A stretch of 64,000 nucleotides of DNA from contig BDSI01000097.1 of NCBI GenBank assembly GCA_003117195.1, forward strand, positions 418,788-482,787. Direction: 5' to 3'. The position numbers were made by a program, and so were the translations under genes. Origin of the DNA: Eudorina sp. 2006-703-Eu-15. Its lineage: Eukaryota > Chlorophyta > Chlorophyceae > Chlamydomonadales > Volvocaceae. Below the pieces are notes generated by a model. The model had not been told where the DNA came from. It saw nothing but the letters and a program-made list of their open reading frames with translations, and made no database searches. Of this stretch, positions 1 to 64,000 are shown piece after piece. Position 1 is the stretch's first letter. Each line of letters starts with the position of its first letter.

Positions 1-2393
1 CCAGATGGCCGCTACGAACTCCAACAATACCTCGGCCAGCACCCCGCATCGGGCGGGCAGGAACAGCGGCCTGCCAGGGCCGCCGCTACCGGGCGCGGCC
101 TCTGGTACAGCGGCGACGGCGTTTGGGCTGCCAGCCGCAGCGGCCGCAGCCGCAGCCGTGCCAACCGCCGCAGCTGCAGCTGCGGCGGCGGCGGCGGCAG
201 CAACGACCGTCGTCGGTGCCACGGGGCCGCCCCGCAGTGACGTCAACGTGTGCGAGCTTACGCTCCGGGGCGCCGTTTCGGCAGCGTTCTCAGCCGCCAT
301 CAAGTCGCGGAGCAGCCCTGTTCGGTCTGCTCGGGGACTGGGGACCCCCGGCCGGAAGGCCAAGGCGCATGTGCCCAACAGCCCGCCGACCCCCGGCTCG
401 GCAGGAGCGGCCGCCCCATCCGCGCGGGGAACAGAAGCTGTCACGCCGCGCGGCCCGGGACGCGGCCCTCTGGCCACTGGCACCGCAGTCGGTGAGGCGC
501 GCGCGTCCAAGCACACGCCCGCCCGCCGGTCCTGCACGGGCGCGTCGATAGAGGCGGCCGTCGCGGCCGCCGCCGCAACGGCCACCATTGCAGCCATTGA
601 TCGCAACGGCGCGACGCCCGGCCGCGCGCGACGCCTCGCGACGCTCGGTACCGCGGCGGGTGCGGCTGGCACGCCGGGCCGCAACCGTGGCGGCGCTGAC
701 GACCCCGGTGCAGCACCGCAGCCCGGCCACGGCCCCGCCGGCCGCAGTGTGGCTACAGCGCGAGTGCCCCCGGTGGTCCCCCACCTACGAGTGGACACCA
801 GCCAGCGGACCGACGACGAGGGCGGGTGGCAGGGCTTCCAGCACTTTCGCATGGGCACGGACGCCGGCACAGGGGCGGATGCACGGCCGGCGACGACCGG
901 GGCCGGAAAGGCCCGTGACGTGAGGGCGGTGGACGACGTGACGCTCGCCATGCCCCCGTCGCCGATGGCAATAACGCCGGACAGGGGCGGCGGAGCCGGC
1001 GGTGCGCGGCCGGCGGCGACGGGGACTGCGGCGATGTCACCCGGGGCCGCCAAGCTCACATCGCATCCGCTGGGGGATCTCTACGGCGGCCCGAGCCGGT
1101 GGGGCCTTGAGGGAAGGGTGCGGTGCGCGGGTATGTGCACTGTGGGCGGCGCTGCATGTGCACTGTGGGGGGGCGCTGCACGCGCACTGTGGGGGGCGCT
1201 GCACGTGCACTGTGGGCGGCGCTGCACGTGCACTGTGGGCGGTGGGCGGGGTTCGGAAGGGCCCCGGGACTTCCGGCACGCGGCAGGTTGGGTTGTGCGG
1301 TCGAAGGCGGGCGCGATGCGAGTACTACACACTGTATGGGTAAACGGTGGTGGTCACCGTCTTGTGGAGACGGAATGATGGGTCGGGTTCGTGTCAGAGA
1401 GCCCCCTGCGGAATCATCACAGGACTGCATGGTCGGGGGTCTGCCCGCGCGCATCTCATTTGGCTGTGGCCCACACTACCGCCGTGGTTATTAGCCCTCA
1501 CCCAGCACATCGGCAACCCGTTTGCCGCCCTGGGCAAGTCCCAAGCCCAATTCGCACGGACAAATCCTTATGTGCGCTGCAGGCCCGTCGCTGCTGCTTC
1601 ACGCATCCCCACCCCCGGCAAGGCACGATCGAAGTTGCCCGGCGCGCCCGGTGCCGCCCCTTCGGGCGCGCCCCGCGCTGGCGCTGCGCTGGTCAGCCTC
1701 GAGCCCTGCAGCGAGGACGACTGGCGCGGCCTGCCGGCGACGCTGCAACACGCGTTTCCGCTGGAGGTGCTCAATGGCCACCTACGTGGGTTGGCCCAGG
1801 TCCTCGGCGCCAGGTGCGGTTCATGATGACGTGTGTGACGCGGTGCGAGAGCGTCGCCGCGGTCCCTTCCCTGGCCCTGGGGCGCCCTCTCGGTGGCCTG
1901 TCCCTGTCCTGTTGTTGGCTCATGCGGTCGAATCGAACCACACCTCCAGTATCGAGTCGAACTGTCCCTCCAGTATCGGAGCGAACCGTGCCTCAAACCA
2001 TTGCTCCTCTGTTACAGTGGGCCCAGCCGGGTGATTGGTGACAGCCTGCGCCTCCGCACCATCAGTGAAACGGTAGTGTACGTCTGGAATCGTTTGTTTG
2101 TGTTGGGGATCAGTTAAACGGTAGTGTACGTCTGGAATCGTTTGTTTGTGTTGGGGATCCCGTCTCCACGTGACCTTCGCACGGCCCCATACGCACGGTC
2201 CCTTCCCATCAGGCTCGCGCCCGGCGACACGGCCGGAGGCAAGACCTTCTCAGCCGCCGACGTGGAAGCCCTGCCGCTCAGCAGCATGGATGCCAGGCGG
2301 TTCCTCAACACACTCGTGAAGTTGGGGCGTTGCCAGGTCGTAGGTGGTGGGGGCATCGGAGGAGGCGCGATGTTGTACCGACTGACATGCTAG
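1..2393 (+). CDS. SKA1-like kinetochore protein, 3' part (5' end outside window)
   Basis: Two coding exons join cleanly, 1583-1813 and 2213-2393 (GT-AG intron, arginine codon split AG|G), giving a C-terminal domain that ends at TAG 2391-2393. The segment (SLEPCSEDDW..., then GGKTFSAADVEAL, RRFLNTLVKLGRC and a Gly-rich turn before LYRLTC) has the layout of the microtubule-binding winged helix of spindle and kinetochore-associated protein 1: a basic helix, a short strand with acidic residues, an FxxxLxxLxxC helix and a terminal GGG-x-YR strand. That family role (chromosome-microtubule attachment) is known; the assignment here is by eye. Upstream, an open frame from the window edge to about 1100 is Ala/Pro/Gly-rich and disordered and is probably an earlier exon of the same gene. 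A donor near 1098 gives the right phase but is weak. The intron after it holds GTGCACTGTGGG-type tandem repeats (1130-1250). Confidence 0.5.
2061..2156 (+). repeat. Tandem duplication of a 48-bp unit in the last intron of the SKA1-like gene
   Basis: Positions 2061-2108 and 2109-2156 are two adjacent, nearly identical 48-bp copies containing ACGGTAGTGTACGTCTGG. They lie inside the intron 1814-2212, so they do not affect the protein. Confidence 0.85.
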
Positions 2394-3320
2394 CGCGCGC
2401 GCACCGCACGGGTCCGCAGGCAGCGGCAGGGGCTGCCCGATCCACTGCCACTAGGATCAGCTATTGAGTAGTGGTCGTTCTGATGCTTTGGTGACGTTTG
2501 GACGGACGGCAGGGCGACGACTTGGTGGCAGGAGCTGTGCAACTACAGTAGCATGAGTACGCAGACGCCGCAGTGTGGGTGGTAGCCTGGCTTTGTCCTT
2601 CCCTCTGATTGCTTGTCTGGGTCCAGTACATCGGTCGGGACCGTCGATCATCTTGATGCAGCAGGATTAATGCGATTTTTTTCTCCAGTCACATGCCGTG
2701 GAACTAGTAGGGACGCCGGCGTGCTGGGGTGGGATGACGTTAAGGAGGCGTATTCTTGCCCGTAAACGACCCCGACTGATGGTCAAGTCCGAAAAGAGGG
2801 CGTACTAGATCACCCCAACCTTCGTGCTTGTTGCTGTTTGTCGAACACATTCCCCCGACTGACTCTGCACCGGCATCGTGCTGTGATTCCCTGGAGTACT
2901 CAGCTCAAACATGATTGCCCGGCTTCACAAATTTGCCCGCTATTGTGAAATTATGAAGTACTGGCCATGAGCGGGTGGCGTTCTGATGCCTGCGGGCCCT
3001 ATGTGATCGTGCCACCTGGCCATGTGTACTTAGTATCGTGAGCCGGGATGCTGCCCACAAGCCCATCACCCTAAACATGCAATTTTCGTCCAGCTTGGTT
3101 GCCGTTAAGCGTGTGAAGTCCCCAATGCCAGATGCTGCAGCATTCAGTGTTCAAAGCCTCCAGAATCCTTACTTAAATTACCGTGCGCTTAGGACCCAAG
3201 GCTCCGGCTGCCGGCGGCTCGCCCGGTGCGCTGACCCCATTGGCCGCTGATGCGATGTGGGTCAGTGCGTGAGAAATGAATCAGGCAGGAGGCAACGAGG
3301 CAATTCCCTGGGCTGGGGTG
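2394..3320. other. Intergenic, tail-to-tail between the SKA1-like gene and RPS9
   Basis: The two genes converge here. I see no conserved reading frame, tRNA or repeat; it should hold both 3' untranslated regions. Confidence 0.6.
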
Positions 3321-3325
3321 TTACA
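3321..3325 (-). other. TGTAA polyadenylation motif for RPS9
   Basis: TTACA on the plus strand reads TGTAA on the minus strand, 35 nt past the RPS9 stop codon. TGTAA is the usual volvocine poly(A) signal. Confidence 0.6.
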
Positions 3326-3359
3326 GCATTCCGAAGTGCTGCGATGTGAGCACCGTGCT

Positions 3360-5292
<1,933 letters not shown>

Positions 5293-5663
5293 CTTGGCAA
5301 CTCCCCGCTGCCCGTCAAGGAGTTGAAAGAGAGACTCTCAGTCTGAGAGAGAGAACATATGCAGGTACGACATGCACCCTCCTGGAGCCGGTGACCGTTC
5401 TCTGCTGAGACTGAGGTTGATGGCAATCGAAGTTCTATAACCGATAGATAGCGACGGGAACTTGCCATATCTGCCCGCAGTGGTGCCACTTCGGCGGACA
5501 AGGGGTGGTTCAACTCTAACGGTCACGCTGGTCTGCTTACCGAGCTCCGTGGCAGCGCTACCTTTACCATTTCACCGCATTGATCTCAAAATTAATTTCT
5601 TGTCCTTTTCTTATCATCCTAGGGTGGTAGATTCGCTGCTTTTCACCCAACAGTGGGACCCTC
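5293..5663. promoter_or_regulatory. Shared divergent promoter region, RPS9 / lipoyl synthase
   Basis: This 371-bp gap separates two start codons pointing outward. It must hold both 5' untranslated regions and core promoters. No clear TATA element was recognised. Confidence 0.45.
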
Positions 5664-8600
5664 ATGGCGTTCGCTACCACCAGCATGCTGCGCGCTAGCG
5701 CGCCGTGGTTGGCTCATCAAGTGCAGCAATTGGCGGGAGCGGCTGGGCTGTTGCTGTCATCACCAGCGTCTGCGTGCCTGCGACCCGGCCATGCGGGCGT
5801 CACGACCGCGGCTGGGATAGCCCAGGGGCCTGCTGAGGCCGCTGTCGCGGCGCAACCCGCTGCTTCCACTTCCAGCCAGCACCAGCCCGCGGTCTTGGCG
5901 GTGGAGACGCTCCGGAGGAAGCTGGCCCAGGGTATGTTTTTCCAGGCCCAACCAACACAGCTTGCACACATCAGGAACCCGCTAAGTTGGGGGAGCTCAC
6001 GGGCTTGGAAGTGGCGAGCCTTGTCCAAACCACCCAACTGGCCATCCTGGGTTTGGGTTTGGTAAAACAATTGGAGCTGGCTGGATCTCTTGGCCCCGCC
6101 GTGGTTCGGGTACATTCACGGACGGGCGCCTGACGGCCGGGTCGTGGGCCATGCGAGAGACATCGGTTCTGATGGGTAGATGCTGGGTTGCAACGAGGAG
6201 TGGCTTGTTTCTCAGCGTGCGATAGTGTCCCGGGCCTGTCCTGGGGGTGGGGTGCGGGTGGGAAGCAATCGGTGGACCCTGTTGGGCTGGGTTGGACCTG
6301 TGGGCCACGAGACAGGAAGGATAGCCTCGCACCGCCTCCCGTCACCACTACAACATCATCGGGTGGGCTTCTCACTAACCATCGCCAACACATTCGCCAC
6401 TATGCCTAGCACCGCCACCACCGCGTGGTCAGCGGGCCGGCTGGCCACAGCCAGGAGTCGTGTCCAGGGGCCTGGGGGCCGGCCAGGGATTTTTACAGAG
6501 GAAGCGCTTATGGGGTGGGAAGTCCGAAAAGCCTCGCGTTGTCATGGGCGTGGTTGGGAGTGCCAGCCGGGGCGGCTGCACCGCCGCCTCTTTGGTTCGG
6601 GGCGGCTATGGTTTCATAAGCGCTTCAACAGGAAGCGCTGGCGCGTGCGCGGGGCGTGTGCGAACGTGGACTGCTGGTGCCTGATGCCTGGTGCCTACCC
6701 TCCCACCCATGCACCTATCCACTCACCCGTCCACCCACCCACGCATCCATCCGACGCTGCAGGCCCCGATTTCTCTGACTTCCTGACTGGCAAGGAGCTG
6801 GCGGAGAAGTACAGCGTGGAGGCGCCCAGCTGGACGGTAAATGGCGGGGTTCGCGGTGGGCGGTTCACGGTTGGCAGCTGACGGTTGTTACGGTTGCTGG
6901 TTGCCTTGATGCTATAACGGCTGCCGGGTCGGCGACTGGGGTTCGGCCTTGTGAACTGGGTCTGTATCGCCGAACCCCATCGGGCAACTGTCGCCCGACG
7001 CTGCTGGCTTCGTGGATGCTGCCCGGCACGGCAGCATTGGCCTGGGTCCGCCAGCGCGTGGCCCCTGCGCGCTGACAGCGCTCCCCACTCCCGTCCCCGA
7101 CTCCAGCCCGGTCCCTGGCCCCATCCCCTCCGTCCCCCTTCCGTAACACCCTCGCTCTCGGCGGCCTCCTAATTTGCGCTCTGTGGCCGAGCAGGCTAAG
7201 AAGCGCAAGCCGGACTGGATGAAGCGCTCCAAGCTGCCCGGCGGGGAGAAGTACACCGGTGGGTGGGTGGCCGGGCGGGTGGGTGGATGGCCGGGCGGGT
7301 GGGTGGGACCGCTGGCTCGCGTGATTTCATTCCTGTCCGGACTGCTGGAGGGCATGGGGGCGGGCTACGAGGTGGGGAACCCGCGGTGGGCTGCCTGTTG
7401 GTCCAAACGTGCGGCCCAACACACCAACGTTATTGCTCACTCTCACGCCCCCGGGCGAGTTTCTTTGCCCTGACGTATCCTTGGCATCCGAACATCCTCG
7501 CAGCCGCCCTCGCCATTTCGTTCGCCCCTATGTCGCGCGCCTCTTACCTTTCAGTCCGTGAACCTTCCCCGGGGCCCCGGGGCCCCTGGCTGGCTCCCCC
7601 CTTTCCCCCATGTACCGTATTTCAATGGGACGTTCGTCTCTGGCAGCAGCGCAGTGTCAATCTGCCAACCAATCTCCTTAAATCCGCCCCGCACGGACAC
7701 ACAGAGATCGCCCTGGGCCCGTCAGTTCGCCTCTGCCTTACCTTGCGTTGTATCTCATTCCGGGCCGGGGCAGGGGACGTAATGCGGCATGCGGGCATCT
7801 CCGGGCTCAGCTGCGCCCCTGGCATATGTCACGCACTCCTGCTCTGCCTGCCGACGCACACGCAGAGATTAAGGCCAAGCTCCGTGAGTTGAAGCTGGCC
7901 ACCGTGTGCGAGGAGGCGCGGTGTCCCAACCTGGGGGAGTGCTGGGGAGGTGGCGACGGACACACGGCCACGGCCACCATCATGTTGATGGGGGACACGT
8001 GCACCCGGGGCTGCAGGTGCGGACGGACGGACGGGCAGGCGGGTGGACGGGCGGGCGGGCGGGCCGATGGGTGGACGGATGGAGGGGTGGACAGGCGGGC
8101 GGGTGGACGGGCGGGTGGACGTGCACCCGGGGCTGCAGGTGCGGACGGACGGACGGACGGTGGGATGGAGTGCGTGGGTGAGTGCGTTTGCGTGTCCCTG
8201 TGTGTTTAGTGAGGAACCCGCACGACACGCGCGCCCAATCCGTGCGTGTCCGTGTGTGTTTCGACACCTGCGCCGGGGGGCGTGTGAGTATGCGTGCGTG
8301 GGTGGGTGGGTGGGTGCTTGGAGAGTAGACCCACGCCTCGCTCCCTCCCCTTGTGCCGCCTGCCAGGTTCTGCGCCGTCAAGACGTCCAAGGCGCCGCCC
8401 CCCCTGGACCCCCACGAGCCGGAGAACGTGTCCAAGGCGATTGCGGCCTGGGGGCTGGACTACGTGGTCCTGACCAGGTACGACGGTACGGCATACGGCA
8501 TACTGTGCACGCGTCCGCCACGTGGCAGGGCGCTGGGTACAGAGGGCCGCTGCCGGTCGTTTGTGGCACGACGCGCGTGTTGTGCCAGCTGCTTCTGCCT

Positions 8601-11600
8601 GAGGACGTTGCGGTTTGCCTTGCCTTGCAAAACCGACAGAAGATTTGCCGGCATCTGGACAATGGCCGGCATCCAGCGATCGTGTCAGCACAGGAGACGT
8701 TCCCTTTTCGATGTGCGGGGTCGGTGTCGACTTTTACCCCATCACACCCCATCGCAAGCGTTTCACTGTGCCGCCCACCCCGCCCATCTGCCCGCGCGCC
8801 GGCGGCGCGTCCCTCGCCGTTTCGTGCCGTACCACGCCGTACCATTGTCGTATCCTGTTCGCGCAGCGTGGACCGGGACGACCTGCCGGACGGCGGCGCG
8901 GCGCACATCGCCACCACCATCCGGCTGCTGAAGGAGAAGACCCGCGGGTCGCTGCTGGTGGAGGCGCTGGTGCCCGACTTCCAGGGCAACATGGACTGCG
9001 TCAAGGCGAGTGCGTTGTGCTGTGCTGCGCTGTGCTGTGCTGTGCTGTGCTGCGGGGGAGGGGGCATCCCGTTCGGACTTACCGGAAAATTATTTCTGCC
9101 CATTCGGTGACGTTTCGCGGTTTCACGGTCTTCATTGACGTACGACAGGGAGGAGGCCCGCCCCTCCGGAACAACTGGTCAAGACCAAACCCTAAACCCT
9201 ACACCCTAAAACCCAAGATGCCTAGGGCGGGTTCCGCCAGTGACACACATCCCGATGTGTGTACAGACAGCGGCTGCGGCCGGGGAGCAGATGCGGCGCA
9301 TCTGCCCAGTACAGCACCGCAGGCGCCTTCTGTCACCTGCAACTGCTCGAAATACAACGGAAACGGACAGTAACGGAAACGGACAGTAACGGAAACGGAC
9401 AGTTAACGGAAACGGAAACGGACACAGTGGCGGACGGAAGCCGCGCAAATGGCAACAGCAATAGTAGCAGCAGCAGCACGCAATGGCCACAGCAGCGGCA
9501 ACTGCATCCACGGACCGCACGTCCATTCACCACATCCACTGGACAACTAACAGGCGCCACGCAGGTGACCTTTCGCCGACGCGTCTGTGTCTGAGATTGC
9601 GACCTCCCTCCGGCCCGCGGCTCCTTCCCTCCGGGCCCCCGGCGGTGCCCTCCCTCCCGCAGGCCATTGTGGACAGCGGGCTGGACGTGTACGCGCACAA
9701 CATCGAGACCGTGGAGCGGTTACAGGTCGGTTGTGGGCGGTTGGCAGTTGGTCATTTGTACGGCCGTGTTGCCGCACGTGATGACCGGGTGCGGGCCCTG
9801 AGGTCTTTTGGGGCTTGAAGCGGGGATGCATGTTTGGGTGGGTGAGTGGGCGGGTGGGTGGGTGCCTGCCCCTCGCTTCATTCACTCCGTGGTTCTCTGC
9901 CCGGTGCTTCCTATCATATTCGAAACATATTGTAATCCTTACATTCCTCAACCCTCTTGTCGTCATGTGCTGCCGTCCAGGGGACCGTACGTGACCGGCG
10001 GGCAGGCTGGTCGCAGAGCCTTCGGACCCTGCAGCGCGCCAAGGAGCTTGGGGCGCAGGTGGGGCTCTCCAAGGGAGGAGGAGGAGGAGGGCGCGGGTGG
10101 GGGCACACCAGGGAGGAAGAGGAGGAGGGCGCGGGTGGAGCGGACTTGCTTGCGGTTTCGCTGTCTGGTTTGGCATGTGAGGGGAGGACAACGGGCTGGC
10201 GGTGGGGCGATAATGATGGTGAAGGTGCTGAACGCCTGGGGACGGTTGGGCGGGGCATCTACGGAGGGTATCTGACAGGCGGCCGAGGGGGCGATTGGCG
10301 CGAGAGGATTGGACCCGGGATCATGTGGCGATGGGATTCGATCCGGGGTTCTTATCCTAGAATCTCAGATTGTGGGCCTAATCCCCGGCCGCATGATCGA
10401 CCCTCATGTCCGACCTGCTGCTAGATTCCAAAGCCCACCGCTCCCCCACCCCAATCCGATCTGGTACCTCCCCTCCGCCCCGGAGGGGAGGTACCAATTT
10501 CCTATATCCCCTCCCGCCAGACCTTTGCGCTGGCAGCAGCGAAGTTTGAATATGTCTACCAGTTTCCTTCCCATACCCCTCCCCCACCCCACCCCGACCC
10601 GGTACCTCCCCTCCCCTCCCCTCCCCTCGACTGCGGCTCAGGTCACCAAGAGCTCCATCATGTTGGGCTGCGGGGAGACACAGCAGGAGGTGGTGGACAC
10701 CCTCAAAGCGCTGAGGTGAGGCCAGGGTGGGCGGGGGGCCGGGCAGGAGAGGGGAGGGCAAAGGGGGGCGGGGGAGGAAAGGGGGAGGCAGGAGAGGGCA
10801 AGGGGAGGGCAGGAGGAGGCAGGGAATAGGGAATGGGCGGGACAGGTACGGAATGGGTGGAGGCTGTCCGAGAGCGCGTCTCTGGCTGCAGAACCCACTC
10901 CCATCGCCCCGGAGGACGTGCCAATTGCTTCGGGGTGCCGTACGGAGGTGAACACACGACGGCTGGAGCTGCGGACCCCGCATGGCATACGGTTTATCCC
11001 CAACGTTTGGCGCCGCCGAGGCGAATGGGGCTCACGTCGCTTGGGGTTGTGGCTGCTTTACAGGTGTAGCAGCTGAACTCGGCAAGAGAAAATCAACTGA
11101 CTTACAGGTGTAAGAAAAAGCACTGGCCATTGGCCTGACTCTGACCCGGGTCCTGGCATGTACATTGAGCCTCGCTTGGCCCTGGAACCCGGGCCCATTG
11201 CCGTTCGCACCCCCATATAGGGCCCACGGGGTGGACGTCGTTACGCTGGGGCAGTACATGCGGCCCACCAAGAAACACATGGCGGTTTCGGAGTTCGTCA
11301 CGCCCGAGGCCTTCAAGGCGTACGAACAGCTGGCGCAGGTACGGCACCCGTCGCGGCGGTCGCCCAACCGCTTCCGGGGGGTCCCCGCTGTCTTGCACCT
11401 TCCCCCCCTGGAGGGCCGGGGAGGGGCGCTACATGACCGCGTGCTGAACAGATCCTAACCCTGGACACCCGGTACAGCCGGTACAGCCGCACTACACCAT
11501 GGCGCCCACCAAGGCCCTGAACTCTTGCCTAGCCTCCCAAGCTGCTAGTTCTGTGGGTACCTAGCCCCCTAGAGAGCCGCCAGCCCTGGGAGCCCCTGGG

Positions 11601-11865
11601 AGCTTCTAGCCCTGTTGTGCCGTCTGTCAACCCGCCACCCGCCAACCGTCTTGCCCACCACGTCCCCTCCACGTCCTCTCCATGCCGTCCCCCTCAGGAG
11701 ATGGGCTTCCTCTACGTGGCCAGCGGCCCCATGGTCCGCAGCTCGTACCGGGCCGGCGAGTTCTACATCACCAACGTGCTCAAGGGGCGAAGGGAGCAGC
11801 AGCAGCAGCAGGGGCAGCAGGGGCAGCAGCAGGGCCAGGACGCAGCTGTGGCCGCGCACGCGTGA
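5664..11865 (+). CDS. LIP1: Lipoyl synthase, mitochondrial
   Basis: Eleven exons: 5664-5931, 6763-6836, 7195-7258, 7866-8016, 8367-8477, 8867-9005, 9663-9725, 9981-10058, 10642-10715, 11221-11338, 11698-11865. They total 1308 nt and encode 435 residues with consistent phases throughout. This radical-SAM enzyme inserts two sulfurs into the octanoyl chain on lipoate-dependent proteins such as pyruvate dehydrogenase E2 and glycine cleavage H protein. The auxiliary-cluster cysteines are C150, C155 and C161 ([12 protein letters not shown]), the SAM-cluster cysteines C181, C185 and C188 (CTRGCRFC), and the C-terminal RSSY is residues 394-397. The first ~85 residues are rich in Ala, Ser and Gln and poor in acids, as expected of a mitochondrial presequence. 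The C-terminus ends in a Gln-rich, low-complexity tail after the conserved NVLKGRR. Intron 6 (9006-9662) needs a GC donor. The symbol follows the usual plant/algal name. Confidence 0.95.
9187..9214. repeat. Short interstitial telomere-like tract
   Basis: About four imperfect copies of CCCTAAA lie in intron 6 of lipoyl synthase. (TTTAGGG)n is the Arabidopsis-type telomere repeat also found in many green algae. Confidence 0.6.
9356..9426. repeat. Minisatellite of a GGAAACGGACAGTAAC unit
   Basis: About four to five imperfect 16-bp copies in intron 6 of lipoyl synthase; the unit shortens to GGAAAC at the right end. Confidence 0.75.
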
Positions 11866-14579
11866 ACGTGCACGTGGGTGACAGGCGCAGGGGGGGGTAG
11901 AATAACAACAGCCAAGGGGCGTGGGACGCAGGGAAAGGGGGGGTGCAGGGGGAGGGGGATGCAGGGAAGGGGGCCGCAGGGGCCGGGGGGCGGGGACGGG
12001 GGTGTGCGTAGCTAGCGACTTGCATGGGCATTGCCATCAGGGGTGGCTTGGCAGGGGTGGCTTGGCAGGGGTACAAGCAGAGGTGTCTTGACTGGGGTAT
12101 AGGCAGGGTGCTCTGATGTACCGTGCCGAAGAAGACAGGACTGGAGGGACGAGGGCACACGGCCGTTTAGTGACTTGACAGTTGCGAGGAGAGGATGGGA
12201 CGGCTCTGCGGGCCCAGACACCTGAGACGACCATAGGGAGCGCCGAGCGGTTTCCAACTGGGGTGGACCGCTGGCAGTGGGGCGTGTGGGGTTGGGCGGG
12301 CTGTTAAACGGAGCAACGAATGCTGGCTGGCCGCCTGGGAAGCTCGGGAGGACTCAGACGTCCGGTGGGAGTTTGCTTGTGTAATGAGGAGTCCAGGGGA
12401 GATGCGGACAAACAAACACACGCTCAGCCTGCATCGGGCGGCGATTTGCTCTTCATGTCACTCGACAGCCGCCGTGTCGGCGTCGCCAGTGTCTTCATAA
12501 CTCGCGGCTCAGCGTTTTTTTTTTGCGCAACAGAAGGCGCGCAGCTTCAACGGCAGAGGCGCAGAGCACGTTATCTGATTTACGGAGAGTCTCAGCAGCC
12601 TGCCTCTGCCGGCATGCACGCCTCCCCCGCGTGCTGACACATGCAGAAGCAGACCGTTACATTCAGATGGTTGCCGTACTATTATTAGGATGTTACAGCG
12701 GACCCCGCGCCGCGCCGTACGCTGTATTGTACGTACAAGATGCGATGCCTGTCCTGGAGTCCCACTCGGCGCCAACCTACTAACCCCCTGGGGTGGCCCT
12801 GTGGGTGGGTGGCCACTGGCCAGGATAACTACCTAAAACGAATCTTGCCGTCCAAACGACGGACCCGCGCAGGGAAGAGCATGCGGACCTCCCCAACACC
12901 CCTGCGCATTGCCTGCACTCTATCCCCCCCTTTTTCCCCCTAAAGACGTACAAGCATCCAATACAATATATCTGGGTAGGAATATTCGAATACATCAACA
13001 TTTCGACAAAGCGAGCCCAGACTGGGTAGATGACCTCATCATGAGGACCACAAGGTTCTTTCAGGCCGCAATACACGGCCAGGTACAGCGCAATAATACT
13101 GGCAACCGCCTCATCCTATCCCCGTCCACAGGTATGAGCCGTTGCATGCCCTCAGACCTTCGTTAACTGTTTTCCTGCTGCCCTCTCGACCGAGTCGTGC
13201 GCTGCCCCCCTGTTGCGCTGCACCCTTCAACGAACATTGCCTGCGGAACATATTACCGACGCGTATACGACGCCACCGTGCGCCGGTGCCTTGCCGAACC
13301 CCATCAGCGTAAGCACAAGGACAGACACATAGCCGATTATGATATGAATTCGTACACGAAGACCACACAAACACACCGACACGCCCCCTTAACACATGCG
13401 GAGAGGAGACGGCCGCTTCCGGTTCTCCGTGTCATTATCCGTGACTCTGCCACAGGGTCGGGTCGGGGACACCCGCAGGCGGCGGTACGGTACCTCGCAA
13501 TCCACCTCCGATACCCCACATGTCACAAGAAGAGGCCCCACTTGCGTGGGGCCTCGTCGCTCGGCTTCGGAGCCCGACAAACTCCAGCCCGCCTTTCCAA
13601 AGCACTCACCCAGCAGCCCGTACATCCGTACACTCTCGACACTTGTAACGAAAAATACCCCAGAAACCCCTTGGCCCGATAACAATAACGTGGGGCTTGC
13701 CGAACGTCCGCCAATTCACAACCGTTCGTTGCAGTTCTATATAGGCTCCCAGTGACCTCTGCTCTTTTCGCCCGCTCAGCATCAAGACAGTCACGCGCTA
13801 CTATTTAGTCAGTCAACAATCAACGGTCGCCCGTCAACCAAGGGGCAATAGCCTCCTCAGGATCCCTGTTCCCCGAAAAGCGAAACCCAACCCAAGGCCC
13901 GGCAGGCCGATCCAGTAGAAGGGTTGCCTGATCAGATCAATCCACGACCTACATGAATGCCCACTGCATCACTCAATCACCCAGGACGCTGAACCCCACC
14001 CCGGAGCTGGGTTCCGACATGCTCCACGTTGGGTGGCCCCCAGGTTGTTGTCTAGCGTCCTAGAACCCCCGGATCCCTCACAACCGAACTGGGCACAGGA
14101 AGACCGGATGCCACCATCTCAGTCCCCACATCACGGGATTGCGGATTCTCCGCAAGGCCCCCTGCCCCGGGTATCCGTCGGCGCTCGCTCAACCCATTTC
14201 TGTTCGGGAGTTCCGTGTTCCGGTGTTTTCGGTTCGTAACCACACAAACCATACCAAGGCCCGTGCATGTGCTGAGCACCCTAGACGATTCCCTCGGAAC
14301 CCACCACGAAGCCCTAGACGATTCCCTCGGATCTCCTTCTTGGGCTACAGCCACAGCGGCGCCACAGACAGGCAAGCACTCTACGCACGCTGTCCACATA
14401 TCCTGAAGAACGCAACGCTGTACGGCAAAACACGTACATCATTGCCGTACTCCCCTCACACCGCCATCAAGCACCTGGAGTCTGTCACCCATCCCCGCAC
14501 GTCCCATCTCGATCTCCACAAAACCGAGCAGAGGCACTGCTGCTGTTAGCAGTTAACGTTGGCAGATGGCTGTTCGCAA
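11866..14579. other. Intergenic, tail-to-tail between lipoyl synthase and DUR1
   Basis: The 2.7 kb between two converging stop codons holds no frame I can assign. A TGTAA at 12380-12384 is a plausible poly(A) signal for lipoyl synthase. The rest probably includes the DUR1 3' untranslated region. Confidence 0.55.
12380..12384 (+). other. Candidate TGTAA polyadenylation motif for lipoyl synthase
   Basis: First TGTAA found after the stop codon, 515 bp downstream; long 3' untranslated regions are normal in volvocine algae. Confidence 0.4.
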
Positions 14580-17500
14580 TTACGCTTGGCCGTTGCCGTC
14601 GGCCTGAACGGTCGTGTCGATGACGACCAGGGTGTCGCCCGACGCCGCCAGCTGCGACAGCTTGGCCCGCACCGCCACCACCTTCCCCCCCACGGGGGCC
14701 GTCAAGGGGGTCTCCATCTTCATGGCTTCTAGGACCACCAGCGTGTCACCCGGAGCCACCTGCTGACCCGGCGTGACGCGCACGTCCCAGACGTTGGCGC
14801 TGAAGGCTGCCGTGACCTGGGTACGACAGTACGGCATGTACCGGCGGTTAGTAAGCTGTTGACATGTACGGAACGGTTGGGGGTTGTACTTCCAGGGACT
14901 TCGGTCGGGGTGGAGAAGAGAGGAGGCACATTGGGTGATGAGCTGATGACTGATAGCCGACGCGGACCTATCGCGACGGGCCAGAGAAACGGGCGGGGAA
15001 TCCCGCGCAGGAGGCGGTCTTTCTTTCCCCTTGTGACCCGTGGGTCTGTGGGTCCCCGTGGGGCGGGCTTGCTCACCTTGACGTGTCCCGGCTTGTCGTA
15101 CACGCTTTCGTCATCGTCGTCCTCCGCCGGGCCCGCCGTCGGCATCGCACCCTTGCCCGCCGCCGCCTCCTCCGCCAGCTGCTTGAGCGACTCCGCCTCC
15201 GCGACCAGCATACGGTCCATGGCGACGCGCTGCTTGGCCTGTGCGACACATGCACGACAACAGTACGTACGACAACGAGTAAGATAATCAAAGCTAGTGC
15301 AGCGCAAATAAACGGCTCGATGGACTTCAGGTCATGGTGCGGCAGCGGCAGCCTTCATCACTCTTTCCGTTTTCATGTCGGATGGCAGACAAGATACCAA
15401 TAAGCAATAACCAACGGACGAATGTGAAGGATTCCGCGGAGGACCCAGTACGACAGTGCCGCCGTACCTTGAACTCAGCGGTCTCCGCAGCCACCGACGC
15501 CTCCATCGCCGTAAAGGCGGCCACATCGAACGTCGTAGGCGTTACTTCGATCTCAAACAGCCCGTTCGCGAAGCCCGTTCGCATCCGCTCGAGCTCCGAC
15601 TCGCTGACCTGGAAGAACCGCACCTGCGATCCCGGATGGAGTGACAGTGTACGACGGCAGTTGTCAGTTGTCAGTTGGTCGCGAAGGGGGGATGAAAAAT
15701 ATGGAGTGCTCCTCTCACCATTCTAGGCCCTTCCGAGCGGACCCTTCCAAACCTCCGCCCCCCCATCCCTGCCGGCAGCAGCTGTGAGAGTGTGTCTCGT
15801 ACATCGATGCTCCTGTCGTGCAAGACAGGTCGCGGTTGTCGTACCTGGTCAAAGAAGTCCAGCAGCCAGGGCTTGGTGGCGGAGAAAGGGGCGCTGCGGC
15901 CGAAGCTGTTCCAGATGGGCAGCGTCCGGCCCACCAGCTGGTAGCCACCTGCGCGGGGTTCAACGCAGCAGCAGGCAGGAGCATCAGCGTCAAGGGATTG
16001 GGCGGAAGCCCATCCCGGGCGGTCTGCGCCTCGCAGTCCGCTGTTCAACCTCCTCAAGTCCTTGCAGCACCCAGGGCGTGTGTGTGTGTGTGCGTGTGTG
16101 TGCGAAGGCGCGGATCGACCACCCACGAGCCGCTATGACACCGGGCAGCGATTGGGAAACCCCATCTGGGCCACTAAAGCCCGGAGCCGCTGAACCCCCC
16201 TTTCCCCTTCCCCCTAGGCTGGGCTGCTTCTTACTAAATCCCCTTCCCCCTCAGCCCTCGCTGGGCCCCCCGGCGCCCTCCCTACCCAGTTCCCAGCTAC
16301 CCACCCAGTACCCAGCTACCCACCGGGTGAGTCCATCGGGTAGACGCACATGTAGCAGCCGCCGATGCCCACCGTGCCCTCCGCGGTGTACGTCCGCGCG
16401 GGGTTCATCTTGGTGGTCACCAGGCGCTGGCGGGGGTCCATGGGTACGGCACAGGGTGCCCCCAGGTACACGTCACCCAGGCCCAGGACCAGGTACGAGG
16501 TGGAGAAGATGGTGTTGCGGACCTGGGGTTGGGGTTGGGGTTGGGGTTGGGGGGAGCGGAGTTTGGGCTCATGGTTGGATACAGGTGTGATAATAGGTAG
16601 ACATGGGGGGAGGTGAGTATTGTCTTATCATGTGTGCGCGACCCGCGGGACGGTTCGTCCCACCAGGCCACGCGGGTCCAACCAGGGGCCCCCCACCCTT
16701 CTCCCCCCTCCCCACGTACCTCCTCCTTGCCGCCCTCCAGCCCGTTGTTCTCCGCAATGTACGCGATGTTGTCCGGCAGGTACGGCGCCGAGGGCCGTAC
16801 ACTCTTCATGTACTTTGCGATGGCCTCGTGCGTCCAGCGCTCGTCGAAGGCCATGGGCAGGTTGACGATGCGGCTGGGGAGCACCATGGTGGACACGTCG
16901 GGGATGCGAGCCTCGGCCGCCTCCAGCACCTGCAGCAGCTTGCCGGGCGAGATGGCCGCAATGTCGTACTCCACCATGCAGGACCGCACGCCCGGACTCG
17001 TCTCCACCAGCCCTGGCAGCTCGCCCGCCGCCGCCAAGTCCGCCAGCACCTGCCGCAGGCAGTGCACCCGCACTCGCAGCTTGATGTCCAGCGCCATGGG
17101 GCCGTAGTCCACCTGCACGTAGCGGTCGCCCGCCAGCCTGTCGGGGTCGGGGTCGGGGTCGGGGAAGGAAGGCGCAGGGGGGGAGGTTGCGGGGCGGGGC
17201 GCGGCGCGGGGATGGGAGGGGCGGATCGGTTAGAGTGCAGTAGAAAAGCAGGACTATATTCAATATGGTATTACAAAAATATATGGATAGACTAAACATA
17301 CTTTGGTCAATTATATATTCAACCTTTAGTCAATTCAAGTGCACTAGGTGCCGGCCAAGCTGGAAGGCATGGTGCGGAAAGCAGGGCGACGGCGGCCCGC
17401 GTGCGGGCCGTACATCGACGACATCATCCGTACCTGTACTGCGCTCCAGGGAAGCCCTCCGTCGGCGGCAGCTCCCGGCACAGCGCCTTGGTGGGCGGCA

Positions 17501-20500
17501 TCGGCACGTCCGGGTTCGACGCGACGTCGAACGCAATCGCCGCGGCCTTGTCGTATGCCGCCAACACCTCCGCTTCCGCCAGCCCGTCGCGCGCCATACT
17601 GCGCACCGCCGCCACCCGGGCGTCCGTACGGAGCCGCTCCGCCAGCGCCTCCGTCAAGCTCAGTCGTACGAACGTGACCTCGTCGTCCGGTCGTACTTGT
17701 CCCATCTTCCAAAGCTCGGTGGAGGTGATAGTGGCGGGGCACACGAAGCCGCCCAGGGAGGGGCCGTCCACCGTCAGCACCACGGGGTGGTCACCTGCTC
17801 CGGGGGGAGGGTTGGGGTTGGGGTTGGGGGTTTTGGGGTTGGGGTTGGGGGTTTGGGGGTTGGGGTTGGGGTTGGGGAGCGAATTGATTGGCATCAGGGG
17901 CGGAGCGGAGGAGTGGGGAGGTCCAGGGGGCGGCCGGAAACCTGCTGGAGGAAACACAGCGAAACACACACACACACGTTGGTTTGGGTCGGGCGGGTTG
18001 CATTTCTAAACACACACACAAACACCACACACGTGGGGGTTTCGAGAAAAGCCTGTCCAACCGCCTGCTACACGCCTCCGGAGTAGGAGCGGGGACGGGA
18101 CGGCACACGCCCGAAGCCTCTCCGTACGGTACGGCATCTCACAGCCCCGGCGCATGCCCACGCCCCAGGGACCCATGCGGGTCAGCAACCCGACCGACCC
18201 ACGGGTCGGGTCGGCAGCTCGGCACACCCTCCCACCCACCCGTGAAGTTGATGGCGCCGATGGCGTAGATGTGGTCGTGCACGTTGGACGGGTGGGTGCC
18301 GCCCTCGCCGCCGTCGGGACGGACCCACTCGGGTTTGGGCCCCACCAGCCGCACCCCGAGGCGGTTGCTCTGGTAGTGCACCTTGTAGGGCGAGGAGTGG
18401 AATGTCTCCATGAAGGCGGCGGTGATGAAATCGGGGTCAGCGTGGGGGCCGCTGATGACACCCACGCGCCACGAGGCGACGCAGCTCTTGGAGCTGCCGC
18501 TGGTGGAGCTGACGGCGGCGGGGGCGGCGGCGGCGGACTCGGGCGGAGGGGCCAGCGCTGCGGCGGCGACGGGGACCCGGGGCAAAGCGAATGGGCGAAT
18601 GAGTGAGAGCGGGATCGTGAATGAACGAATAGAGTGAGAACGGGAGAGAGACATTAGGATGTGACCGTGCCTAGGGGGAAGGTGGGGGTGCAACTACCGC
18701 GAACCTGCCAAACCCCACCCCATCCCCCTCATCCTCCTGCGGGACTCCCCCCTCCTCCCCTTACGACACTCCCGCACGGCCGGCACTCACTTCCAAAGAT
18801 GGGCGCCAGCACCGGCGGCAGCTTTGTGGGGTGCGCCCCCACGTCGGCGTGCTTGCTCAGCGGCAGGCTGTCTCCCACCCGCAGGTAGCGGCCCTGGTAG
18901 CCGCCGAACTTGCCGCCGGGGAAGGTGGACCGGGAGCCCAGGTAGGCGGGCACCTCGATGCCGCCCCGCACCGCCAGGTAGCCGCGGACGCCCACGCCGC
19001 CCAGCAGCTGCGCGGGACGGACGGACGGGCGGTTGTGTGTGTGTGTATGTGTGTGTAAAAGAGAACTGAGCCGCGAGAAGCGAAGTCCAGCGCAAAAGGC
19101 GGTTGTGTGTGTGTGTATCATTACATATCTGCCGGGCCGACGCTGGCCGGGGGCGCTAACCCGCCCCATACGGGAGACCGCCGAAGCACTCTCCCAGAGA
19201 ACTGGGAGAGGGGCGAGGAGACACAGCACGGGACCACAAGGGTGCCGTGCACCCGGGGCCTCTAGCCCCATCTAAAACGCGCCACGAGGTCAGGCACCAA
19301 GCCAGCCTGCCTTTATAAAGCCGATCACGGGGCCAACTCAAACAAAACCCCTACACGTTCAGCGCAACCAGCCGAAGGCCAGGCACACACGGCAAAAGCA
19401 GACCACGCAACGGAGCGAGCACTATGCAGGTGGCACGGCTCCGATCCTCCTGGGAAAGCAGTCGCGGCCACGCGGTCCAACCAGTGCGTTCTTACGGTGC
19501 ACAGGGCTGGGCAATCTGGCAGGTAAAGTACGCATAAAAGCACCATGAACCAGGCTGCCATAACCCTGCTTACTTAGAACGTCCTAGGTCAACACATGCG
19601 TCCACTGCCCCGCTAAACCCAACCCTCCCGCTATACACGAGCCTCCACGCTAGCCCGTCCTCCATGTGTGTGTGTAGTGAGAAGCCCGCCCGACCCGAAC
19701 CGGTGACCCCTTACCCCAGTCCCCTCTGCTCGCCAGCACCTGCCCGACCTCACCTGTCCCACCGCCAGCACCTGCCCCGCCTCCACCCGGAAGCTGCTGC
19801 CCCACTCCAGGGGCTGCCCGTCCAGGGAGGCCGCGAAGGGGGCGCCTGCCAGCGCCACCAGGGCGGCGCAGTGGAAGCGCAGCGTGGGGCCTGGTGGGCG
19901 GGCGGCGGGCGGGCGGGCGGGAGGATGGAGAAGGGGAGGGCCGGGCGGAAGTAGTGGGCGCGGCTGAGTGAGGTGAAGGTAGCGCGAGGAGGCAGAAGAC
20001 CCGAGGGGAAGAAGCCGCGTCATCGTCATCGTCATCGTGGGGCTGAATTTGTTTGAGGGGCACCTGGCTCGAGTGGTTTGATGACGAGTGGCCGGGCCTT
20101 ACGTAGCCGGACGCATGGGCTTCGGTCGTCATGTCTTCCCTGGGATACCCCGGATCGCTCCAGTCCGCAGTCCCCCTCTCTGACTACGGTAGGTCCCGTC
20201 TGCGGCCGATTCACCTCTTCGGCCATTTCACCCCTGCGGCGCGCCCCCTGCCCTCCACTCCACCCGCCACCCCCCCCTTCCGCCCCCTCCTCTCCTCTCC
20301 GCCCTCTCCTGCCCCCTCCGCCTCCCCCCTCCCTCACCCTGCAGACTGAACTCGAGCGCCGCCGCGTCCTCCTCGTTGCCCACCAGCGCGTTGGCCAGCC
20401 GGTGCGACAGCGAGTCCATAGGGCCTGAGGGGGGCACCCCCACGTGCCACAGCCGGGTGCGACCAGGCCAGTCCTGAACGCTGGTCTGCATGCCTGCACG

Positions 20501-23500
20501 CCGCCGTACGTGAAGGAGGAGGTGGGGGGCGACAAGAGGACGGGGGCAGAGGGGCGGGATTAATGCGGGGTCGTTTCGAGTCACGTCGGGTTTCCAGTGG
20601 GTGATTGGTGCGTAGTGGTGGGGGCAGTGGTGGGGGCAGTGGTGGGGGCAGTGTGTGTGTGTGTGTGTCTGTGGGGGGGGGGTTGACGGGGGCAGCGATG
20701 CGCGTTCAGGGGGAGGGTTCCGCACCCTCCCGCCCACCCACCCACCTGGCGCCAGCACCTCAGCCACGTGCGGCACGAAGTGGAAGCCCTCGAGGAAGCG
20801 GGTGGTGGTGTCGCCCGCGATGAACCGTGGGTCGGTGACCACCGCGCGCAGGAACTCGACGTTGTTGGGCACGCCCTGCACCGAACCGACGAGCGCACGT
20901 CCCCCGACGGGGTCATACAGCCGTGTCGTGTGTCCCGCGGTTACCACATCACAAGTACCGGTCGGGACTCTGAAGGGTCCACCCCTCTCGTAACGGTTAC
21001 TACCAATACCACACATCGTGACATGCACGGGGTACATCCATCCAGCCCGCAGGGCCCCCCCCGGGTCCCTGGGGGCCCCAGCCCCCCCCTCCCGGCACCT
21101 ACCTGCAGCTCCGTCCGCGCCAGCGCCTGCACCATCTTGGCCACCGCCTCCTGGCGAGTGGGGGCCCACACCATGAGCTTGGCCAGCAGGGAGTCGTAGT
21201 GGGGGCTCACCTGAGGGGGCGGGGGAAGGGGGGGAAGGGGGGAAGGGGGGAGGGGGGGAGGGGGGGGGAAGGGGGGGAGGGGGGGAGGGGGGAGGGGGGG
21301 AGGGGGGGGGAAGGGGGGGAGGGGGGGAGGGGGAAGGGGGGGGGGAGGGGTCGAGTGAGAGGTCGGCGAAGGGGGGAGGGGGCGCGGTCGAGTTTGTGTG
21401 GGGTGGTCGCGATGGCTCGGAATGAGGGGGGAAGTGGGGCGCGAGCGGAACTGGCGGCACCTTTAGTGGCCATGCAATACGGCAGTCAACCTGCCGTGCT
21501 ACGAGGGCACAGGGCTGGCAGCGGCCGATCCGGCTGGCACACGCCCCACGCACCCAACCCTGCGATACGGTATCCTGCTATTCTCCTTAATCAAGGAGGT
21601 ACGGAGATCGCACCGCCAGATTGGAGATCTCCCCGCCCCCCACCCCACGCTCCCAACCCCCTCCGTCCCCCACCTCCGTGCCCGTCTCCACCCAGCTGTC
21701 CACTCGCACGCCCTCCACCTCCTCCGGGGTGGGGAATGCCACGTGGCCCAGCAGCCCCGGGCAGGGCATGAAGTCGTGGGCGGGGTCCTCCCCGTTAATG
21801 CGGACCTGCGGGGAACCAGGCGACCCACGGGTCAGTGGCGAGGCGCTTCGTGAGCCGCACGCACGCCTACGCAGGCGCGTGGGGATGCAGCCACACAAAC
21901 CACTTGTAGTTTACACGCTCCAGCCGCACGGCGGCACGGGTAACGCGGCGCAGCTACGGCCCCTTGCACGACTCGCGCTCCTGTCACCAACAAACACACG
22001 CCAGCCAGACGGAGAGAGAGCGGGAGAGAGAGAGAGACCCGCGGGACTGAGGCAGGGGCGCGGACCGCTCAGTTCTCCTGTCCTGACACGCAAACACACA
22101 TGCAGAGCTCGAATCCTTTCCTTCTCGCGGCACAGTCCTTTTCGATACGCACATGCACGGTGACGCACCTCAATGGCGCGGACCGCTCAGTCCCCATCTA
22201 AACAAAACACGTGCACATGCACAGCTGGACTCGACCTTGCTCGCGTCCTCCTTCATACATACAAACACTAATATCATAAGGACGCACCTCAATGGCGCAG
22301 CCGACCGCGGGCGCCGCCGCCAGCGAGCCCAGCAGCGCCGCCGCCCCGCCCTCAGGCAGCAGCCCCGGCAGCTGCAGCCGCAGCTGCGCCTCCACAATGT
22401 CAATGTTGCCGTGCGCCATCTCCGTGATGCCGTGCTCCACCTGCCGTACAGGGTACGGCACACCATACACGCCACGCGCAGCACCCGTCACCTGTCAACT
22501 CAAGGTCCAAGGCAACGCGATGCCGCCATGCTGCTATACCGTGCATCCGCCACTGCCAGCCCCCGGGCCTCCACCCCCCCATACCCGACGAACACAGTTC
22601 CGAACCCCACCCCCCCTGCACGATAGTCGTACATACAGTCCAGGGCGGGGGTGCCACATCGCGAAAAGCACAGTCCCACACACCGCAACCCTCCCCTCCC
22701 TTCGTCCCCTCCCCTCCTCCCCTCGTAGCCGTCCCCGCCCCCTCCCCCTTGCCTGCAGCCGTGTGTTGACCTCCAGGAAGTACATCTTGCGGCTGTCCTC
22801 GTCCACCAGGAACTCCACCGTGCCGGCGGAGCGGTAGCGGGAGGCGGTGCCCAGGGCCACCGCGGCCGAGGTCAGGGCGCCTCGCAGCGCCTCGTCGACC
22901 AGCGGGGAGGGGGTCTCCTCCAGCACCTGGAACATGGGACGGGGGCCGGTGGGTGGGGCGTGGTGGGGCGGGGTGAGGCCGGGCGGGGTTGGTGTGAGGC
23001 GGGGTGAGGCGGGGCGGGGGTGGTGTGAGGCGGGGTGAGGCGGAGCGGGGCGTGGTGGGGTGGGTGGGGGCGGGGGGCCGGGGGCCGGTGGGCGGGGCGG
23101 GGGTGCGGCGGGGTGAGGCGGGATGGGGCGGGGTGGGGCGGGCGGGATGGGGCAGGGCTGAAGCGTTCGGTGGGACGGGGCTAAGGCGGGTGGGTGTCAT
23201 GGGAGTGACAGGGTATGGTTGTGGCTTATGGGGGCTGCCGGTGGAGAGAGGAGGAAGCGGGCGGGTGGGGGAGTCACATGCCGGTGCGGCGCGGATGGAA
23301 GTAACGGGTGCGGTGCGGTGAGGTGAGATGCGGTGCGGTGGAAGTGACGGGTGACGAGGTGTCGGCGTGTCCCTTGCTTGCCTTTTGATGGCGGCGCTGG
23401 ATGGAGCACTCTCGCTCCCCCAGGTGGATGCAGTTGCCCTCGCCGTCACCGAAGATCTGCACCTCCACGTGATGCGCCCGCTCAATGTACTTCTCCACGA

Positions 23501-25472
23501 ACACCTGCGGCCGCCACCGCCGGGGAGAGGGGAGCAGGGGTCAGGAGGAGGGGAAGGCAGGAGCCGGCGTGAAGAGGAGCAGAAGTAAGGGAGTCGGAAT
23601 AAGTCGAGCTCAAAGAGGCGGCGGCAGGGACGAGAGGTGAATTGTGGAGGAGGAGGAGGAGGAGGAGGTGGAGGGGGAGGACGCGAAGCCTCAGCGGCGG
23701 CTGGTCGCAACGGACAGCTCGCTGTCACGCACGCCACAAAGCCCAGGAGGATGCGGCTGAGAACGAGCCCCCCCAAACCAGCAGCCTCCGCGGCCGCCGC
23801 TCACCCCCGCATTCCCGAAGAAGGCCTGCCCCTGGTGCTGGCTCATCTCGAACTTGTACGTCACGTCATCGTCGTTGCGGCACAGGAAGATGCCCATGCC
23901 GCCGCCGCCGCCCGTGGCCTTGAGCAACACCGGGTAGCCCACCTGCAAGATATCAGCGGCCGGAAGGCGTTGCTTGTGTCGGGACGGGTCGCGGGGTGGC
24001 GCAGCGGCAGCGGCAGCAGCCCGCAGCAACATCGACCGCGCAGCACCGCGGTTGCAACACGTAACGGCACAGCTGCGCAGCTTCCAGCGTTTCTTAGGAC
24101 TGGACGTATTGCCGCACCTTCTGGGCCTCCAAGACGGCATCCGCGGCCGCCTGGACGAGACCGCTGCCTTCCAGGATCGGCACCTGGCCGCCAAAAGGAA
24201 CGGGGGCCGAGGAATACGGGAGGGATGGGGGTTAAGAGGTCAGAAAAGGAGGTGGCGGTGCAGGACATGGCGGAATCGGGGAATGCAAGGTTTCCGATCG
24301 GCCACTCCAGAGGCAGCCACGGCATCTTGGATCTGGGCACAGGTACGCGGTGCGGAGCGGAACCACAACATATCATCCCAGATTCCCTGTCTCCCACATC
24401 CACATCCACATCCACATCCACATCCACACACAACCACCCCTGGACTTCACTTCTCGCGGCTCAGTTCGCTTTAACACACACACAACCAAACGCGCACACA
24501 TCCCTCCCCCACCGGGGCAACTCACCCCCGCCTCCCGGGCAATCTCTCGCGCCACGTGCTTGAGTGAGAAGTCGTGCATGGTCTTGGCGGTGGGGCCGAG
24601 CCAGCAGATCCCCACCTCCGTGATTGCCGTCATGAAAGCCTCATTCTCGGACAGGAATCCGTACCCGGGATGTACGGCTGTACAGCCATTCTCCAGAGCG
24701 ATCTGTGCGGGTGTGCGGGTGTGCGGGTGTGGGAGTCGAGGTATCGGTAGGTTTGTGTCTTTAGCGAGGTGCCCACCCGAACCACCCAGGTTTGTGCGTG
24801 TGTACAACACACATGTGTGTGTGTGTGTGTTAATGTAGGGAGGTGGGAGGAAGGCCGGGGGACAGGGTGGAGATAGCGAGGCGGAATGCGCGCCCAAGGA
24901 AGGGTGAGGAAAGTCGGCGGAAGGCGCAGCAGCGGGATGACACAAGGCGCGGACTGTGCCGTGAGAGAGCAGCGGAATCCAGGTGCGGTGCCTGCGCGGG
25001 ACCGCGGTCATCTCGTGGTGTTGATGGCTGGCGAATGGTAATGAATGATGATGCCGGAGGAGGCTCGGCGCGGGGAGGCGGGGCTGGCATGGAAGCCCGA
25101 TAGAGGAGGTGGGACCGCTCCAGAGAGAAAAGCCGACAAGCCAACCGTCGCCACGCATGCCCGCTTGTAGCAAAATGGCAGAAATTCATGAAGGTACCCG
25201 CGCCGGGGTTGAGGGCGAGTCCGAGGCAGGTAAAATGGACGCACCTGGACAAGCCGAACGGCGTTGGTGTACTCTCGGGGGTTGTCGCCGAGGGAGATGG
25301 CGACGGTCGCCTCGCGCACGTGCGGCGCGAGTGCGTCCACAGTCGTGAAGACCGATACCGTCTCAATGCCAAGCTTAGTGCAGGTGCGGATCACGCGGCG
25401 AGCAATCTCGCCACGGTTCGCAATCAGTACCCGGTGCTTGGCATCGCCTAACGGAAAGGAGAAGGGGTCCAT
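14580..25472 (-). CDS. DUR1: Urea carboxylase (biotin-dependent)
   Basis: Twenty-one exons, transcript order: 25472-25245, 24702-24526, 24183-24118, 23942-23805, 23504-23382, 22926-22753, 22440-22288, 21805-21674, 21210-21103, 20875-20746, 20493-20338, 19890-19754, 19007-18791, 18557-18240, 17794-17434, 17137-16720, 16522-16324, 15948-15845, 15623-15468, 15238-15077, 14816-14580. Sum 3894 nt, 1297 residues, every phase agreeing. The enzyme converts urea, ATP and bicarbonate to allophanate. A biotin carboxylase domain comes first ([13 protein letters not shown]-grasp Gly loop at 168-172, RRHQK 240-244, EVNTRLQ near 296-302). The KipA/KipI-type carboxyltransferase halves follow (TSVQDWPGR near 480; [11 protein letters not shown] near 877). 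A biotinyl domain ends the protein, with EAMKMET and biotin-accepting K1252. Introns 5 and 6 need GC donors. The allophanate hydrolase activity, fused in yeast DUR1,2, is a separate divergent gene here. Family and pathway are certain; exon 13-14 joins in a low-complexity Ala/Ser/Pro segment are the least conserved part. Confidence 0.96.
16525..16554. repeat. (GGGGTT)n tract abutting a DUR1 3' splice site
   Basis: Four to five GGGGTT units. In the minus-strand transcript they read CCCCAA and run directly into the AG of the acceptor for the exon 16522-16324. Confidence 0.85.
17807..17879. repeat. (GGGGTT)n / GGGGTTT tract in a DUR1 intron
   Basis: About ten G-tracts of four to five G, separated by TT or TTT, 12 nt beyond the acceptor of exon 17794-17434. 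It reads as a C-rich polypyrimidine-like tract in the DUR1 pre-mRNA. Confidence 0.8.
21214..21350. repeat. G-run tract (GGGGGGA/GGGGAA) in a DUR1 intron
   Basis: Nearly pure G with single or double A interruptions over about 135 bp, next to the acceptor of exon 21210-21103. The transcript strand is nearly pure pyrimidine. G-quadruplex formation on the DNA plus strand is likely. Confidence 0.85.
22930..23180. repeat. GGGCGGGGTGAGGC degenerate minisatellite in a DUR1 intron
   Basis: Roughly fifteen degenerate copies of a GC-only 12-16 bp unit just upstream (in transcript sense) of the acceptor of exon 22926-22753. Confidence 0.7.
24391..24430. repeat. (CACATC)n hexanucleotide microsatellite
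   Basis: About six copies of a six-base unit in the DUR1 intron between exons 24702-24526 and 24183-24118. Confidence 0.8.
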
Positions 25473-26080
25473 GTGAACTGCATATGCACGCGTGATGTAA
25501 AAAATGGAAGTTTAACAACTGTATTCAGAACGTACCTGCCATTCTGTGTGCAGTTTTTAAACCTTCTTCCTACAAGATACAATTCCACTTGTCAAAATGT
25601 GACGCTCCCACAATTGTGACAACCGGTCGATGGACAATTATAAGATTCTATCCAGCTATGAAGTCGGCCATATCGAGACCCTGGTAACAGGACTGACCGT
25701 TAGTTGCGACTTGCAGGTCCACGTGACAAACAGCAGGATCGTTAGTGGTTGGCCCCTTCATAATGTACTGCTCGGCACAGCGCATTGCAGACATTCAGAA
25801 AATTAAATGCACAGAAAATGTCATGATCAAAGGGAATAATGACTTGCAAAGGGCAGTGTCTTGTCGCCAAGTGGTCAGTATCCCTTCAGTTTTGCCGTAG
25901 TTGTGAACCAGCTTAGGCCCCTCTCAGGGACCGCAGGGTCGGTTCGCACTTCTGAGTCATGCAACCCTGTCCCGACGCACTCAAGTAAGATACCTGCCTG
26001 TTAACGTAGTCGGCTCTGTGAGAGCGCCTGAGTCACAAGCCATAGTTTGCGAAAAAAAGAACTTGTCAACCCAATCCGAG
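25473..26080. promoter_or_regulatory. Shared divergent promoter region, DUR1 / DUR2
   Basis: The 608 bp between the two start codons separates divergently transcribed genes for consecutive steps of one pathway, so co-regulation from here is the simplest inference. Base composition is more AT-rich than the flanking exons. I did not recognise a specific nitrogen-responsive element. Confidence 0.5.
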
Positions 26081-29000
26081 ATGTCCCAAGACAATCTTGA
26101 CCTCACCACCCTTCGGGCGGCTTACGCTAGTGGTAAATGGACACCGACCACGCTTATCTCCGCCATCTACCCAAAGCTCGTCGCGTCGCGCGACGTGTTC
26201 CTTTACTTGCCGCCGCTTGACCAGCTCTTACAACGATGTGCCGAATTAGAGGCACAGACCGAATCGGAGCGGGGCAGCCTGTGGGGTGTCCCCTTCGCAA
26301 TCAAGGACAATGTTGACATCGTGGGAATGCCCACCACAGCCGCCTGCCCGGCGTTCAGCTACATGCCGGAGCGCGACGGCCCTGCTGTAGCCGCTCTACT
26401 TGCAGCAGGTTCGTGAGCCGACCCCGGGATCCGGACACGTGCTGTCCCGCGCGTCACTGTCGCCGTAGCACATGCACCCTGCCGCCGCAGCGGCCGGGAC
26501 GTGCCCAACCCGCCTCGCGCTCCCTGTACCCCCCCGCACCCCGGCGAAGCTCCAGTCACGCTCCCACCGCGCTCCCTCCCCGTCGTCATTAACGGTCACC
26601 GAAGTGTTTGCATGACGGTATTGCTACAACCAAACATGCGCTCCACGATGCATGGCAAAGTACCACACAGAATGATCCCGCAATCGCGCTGGTCCCGCGG
26701 GCAAGTAGTTGTCCCACAACGACACACACACACACACGCACACACACACACGGGTGGGTCTCATATATAAACACACACGTGACAACAGACGTCCATGACG
26801 CGAGCATCCCTTCCCATCCCGTACCCCCTCTCCGCTTCAACGCAAGCCGGCCCCTGCCCCAGCTCCTCTCTCTTCTTCCCATGACATCATCCCCATGCAT
26901 GACGTGATCCCCCATCCATGACGTCATCCCCCATCCATGACGTGATCCCCCACCAGGCGCCATCGGTGTCGGCAAGACCAACATGGACCAGTTCGCGGCG
27001 GGCCTTGTGGGCACCCGCACCCCCTCGCCCGACTGCCCGCGCAGCCCCTTCGACAGCCGCTTCATCAGCGGCGGCTCCAGCAGCGGCAGCGCGGCGGCGG
27101 TGGGCAGCGGCCTGGTGTGCTTCGCCATGGGGACCGACACAGCGGGCTCGGGGCGCGTGCCGGCGGGGCTGTGCGGATGCGTGGGCGTCAAGCCGACTGT
27201 CGGGAGCGTGTCCACAGTGGGTGGGTACGAATGTGTACGGGTGTGTGCGGGTGGGTACGGGTGGGTACGGGTACGCGCGGGTTTCCTTATGAAGGCAAGC
27301 ACAGACGTGACGGTGAGTCGATGGTCACGCGGACAACTAGGGATACCCAGGTCGCTGGATGTATGGGTAGCATGGGTACGTGGGTACGTGCGCAATTTTT
27401 GAAGTGACGGATGGGACGGGTGGCCGGCAGCGACGGGCCCGGGGCGTCTAGGCGTGGTAGATCTCATCATACAAACGCACGCTCGTCCTTCAGCACCCCG
27501 TGCGACCTGCGATTCGAGGTTCAGTCGGCGGAGGTTGTGTCGGATTCCGAGCTCGAGATGATTCGGACTCGACGCGGCCCGTTTCATGCGACCCGGCCCC
27601 CCCTTGTCCAACTGCACGACAGGCGTGGTGCCCGCATGCGCCTCCCTGGACTGCCTCACCGTCTTCACGGCCAGCGTGGCGGACGGCGCTGAGGTGACCC
27701 GCGTGATGAGGTCGGGGTCGGCAGGGCCGGTGGATGTGTGGCGGCGGGTGCCGCCGCAGCTGGCCCCCGAGGCGCTGCCGCCCGCGGAGGGCTTCCGCTT
27801 CGGAGTGCCCTCCCGGGAGCAACTGGACTGGTCGGGCCCAGGTGCGTCAGGAGGGGGTTTTGCCATCGCCCAGCACGCAGTCGGGAGTGCGGTGCGGGGG
27901 CGGGCGCCTGTTGGTGACCGGGGCGCGGCGCCACTTAGCGTGGTACGTGTGGTGGTGTGTGGCGGCGCACTGCTTTGCGTAGTGCGCCGTTGTGAGCTGG
28001 TTCGCTCGGTGCGAAGTGGAGGTTGCGGGGTAGGGCGGTGTTATTTGTGATGGGTCATGGGCCCCAGCGGAGGCGCTGAGCCGACCGCGTCTCAGCCCAT
28101 CAGCGCATCACACCGTGGGGGATGAGGAGCAGACCCAGGCCTCGGTGCGCCTTGTGGTGTCGCTTACAGTACAGCCCCCGCTCGCCCGATGGAGAGGTAT
28201 CCCGTAAGGCGCTGTCTGTCTCTGACTGTGTCTCTGACTGCATTTCTGGTTTTGTCTCTGGCTTTGTCTGACCCCACAGGCGGCGAGGCTCTGGCCTCCG
28301 CGTGTGGTGCCGAGTTCGACGCGGCAGTAGCCCGCCTCGAGGCCGTCGGCGGGCGGCGCGTCGAGATCGACTTCGCGCCGCTCATGGCTGTAGCAGCCAT
28401 GCTGTACGGCACGTCTTTTGTTGCGGAGCGCTACAGCGGCATCCGTGCCTTCCTGGAGAAGGGCTTGCCGTACACCGCGGCGGCGGCGGAGGGCAAGACG
28501 CCCTCGGAGTGCCAGTCGGCGGTGGTGGCTGACGAGAGGCTGCTGCCGGTGACCCGGCACATTATTTCGGGAGCTGGTAAGCGGGTTTTGCCAGAACAAC
28601 TCCAAGCATAGGCATACTGCATAAGCGTATCGCCGCGCTCGAACATGAGGACAAGTAATCCAGCATGCGGGCTTAATCTAAAGCGGATCGCAGCGCTAAG
28701 AGTTTAAAACGCAAAATGTGCATTTCGTGGTTGCTTTCTCTGCCAGCTTAAGTAGATGCGGGGCAGCTATGGTGTGCGCTGCTTTGTGGCAGTCATGTTA
28801 TGCGTTGCGGGGAGCCGGAGCGGATGGCGGTCTGGCCCCAGCCTACCACGCGTCGGGCGCTGGGAGGCTGCGTCACGAACCGAACGGCCCCAACCCCGGT
28901 CACACCCGTCCGCCAACCGCAGGCAAATTCACGGCCACGGACGTGTACGATCACCTTGCGGAGATGGCCGTACTTCGCGCGCGCGCGCTGGACGAGCTGT

Positions 29001-29630
29001 CGCGCGCGGACGTACTGCTCGTCCCGACAGCGCTGACGCACTGGACGGTGGCGGAGGTGGCGGAGGAGGAGACCGCGAGCCCTCCCACCTGGAGCCGCAA
29101 CGCCAAGCTGGGCCGCTTCACCAACTTTGTCAACCTGCTGGACATGTGCGGCATTGCCGTACCGTCGGGATTGGTGTCGTACGATTCATCTGCTCTGCAC
29201 GAGGTGAGTCCCACGTCCGTAAAGTGGTACTTCAGGTTGCTGTACGGCTTGCTGCCTTACCGTATGTGGCGCGTCGGCACCATCCACCGTTGATCCGCGA
29301 CTCTACCTAAGGCTTCCGGGTTCACTTTTTAAAAATTCGAAATCTCAACGCTACCGAACTGACCTTTGTGGGCGCCGCGCTTACTAAACTATCCCGGTGC
29401 CGCTCTTACTACTGTCCCAGGGCGCCTCGGAGGCGGAGCGGCGGCGAGCAGCCCACCTGGCCGCCACCGGGCCCTCGACTGTGACGCTGCCCTTCGGTGT
29501 GACCCTGTTGGCCAAGGCGTGGCGAGACGAGTGGCTGTGGGACGTGGCTGCGAAGCTGGAGGCGCTGTCTGGGCTCAAGTGCGGACCCGTGGGTCACGGC
29601 GTGACGCCGGTGGTCGGGGACACGCGGTGA
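26081..29630 (+). CDS. DUR2: Allophanate hydrolase (amidase signature family)
   Basis: Six exons: 26081-26408, 26957-27220, 27623-27841, 28280-28576, 28923-29203, 29421-29630. Total 1599 nt, 532 residues, all GT-AG. It hydrolyses allophanate made by DUR1 to ammonium and CO2. The Ser-cisSer-Lys triad is visible: K75 in PFAIKDN, the Gly/Ser motif at 147-154 (SGGSSSGS) with the cis-Ser, and nucleophile S174 in GTDTAGSGR. The start MSQDNLDL is chosen because homologous sequence begins there; an in-frame ATG at 26018 would add 21 residues. The protein stops soon after the amidase fold (TLPFGVTLLAKAWRDEWL), so the separate C-terminal domain found in many bacterial and fungal allophanate hydrolases is absent. 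The exon 2 donor was set at 27221 because only that site keeps STVGVVPAC in frame. Confidence 0.94.
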
Positions 29631-32600
29631 TGTACGGCGGTGTTGTACGGCCGCTATGTTGTACGAGTGTACGGGCACGTGCCCGGGGGACCCGGGGACC
29701 GCGGCAGCTTCTGCTTTCCGACGGGCCGACAAGCCACACCAGCTTTCGGGTGACGAATGCGCCGTCGGAGGTGGCGTGCGGCGCAGTGACCAAAGAAGCG
29801 GTATGAGTGATCCATGGGTCAGGGTACGGCATCGAGGGTCTAGCGAGATCGTGGGAGAGACGAGGAGTGGGGCTGTCAGATAGAGAGACGCGGGGGGTGA
29901 TTGCCAGCTCGGGCGTGCTGCGGTGCCCGGCCATGTCGCAGCGTCAATGAGTGCGTGTTCGTCGGGCAGCTGCGGGAGGGTGTGAGAGAGGTACTGCATG
30001 TGTGGGTCCTCCGTCAGGCGGAACAGATGTGCGTATGTGTGTGTAACAGACAACTGAGCCGCGAGTATACGTGTGTCGCCCGTGTATATGTGTGTATATG
30101 TGTAAGTATGTAGCGAGGAAGCCCGCCCGACCCAAAGCAGTTACCATTGTTCGTGACCATAACGCGAGTGCGCTGAGCTGGGAGGTCGTCGTCCCGTATG
30201 GCGAGGACCGCGTGCTGCGGTGGGCAGCGGTGGAGGCTCGGGGATCAAGCGGCAAGGCGCAGTCGTGTGTCGTGCTCAAGAGGGCCTGTCAATGCCACTT
30301 CGGATGCACTTACGAGATTAGAGGGGAGAAGACAAACACAGGGGCGCAGACGTCAGTTACACGATACGTCAAGTCGCCTAATGTAATACGATAATACATT
30401 TTAAGCCGCCTTTCGTATGCCTCAACGATGACATGTCGGCCAGTCGGGACTCGGGAAGTCAGGATCTATTTTGAAACGGTTACACGACAACCCATCAACA
30501 TCACTGTCAACGGAGTGCGCAACATCCATGGGGCGACGTACGACATACCGTACAGTCCACAGTGTCGTTTCGGGAGTGTTTCTGGTCGTGACGTGTAACC
30601 ACGCTGGCGTGTTCGTTCCCTACACGTGAGTCTCCTAGAGCCCCCAGGACCACCGTTTATGATGCGCCGCCGCACGACGGGAAGGGGAAAGCGGGGCGCA
30701 TGTGCAGTCATACACCTATCAGAAAAGGCCAGGGCGATGCGGTCCATCTGTGTATGTGTACAAACGACCACCCCCGACCCATGGGCGAATGAAGGGGCAC
30801 TGATGGATGGACGACGCTGACAGAGGGCCTCCAAGGGTTGCAGGGCGATTAGTTGCAGAGGTCATTGGCGCCTGTCAAGGGAACCACCATAGGGCTCCCA
30901 TTTCCCAGCATAGCGCCGAAACCGCTGCCAAAGCACGCAAGGAGCCGCTCCCCCAAAGTCAGAACTCTAACACGGAGAGGCAAACAGCGGTTAAGGGCCG
31001 AGGGCCAACCCACCGAGGGCTTGATCAGGACACATGTCAGGGCTCGGGGGGTAACAGCGCAGGACGTGTACTCCGTAGACCGACCAACACAACCCCGTCC
31101 CCTCATCGCCGTGTGATTAGGCGGGTCTGGCGCGGTTTCCAGGAGAGGCAATCCTGGCGCGCTGGTAACCTGGTGTGGTGGCCGGTATGGCTGCGTGACC
31201 CCCCCGCGGATGATGGAGGATGGGTGCGCAGTCCTTGGTAGGGGTTGATGAGACGAGGCACCTACGGGCCCGTTGGAACACCCGGTCGGGATACGGGTCC
31301 ACCTTGTAACGGTTACATTACATTACAACCGCCCTAAACCGTATCAACCCGAAACCCTAAAACCCTAGTGTCAAAGCTCGCTTCGGAAGCTCCAGCTGTC
31401 ACCGATGACTCGCGCGCGGGGATTCACTGTCGTACCATTCGGTCAGACGAAGGTTGTACGAAGTGCGTACTAACGTCATCTTTACGGTTTCCGCGCTTGT
31501 GAGTGGTATGGGGGAGAGCAGAGGGTGGAGCACGTGTCCAGGGAGGGAGAAGGGTCCACAAAGGCTCACCGACCGCCCCCTACGTACGTAACAATCGACG
31601 ACGCACCGAGCGAGCCGGCATCCCATGGGGCGCCGACGTCCTGCACGCAGCTGCGCCAACCGGGCCTAACACACCACCCGAGCGCCGCCCGTCAGGAGCT
31701 GGCCTACCCCTGTGAACCTGCACTGCACCCGCGCAAGGGGGCGGGGAACCTGGGAGAGAAACTGGAGGAGAATGAGGAGCTTCTGCATGTACACGTCTAC
31801 CAAAGAAGGGTCCTAGAACAGGCCTGAATCAATGGCCAGTAGTGGCCACAAGTGGCCGCCAACGGCGTCTGATGACAGCTGAACTGGAGCACGGGCCGGG
31901 CCGGACCACCGTCTTACACATCCTTACAGCAATCCCTGGCCACGGTGCTGGCCTCCACACCCCGCCCATGACTGCTTGAAGGTATTGATGTTGCGGCCGA
32001 CTGCTACCTCAAGGTCCGTATTAGGGTGCGTTCCACATATTGGATGGGAAATCCCCGCCGGAGTCCCGCAAGCCAAGCAGCAGAGTCCCGCAAGCCAAGG
32101 AGAGAGACATTCCGCACCAAACCACCGCGCTGCTGGAACGCTTCAGACACATGACACGGCACACGCGGCTCTGTTCACCAAAAGCACATGCAGGAGGCGA
32201 ATGATGTGGAGCGAGGCCGTCGCCCGCATCGGGCAGCGACATCCGGGGGGCTTGACGAGTGACGGCACCCAAACGTTGAATCCATGCGCTGCGCTGCATT
32301 CTTTCCTGTTGTGAATGCAACACGTTTCAGTGGACCCGCGGGCCATCGGTGGCAGCAGCAGCCTCCTCGCTAACCACACACTGCGTTCTTTCCTGTTGCT
32401 GTTCCACGTATGCCAAAAGAAGGGGGATGAGGAACGAGGTTCCACCCGAGAGCAGGACCCGTGTCAACTGCCCTCGACACCCGCAAGGGAGGTCAACCGA
32501 GGAATGCGCGGGCGAGTCTGCCCCGCCACCGCGCGCGTGTTCTGCTGCTGTCATTGCGATGTACTGCTGTCCAGCTAATGGGTCGGTGCCGGCTCCGGCA

Positions 32601-33160
32601 TCCAGATCGAGTCGCTTGCCTTTCTTGCTGTTTCTGATTGACGTTTTCTCCGTTTGTGGTATGTTGAAGCCGGCACCCTAGCATTTTCGCACTGCCGTGT
32701 ACCCGCCTTCGCACCGCACCATGACCGGACGCTGTTTTGTCGCCATCTATGCGAAGGACATATGTGGGACACGGCATGCGAAGATGGAATGGCCAAACAT
32801 TCTGGAAACCATTGTTCCAGTCAGAACTGGCCGCCCGCCTGTTACAGCAACTGGGGGTACTGCCGCCTGGCACGACGCTCGCAATTGCATGCATCACATG
32901 TGAAATGCACAATCGTAAGTTTATAATGGTATGGGCGGCCGGCTTTGAACAAGATGAAGTACATACAGCAGCTGGGATCAGGACGTGTTACTAATACGGT
33001 ATCGCATATATCGCTAGCTTTTGTCCTGGAGCGTCACTGGGCGTAGAAGGTCCTTGCATGCATAGATGTGACACTAATATGGGCAAGGGGATTCGCAGGA
33101 TACCGGGTAGCGGCATTCAGTTGGCGGCATTCAGTTGCAGCAAGCGGTTGGCGGCTTGCA
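29631..33160. other. Intergenic, downstream of DUR2
   Basis: No assignable gene on either strand. It contains GT-rich microsatellite sequence (30030-30115), a candidate DUR2 poly(A) motif TGTAA at 30042-30046, and a short telomere-like tract. Open frames here are short, lack family motifs and overlap each other. Confidence 0.5.
31332..31368. repeat. Short interstitial telomere-like tract
   Basis: GCCCTAAACC followed by GAAACCCTAAAACCCTAG: three to four degenerate CCCTAAA units in intergenic DNA. Confidence 0.5.
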
Positions 33161-33169
33161 GATGCAACT

Positions 33170-33640
33170 CGGCCGCATGGCTTGCTTGTAAGGGCGGCTA
33201 TATTGTATTGGTCAGCCCGGCCGTATGGACTGACAGGCAGGGCGGCACCGTTGTGAAGCCTGCCTGGCCTTGTGGCTTGCCAGGCTGGGCTCCCCTCCCA
33301 AGGGGCTGACCTGCTGTATGGCTTGACAGCACGGCTCCATTGGCCAGCCCGGCCATACAGCCTGACAGCAGGGGGGAATTGCACGGCCAGCCCGGACGTT
33401 TGTTCTGTAAGGACGGCGGCTCATCAACTGATCAGCAGCCCGGCCCCATGGCATGACAACGTGGCGGTTCATTGGCCAGCCCGGCTGCATGGCATGTCAG
33501 GCGGCGGCTCCAATGGTCAGCAGCCCGGCCGTATGGCATGTCAGGCCAACGGCTCCGTTGCGTTGGCCGGCCCGGCCGTATGGCATGTCAGGGCGGCGGT
33601 TTCATTCGGCGGCCCGGCTGTATGGCATGTCAGGGAGCAA
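33170..33640. repeat. Degenerate minisatellite, ~50-60 bp unit
   Basis: A core of GCCCGGCCGTATGGCATGTC recurs about eight times with drift (GCATGGCATGTCAGG, CCATGGCATGACAACG and others). The open frame that runs through it simply reads the repeat and is not taken as a gene. Confidence 0.75.
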
Positions 33641-34149
33641 CAGCCACCTCCACAGCACCCACCCCGAGGCGTGCGGGTGCGGCAAGTACGGCGGTGCGGG
33701 GCCCCACCAGTGTTCACCATAGGCACACCATTTCTGGCCATGCCTGGTCGCTCAGGCAGTGATACAACAGATTGGGGTACACATTCCGGGCCCCATCACC
33801 CGATCCAACGTGTGGCTGGCCGAGCCGCCATAGGGGGTACAGCAAGATGTTTCGGACATCGTTGCCCTGGCGGCACTGACAGCCATGGAGCGGGCGAGGG
33901 TTGGGCTACGCGCAGCGACCTGCCACGGAGGCACACAGCCTGCCGTGCCGCGCGGGGGGACCGGCTGCCCCGTCGCCGGTAGATGTAGCTAAGGCGCGCG
34001 CAGTCATGGAGTTCTGGCAGCGGGTGGCCAGCTTTGCAGAGCTAGGCCGACCGAGACGGGGATGGGAGGGGGTGGGACCGGCCCACTCAATCCTGTCGGT
34101 GGTGGACGGCCGGATCCGCTGCGAGCAGCCAGTAGATGTAGACTCTTGA
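33641..34149 (+). pseudogene. Decayed 3' end of a LINE-type retrotransposon ORF2
   Basis: Translated in two frames, this stretch gives a zinc-finger-like CGCGKYGG...HQC, then HHFWPCLVAQAVIQQ, NVWLAEPP, and ALAALTAMERARVGL. After a frameshift comes AVMEFWQRVASFAELG...GWEGVGPAHSILSVVDG. This order (Cys/His motif, HHFW-C-AQAV helix, VWL-PP, FW--VA-F--LG, VGP-HP-L) matches my recollection of the region downstream of the reverse transcriptase in volvocine non-LTR elements. In-frame TAG codons at 33720 and near 33829, plus the frameshift, show it is dead. The reverse-transcriptase core itself is not present upstream, where the minisatellite lies. Confidence 0.5.
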
Positions 34150-36382
34150 TGATGGATAGATAGCAGCGCGCGGCACTAGGGCGTAGGGATCGGGACTAGG
34201 GAAGCCCACTTCCGGGCACGTAGAGGATCCGTGGGTGCCCGAGGAGGGTCGGGGCAAACCAGTGGGAGTTAGTTGGCAGCGGGACTCGTAGGCGAGGGGC
34301 CGATTGCGCAGGGAAGAGATGTACGACAGGGAAGCTTACTTGGTGATGTGCTGCCTTGTGCAAGCGATACCGTATATAGCCCCATCATATAGCCCCATCA
34401 TGGAGCGCCCGACTGCATACCCCGGACACAGCAAGGCCTGACGCGTGTGAGACGCCTCGCTCTGGCTCAGCAGCTGGGCTCAGCTAGTAGGGACGCGGGA
34501 CCAGGCTAGCTTTACCGCACCGGCAGCAGGGGCGCGCATCCGAGTTGCTGAGGAACGCGCCCTGAGTGCTGCAAGGGTTTGATGAGGTTGAACAGCGGGT
34601 TGCTTGCAAGGCGCAGTCCGCCCAGGAAAGGCTTTTGCCCAATCCCATGAGGGGGCACAGCTGTCACCGGTCCTCGGTACACTGGGGATCGGGCGAGTGC
34701 CGTTGGTTGAGAGCGAGGGAGCAGAGGCCCCTTACGCCCCTCTCCCCCGTATCACGCCGTGGATGAGTGCTTCGGCGGTCTTTCCCGTAGGGCTGGGTCA
34801 GCAGCCCTTGGCCAACGTCGGGCCCGGTCAGATAGTCTTCTTCGACCATATGACATGTCAGGTAGGCTTTGCTGAGGTTTCGACAGCTCGTTTGGATTCT
34901 TTGGATTGTTAGTGCGGCTGCGTAGGCTGCGTTGGGCAACACGCATGGCTGTTTGGCTTCACGACTTTACCCGAACCCAACGACCCCGACGGCTGAACCC
35001 CAACAAACCCCAAACAAGTGCTAGCTGGTATGGCCGGGAAGTTGATGACTGGGAGGAGTAACCGCTGTGCCATTGGTATGTCTGCAGCGATTCGTCGTTG
35101 GCGGTAAACAACGTTGTTGCAAGGGCCAGCCGGATGAATGAGTGTCGGCACGTACGGCCACTTACTCATCATGCATGATATTTGAAACTCGGCCGCTTTC
35201 GGGCTTGTCAGTTTGTGCCATTACAGCACTTGGACATGGCCGATGCTATACGAGGGAATACGTGACGCATCCTGCAAAATCAGGTGTGCGGCACGCCCTT
35301 TCTAGTGGGCAAGGGGAAGTCCTAATTGGATGGCATTTGTCATAGCCTGTAAGGGCCATTACGAGAAGGTACCTCCTGCAGTAGCGCAGGTAGGTTTACG
35401 TCCAACTTCGTACGCGACTGGGGCATTGACGCGAGTGGCCGCTGTAAGATTTTCACACATGTCAAATTTGTTTGACCAGAACTGGTGTGGGGCGGGATGT
35501 TGCTGTCCTTGACATTGCACGTAGCTGTCAGTGACCAGGTTAACCCCACACGTTCGGCAATGTGATTGACCCCATTGACCGCGTCCGTAGACGAAAAATG
35601 CAAGGCGCAAGGCTTTACAAGTGACATTTGAACGTGAAGAACAGAGGCGTCGCATACAAGTCGCTGACGTTATAAATGCCCAAGCGTTGTTATCGGCGAT
35701 TCAATGCAAGATCTGCATGCTGCGTCGACATAGCTTGTGACAGCAAGCAAAAATGTTAAATCGTTATGAAGAACCGATGCACGATATGTTGCTATGCAAA
35801 GGTGCAGAACGCGCTAAAGCCAGCTAAAGCGAACGACGGGGGTCGTAAATCCATACTTAATAACATGATTGTTTACTATATAAATATACGAGTGACTCGA
35901 TAAAGACATCCTGACGACCCCGACTCCGACAACGTCAGTACGGACCTTCAAGTCTGACTAATTGCCGGAACTCGGTAAGCACTACTGCACCGCTTTTTCC
36001 TCTAAAATTTTCACGAATTTAATTAAAGTTTCCTACGTACGTATCGTGCAACACCTGCTTGAAAGCGTTCAAATCCGCGATGGAATGAACTTCTCTCTCG
36101 AGATTTAAAGGAGTAGAGCTCTCTAACAAATATAATATAAACGAATATGTTCTTTGCATTTAATGCATTGGAAGTTTCCACTTTTGATGTTGTAAAGCTG
36201 TCGGACTTGGTCCTGCAAACCGTTACGTCCTGCGGGTGCACCTGCACCACGGGGATATAAAAGCTTTCTTCGCATAATCATCTGACCATCGGCCCACCAC
36301 GTGTCATTGCGTGCTGAAGTTAAGGTTCTCTAGTTTTCAGGGTGCTTAAGTGTGTACAAGTGTACACATTTTTATTGCCATC
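34150..36382. other. Intergenic, upstream of DUR3A
   Basis: No gene recognised. The last ~700 bp (35700-36380) is clearly more AT-rich than the surroundings and should contain the DUR3A promoter and 5' untranslated region. Confidence 0.5.
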
Positions 36383-39300
36383 ATGGCCTCAGCAGCCTGC
36401 ACAACTTTCCTTTCAAACTTTAACAACTTTCCTAAGTATGATCAACGTTGTTCCTTCTTCGAGAAGGGCGGTGAGTTGTTGCAACAACATTTAGGGTTGT
36501 CTGGAGTCAGGCATTGCCCCTTTCTTATGTATGTCAAACATTTTGTTCTACTGCCGGGCGTGATCGAGCGGGTTTTGTTACATGTCTGCAGGCGACACCG
36601 CTTTGCCTCAGGGTTTGGGTTGGTTCATCCTTGTGGGGCTCGGCGCCGTCTTCTCATTGATCCCGACGTTCCTCGTTTGGTTCGATAAGTGAGTCGTATA
36701 AGATGACTGAAAGCGATTGTCACCTGGCAGCCACGTGCATGCATATTAACCGCTTGACAACGAGTTTCCTGTTGCATTCTTGTTTTCCAAGGATGGGGAC
36801 TTGTCTGCTAACTTCTTGTTATTCCAAGAACCACTCACATACTTCCTTTGCGCTTTAACATGGCAGGCGATACGGCGGAGGTGCAAAGGGCTCGGAGAAC
36901 TTCTCTACGGCTGGACGCAGCATCAAGGCGGGTCTGACCGCTTGCGACATCGTCGCCAAGTGGACTTGGGCTGCGACACTTCTGCAATCTTCGAACGTCG
37001 CATGGTCCTTCGGCGTCTCTGGTCCTTTCTGGTATGCCGCAGGTACGTGTTGCCAACTTTGGTATTGATGCTAGTCATTGAGACTCGCATGTTATAAGCT
37101 TTGCGTTCGATGATATCTGTTTCCGTTCGGTGATTTCTGCATGTCGATGTGTGGCTCCCACTGTTGCGCTCTCGTCTCTGTATCCGCGGTGCCGTTGTGT
37201 CTGCACCGCCCGCGTCGCGTACCTGCGCGGTACTGACTGGCGTTGTGGCCCCGCTCGAACCCTTTGCTCCCTCTCCGTGCAGGCGCCACTGTGCAGGTGC
37301 TCCTCTTCGCCATCCTGGCCGTGGAGGTCAAGCGCAAGGCCCCCACCATTCACACCTTCCTGGAGATCATCCGCTGCCGCTGGGGCACCGTCACCCACAT
37401 CATCTTCATCGTCTACGGTTTCCTGACCAACATCATCGTCACTGCTATGCTCATCCTGGGTGGTGCTTCCGTGATGGAGGCCCTGACCGGCGTGTCCGTC
37501 TACGCCTCGTCCTTCCTCATCCCCGCGGGTGTGGTCATCTACACGGCCGTGGGCGGCCTGAAGGGTACCGTCGTGGCCGAGTGGCTCAACGTCTGCGTCA
37601 TCTACCTGGCGCTGCTCATCTTCATGTTCCAAGTGTACGCCACCCACAAAGATCTTGGCTCGATCTCCGCGGTGTACACTCACCTCACCACCGCGGCCAA
37701 GTACCACCCCGTGGCCGATAACATGGGCGGCTCATACATTACCATGTTTTCCAAGTCGGGCATCATCTTCGGCATCATCAACATTATTGGTGAGTTGATT
37801 GTGGGGGAATGTGAATTTTGAGCGCTGTATGATGTCGTGCAAGTATTAACGTCTGCTGCCTCTCTAGCTAAGCCAGGTGTGTGGGGCAAGTTAACAATAA
37901 GAACAGTAATACTACATTGGGCAAACCCTAGCGTACAAAGGTGGCAGGGACGGTGAGGTACCTTCGTGTGCTCAAAGATTTCGGACCAGGTGGCCACTCG
38001 AATCTAAACCTGTGTCCGACTGCCGTCCACAGGCAACTTCGGCACAGTGTTCGTGGACCAGTCCTACTGGCAGGGCGCCATCGCCGCCAAGCCCTCCGCC
38101 ACATACCGCGGCTACCTGCTGGGCGGCCTGTGCTGGTTCGCCATCCCCTTCACCTTCGCCACCACCATGGGCCTGGGCGCGCGCGCGCTGGACCTCCCGC
38201 TGACCAAAGCGGAGGCCAACCAGGGCCTGGTTCCCGCTGCTCTGGCCGTTCACCTGATGGGCCAGGGCGGCGCGTTCCTGATGACCTTCCAGCTGTTCAT
38301 GGTGAGCCGGGTGTACTCATGTGGGTTGGGGGCCTTCAGCGGGGACGTGCTGGGCGGGCTTGAAAACTTCGTCCTTGATCCAACGCGGATGTCTGCTGCT
38401 GGCATTGTCTGATGTATTTGGAGGATAAGGTAAGCGGGCGTCGTGTCGTTGCGGGATCTGCGAGTGTACTGTTTAGGTTGCTGTGATGCAACCTTTGCAC
38501 AAACTCACACCCGTTATCGGTGGGTTGCTTGTTTAACACACCCGTTTCGTGTGCTGCCCTCTAACAGCATCCGCCTGCGTGCCGTTTCCTTCCGAACTGC
38601 AGGCCGTCACCGCCACCGCCTGCGCGGAGCAGATGGCCGTCGCCACAATCGTCGCGTACGACATCTACAAGCCGTACATCAACCGCAACGCCGACGGCCG
38701 CACCATGATTAACCTGCAGCGTGTGATGGTCGTGGTGTACGCCATCGTCTCTGGTGTCGTGTCCGTCATCCTGCTGAAGCTCAATGTGTCCCTGGGCTGG
38801 GTGTACCTCTTCATGGGCATTGTCATCGGCTCCGCCGTGTTCCCGATTGCCGCCGCACTGACCTGGAACAAGTGCTCAGCCATCGCTGCCAGCGTTTCAG
38901 CCATCGTGACCACCCCACTGGCGATCATGACCTGGCTCATCACCGCTGCCAAGCTCAACGACGGCGTGATCAACCTCGACACCACTGGCCAGGACTACCC
39001 CATGTTGGCTGGTAACCTGGTGGCCCTCTTCTTCTCGATGATCCTCTGCATCATCTTGTCGTACATCTTCCCCCAGGTTCGTACGCAGCGATCGACATGC
39101 AGTCAATGGCGACGGTTGGGGTGCATGCGCATGTCACATGGTTCTTAGCTCGGGGGTTCTGGATGGACTGCAGGAGGCACCACTGATTCGCTGGCTTCTC
39201 TATTGTGCGCCCCTGCATTCTGGATTCAAGACATATAACTCACCATGCATGCTCTGTGCTCTTTTTCCTCCCGACAGAACTTCGACTGGGCCGAGCTTCG

Positions 39301-39984
39301 CAACATTCCGGTGATCGAGTCAGACCCCAACTCGGACCCCAACCACTTTGAGGGCGAGGATTCACCAGAGGCCCTCAACTACGTCATCAAGTTCACCTGG
39401 ATTACCGGTGGCACCCTCACGCTGGTGCTTCTCATCATGTGGCCTATTCTGGCGCTGCCGGCCAAGGTCTTCAGCAAGGGATACTTCACGTGAGTCCAAA
39501 GTGATGTCGTATTAGGTTGTAACACTTCTGCTGACGGATCGTCTAGGGTTTCCCGGTGGTGAATATAACCCACCGGTTGTCGGGGCAAGATTGTCTGCTG
39601 GGACATGTGCTTGCGAGGATACTGGACCGAGGATACTGGACGAACTTGCTGACAGCTTGCATAGGTGATTCGCGCGTGCTTGTCAAAAAGCAAGGCCATG
39701 TGTGAATATCTGTCCTTCGAACTCTTGGCTGACGGAGTCCGGTTCTGTTCCACTTTGTCAATTGCGCACACAGGTTCTGGATCATTGTGGCCATGATCTG
39801 GGGTATCGTCGCCTCCGTCGTCTGCATCGTGCTGCCCATCATTGAAGCCTCGGACGTGATCTTCGCGGCCTTCAGCGGGAAGCAGAAGGCTTCTAAGGCG
39901 TCTCCGAGTGCCGAGGAGAGCGTGCAGGGCAAGGACGCGCACCTAGAGCTCCCGCCCGCGCCCAGGCCCGCGGCTGCGTCGTAA
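36383..39984 (+). CDS. DUR3A: Urea/Na+ (H+) symporter, SSS family, copy A
   Basis: Eight exons: 36383-36470, 36592-36688, 36867-37042, 37283-37789, 38033-38301, 38603-39076, 39278-39489, 39774-39984; 2034 nt, 677 residues, all GT-AG. It is a high-affinity plasma-membrane urea importer of the solute:sodium symporter family. Many hydrophobic segments are visible, starting with [20 protein letters not shown] after a Cys-containing extracellular-type N-terminus (ACTTFLSNF). Family landmarks include [47 protein letters not shown] and [18 protein letters not shown]. The C-terminal tail after IIEASDV is soluble and acidic/Pro-rich. It lies about 6.7 kb downstream of DUR2 and 2 kb upstream of its paralogue. 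A TGTAA about 1 kb past the stop may be its poly(A) signal. Confidence 0.95.
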
Positions 39985-41962
39985 GCGCGGTCGGTAAAAT
40001 GCTGGCGGCGCTGGTCTCCGGAAGATGGGCGTTGCCATGTCCCGTCGTCATGTTGGGGCGTGTGAATGCTGTTGGAATTGTTTAGAGGGTGATTTCAGAC
40101 GTGTTAATTTCAGATTGCCAGGTGGGTGATGGTCCACCGGGTGCCTCGACATTGGGGAATTTGCGTACCAAGTGCTGGTCGGCGAGGACGATCCAATTCC
40201 GCTTGGCGCGGTCTGTTGTGCTCGCCAGCTGGATGCCCTGGCTGGGTTTCCTGACCATATTAACGCGTCGCGTGTTGGAACTGGCGCCCTACCTGCCGGC
40301 GTGATTCTTCCCATTCTAAGCACGGGGTGGGCAGTTTTATTACTTGCGAGCTCGCGCGGCCCGCTTTGTATGCAACCAAGATCACTAGGCAGGTGTCCTC
40401 AGGTAGGCATAAAAGTAGCATTGAGCAGAAGTGCTGAGCTAAGACAGGGCTGGATGTATCGGCATGTGCGTATTGAGGGACTGGGTTCGGGGAACGGACC
40501 TGACAGATAGGGGTGCAGGACCGCAGTACTGGTTTTTCAGGGAGCATGTCCCTGGTGTACGACTACTATACGGCCGAGGTTTGGCCGACTCGCGTTTGTG
40601 TGCAGCAAGTGTGCTGAGACCTTCATTGTTTGAGTCATCGCTGCTGCACGCTGTGCTTAACTCGGAAGCTGTCGTCGTCCCTGGCAGTGCTGTATGTGTG
40701 GTTCTGGTGAACCGTGGCGGCCAGCTGGTCGTGTGAGGCGCTGGCAAGCATTTGGCGGACTGGATCGGAGGAAATGAATGGGGTCCGGATCCCCAACACC
40801 GTTGGGCCACGGTTGGGCGCTTGGATAATGTGCCGCGCGCTTTCTCTTGTCGTGTATGGGTCATGTCTGGGTCATAGGTCGACGGGGTTCATGGTAGAGA
40901 CGTGAACCGCTCAGGTGGTGGTTTAACAGGCAAGGACGGACATGGAAGCTTTGGCGTTACGCTGCGAGGAGGAACGATGCTCCCTGCTCCTGAACGATGT
41001 GTAATGCATTATGTCGGAAGGTGTCGAATTGTCTCGATATCGCGCCATACTGGCATGTATCGTCTGATACCTAAACGCGTCGCTTCAGAATGGTTAGTGC
41101 AGCTGCTGAAGCGCGGTCCGAACAAAACTCCACTGAGAAGAAGCTAAACCTTTATTCTGTGCTAAACCTGTATCTTGACCCTACTTGTTGCGCATGCAGA
41201 ATGCGTAGCTGCAGTGCCAACCACTACCAAAAAAGCATGATAAAGCAGACCGATGTGAGCGGTTGACAACTGCTGCATTGCTTGGCACATGCATGACGTG
41301 CGCCATGACACCGATCATCGCATTTGCACCTCACACACCCACCCTCCGTCACCCGGCAGGCTGCGGGTAGCGAAACGATTTGACAAGGTTTACAAAGTCC
41401 CTGATGTAATTGCAGACAAAATCTTACACCGTTCGAGATGTGAATTAGCGATGGCTAGCCAGTCACATGCGCCGACATGTGTACGCCGCGTTTCAACTCC
41501 TCGCATGTCCGTACTGGACGGGCCGGGTGGGGACGGAACTCCCTCATGGTTCTGGCATGTACTATCGCTGGTGGAATACGTGAAAATGCTCCAATATAAT
41601 CTCTGATCCAGATGAATGCATGGTGCCATGTAACAATAGTGTTCGGTGCAGCTCGGGAGGCGCTCCCTAAACATATTCCTAAATTTCTTTTGCTTACATC
41701 ATTTTGATATTTTCAACAATGAACGTATAAACCTAGAAGTCTAGGCATCGGCCAGATTTGGCGTATCCTGGCTTCAAGGACGCAGTAAATGCCTTCTAAA
41801 ACTTGTAAAAACCTTTTTGGATTGGTTCAATATGATGGAAGATGCGAATTCTTCGGAGACGGTGCGTCCGACGTCCGACTTGAGCACGTTACGACGCCGG
41901 CCATCTCATAAGTATCTGTAAATTGCAATGAAAGTGTAGATGCGATAACTGCGGTGGTGCAG
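39985..41962. other. Intergenic between DUR3A and DUR3B; should hold the DUR3B promoter and first exon
   Basis: Apart from a TGTAA motif at 41000-41004 nothing is firmly assignable. DUR3B needs a first coding exon here that ends with one carried base. A start at 41789 (MPSKT, donor after one extra base) has the right phase; a start at 41832 (MMEDANSSET) has a good donor but the wrong phase. Neither resembles the DUR3A N-terminus, so I leave it open. Confidence 0.45.
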
Positions 41963-44900
41963 GTCCAACAGTACTTCCCGAAGGACTAGGGTGGTTCATC
42001 CTCGTTGGGCTCGGTGCCGTGTTCGCGTGCATACCGACGGTCTTGATCTGGCTGGACAGGTGGGCAAGTCCAAAATCATCCCTGTCGCAGTTTTTCGCGT
42101 TGCGGTACGACCGGTTCGGCGGGTCCCCCAAGGCCACGTCTCTCGTAGCACCACCGCAGATCACGACACGCAACCCGACGCCTGAAGGTCCTGGGTAATC
42201 AGGATCCATTGCTTTCACCTAAACCCTTCGCGGCGCGTCTGTTCGGTTTGTTGCCGGTCAGCCGCACGCCGCGGCGCTACCTCCATGCCCTGTCCTGGCC
42301 CTTAACAGTCTATTGACCCTCGGCTGTCACCGATCCGCCACGCCCCGCAGGCGCTTCGGCGGCTTCGGTCGGGACTCGGAGAGCTTCTCAACGGCGGGGC
42401 GCAGCATCAAAGCCGGTCTCACCGCTTGCGACATCGTGGCCAAATGGACGTGGGCGGCCACGCTGCTGCAGTCGGCCAACGTGGCGTACTCCTTCGGCGT
42501 GTCGGGGCCGTTCTGGTATGCCGCAGGTGAATACGGCCACAGTACGGAAGGGTGCCCGCCGTGGGTTCGTTCAGCGGGGAAACTCCTGCAGCGGTGCAGG
42601 AGGATCGCGCGCGTGCGCGGCCTCCTGCCCGGTGCAGTCGCGTAGGAAAGCGAGGGGGGATCCGCAGCCGCTTGGGGTTTCGCGCGAAAGCCAGTAACGT
42701 ACCGGAACCCTGGGGGTTTCGAGAGCAAATCCAGAACCTACCGGAACCCAGTCGCCGGGTCTGCACCGCTATCGGGGGATTGTCGCACGATCCCGCTGAT
42801 GACTCGTAAGGGGTCCACGTCCAACAGGCACGGATACTGACTGGCGCGTGGGTTGCAACCCGGGGGTCGGGCTGCAATAGGGTTGATGACCGATGTTTGT
42901 GGCGGCCCCATCCACCTGCACGTGTGTTTACCCATAAATCCGCCCGAACCAGCTGATTGTGGCGGCCCCGCCCATCGCATGTACGCACCACAAGCAACCA
43001 CACATCTGCTCGTGTGTGCTCGGGGTCGGTAGAACGTGGTCACCGGCCTGGTGTGCTTGCAAGCCAGAGGGTGATGGGTAACCATGTGCGGTCCCAGGAG
43101 GGTGCTGTTGGGGGACTGAGCCGCGGACAGGCAGCCGGTGTCGGGTCACGGGTCTTCAACCTCGGGGCCAGCTACGGTTACTGGTCCAGGGGGGGCTGCC
43201 GGGGCAGGTGGCTGCAAGGCGAGTTGTGCAGGGCACACGTGCACTGGTGTAATACGGCACGTACTTGGTGAATAAGAAAACGGGGCCGCGAGAACCGGAC
43301 GTACCTACTTGGTGTGTCTCTCAGTGCAAGTGGACCAGCATTCCAGGGGTGGGCTATTTGCGTTTGCTGGTGTGTTGGGCTGCTCAGCCAGATGACGCGC
43401 TTCGATACGCATGGCCCCACCAAACCCGTCACCCGTCACCCGTCACGAGAATCACTACACACCGCATCAACGAGTCACAAATCCCGCGCAATGTGCGGCG
43501 TGTTCGTTAAGGGCGGGAATGGAGCCGCGCTCAGTATGGGGTCACACATTCACGCGCGCACATGCACACACACACGCCCGGGCGACCACAGCCTTCGCTT
43601 CTCAGCACGCAGCTCTGGCAGTTGGGTTGTTCGCGCAGTCCTCCAACGCCCGCCTAGCCTGTCTTGAGCAGGTCAAGCCGTTGCGTCTCACACCTATTTT
43701 AACGCCCCCTCATACCCGTTCCTTCTGCCGGCCTTGATGCCGCCCTTCCCTCTTCCTTTTTCCCCGTTCCTGCAGGCGCCACCGTCCAGGTGCTCCTCTT
43801 CGCCATCCTGGCCGTCGAGATCAAGCGCAAGGCCCCCACCATCCACACCTTCCTGGAGATCATCCGCTGCCGCTGGGGCACCACCGCCCACATCATTTTC
43901 ACGTTGTACGGTTTCCTGACCAACATCATCGTTACCGCTATGCTCATTCTGGGTGGTGCCGCGGTGATGGAGGCCCTGTCGGGTGTGTCCGTGTACGCCG
44001 CGTCCTTCCTCATCCCCGCGGGTGTCGTCATGTACACGGCCGTGGGCGGCCTGAAGGGAACTGTTGTGGCCGAGTGGCTGAACGTCTGCGTCATCTACAT
44101 CGTGATGCTGGTCTTCATGTTCCAAGTAAGTGCGTGTGAACGACCATCTATCCAACATATTATCGTTGGTACGTATTTGTCGCAGGGCTGGGTGTGTCTG
44201 GGCTGTTTCTTCTTAACAAGCCACCCGAGACCCGACAGGTCTTGGCGGTGCCACAGGCCAGCTGCCCTGCCTTCGTTACAGTGTGAATGGAGCGGAATGA
44301 GCTCCAGATTCTTATGCTCACAGGGTGCTTTGCTTGCACTCTCATCAAACGGCACTTGCACCCTACAAATCGCACTGATAGCCGCACGCAATGATCAGTC
44401 CGCGGAAGTGGACGGCAATGCAATGCGGTGCGCATAGCGCATTGCGGTGCTTCCGCCCTGTAAGCGCCCGCTGCCACGCAGCTCCTTTCCACCCACCCGC
44501 ACCGCCCTCATCCATTCAACCCTCCTCCACCCATCCCGTCATCAACCGTCCATCCATCCGCCCACATGCACCGACCCCGGACAGGTCTACGCCACCAACA
44601 ACGATCTTGGATCCATTGCAACGGTGTACATGCGGCTGCGGGTGGTGGAGATAAAGCACCCGGTGGCAGACAACATGGGCGGCTCCTACGTCACCATGTT
44701 CTCGAAGTCGGGCATCATCTTCGGTATCATCAATATCATCGGTGCGGCCCGGTGTTAGGCTGGGGGTTGTATCAATAATGATACATGCAGGGGTGGTATG
44801 GGGAATGACTGGGCGCGTGGATGGGGCGGAGACTAGGCCGCTCGGTAGCTCAGTGTCCAATCACGCCCCTCCGTGATTAGATCGGCTCAATGCGTCGGTG

Positions 44901-47900
44901 GATGACGACGGGCCGACTGAGCGTTGCATAGTAGCGCAGCCAGGATCCTCTCCTGCACGCCACGACACGTACCAGGAGGTGCCGTTACGCACGGCCCCAC
45001 ATTCATTCAGAGTAACGGGCGAAGCACTTCCCTGGCCGGCATGCATCTCCCAGACAGAGCCTTGTCAGTGCTCATGACCCGTATGTAACACGACGCCACG
45101 GCCACAAACAATGTCTTCATCACCTTGGCCGTGCCTTGGCTGTGTGCCTCCGCCGCCATCCCCGAACGCTCCACGCAGGCAACTTCGGCACAGTGTTCGT
45201 GGACCAGTCCTACTGGCAGGGCGCCATCGCCGCCAAGCCCTCCGCCACCTACCGCGGCTACCTGCTGGGCGGCCTGTGCTGGTTCGCCATCCCCTTCACC
45301 TTCGCCACCACCATGGGCCTGGGCGCGCGCGCGCTGGACCTCCCGGTGTCCAAGTCAGAGGCGAACAAGGGGCTTGTGCCGCCGGCGCTTGCCGTTCACC
45401 TGATGGGCAAAGGCGGGGCGTTCCTGATGACCTTCCAGCTGTTCATGGTGAGTGAGTTCTGCACGCGATGGGGCGCCCGCAAACGTGGCAAACACGTTGA
45501 TGCGGCGTGCGTACAGCCGGCGAATTCAGAAGCCACGCGTTCGTCGCTTGCGCGGACCTGCTGTGCAGGGCCTTATTGGCCGCATGGAGCGAGGAGCACC
45601 ATCCAGCGTACGGATTCCGTGCGTTGTACGTCTGTCCGTACATGCGTTGTGCCGAGCAGTACAGCCTCAGGGTGACTGCGGCGAGTGCGTGTCGCTCCCG
45701 TCGCCAGGAGGGAGGAGGGAGGGGGAGGAGTAGGAAGGGGGACGTGGGGGACACGCGCATAGATGGGGGGGCGCTGCATCCAGTCGTCCTCCCTACCTGA
45801 ACTCTAATCTAATATCTAATATCTAAATCCCCGTCGGTGAGTACGGGACATGCCACCGCAACCGTAACTAAAACGCCCTTCGGCGCGCCTCCTATCTCGT
45901 CTTGTCCCAATGCCTACCAGTGCCAGGGCCCACGCCTGGGTACAGGTAATCTAGCCAAGCAATCGCCCTGCCCAGCAACCTCACCGAAACTCTCAGCCCG
46001 CGGCGTCCTCTTATAAAATGGTTTCTCGCCCCTGCCATACCCCGACTAACTGCACTCGACAGGCTGAGTTGGCTGGCGCGCACAGCTGCCCTGTCGAAAT
46101 TTGACCTGGAAAGTCGACGACTCGAAAGTGAAAAAGACGCACTCGGGGAAGCACCTTGACCGCGCACGCTGCCTTGATTGTCCTTCCGTCTGCATTTTCC
46201 GTCCTGTTGTAGTTTAATCACCGTCCGTCGGCACTCAAACGAACGCATCTAAGCCCTAAACCCTAAACCCTACTGAGGGACATATGCGGCACTTGACGAA
46301 CCGATCTACACACTCCGAGTCCCCAGCAGTTCCCGTCCGGTTGCCATCCCCTCGCGTCGCTTCCGTCGGCTTCCGCTGGCTGCCAGCCGCCTGATGGCAG
46401 GTGCCGGTACCGGCTGGTGTGGACAGCTGTAGTAGTGGTGGCGGGGCAGGCGCCTCCAAGCTCTGGCTGCAGCCATCACGGGTCGCGAGCACGACTGACC
46501 CGTGACCGGCTGCATGCGCTGCGGGGGCTTGGATACCGGCGGGCTGAGCGGAGCTCGTCACAGAACCCGGCCTGCAGCTCACCGGGCGATCCCCGGTGCC
46601 ACCCGACCGACCCAATGGGACCGAAACCCTAGGCGGCCACCGCAGTTTTGCAGCTGAGACCCGACCCGAGAATCCCCGACATCGAGATCCCGCCAGCGGC
46701 CGCGGGCGGTACGTGGTTTGCGTCCTCGGGGGACGGATCCCCAGAGGTGCGACATAGGCATCGCTAGGCCGCAGCATTTGACCCGCATCCATCCCCTCTT
46801 CTCGCATCCACAGGGCGCAGGCCTCCCAACAGCATCCGCCTGCGTGCCGTTTCCTTCCGAACTGCAGGCCGTGACCTCCACCGCTTGCGCGGAGCAGATG
46901 GCCGTCGCCACCATCGTCGCGTACGACATCTACAAGCCGTACATCAACCGCAACGCCGACGGCCGTACGATGGTCATGCTGCAGCGGATCATGGTCGTGG
47001 TGTACGCCCTGCTTTCGGGCGGCGTCTCGGTCATTCTGTTCGTCCTCGATGTGTCCCTCAGCTGGGTGTATCTCTTCATGGGCATTGTCATCGGCTCCGC
47101 CGTGTTTCCAATTGCCGCCTCCCTCACCTGGTCCAAGTGCTCCGCGACCGCTGCCTGCGTGTCGGCCGTCGTGACCACCCCACTGGCCATCATGGCCTGG
47201 CTCATCACCGCTGCCAAGCTGTACGACGGAGAGTTGAGCTTGGAGACCACAGGCCAGGACTACCCCATGTTGGCCGGTAACTTGGTGGCCCTCTTCTTCT
47301 CGATGATCCTCTGCGTCATCTTGTCGTACATCTTCCCCCAGGTTCGTTCTGCTCGTACTGTCGTACAACTGCGGCGCAGTGCTATTATTTTAGGGCTGTG
47401 CGTCGCCACACGGTTCTCGGAGCAGGGTTCGGCTGTTTGAACACATGCGGCACGTGTAGGTATGGCATTACGGCATCACGCACTACTGTCTGTGTCCCTC
47501 GGAACTGCTTGAGATTGATTGGCCGTATGTTTCCCTTTGCACGTCGCCCCTGGTTTGGAGAACTGTTTTGGAGAACGTTTCCTGAAAGTCACCATCGATC
47601 ATTAGACGCAATCGTGGCGCTGGGTTCCATGCCCTTGATCTGCGGTCCCCATCCCATTGATTGGACTAGGGTTGACCCCGAACCCCAAAACCCTAACCCA
47701 TATGAAATGTAGGACTTCGACTGGGCCGAACTGCGCAACATTCCGGTCATCGAGTCCGACCCTAATTCGGACCCAAATAACTTCGAGGGCGAGGACTCCC
47801 CGGAGGCGCTTAATCGGGTACGGAAGGTGTCGAACGTATCGATCGGGGATTGCATTGGCACTCGCGGACGCCCTCGCCACCGCGCTGGCCTGCAGCCGCC

Positions 47901-49430
47901 GATGACCCATGGGACGACCGCCGCGCCCGCCACCCACGTACCTGTGTTCCGAGCTTTCCACACAACCGGCCATCGTGGCCTGCTGATGTCTCCTTAGCAC
48001 GCGTGCGGCTTGTTCTCGGCGTACACCACCGCGCGCGCGCACACACTTCATTTGCTCACCTCTCGAAGGCGGCCATGGCGGTTAGGTTGGATTGGATTGA
48101 TCGGTCTGGCGGCTGGCCTGCGTCTTTTCTTGACCCTCGTCCCTCCCTTCCTCCGCCTACCCGTGCCCCTCCCTCCGCCTACCCGCGTCCCTCCTTACTA
48201 CCGTCAAGGTCATCCGCTTCACGTGGGCCACGGGCGGCACCCTGACGGTGATCCTGCTCATCATGTGGCCGCTGCTGGCGCTGCCCGCGGGCGTCTTCAG
48301 CCAGGGCTATTTCACGTGAGTGACGGCCCCCTCCATCCCCCATACTTCCTTCTCCCCGCCCACCCGACCACCTATCCACCCGCACTCACCAGCCGGTTGC
48401 GCCGCCACCGGCGGCCTCCCCCTGCCGCCAGCACGCATGCGCGGGCACGGGCTCGTGCACGGGCTCTCTCTCTCGCTCTATCTGGATGGGCCAGCCACAG
48501 CGGGGCCGGCCCCGCCAGGCGAGCTAGGTAGGCCCGGCGCCGCGAGGTTACCCAGGTCAGCCCGGCTCCGCGAGTTAGGTAGGCCCGCGGCAACTGCACG
48601 GCTGCGTGGGACGGAAGGACACATGCAGGTCGGCTGGAGATGCGGCGGCTGTGGAGGTTAAGAAACCGGCCCACCCAGGCACATCAGCCGGGCTCAGGGG
48701 GGTTAATTGGTGCGCCGCGCTTGGTGCAAGCATTGGTCAGCTGAGGTGCAAGTATGGGCGCGGGGACGGACGGGGCAGCGCTGGCCGGATCAGATGACAT
48801 TGGGACGGATCATTCGGGTGGGCCAGGGCAAGGAGGGGTTGATGAATGAGACAGTCTCAGGCGGCACGCGGTGCGCGAACCTACCCGGGGGCACTCCGGC
48901 ACCGCCCGCCCTTGACTTGATGAGGGACTTGATGGGGATACCGTAGGTACCAATCGGCTCGACTGCTCCCAAAAGCAACCATTCAGTGCCGCCAACGACC
49001 CGCGCAGTCACAGCCGTGCACACGCTACCTCCACCAACAGCACGTCAACACCACAACTACCTCACCACCACAACCGTGCGTGGGACATGCATGCCTTCAT
49101 CTGCCCCCACGAGTTAGCTCCACGCAAAAGCCCGGATTCAACGCTAGGAACTCATTCAGCAAGCAACGAACCAACCACGCATTTTACCAACTATCAACCA
49201 ACCCACCAACCGACCACAGGTTCTGGGTGATGCTGGCCATGGTGTGGGGCATCGTGGCCTCCGCCGTGTGCATCATGCTGCCTGTCATCGAGGCGTCGGA
49301 CGTGGTGGTGGCGGTGCTGCGCGGCAAGCGACTGTCCAGCCTCAGTAACAGCACGCCGCAGCACAGCAAAGAGAACACGACGCACGTCGAGCTGCCCACC
49401 TCGACGCGCGCGAGATCCGACCGAGGGTGA
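41963..49430 (+). CDS. DUR3B: Urea/Na+ (H+) symporter, SSS family, copy B (first exon not located)
   Basis: Nine recognisable exons: 41963-42059, 42351-42526, 43776-44125, 44585-44741, 45179-45447, 46868-47341, 47713-47817, 48209-48315, 49220-49430. Together they are 1946 nt, exactly the same length as DUR3A exons 2-8, with the same phases. The sequence is nearly collinear with DUR3A from [14 protein letters not shown] to [20 protein letters not shown], then the tails diverge. Two introns are extra relative to DUR3A: one splits FQ|VYATNND (44126-44584), the other splits EALNR|VIRFTW (47818-48208). The 1.4-kb intron 45448-46867 is the longest and contains a telomere-like tract. The function should match DUR3A; separate regulation is plausible, given unrelated upstream DNA. 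Begins mid-codon because the start exon is unresolved. Confidence 0.9.
46254..46272. repeat. Short interstitial telomere-like tract
   Basis: CCCTAAACCCTAAACCCTA, nearly three perfect units, in the longest intron of DUR3B. Confidence 0.7.
47681..47699. repeat. Very short telomere-like tract
   Basis: AACCCCAAAACCCTAACCC, 13 bp upstream of the DUR3B acceptor for exon 47713-47817. Degenerate; it may simply serve as that acceptor's pyrimidine tract. Confidence 0.35.
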
Positions 49431-51032
49431 CGAGGGCAGATAGTCGCAGCGGGCGCTCGTTGGCAGATAGATAGCGTAGATAGGTGCAGCGTAGGCAGGG
49501 GGCGCATTGCGCCCGACCAAGCACGTGCATGTTTACCCGTGGCACTCATCGGCTCGCTGTTGATGATAGATAATGTATGTACCGTATATAAATGATATAT
49601 AACTTTCAGCTAGGGTTCAAAGTGATGATACTAATGATACTTGCATGGACGACGGCTCGAGCTGCCCCAGCAGCTGCTGAAGGATGTTGCGCCGATTGCG
49701 TCAATCGATTACTTCGGGCGACCATGCGAAACGGCTATCGCCGCCGTCTGGCTGAGGCGGGTCATTCATCCTGTTGGGACGCTCGGCCCAGCCTCCGCCC
49801 ACCCGATATGGATGAACGGAAGCGCGCGCGGCTTAATCCACGTACAGGGGTGTGATCAGGGTTTCAGGTTAGGATGAACGAGACTAGGCTTGAAACTTCA
49901 ACGAGCTGCATGGCGGGGGTTTGATGCGGTAGAACGAACGAGGCAAGGAGAACGCAAGCGATCTGGACGGTTTGGGTGCGTGCGGCATGCAGATGGCTGC
50001 TGCGGTCGGTGGTTGGGCGTACGTGCAGTTTACAGACAGCCGTTACAGGCCGGCGTGGTCCCTCATGGTCCCTCGTGGTCCTATATTTCGCCACGGCAGG
50101 TAGGCTATTATTCGTGCGAGAGAGTCAGGTGCTTGACCCCGTTGCTCTCCCGTAGCTTTCAGGCATGTATGTACGTACAAGTTGGCCCCTTACTTGCGCT
50201 CGAAGGCGCGAATTGCGCAGTGAGTTGTTGATGTTTTGGATCGAAACAGGAGCCGGGAACGGTGTCGCTCCGTCGGTAACATGTGGCGTTAGTTCGGTGG
50301 GACGCACGGGCTTGAAACCGGCTGACACACATTCATGTGCCCGTGGACGAAGCATAGCTACGGTATCAACAACTACGTAATCAATGGCTGTGGCGGATGT
50401 GCAATAATCTTTGTCTTTAGCAAAAGTTGATACACCTTGTGCCAGCTGAGCCGTCGTTTGCATTGTGTCGATCGGTTCTGTGTAACTGTCTCCCGTAACT
50501 GTCGCTTGTGGCTGGGGCTGACTGGCCAATCGTGGCAAAATATCGTTTCCGAGATGAGTTCGGCGGGACTGGGGGCTGCTGCCAAGGGCCCTGACACAGC
50601 AAAGCCTAACGCTTGCCGCGCGGCACAACACCCAACCCCGTAGCGACGGGGGGCCGCCGCGGAACCTACACACACGCGGCGCTCCACACCAGGCGACCTT
50701 GCACGACGCACCGCGAGTCCGCGACGGGCGCCGAGGCCCGACAGAACCGAACGGCAGCGCAACGGCACGAGAACAACCACAAGCCCAAGCCGGCACTGAC
50801 GAAGGGGCCCCAGCCCGTCATGGTCGGCCCCATGGAGCCAGTCGCAACCGCCAACCCAACCTCCAGACCCCCCCAAACATCCCTGTCCTCATCACCAACA
50901 CACGCGCCCCCTCGGGTGACGCGCCAGGGCCTGCACGGATGGCGCCCTCTCGGGTGACGCGCCAGGGCCCACCAGCAGGCCCAGTCGCATGGCTCCATCG
51001 GATCTGAGTTAAGATGTAGGGTTGGCCAGGTT
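49431..51032. other. Intergenic between DUR3B and the tRNA array
   Basis: No gene recognised. A TGTAA at 50481-50485 could end the DUR3B transcript. At 50914-50970 a 28-31 bp element containing GGTGACGCGCCAGGGCC occurs twice in tandem, shortly before the array begins. Confidence 0.5.
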
Positions 51033-51056
51033 GATTCTTACCCCATGTCCAAGCTA

Positions 51057-51156
51057 ATCAGTTAGGCTCGCCTGCACAGGTTCGACTGCGATGGTGATCA
51101 GCCTCATCCGAGGCGAAGTGCAGTCGTGCCCGAGTGGTTAAGGGGACTGACTTGAA
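51057..51156 (+). pseudogene. Permuted tRNA-Ser(UGA), unit 1, T-arm deleted
   Basis: 3' half 51057-51090, 5' half 51120-51156, anticodon TGA 51153-51155. The 3' half lacks ten bases relative to its siblings: TTCG runs straight into ACTGC. This removes the 3' part of the T loop, the T-stem 3' strand and the first acceptor base pairs. A deletion between two TCGA repeats explains it. The product could not fold, so this edge copy is dead. Confidence 0.85.
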
Positions 51157-51517
51157 GACACGGGGTGGGGAGCGGTATCCATGCTTAGTCAGTGCTAAGC
51201 TCATACCAAACAAACACATACTCTTGTTCCTCGCCTCTGACTGACACTTGCAAAGGTTTTCTCGATGTGCTGACATTATATATGCTGCACAGCTGGTAGA
51301 TAGGTTGTCAGGCACCGTTGGTGGTTTGTCCCGTTGTAGTCCCGGAGCTGGTCGATTATGACGTACAGTTGTTGTATCGCAGGCGATCGTACAGTCATTT
51401 TGGCTGCTATTGGTATGGCAACGCAAGCGAAGCTCGACGTTCTTCTCTTTCTCTCCAAGACCGAGGCGGCGTGAGCTTATTGCCTTAGCTTCCGAGCAAT
51501 ATATAGAGAGCCAGGGG

Positions 51518-51532
51518 TCATGTAACATGACA
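51518..51532. repeat. Perfect 6-bp-arm palindrome GTCATGTAACATGAC in the array spacer
   Basis: Inverted repeat with a 3-nt centre, present at the same place in every unit (e.g. about 54322, 57125, 59911, 62876). Function unknown; it could be a hairpin in a spacer transcript or a protein-binding site. Confidence 0.6.
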
Positions 51533-52276
51533 GGATACGAGGAGGGACCAGTCGCCGTCCCTGACCGGCACGGCGATGCCTGGCAGTTTAGCACAGCTAC
51601 TGTCAACAATGTCAGCGCCTGTGCGGGCAGGACCCGTCACAGGCAGGGAATCCGGTGGCAGGCCTCCGCGAGCCTATGCTCCTTGACTCCTCAGCTAGGG
51701 CAGTTGACAAACAGAGCTGAGTGAGCAACCAAGAAAGAAGTCGGATCTGTGATGATACGTTTGGCAGTGTATGTATCACTTGAGGTGGTGTATCGCTTGA
51801 GGCGGTGTATTGCTTGTCTCATGGGCAGCGCAAAGCAACGCAGGTCGGTATGGGGGGGTCAGTCGCGGCTTCTGATGTGATGGTGCCTTGTGCGCGCAGA
51901 GGACGGACCCCGCCTGTTGGTCAACCGTGACAGCCGACACCTCCTCGCACACATGCCATGCACACACCGTCCCGTGTCTAATGAACCCTCATGGGGGCCT
52001 GACAAGGTCGCCTCGTACTGCTGGACACCCCGCCGTTTTATTATCAGTGATGCCTATGCCAGCGTGGCTGTAACCTTTCCAATGACATGCCTGCCTGCGG
52101 TTGCCATCATTGCCGTCGCAATGCCAGGCTGCCAGGGTGTGCGATGACGCTGAGCGTGCCCCAACGGGGCCCGCAGTGTCCACCACGCACGTGTAGAGCG
52201 AGGGGCAGACGCTACGGGTAGCGTTGGGGTCGGCGCTGTAACATCCCTATTGCATACCTGTGGGCCTTGCACTGGC

Positions 52277-52393
52277 ATCAGTTAGGCTTGCCTGCACAGG
52301 TTCGAATCCTGTCGACTGCGATATCTATCCAGGTCACCTGGAAACATGCCATCAAGGCAGTCGTGCCCGAGTGGTTAAGGGGACTGACTAGAA
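52277..52393 (+). tRNA. Permuted tRNA-Ser(AGA), unit 1
   Basis: 3' half 52277-52320, intervening 52321-52356, 5' half 52357-52393; anticodon AGA 52390-52392 (read as IGA after editing, for UCU/UCC). Anticodon stem ACTGA pairs with the upstream TCAGT, acceptor GCAGTCG with the upstream CGACTGC. The 36-nt intervening piece folds as CCAGGT/ACCTGG. For the join, CTAG over the anticodon pairs with CTGG in the leader (one U-G), then TGC/GCA and GGCCC/GGGCC: the closest of the three types to a 4-bp bulge-helix-bulge. Confidence 0.9.
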
Positions 52394-52825
52394 TGCGAAG
52401 AGGCCCGTTATGCCGCATCCAATATATGGAAGTAATATGAGTCACACGCGTCAGGGACTCAGAGTGCGGCAAGCTAGAATCATCACGCTCAGCAAACGCA
52501 AATGGGGCAGGATGGCACTGTCCAGACCGAAAACAAATTAACCAAACATGTCCCGCCCTTACATGCGTCCCCACAAACTCTACAACTTATTCCATTCATC
52601 AATGCCGATGGTGCCCTACTCCCCTAGCTGCTTCCATCATGATATCTTGAAGGGTTGGCGGAGAGTTGTGTACATGTACATGGAGATGGACATGTATGGG
52701 AAGACCCCCATCCTCGCCTGCGGCCAGCACGCGAGTGTGTGGTTCGTCTGGCCATATGTCACGGATGGATGTGAGGTGATGCCATGTGTCCGAAATCGTC
52801 TCCTCTCTACCTCCCGACCCATGAC

Positions 52826-52936
52826 ATCAGATAGGCTTGCCTGCATAGGTTCGAATCCTGTCGACCGCGAATCCTGGAGAGTCTCTGTCTCCATATGATG
52901 CGGTCGTGCCCGAGTGGTTAAGGGGTCTGACTCGAA
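52826..52936 (+). tRNA. Permuted tRNA-Ser(CGA), unit 1
   Basis: 3' half 52826-52869, intervening 52870-52899, 5' half 52900-52936; anticodon CGA 52933-52935 for UCG. Differs from the UGA and AGA types by two paired changes, each shared between the upstream 3' half and the downstream 5' half: 27-43 is U-A (TCTGA/TCAGA) and 3-70 is G-C (GCGGTCG/CGACCGC). The intervening hairpin is GGAGA/TCTCC. Leader-trailer pairing is looser (ATGG/CCAT, CGGG/CCCG). Confidence 0.9.
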
Positions 52937-53852
52937 TGGAACGGGGTAGCTGACAAGGGAGGACATTTTCTTGTATAGTTCTTACTTCAACCCCGCTGAT
53001 TGTGATGGTTGTATTTTTGATTCAATTATCTCTCGAGACATGCTGAACGTGAGGTGGCCACTCATCAGTTCTATCTCTTTATCCATGTCAAGGCTCTTTT
53101 GAGGTTGATCTGCTCATTACAACCTTGCCTATGTATTCTACCTGCTGAACACAAAAGCTGAAGGTGGGCATACAAGCTTGGCTAAGCTTATCACATATGT
53201 ATCACTATGACCTAGCTACAAACACTGTGTTTGCAGGCGGTTGGAGGTGTGTGGAGATACCCTACAGTAATTATCTGCGAGGTAGGTATCAGTAATTATC
53301 TGCGAGGACCAAAAACAAGTATGACGAAAATAAATATGTAATTTACATCATACCTAAAAACAGTATTGAATAAAACAGTTCACAAACATTTACATTTTGT
53401 GTGGCAGTATGCATGGTAGTGCGTGGCATGGATCACATGTGATGCCTACCAGCATGTAGACACCTAACCCCAGCGGCACCTTGCCGACATTACATCAGCA
53501 GAGCAGCCTTGTACAAGTTGCACTATAATGCAGCGTGTGGGAACAAAAAAGAACACGGGCCAGAAGTGCCAGCTGGCACAAGCGTCTGGCGTGACCAGTT
53601 ACAATCCAAAATAATCCAAATCCAAAAGTACGGTACTAATGCACCAAGGAGTCATGCACCGGATGAAGATTATTAGTCATCAGCAGGACACCGGGGAAGT
53701 ATGTCACCCACCCTAGGCTCTAGAATCCGGGCGTGCCTAGTAATGGCCATGCGTTGGGCTCAGGGTGCAGGCGAGGGCCACGCGCCTTCACATGGAGGTT
53801 GTATAACGATGATTTGGAGGATCTACTCGATTCTTGCCCCATGTTCAAGCTA

Positions 53853-53962
53853 ATCAGTTAGGCTCGCCTGCACAGGTTCGAATCCTGTCGACTGCGATGG
53901 TGATCAGCCTCATCCGAGGCGAAGTGCAGTCGTGCCCGAGTGGTTAAGGGGACTGACTTGAA
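53853..53962 (+). tRNA. Permuted tRNA-Ser(UGA), unit 2, intact reference copy
   Basis: The 3' half comes first, 53853-53896: A38, TCAGT (39-43), long variable arm with AGGC/GCCT, T arm ACAGG-TTCGAAT-CCTGT, acceptor CGACTGC and discriminator G73, all serine-type. A 29-nt intervening piece (53897-53925) with hairpin GCCTC/GAGGC follows. The 5' half, 53926-53962, is acceptor GCAGTCG, U8, D arm CCC/GGG with AGTGGTTAA loop, anticodon stem ACTGA, C32, U33, anticodon TGA at 53959-53961 and A37. Joining 37 to 38 gives a perfect cloverleaf with a 7-nt anticodon loop and a fully paired acceptor. The trailer CTTGAA...GGGG pairs with the leader CCCC...TTCAAG, so the anticodon is buried in a helix flanked by bulges, as in spliced pre-tRNAs. 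No CCA is encoded. The B box precedes the A box; TTTT follows about 100 nt downstream. Confidence 0.93.
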
Positions 53963-55081
53963 GATACGGGGTGGGGAGTGGTATCCATGCTTAGTCAGTG
54001 CTAAGCTCATACCAGACAAACACATACTCTTGTTCCTCGCCTCTGACTGACACTTGCAAAGGTTTTCTCGATGTGCTGACATTATATATGCTGCACAGCT
54101 GGTAGATAGGTTGTCAGGCACCGTTGGTGGTTTGTCCCGTTGTAGTCCCGGAGCTGGTCGATTATGACGTACAGTTGTTGTATCGCAGGCAATCGTACAG
54201 TCATTTTGGCTGCTATTGGTATGGCAACGCAAGCGAAGCTCGACGTTCTTCTCTTTCTCTCCAAGACCGAGGCGGCGTGAGCTTATTGCCTTGCTTCCGA
54301 GCAATATATAGACAGCCAGGGGTCATGTAACATGACAGGATACGAGGAGGGACCAGTCGCCGTCCCTGACCGGCACGGCGATGCCTGGCAGTTAAGCACA
54401 GCTACTGTCAACAATGTCAGCGCCTGTGCGGGCAGGACCCGTCACAGGCAGGGAATCCGGTGGCAGGCCTCCGCGAGCCTATGCTCCTTGACTCCTCAGC
54501 TAGGGCAGTTGGCAAACAGAGCTGAGTGAGCAACCAAGAAAGAAGTCGGATCTGTGATGATACGTTTGGCAGTGTATGTATCACTTGAGGTGGTGTATCG
54601 CTTGAGGCGGTGTATTGCTTGTCTCATGGGCAGCGCAAAGCAACGCAGGTCGGTATGGGGGGGTCAGTCGCGGCTTCTGATGTGATGGTGCCTTGTGCGC
54701 GCAGAGGACGGACCCCGCCTGTTGGTCAACCGTGACAGCCGACACCTCCTCGCACACATGCCATGCACACACCGTCCCGTGTCTAATGAACCCTCATGGG
54801 GGCCTGACAAGGTCGCCTCGTACTGCTGGACACCCCGCCGTTTTATTATCAGTGATGCCTATGCCAGCGTGGCTGTAACCTTTCCAATGACATGCCTGCC
54901 TGCGGTTGCCATCATTGCCGTCGCAATGCCAGGCTGCCAGGGTGTGCGATGACGCTGAGCGTGCCCCAACGGGGCCCGCAGTGTCCACCACGCACGTGTA
55001 GAGCGAGGGGCAGACGCTACGGGTAGCGTTGGGGTCGGCGCTGTAACATCCCTATTGCATACCTGTGGGCCTTGCACTGGC

Positions 55082-55198
55082 ATCAGTTAGGCTTGCCTGC
55101 ACAGGTTCGAATCCTGTCGACTGCGATATCTATCCAGGTCACCTGGAAACATGCCATCAAGGCAGTCGTGCCCGAGTGGTTAAGGGGACTGACTAGAA
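55082..55198 (+). tRNA. Permuted tRNA-Ser(AGA), unit 2
   Basis: 3' half 55082-55125, intervening 55126-55161, 5' half 55162-55198, anticodon AGA 55195-55197. Identical to the unit 1 AGA locus over the mature tRNA. No run of four T follows closely, so its pol III terminator is unclear. Confidence 0.9.
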
Positions 55199-55630
55199 TG
55201 CGAAGAGGCCCGTTATGCCGCATCCAATATATGGAAGTAATATGAGTCACACGCGTCAGGGACTCAGAGTGCGGCAAGCTAGAATCATCACGCTCAGCAA
55301 ACGCAAATGGGGCAGGATGGCACTGTCCAGACCGAAAACAAATTAACCAAACATGTCCCGCCCTTACATGCGTCCCCACAAACTCTACAACTTATTCCAT
55401 TCATCAATGCCGATGGTGCCCTACTCCCCTAGCTGCTTCCATCATGATATCTTGAAGGGTTGGCGGAGAGTTGTGTACATGTACATGGAGATGGACATGT
55501 ATGGGAAGACCCCCATCCTCGCCTGCGGCCAGCACGCGAGTGTGTGGTTCGTCTGGCCATATGTCACGGATGGATGTGAGGTGATGCCATGTGTCCGAAA
55601 TCGTCTCCTCTCTACCTCCCGACCCATGAC

Positions 55631-55741
55631 ATCAGATAGGCTTGCCTGCATAGGTTCGAATCCTGTCGACCGCGAATCCTGGAGAGTCTCTGTCTCCATA
55701 TGATGCGGTCGTGCCCGAGTGGTTAAGGGGTCTGACTCGAA
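55631..55741 (+). tRNA. Permuted tRNA-Ser(CGA), unit 2
   Basis: 3' half 55631-55674, intervening 55675-55704, 5' half 55705-55741, anticodon CGA 55738-55740. Intact. A TTTT about 30 nt past the 5' half could end the transcript. The T stem keeps one U-G pair (ATAGG/CCTGT), shared by all CGA copies. Confidence 0.9.
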
Positions 55742-56656
55742 TGGAACGGGGTAGCTGACAAGGGAGGACATTTTCTTGTATAGTTCTTACTTCAACCCCG
55801 CTGATTGTGATGGTTGTATTTTTGATTCAATTATCTCTCGAGACATGCTGAACGTGAGGTGGCCACTCATCAGTTCTATCTCTTTATCCATGTCAAGGCT
55901 CTTTTGAGGTTGATCTGCTCATTACAACCTTGCCTATGTATTCTACCTGCTGAACACAAAAGCTGAAGGTGGGCATACAAGCTTGGCTAAGCTTATCACA
56001 TATGTATCACTATGACCTAGCTACAAACACTGTGTTTGCAGGCGGTTGGAGGTGTGTGGAGATACCTACAGTAATTATCTGCGAGGTAGGTATCAGTAAT
56101 TATCTGCGAGGACCAAAAACAAGTATGACGAAAATAAATATGTAATTTACATCATACCTAAAAACAGTATTGAATAAAACAGTTCACATACATTTACATT
56201 TTGTGTGGCAGTATGCATGGTAGTGCGTGGCATGGATCACATGTGATGCCTACCAGCATGTAGACACCTAACCCCAGCGGCACCTTGCCGACATTACATC
56301 AGCAGAGCAGCCTTGTACAAGTTGCACTATAATGCAGCGTGTGGGAACAAAAAAGAACACGGGCCAGAAGTGCCAGCTGGCACAAGCGTCTGGCGTGACC
56401 AGTTACAATCCAAAATAATCCAAATCCAAAAGTACGGTACTAATGCACCAAGGAGTCATGCACCGGATGAAGATTATTAGTCATCAGCAGGACACCGGGG
56501 AAGTATGTCACCCACCCTAGGCTCTAGAATCCGGGCGTGCCTAGTAATGGCCATGCGTTGGGCTCAGGGTGCAGGCGAGGGCCACGCGCCTTCACATGGA
56601 GGTTGTATAACGATGATTTGGAGGATCTACTCGATTCTTGCCCCATGTTCAAGCTA

Positions 56657-56765
56657 ATCAGTTAGGCTCGCCTGCACAGGTTCGAATCCTGTCGACTGCG
56701 ATGGTGATCAGCCTCATCCGAGGCGAAGTGCAGTCGTGCCGAGTGGTTAAGGGGACTGACTTGAA
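56657..56765 (+). tRNA. Permuted tRNA-Ser(UGA), unit 3, one base short in D stem
   Basis: 3' half 56657-56700, 5' half 56730-56765, anticodon TGA 56762-56764. The D-arm reads TGCCGAGTGG instead of TGCCCGAGTGG, losing one of three D-stem C residues, also within the A box. Either a damaged copy or a homopolymer sequencing error. Confidence 0.75.
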
Positions 56766-57883
56766 GATACGGGGTGGGGAGTGGTATCCATGCTTAGTCA
56801 GTGCTAAGCTCATACCAGACAAACACATACTCTTGTTCCTCGCCTCTGACTGACACTTGCAAAGGTTTTCTCGATGTGCTGACATTATATATGCTGCACA
56901 GCTGGTAGATAGGTTGTCAGGCACCGTTGGTGGTTTGTCCCGTTGTAGTCCCGGAGCTGGTCGATTATGACGTACAGTTGTTGTATCGCAGGCAATCGTA
57001 CAGTCATTTTGGCTGCTATTGGTATGGCAACGCAAGCGAAGCTCGACGTTCTTCTCTTTCTCTCCAAGACCGAGGCGGCGTGAGCTTATTGCCTTGCTTC
57101 CGAGCAATATATAGACAGCCAGGGGTCATGTAACATGACAGGATACGAGGAGGGACCAGTCGCCGTCCCTGACCGGCACGGCGATGCCTGGCAGTTAAGC
57201 ACAGCTACTGTCAACAATGTCAGCGCCTGTGCGGGCAGGACCCGTCACAGGCAGGGAATCCGGTGGCAGGCCTCCGCGAGCCTATGCTCCTTGACTCCTC
57301 AGCTAGGGCAGTTGGCAAACAGAGCTGAGTGAGCAACCAAGAAAGAAGTCGGATCTGTGATGATACGTTTGGCAGTGTATGTATCACTTGAGGTGGTGTA
57401 TCGCTTGAGGCGGTGTATTGCTTGTCTCATGGGCAGCGCAAAGCAACGCAGGTCGGTATGGGGGGTCAGTCGCGGCTTCTGATGTGATGGTGCCTTGTGC
57501 GCGCAGAGGACGGACCCCGCCTGTTGGTCAACCGTGACAGCCGACACCTCCTCGCACACATGCCATGCACACACCGTCCCGTGTCTAATGAACCCTCATG
57601 GGGGCCTGACAAGGTCGCCTCGTACTGCTGGACACCCCGCCGTTTTATTATCAGTGATGCCTATGCCAGCGTGGCTGTAACCTTTCCAATGACATGCCTG
57701 CCTGCGGTTGCCATCATTGCCGTCGCAATGCCAGGCTGCCAGGGTGTGCGATGACGCTGAGCGTGCCCCAACGGGGCCCGCAGTGTCCACCACGCACGTG
57801 TAGAGCGAGGGGCAGACGCTACGGGTAGCGTTGGGGTCGGCGCTGTAACATCCCTATTGCATACCTGTGGGCCTTGCACTGGC

Positions 57884-58000
57884 ATCAGTTAGGCTTGCCT
57901 GCACAGGTTCGAATCCTGTCGACTGCGATATCTATCCAGGTCACCTGGAAACATGCCATCAAGGCAGTCGTGCCCGAGTGGTTAAGGGGACTGACTAGAA
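57884..58000 (+). tRNA. Permuted tRNA-Ser(AGA), unit 3
   Basis: 3' half 57884-57927, intervening 57928-57963, 5' half 57964-58000, anticodon AGA 57997-57999. Intact and identical to the other AGA loci. Confidence 0.9.
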
Positions 58001-58431
58001 TGCGAAGAGGCCCGTTATGCCGCATCCAATATATGGAAGTAATATGAGTCACACGCGTCAGGGACTCAGAGTGCGGCAAGCTAGAATCATCACGCTCAGC
58101 AAACGCAAATGGGGCAGGATGGCACTGTCCAGACCGAAAACAAATTAACCAAACATGTCCCGCCCTTACATGCGTCCCACAAACTCTACAACTTATTCCA
58201 TTCATCAATGCCGATGGTGCCCTACTCCCCTAGCTGCTTCCATCATGATATCTTGAAGGGTTGGCGGAGAGTTGTGTACATGTACATGGAGATGGACATG
58301 TATGGGAAGACCCCCATCCTCGCCTGCGGCCAGCACGCGAGTGTGTGGTTCGTCTGGCCATATGTCACGGATGGATGTGAGGTGATGCCATGTGTCCGAA
58401 ATCGTCTCCTCTCTACCTCCCGACCCATGAC

Positions 58432-58542
58432 ATCAGATAGGCTTGCCTGCATAGGTTCGAATCCTGTCGACCGCGAATCCTGGAGAGTCTCTGTCTCCAT
58501 ATGATGCGGTCGTGCCCGAGTGGTTAAGGGGTCTGACTCGAA
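58432..58542 (+). tRNA. Permuted tRNA-Ser(CGA), unit 3
   Basis: 3' half 58432-58475, intervening 58476-58505, 5' half 58506-58542, anticodon CGA 58539-58541. Intact. Confidence 0.9.
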
Positions 58543-59442
58543 TGGAACGGGGTAGCTGACAAGGGAGGACATTTTCTTGTATAGTTCTTACTTCAACCCG
58601 CTGATTGTGATGGTTGTATTTTTGATTCAATTATCTCTCGAGACATGCTGAACGTGAGGTGGCCACTCATCAGTTCTATCTCTTTATCCATGTCAAGGCT
58701 CTTTTGAGGTTGATCTGCTCATTACAACCTTGCCTATGTATTCTACCTGCTGAACACAAAAGCTGAAGGTGGGCACACAAGCTGGGCTCAGCTTATCACA
58801 TATGTATCACTATGACCTAGCTACAAACACTGTGTTTGCAGGCGGTTGGAGGTGTGTGGAGATAGTCTACTGCGTGGTAGGTATCAGTAATTATCTGCGA
58901 GGACCAAAAACAAGTATGACGAAAATAAATATGTAATTTACATCATACCTAAAAACAGTATTGAATAAAACAGTTCACATTCATTTACATTTTGTGTGGC
59001 AGTATGGTAGTGCGTGGCATGGATCACATGTGATGCCTACCAGCATGTAGACACCTAACCCCAGCGGCACTTTGCCGACATTACATCAGCAGAGCAGCCT
59101 TGTACAAGTTGCACTATAATGCAGCGTGTGGGAACAAAAAAGAACACGGGCCAGAAGTGCCAGCTGGCACAAGCGTCTGGCGTGACCAGTTACAATCCAA
59201 AATAATCCAAATCCAAAAGTACGGTACTAATGCACCAAGGAGTCATGCACCGGATGAAGATTATTAGTCATCAGCAGGACACCGGGAAGTATGTCACCCA
59301 CCCTAGGCTCTAGAATCCGGGCGTGCCTAGTAATGGCCATGCGTTGGGCTCAGGGTGCAGGCGAGGGCCACGCGCCTTCACATGAAGGTTGTATAACGAT
59401 GGTTTGGAGGATCTACTCGATTCTTGCCCCATGTCCAAGCTA

Positions 59443-59552
59443 ATCAGTTAGGCTCGCCTGCACAGGTTCGAATCCTGTCGACTGCGATGGTGATCAGCCT
59501 CATCCGAGGCGAAGTGCAGTCGTGCCTGGGTGGTTAAGGGGACTGACTTGAA
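59443..59552 (+). tRNA. Permuted tRNA-Ser(UGA), unit 4, altered D arm
   Basis: 3' half 59443-59486, 5' half 59516-59552, anticodon TGA 59549-59551. The D arm reads TGCCTGGGTGG: C12 becomes U and the near-invariant A14 becomes G. Loss of A14 breaks the U8-A14 tertiary pair and changes the A box, so function is doubtful. Confidence 0.75.
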
Positions 59553-60668
59553 GACACGGGGTGGGGAGCGGTATCCATACTTAGTCAGTGCTAAGCTCAT
59601 ACCAAACAAACACATACTCTTGTTCCTCGCCTCTGACTGACACTTGCAAAGGTTTTCTCGATGTGCTGACATTATATATGCTGCACAGCTGGTAGATAGG
59701 TTGTCAGGCACCGTTGGTGGTTTGTCCCGTTGTAGTCCGGAGCTGGTCGATTATGACGTACAGTTGTTGTATCGCAGGCGATCGTACAGTCATTTTGGCT
59801 GCTATTGGTATGGCAACGCAAGCGAAGCTCGACGTTCTTCTCTTTCTCTCCAAGACCGAGGCGGCGTGAGCTTATTGCCTTGCTTCCGAGCAATATATAG
59901 ACAGCCAGGGGTCATGTAACATGACAGGATACGAGGAGGGACCAGTCGCCGTCCCTGACCGGCACGGCGATGCCTGCAGTTTAGCACAGCTACTGTCAAC
60001 AATGTCAGCGCCTGTGCGGGCAGGACCCGTCACAGGCAGGGAATCCGGTGGCAGGCCTCCGCGAGCCTATGCTCCTTGACTCCTCAGCTAGGGCAGTTGG
60101 CAAACAGAGCTGAGTGAGCAACCAAGAAAGAAGTCGGATCTGTGATGATACGTTTGGCAGTGTATGTATCACTTGAGGTGGTGTATCGCTTGAGGCGGTG
60201 TATTGCTTGTCTCATGGGCAGCGCAAAGCAACGCAGGTCGGTATGGGGGGTCAGTCGCGGCTTCTGATGTGATGGTGCCTTGTGCGCGCAGAGGACGGAC
60301 CCCGCCTGTTGGTCAACCGTGACAGCCGACACCTCCTCGCACACATGCCATGCACACACCGTCCCGTGTCTAATGAACCCTCATGGGGGCCTGACAAGGT
60401 CGCCTCGTCCTGCTGGACACCCCGCCGTGTTATTATCAGTGATGCCTATGCCAGCGTGGCTGTAACCTTTCCAATGACATGCCTGCCTGCGGTTGCCATC
60501 ATTGCCGTCGCAATGCCAGGCTGCCAGGGTGTGCGATGACGCTGAGCGTGCCCCAACGGGGCCCGCAGTGTCCACCACGCACGTGTAGAGCGAGGGGCAG
60601 ACGCTACGGGTAGCGTTGGGGTCGGCGCTGTAACATCCCTGTTGCATACCTGTGGGCCTTGCACTGGC

Positions 60669-60785
60669 ATCAGTTAGGCTTGCCTGCACAGGTTCGAATC
60701 CTGTCGACTGCGATATCTATCCAGGTCACCTGGAAACATGCCATCAAGGCAGTCGTGCCCGAGTGGTTAAGGGGACTGACTAGAA
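60669..60785 (+). tRNA. Permuted tRNA-Ser(AGA), unit 4
   Basis: 3' half 60669-60712, intervening 60713-60748, 5' half 60749-60785, anticodon AGA 60782-60784. Intact. Confidence 0.9.
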
Positions 60786-61215
60786 TGCGAAGAGGCCCGT
60801 TATGCCGCATCCAATATATGGAAGTAATATGAGTCACACGCGTCAGGGACTCAGAGTGCGGCAAGCTAGAATCATCACGCTCAGCAAACGCAAATGGGGC
60901 AGGATGGCACTGTCCAGACCGAAAACAAATTAACCAAACATGTCCCGCCCTTACATGCGTCCCCACAAACTCTACAACTTATTCCATTCATCAATGCGAT
61001 GGTGCCCTACTCCCCTAGCTGCTTCCATCATGATATCTTGAAGGGTTGGCGAGAGTTGTGTACATGTACATGGAGATGGACATGTATGGGAAGACCCCCA
61101 TCCTCGCCTGCGGCCAGCACGCGAGTGTGTGGTTCGTCTGGCCATATGTCACGGATGGATGTAAAGTGATGCCATGTGTCCGAAATCGTCTCCTCTCTAC
61201 CTCCCGACCCATGAC

Positions 61216-61325
61216 ATCAGATAGGCTTGCCTGCATAGGTTCGAATCCTGTCGACCGCGAATCCTGGAGAGTCTCTGTCTCCATATGAAGCGGTCGTGCC
61301 CGAGTGGTTAAGGGTCTGACTCGAA
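61216..61325 (+). tRNA. Permuted tRNA-Ser(CGA), unit 4, one base short
   Basis: 3' half 61216-61259, intervening 61260-61289, 5' half 61290-61325, anticodon CGA 61322-61324. The run after the D loop has three G instead of four, so either D-stem pairing or G26 is lost. As in the unit 3 UGA copy, a homopolymer sequencing error is possible. Confidence 0.75.
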
Positions 61326-61990
61326 TGGAACGGGGTAGCTGACAAGGGAGGACATTTTCTTGCATAGTTCTTACTTCAACCCGCTGATTGTGATGGTTGT
61401 ATTTTTGATTCAATTATCTCTCGAGACATGCTGAACGCGAGGTGGCCACTCATCAGTTCTATCTCTTTATCCATGTCAAGGCTCTTTGAGGTTGATCTGC
61501 TCATTACAACCTTGCCTATGTATTCTACCTGCTGAACACAAAAGCTGAAGGTGGGCACACAAGCTGGCTCAGCTTATCACATATGTATCACTATGACCTA
61601 GCTACAAACACTGTGTTTGCAGGCGGTTGGAGGTGTGTGGAGATAGTCTACTGCGTGGTAGGTATCAGTAATTATCTGCGAGGACCAAAAACAAGTATGA
61701 CGAAAATAAATATGTAATTTACATCATACCTAAAAACAGTATTGAATAAAACAGTTCACATTCATTTACATTTTGTGTGGCAGTATGGTAGTGCGTGGCA
61801 TGGATCACATGTGATGCCTACCAGCATGTAGACACCTAACCCAGCGGCACTTTGCCGACATTACATCAGCAGAGCAGCCTTGTACAAGTTGCACTATAAT
61901 GCAGCGTGTGGGAACAAAAAGAACACGGGCCAGAAGTGCCAGCTGGCACAAGCGTCTGGCGTGACCAGTTACAATCCAAAATAATCCAAA

Positions 61991-62173
61991 ATTAGATTTT
62001 AGGTTAATCCGAAAATATGGTTTGCAGACGAGTTAACAGCCGTGCTTTGGTACGGGTACGGCAGAGGATGGGCCGTACTGTGACCACCGCTTGCGAGCCG
62101 CGCCGGGTTGAGCGGTAAATTGTTGCCGGTTTAGGCGTCGCGCCTTGCACTTCACGTGAGGAACCTTGGCGCT
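61991..62173. mobile_element. 183-bp insertion with 5-bp target duplication in unit 4
   Basis: Present only in unit 4. The other units read AATCCAAATCCAAAAG uninterrupted. Here CCAAA is duplicated on both sides (61986-61990 and 62174-62178) around a 183-bp segment starting ATTAGATTTT and ending CTTGGCGCT. The ends show no inverted repeats and there is no poly(A), so the element class is unknown; a short non-autonomous transposon is the likeliest reading. Confidence 0.7.
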
Positions 62174-62407
62174 CCAAATCCAAAAGTACGGTACTAATGC
62201 ACAAGGAGTCATGCACCGGATGAAGATTATTAGTCATCAGCAGGACACCGGGGAAGTATGTCACCCACCCTAGGCTCTAGAATCGGGCGTGCCTAGTAAT
62301 GGCCATGCGTTGGGCTCAGGGTGCAGGCGAGGCCACGCGCCTTCACATGGAGGTTGTATAACGATGGTTTGGAGGATCTACTCGATTCTTGCCCTATGTC
62401 CAAGCTA

Positions 62408-62517
62408 ATCAGTTAGGCTCGCCTGCACAGGTTCGAATCCTGTCGACTGCGATGGTGATCAGCCTCATCCGAGGCGAAGTGCAGTCGTGCCCGAGTGGTT
62501 AAGGGGACTGACTTGAA
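62408..62517 (+). tRNA. Permuted tRNA-Ser(UGA), unit 5
   Basis: 3' half 62408-62451, intervening 62452-62480, 5' half 62481-62517, anticodon TGA 62514-62516. Intact mature sequence. The leader has TCCAAG where unit 2 has TTCAAG, shortening the pairing over the anticodon to CTTG/CAAG, the usual 4-bp length. Confidence 0.92.
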
Positions 62518-63634
62518 GACACGGGGTGGGGAGCGGTATCCATGCTTAGTCAGTGCTAAGCTCATACCAAACAAACACATACTCTTGTTCCTCGCCTCTG
62601 ACTGACACTTGCAAAGGTTTTCTCGATGTGCTGACATTATATATGCTGCACAGCTGGAAGATAGGTTGTCAGGCACCGTTGGTGGTTTGTCCCGTTGTAG
62701 TCCCGAGCTGGTCGATTATGACGTACAGTTGTTGTATCGCAGGCGATCGTACAGTCATTTTGGCTGCTATTGGTATGGCAACGCAAGCGAAGCTCGACGT
62801 TCTTCTCTTTCTCTCCAAGACCGAGGCGGCGTGAGCTTATTGCCTTGCTTCCGAGCAATATATAGACAGCCAGGGGTCATGTAACATGACAGGATACGAG
62901 GAGGGACCAGTCGCCGTCCCTGACCGGCACGGCGATGCCTGGCAGTTTAGCACAGCTACTGTCAACAATGTCAGCGCCTGTGCGGGCAGGACCCGTCACA
63001 GGCAGGGAATCCGGTGGCAGGCCTCCGCGAGCCTATGCTCCTTGACTCCTCAGCTAGGGCAGTTGGCAAACAGAGCTGAGTGAGCAACCAAGAAAGAAGT
63101 CGGATCTGTGATGATACGTTTGGCAGTGTATGTATCACTTGAGGTGGTGTATCGCTTGAGGCGGTGTATTGCTTGGCTCATGGGCAGCGCAAAGCAACGC
63201 AGGTCGGTATGGGGGGTCAGTCGCGGCTTCTGATGTGATGGTGCCTTGTGCGCGCAGAGGACGGACCCCGCCTGTTGGTCAACCGTGACAGCCGACGCCT
63301 CCTCGCACACATGCCATGCACACACCGTCCCGTGTCTAACGAACCCTCATGGGGGCCTGACAAGGTCGCCTCGTACTGCTGGACACCCCGCCGTGTTATT
63401 ATCAGTGATGCCTATGCCAGCGTGGCTGTAACCTTTCCAATGACATGCCTGCCTGCGGTTGCCATCATTGCCGTCGCAATGCCAGGCTGCCAGGGTGTGC
63501 GATGACGCTGAGCGTGCCCCAACGGGGCCCGCAGTGTCCACCACGCACGTGTAGAGCGAGGGGCAGACGCTACGGGTAGCGTTGGGGTCGGCGCTGTAAC
63601 ATCCCTGTTGCATACCTGTGGGCCTTGCACTGGC

Positions 63635-63748
63635 ATCAGTTAGGCTTGCCTGCACAGGTTCGAATCCTGTCGACTGCGATATCTATCCAGGTCACCTGGA
63701 AACATGCCAAGGCAGTCGTGCCCGAGTGGTTAAGGGGACTGACTAGAA
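63635..63748 (+). tRNA. Permuted tRNA-Ser(AGA), unit 5, shorter intervening piece
   Basis: 3' half 63635-63678, intervening 63679-63711, 5' half 63712-63748, anticodon AGA 63745-63747. The intervening piece has lost three bases near its right end but keeps the CCAGGT/ACCTGG hairpin. The mature tRNA is unchanged, consistent with that region being discarded. Confidence 0.9.
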
Positions 63749-64000
63749 TGTGAAGAGGCCCGTTATGCCGCATCCAATATATGGAAGTAATATGAGTCAC
63801 ACGCGTCAGGGACTCAGAGTGCGGCAAGCTAGAATCATCACGCTCAGCAAACGCAAATGGGGCAGGATGGCACTGTCCAGACCGAAAACAAATTAACCAA
63901 ACATGTCCCGCCCTTACATGCGTCCCCACAAACTCTACAACTTATTCCATTCATCAATGCCGATGGTGCCCTACTCCCTAGCTGCTTCCATCATGATATC

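Follow-up and report, generated by a model that had tools for sequence, protein, structure and literature searches.

A tandem array of putative circularly permuted tRNA-Ser genes in a green alga likely to belong to the Chlamydomonadales

The window analyzed here, a 64,000-nt stretch of genomic DNA, very likely contains the left edge of a tandem array made up of circularly permuted tRNA-Ser genes, whose transcripts are predicted from the sequence to be spliced at position 37/38 by way of a circle. The tRNA-splicing machinery would cut such a transcript and join nucleotides 37 and 38, and the resulting circle would then likely be cleaved at the acceptor stem, yielding an ordinary tRNA-Ser. Permuted tRNA genes themselves are of an already known kind; among the open-licence papers searched, none was found to describe such genes in tandem array or in any chlorophycean.

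Layout of the array and pairing of the swapped halves

At all 14 loci of the window (51057-63748), the 3' half of the tRNA (A38-G73) is positioned upstream of the 5' half (1-A37), with 29-36 nt between them as described in the first-pass annotation of this DNA: 29 nt in the UGA genes (5 loci), 36 nt in four AGA genes and 33 nt in the last one, and 30 nt in the CGA genes (4 loci). The genes are arranged head to tail in a unit of ~2.8 kb, in the order UGA, AGA, CGA, with copies spaced 2785-2966 nt apart; the array reported earlier was thus confirmed, and its left edge near 51032 is in line with the start (51033) given then. The array runs off the contig because C97 ends at window position 64000. 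Joining of 37 to 38 had been said to produce complete serine cloverleafs throughout, which is correct for 10 of the 14 copies; the remaining four (51057, 56657, 59443 and 61216) are damaged, those at 56657 and 61216 by the lack of one homopolymer base in the 5' half. Leaders and trailers of loci other than Ser(AGA) copy 1 occupy positions equivalent to those listed for that copy (Table 1).

Table 1. Features of the permuted tRNA-Ser array in the window (positions in nucleotides of the window)
Feature	Position	Strand	Remark
Tandem array, left end	51033..64000	+	unit about 2.8-3.0 kb; gene order UGA, AGA, CGA
Ser(UGA) copy 1, 3' half	51057..51090	+	T arm lacks 10 nt; degenerate edge copy
Ser(UGA) copy 1, 5' half	51120..51156	+	
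Ser(AGA) leader	52255..52276	+	predicted pairing with trailer 52394-52415
Ser(AGA) copy 1, 3' half (A38-G73)	52277..52320	+	
Ser(AGA) copy 1, intervening sequence	52321..52356	+	36 nt; 6-bp hairpin
Ser(AGA) copy 1, 5' half (1-A37)	52357..52393	+	
Ser(AGA) trailer	52394..52415	+	
Ser(CGA) copy 1, 3' half	52826..52869	+	
Ser(CGA) copy 1, intervening sequence	52870..52899	+	30 nt; 6-bp hairpin
Ser(CGA) copy 1, 5' half	52900..52936	+	
Ser(UGA) copy 2, 3' half	53853..53896	+	TATAA 51 nt upstream
Ser(UGA) copy 2, intervening sequence	53897..53925	+	29 nt; 5-bp hairpin
Ser(UGA) copy 2, 5' half	53926..53962	+	
Ser(AGA) copy 2, 3' half	55082..55125	+	
Ser(AGA) copy 2, 5' half	55162..55198	+	
Ser(CGA) copy 2, 3' half	55631..55674	+	
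Ser(CGA) copy 2, 5' half	55705..55741	+	
Ser(UGA) copy 3, 3' half	56657..56700	+	
Ser(UGA) copy 3, 5' half	56730..56765	+	D stem lacks one C
Ser(AGA) copy 3, 3' half	57884..57927	+	
Ser(AGA) copy 3, 5' half	57964..58000	+	
Ser(CGA) copy 3, 3' half	58432..58475	+	
Ser(CGA) copy 3, 5' half	58506..58542	+	
Ser(UGA) copy 4, 3' half	59443..59486	+	
Ser(UGA) copy 4, 5' half	59516..59552	+	D arm with two substitutions
Ser(AGA) copy 4, 3' half	60669..60712	+	
Ser(AGA) copy 4, 5' half	60749..60785	+	
Ser(CGA) copy 4, 3' half	61216..61259	+	
Ser(CGA) copy 4, 5' half	61290..61325	+	lacks one G
Ser(UGA) copy 5, 3' half	62408..62451	+	
Ser(UGA) copy 5, 5' half	62481..62517	+	
Ser(AGA) copy 5, 3' half	63635..63678	+	
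Ser(AGA) copy 5, 5' half	63712..63748	+	spacer 33 nt

Over the 14 loci, the acceptor and anticodon stems formed between each 5' half and its own upstream 3' half consist entirely of Watson-Crick pairs (168/168). Across six different mature sequences, pairing held in 143 of 144 cells, and 8 of 24 pairs were altered on both sides, with compensatory changes connecting the swapped halves. These results bear out the proposal that the loci encode serine tRNAs permuted at 37/38. When the halves were rejoined, ARAGORN called 13/14 sequences as tRNA-Ser with the anticodon AGA, CGA or TGA. On the window as written, ARAGORN called zero linear tRNAs and Rfam gave nothing at the gathering threshold; permuted genes thus escape these standard finders.

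Employing self-joined tiles, we scanned the whole window and matched 13 of the 14 loci; outside the array, the only call was an isolated, weak one for Pro at 11490, and the reversed window sequence gave no matches. Out-of-phase placement of the intron caused several UGA tiles to be labelled Arg or Ile in error. Genome-wide, the exact permuted motif was matched 81 + 113 times, with 0 matches of the reversed-pattern control in both searches. In viral contigs, the same motif had 5 matches, each of which corresponded to adjacent complete linear tRNA genes; therefore, the proof lies in the cloverleaf pairing and not in the motif alone.

Dispersed copies and the supply of the AGA anticodon

A genome-wide search for permuted genes, suggested along with the first-pass annotation and run here as a pattern search, located array copies on 12 contigs and three dispersed copies outside the array: C83 (AGA), C87 (AGA) and C45 (CGA), with one gene each. 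The picture of these genes as an array therefore holds but has to be widened to include the dispersed copies. The tRNA body of C83 is identical to that of array AGA and the body of C45 to that of array CGA (81/81 each), whereas the spacers differ; in the dispersed genes, they measure 9, 17 and 31 nt. C87 deviates from array AGA at 4 bases, which make up two complete compensatory pairs; one of these pairs bridges the swapped halves. Upstream of A38 in the dispersed copies, there is a TATA-like or AT-rich element at a distance of 47-59 nt, and a T4-T5 run starts after 8-14 nt of trailer. Judged by these elements, the dispersed copies resemble complete transcription units more closely than those of the array do. 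The array would most likely be an amplified and homogenised version of the same permuted family.

Linear UCN-serine genes elsewhere in the genome had been named as the observation to seek, and the presence of such genes for UGA, AGA and CGA, combined with a lack of mature reads matching the loci, as evidence against the proposal. An intron-bearing linear Ser(CGA) gene and linear Ser(UGA) do coexist with the permuted genes; pattern searches of the assembly gave 0 matches for linear Ser(AGA) and none for linear Ser(GGA). The Ser 5' halves bearing A or G at position 34 number 60 and without exception read AGA; 58 of them are in array contigs and the others in C83 and C87. As neither linear Ser(AGA) nor linear Ser(GGA) was found by pattern, Ser(AGA) appears to be permuted-only in this genome, and the permuted AGA genes would most likely be the source of the serine tRNA decoding UCU and UCC. 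With no normally ordered AGA copy met in these searches, the cell would likely depend on transcripts being cut and religated by way of a circle for an essential tRNA. We tentatively extend this to a two-part proposal, namely that the essential Ser AGA (IGA, for UCU and UCC) is made solely via circular RNA from the rDNA-like array and the dispersed copies, and that all permuted serine genes derive from one permuted intron-bearing Ser(CGA) with subsequent anticodon switches to AGA and UGA; as a whole it is plausible but somewhat less than probable.

Transcription signals, folding and alternative readings

It is conceivable, though unlikely, that the array consists of largely inert, homogenised permuted genes or pseudogenes and that C83, C87 and C45 are the only working genes. 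The upstream elements and T4-T5 runs of the dispersed copies point in this direction, as in the array there is no T4 run within 252 nt after AGA and none for about 100 nt after UGA, and TATAA was found upstream of 0/9 AGA and CGA copies. Damaged edge copies at both ends of the array also fit such a reading. So does the lack of detectable excess conservation of the tRNA halves, with 14/243 polymorphic sites (UGA 11/81, AGA 1/81, CGA 2/81) compared to 101/2334 (4.3%, about 27 copies per site) in the array spacer; sites in leader and trailer vary even more (14/132). However, the AGA and CGA bodies in the array are the same as those of dispersed copies at 81/81 positions, and their halves together show 3/162 polymorphic sites, an excess of conservation that is not significant. 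The permuted UGA form is confined to the array, and 4/5 of its window copies have TATAA at -51. Moreover, sampled Arg, Glu and His genes from linear arrays of the same genome likewise have no T4 within 60 nt. The permuted genes have C10-G25 in place of the G10-C25 of the linear serine genes, so that the D stem is preserved; the A-box consensus has G10, which is lost with C10.

Folding of leader and trailer with the anticodon stem held gave p values of 0.001-0.128 over six gene families (Fisher 2e-6, the families being related), and the C32-G(-3) anticodon-intron pair was predicted in 5/6 families, UGA being without it. Leader and trailer are predicted by such modelling to form an intron-like helix in which both 37/38 sites are presented. 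In a fixed register, all four central BHB pairs were formed by 0/6 families. Plain (unconstrained) duplex energies of leader and trailer were not significant for the array genes, and by the same energies some non-cognate pairs were stronger than cognate ones. A hairpin was modelled in each of the four spacers that exceed 25 nt (p 0.074, 0.017, 0.024 and 0.377), which is taken as a hint only. Two loci of the splicing-endonuclease family PF01974 are present in the genome.

A spacer separates the two halves of each gene, as would be expected if they were transcribed separately and joined in trans as split tRNAs. We consider this very improbable: across array and dispersed genes, the spacers are merely 9-36 nt and none contains a T4 run, and the outer flanks pair as in a single permuted precursor. 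Even less credit is due to a reading as linear tRNA-Ser genes whose introns would span 430-1120 nt and which look permuted owing to neighbouring tandem copies. Apart from the last one, every 5' half of the array does have a 3' half 430-1120 nt downstream, but pairing with that next half gave 140 Watson-Crick pairs, 4 G-U pairs and 12 mismatches in 156 stem pairs, compared to 0/168 mismatches for the permuted reading, and the linear reading was rejected on these mismatches. In addition, C83, C87 and C45 are single permuted genes outside any array, and the linear Ser genes of the genome have either no intron or a 15-nt intron. Single-base homopolymer differences among copies suggest residual sequencing error, but an assembly artefact is hardly credible in view of the same gene order on 12 array contigs, three dispersed loci with other spacers and the zero counts of the reversed-pattern controls.

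Comparison with known systems and search for further permuted genes

A 2014 review calls the significance and origin of permuted tRNA genes, which are described as rare individual genes, unclear (PMC3978253). As presented there, prasinophyte green algae and the Bigelowiella nucleomorph carry type II (37/38) permuted tRNA genes, often serine UCN isoacceptors, with spacers of 5-64 nt (PMC3978253, Table 1). The genes described here resemble them in having the 3' half first, a 37/38 junction, a short spacer and an ordinary mature body; those genes, however, are listed individually in the review, whereas here a three-gene unit forms an array on 12 contigs and is accompanied by dispersed copies. Processing by way of a circular intermediate has been published for both red and green algae (PMC3978253, section 6) and was established in Cyanidioschyzon merolae, in which most permuted genes are near an upstream TATA-like element and a downstream T-stretch. 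Junctions in C. merolae are at several positions, in contrast to 37/38 only here, and the same text describes no array for that species (PMC3978253). The host here is likely a member of the Chlamydomonadales, as its pherophorin-domain count and the urea-cluster exons of the window suggest, and the review states that C. reinhardtii has no permuted tRNA genes (PMC3978253). To the hosts listed in the first-pass annotation, Auxenochlorella must be added, which, as the present host probably is, is a core green alga with permuted tRNA genes; there, they were missed by the first tRNAscan-SE pass (PMC12633428). Auxenochlorella is a trebouxiophyte, and the part of that report available mentions no tandem array of permuted genes (PMC12633428).

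Linear tRNA genes of the present genome also form arrays, which are head-to-tail and repeat every 3.5-4.2 kb. The tRNA arrays of Entamoeba consist of linear genes, as do these other arrays of the genome, whereas the array reported here is composed of permuted genes. Head-to-tail units holding several tRNA genes are common to all of them; the tandem arrays of Entamoeba are named in PMC2888827.

In this genome, tandemly amplified permuted genes exist alongside linear members of their isoacceptor family, and the permuted genes seem to be the sole source of a needed tRNA (AGA). One organism thereby makes it testable whether permuted genes can meet the whole demand of translation, whether swapped A and B boxes can be used by RNA polymerase III and whether permutation arises from intron-bearing duplicates.

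Applied to 36 other loci (105 kb), the self-joined tile scan gave 139 raw matches and 0 in the reversed control. Inspection covered clusters with at least two tiles, all of which represented either linear genes copied at tile edges or weak long-intron calls; they were rejected as other permuted isotypes. A genome pattern for permuted genes with the standard A box (spacers of about 1-31 nt) had 130 matches and 1 reversed-control match. Among the matches listed, we rejected adjacent linear Glu-Asp genes and a match in C207, in which the acceptor was unpaired by eye. Urea-cluster exons are present in the window, and the genome contains at least 166 pherophorin-domain matches (150 of 335 candidates scored).

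Permuted serine tRNA genes in the window

All 14 permuted tRNA-Ser loci claimed in the first-pass annotation were present in the window, each consisting of a 3' half (A38-G73), a short spacer and a 5' half ending at A37. Spacers measured 29 nt in UGA genes and 30 nt in CGA genes; those of AGA genes measured 36 nt, except for 33 nt in the final copy. Genes were repeated in the order UGA, AGA, CGA, with a copy-to-copy spacing of 2785-2966 nt. The same annotation had described complete cloverleafs throughout; 13 of the 14 rejoined sequences were indeed called tRNA-Ser, but only 10 copies were intact (see table for defects). A scan of the window with self-joined tiles recovered 13 of the 14 loci, with some UGA tiles misnamed, and gave one isolated weak call elsewhere; the reversed sequence gave no matches. 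ARAGORN called no linear tRNA within the window, and an Rfam search of the window returned nothing at the gathering threshold.

Because every 5' half except the last is also followed by a 3' half, we had to rule out a linear reading in which the two flank a long intron. Two stem pairs set the CGA gene apart from the UGA and AGA genes: 3-70 in the acceptor and 27-43 in the anticodon stem. Paired with its own upstream 3' half, the 5' half formed Watson-Crick pairs at 168 of 168 positions; with the next 3' half downstream, 156 pairs comprised 140 Watson-Crick, 4 G-U and 12 mismatches. These 12 mismatches, against none in the permuted arrangement, ruled out the linear long-intron gene and upheld the proposed circular permutation at 37/38. 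The loci are genuine type II permuted tRNA-Ser genes.

The exons adjoining the array look like a urea-assimilation gene cluster. Together with the pherophorin-domain matches of the genome, these exons suggest that the host is a Chlamydomonadales-like alga. Spacings near 2970 nt, similar to that of the longest unit in the window, were also present on contig C603.

Coordinates of features in the window (C97:418788-482787) and on other contigs of the same assembly
Feature	Position	Observation
Urea carboxylase-, amidase-domain and two SSF transporter exons	16420-21577 (-), 28700-29290 (+), 37237-37818 (+), 43703-44434 (+)	adjoin array
Array of permuted tRNA-Ser genes	51033-64000	runs to contig end (C97, 482787)
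Locus 51057	51057	first copy; T arm lacks 10 nt
Stem-loop-like GGTAT...GCTTAG...CTAAGC...ATACC	51173-51212 and repeats	after UGA trailer; spotted by eye
Locus 56657	56657	one homopolymer base missing
Locus 59443	59443	two substitutions in D arm
Long unit	59443-62408	2966 nt vs ~2800 nt
Extra ~165-180 nt	61991-62175	inside the long unit
Locus 61216	61216	one homopolymer base missing
Array edge on C148 (L054)	C148:266000-271999	last full copy, then truncated, substituted Ser(UGA) relic
RuBisCO-large-like match	G000:C211:90619-91380	in 3496-aa open frame, nuclear-size contig; elsewhere short fragments only

Genome distribution and origin

We searched the assembly (181.2 Mb, 3033 contigs) with an exact permuted motif composed of the B box, a gap and the serine D loop. 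Gaps of 22-52 gave 81 matches and gaps of 53-83 gave 113 (first 100 listed); the reversed pattern gave none in either range. Array copies were spread over 12 contigs. Among the matches listed, there were three dispersed permuted loci, on C83 (AGA, spacer 17 nt), C87 (AGA, 31 nt) and C45 (CGA, 9 nt). C97 and C148 each carry a junction between array and non-array DNA, in the relative orientation expected for two edges of one array, and we infer that they belong to a single array. The relic at the C148 edge mirrors the damaged first copy at the C97 edge.

The check for linear UCN-serine genes called for in the first-pass annotation gave a divided answer. Linear Ser(CGA) genes, interrupted at 37/38 by a 15-nt intron, were found on C30 and C34, and an intronless linear Ser(UGA) gene on C72; the first 100 of 126 UGA/CGA 5' halves comprised only array copies, C45 and these three genes. 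For AGA, a genome pattern allowing any D arm and introns to ~28 nt gave no matches, against 8 in the reversed control. With any intron allowed, the genome yielded 60 5' halves of serine genes in which position 34 is A or G (reversed control, 1). All were AGA: 58 on the 12 array contigs and one each on C83 and C87. Ser(AGA) thus appears, from these patterns, to be permuted-only in this genome, although they could miss a linear gene combining an unusual D arm with an unusual T arm or intron, or one in an assembly gap. In eukaryotes, UCU and UCC codons are read by IGA.

Of the 81 body positions, 79 were shared by permuted UGA and AGA and 75 by permuted CGA and AGA; permuted and linear genes agreed at 70 positions for CGA and 64 for UGA. 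These identities fit, but do not prove, a single permutation that is closest to the intron-bearing Ser(CGA), with later changes of anticodon. Such an origin would agree with the model in PMC3978253, where an intron-bearing gene is duplicated and its outer halves are lost. The same review lists 34 permuted tRNA genes, from six algae and a single archaeon, and gives C. reinhardtii as having none; Auxenochlorella has some, according to PMC12633428. Among the open-licence papers listed in our searches, no title or abstract opening reported a tandem array of permuted tRNA genes or a chlorophycean case. As far as searched, both this arrangement of type II permuted tRNA-Ser genes and the host group are new.

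Structure, processing and transcription signals

Covariation was assessed over four permuted and two linear mature sequences, all six distinct. Paired cells amounted to 143 of 144, and both sides had changed in 8 of 24 pairs; none of 500 shuffles attained the covariation score, a control that related sequences can exceed. Restricted to the permuted genes, double-sided changes affected four pairs: 3-70, 27-43, 28-42 and a variable-arm pair. All of these except the variable-arm pair connect the upstream 3' half with the downstream 5' half. C87 differed from array AGA at exactly four positions, which make up two full compensatory pairs (28-42 and variable arm). The bodies of C83 and C45 were identical to array AGA and CGA, respectively (81/81 each), with different spacers; the C83 flanks aligned to array flanks at ~60-68% with free gaps. 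Within the array, polymorphic sites numbered 14/243 in the halves, 3/95 in intervening sequences, 14/132 in leaders and trailers and 101/2334 in the spacer, showing no excess conservation of the halves; the array is too homogeneous for this to speak for or against function of its copies.

With the anticodon stem held, leader-trailer folding gave shuffle p-values of 0.070 (UGA), 0.007 (AGA) and 0.128 (CGA) for array genes and 0.020 (C83), 0.001 (C87) and 0.023 (C45) for dispersed genes. Combined over the six families, Fisher's p was 2e-6, which is optimistic because the families have common ancestry. Unconstrained duplexes of array genes were not significant, and certain non-cognate leader-trailer pairs were stronger than cognate ones. 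C32 lies opposite a G three bases 5' of A38 in five of six families, UGA being the exception (binomial p 0.005, chosen after looking); the eukaryotic splicing endonuclease uses an anticodon-intron pair at this position. All four central pairs in this register were formed by none of the six families. Anticodon-intron pairs as such are described in PMC3978253. Each of the four spacers above 25 nt in length contained a 5-6 bp hairpin (p 0.074, 0.017, 0.024 and 0.377), and neither short spacer did. The splicing-endonuclease family (PF01974) had two matching loci in the genome.

Upstream of A38, the dispersed genes carry TATAT at -47 (C83) and -59 (C87) or ATAAAT at -52 (C45), and a T4-T5 run begins 14, 14 and 8 nt, respectively, into the trailer. 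In the window, TATAA was found at -51 of 4 of 5 UGA copies and in 0 of 9 AGA and CGA copies. The first downstream T4 came after 29 nt in array CGA and 100 nt in array UGA; array AGA had none within 252 nt, and the Arg, Glu and His genes sampled in linear tRNA arrays of this genome had none within 60 nt. Pair 10-25 is C10-G25 in permuted genes, whereas it is G10-C25 in linear serine genes. The A-box consensus at position 10 is G; C10-G25 keeps the D stem and drops this consensus, and so would fit transcription from an upstream promoter. The permuted genes are likely functional as a family; individual array copies may or may not be.

Linear tRNA genes also occur in tandem arrays (C131, C419, C434, C499, C522, C570, C805 and others; loci L029, L030, L033-L035 and L037-L050), with a 3.5-4.2 kb unit of Lys, His, Glu, Asp (10-nt intron), Gly and Arg genes. 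The linear Glu-Asp pair accounted for nearly all rows listed among 130 matches of a permuted-gene pattern with a standard A box. Dispersed Lys(CTT) genes (L026, L027, L028, L031) have a common 3' flank motif, CCACAAGCCG, ~15 nt or less from the gene end, often with a short hairpin-like repeat after it. The pherophorin domain PF12499 had 166 matches in the genome (150 of 335 candidates scored).
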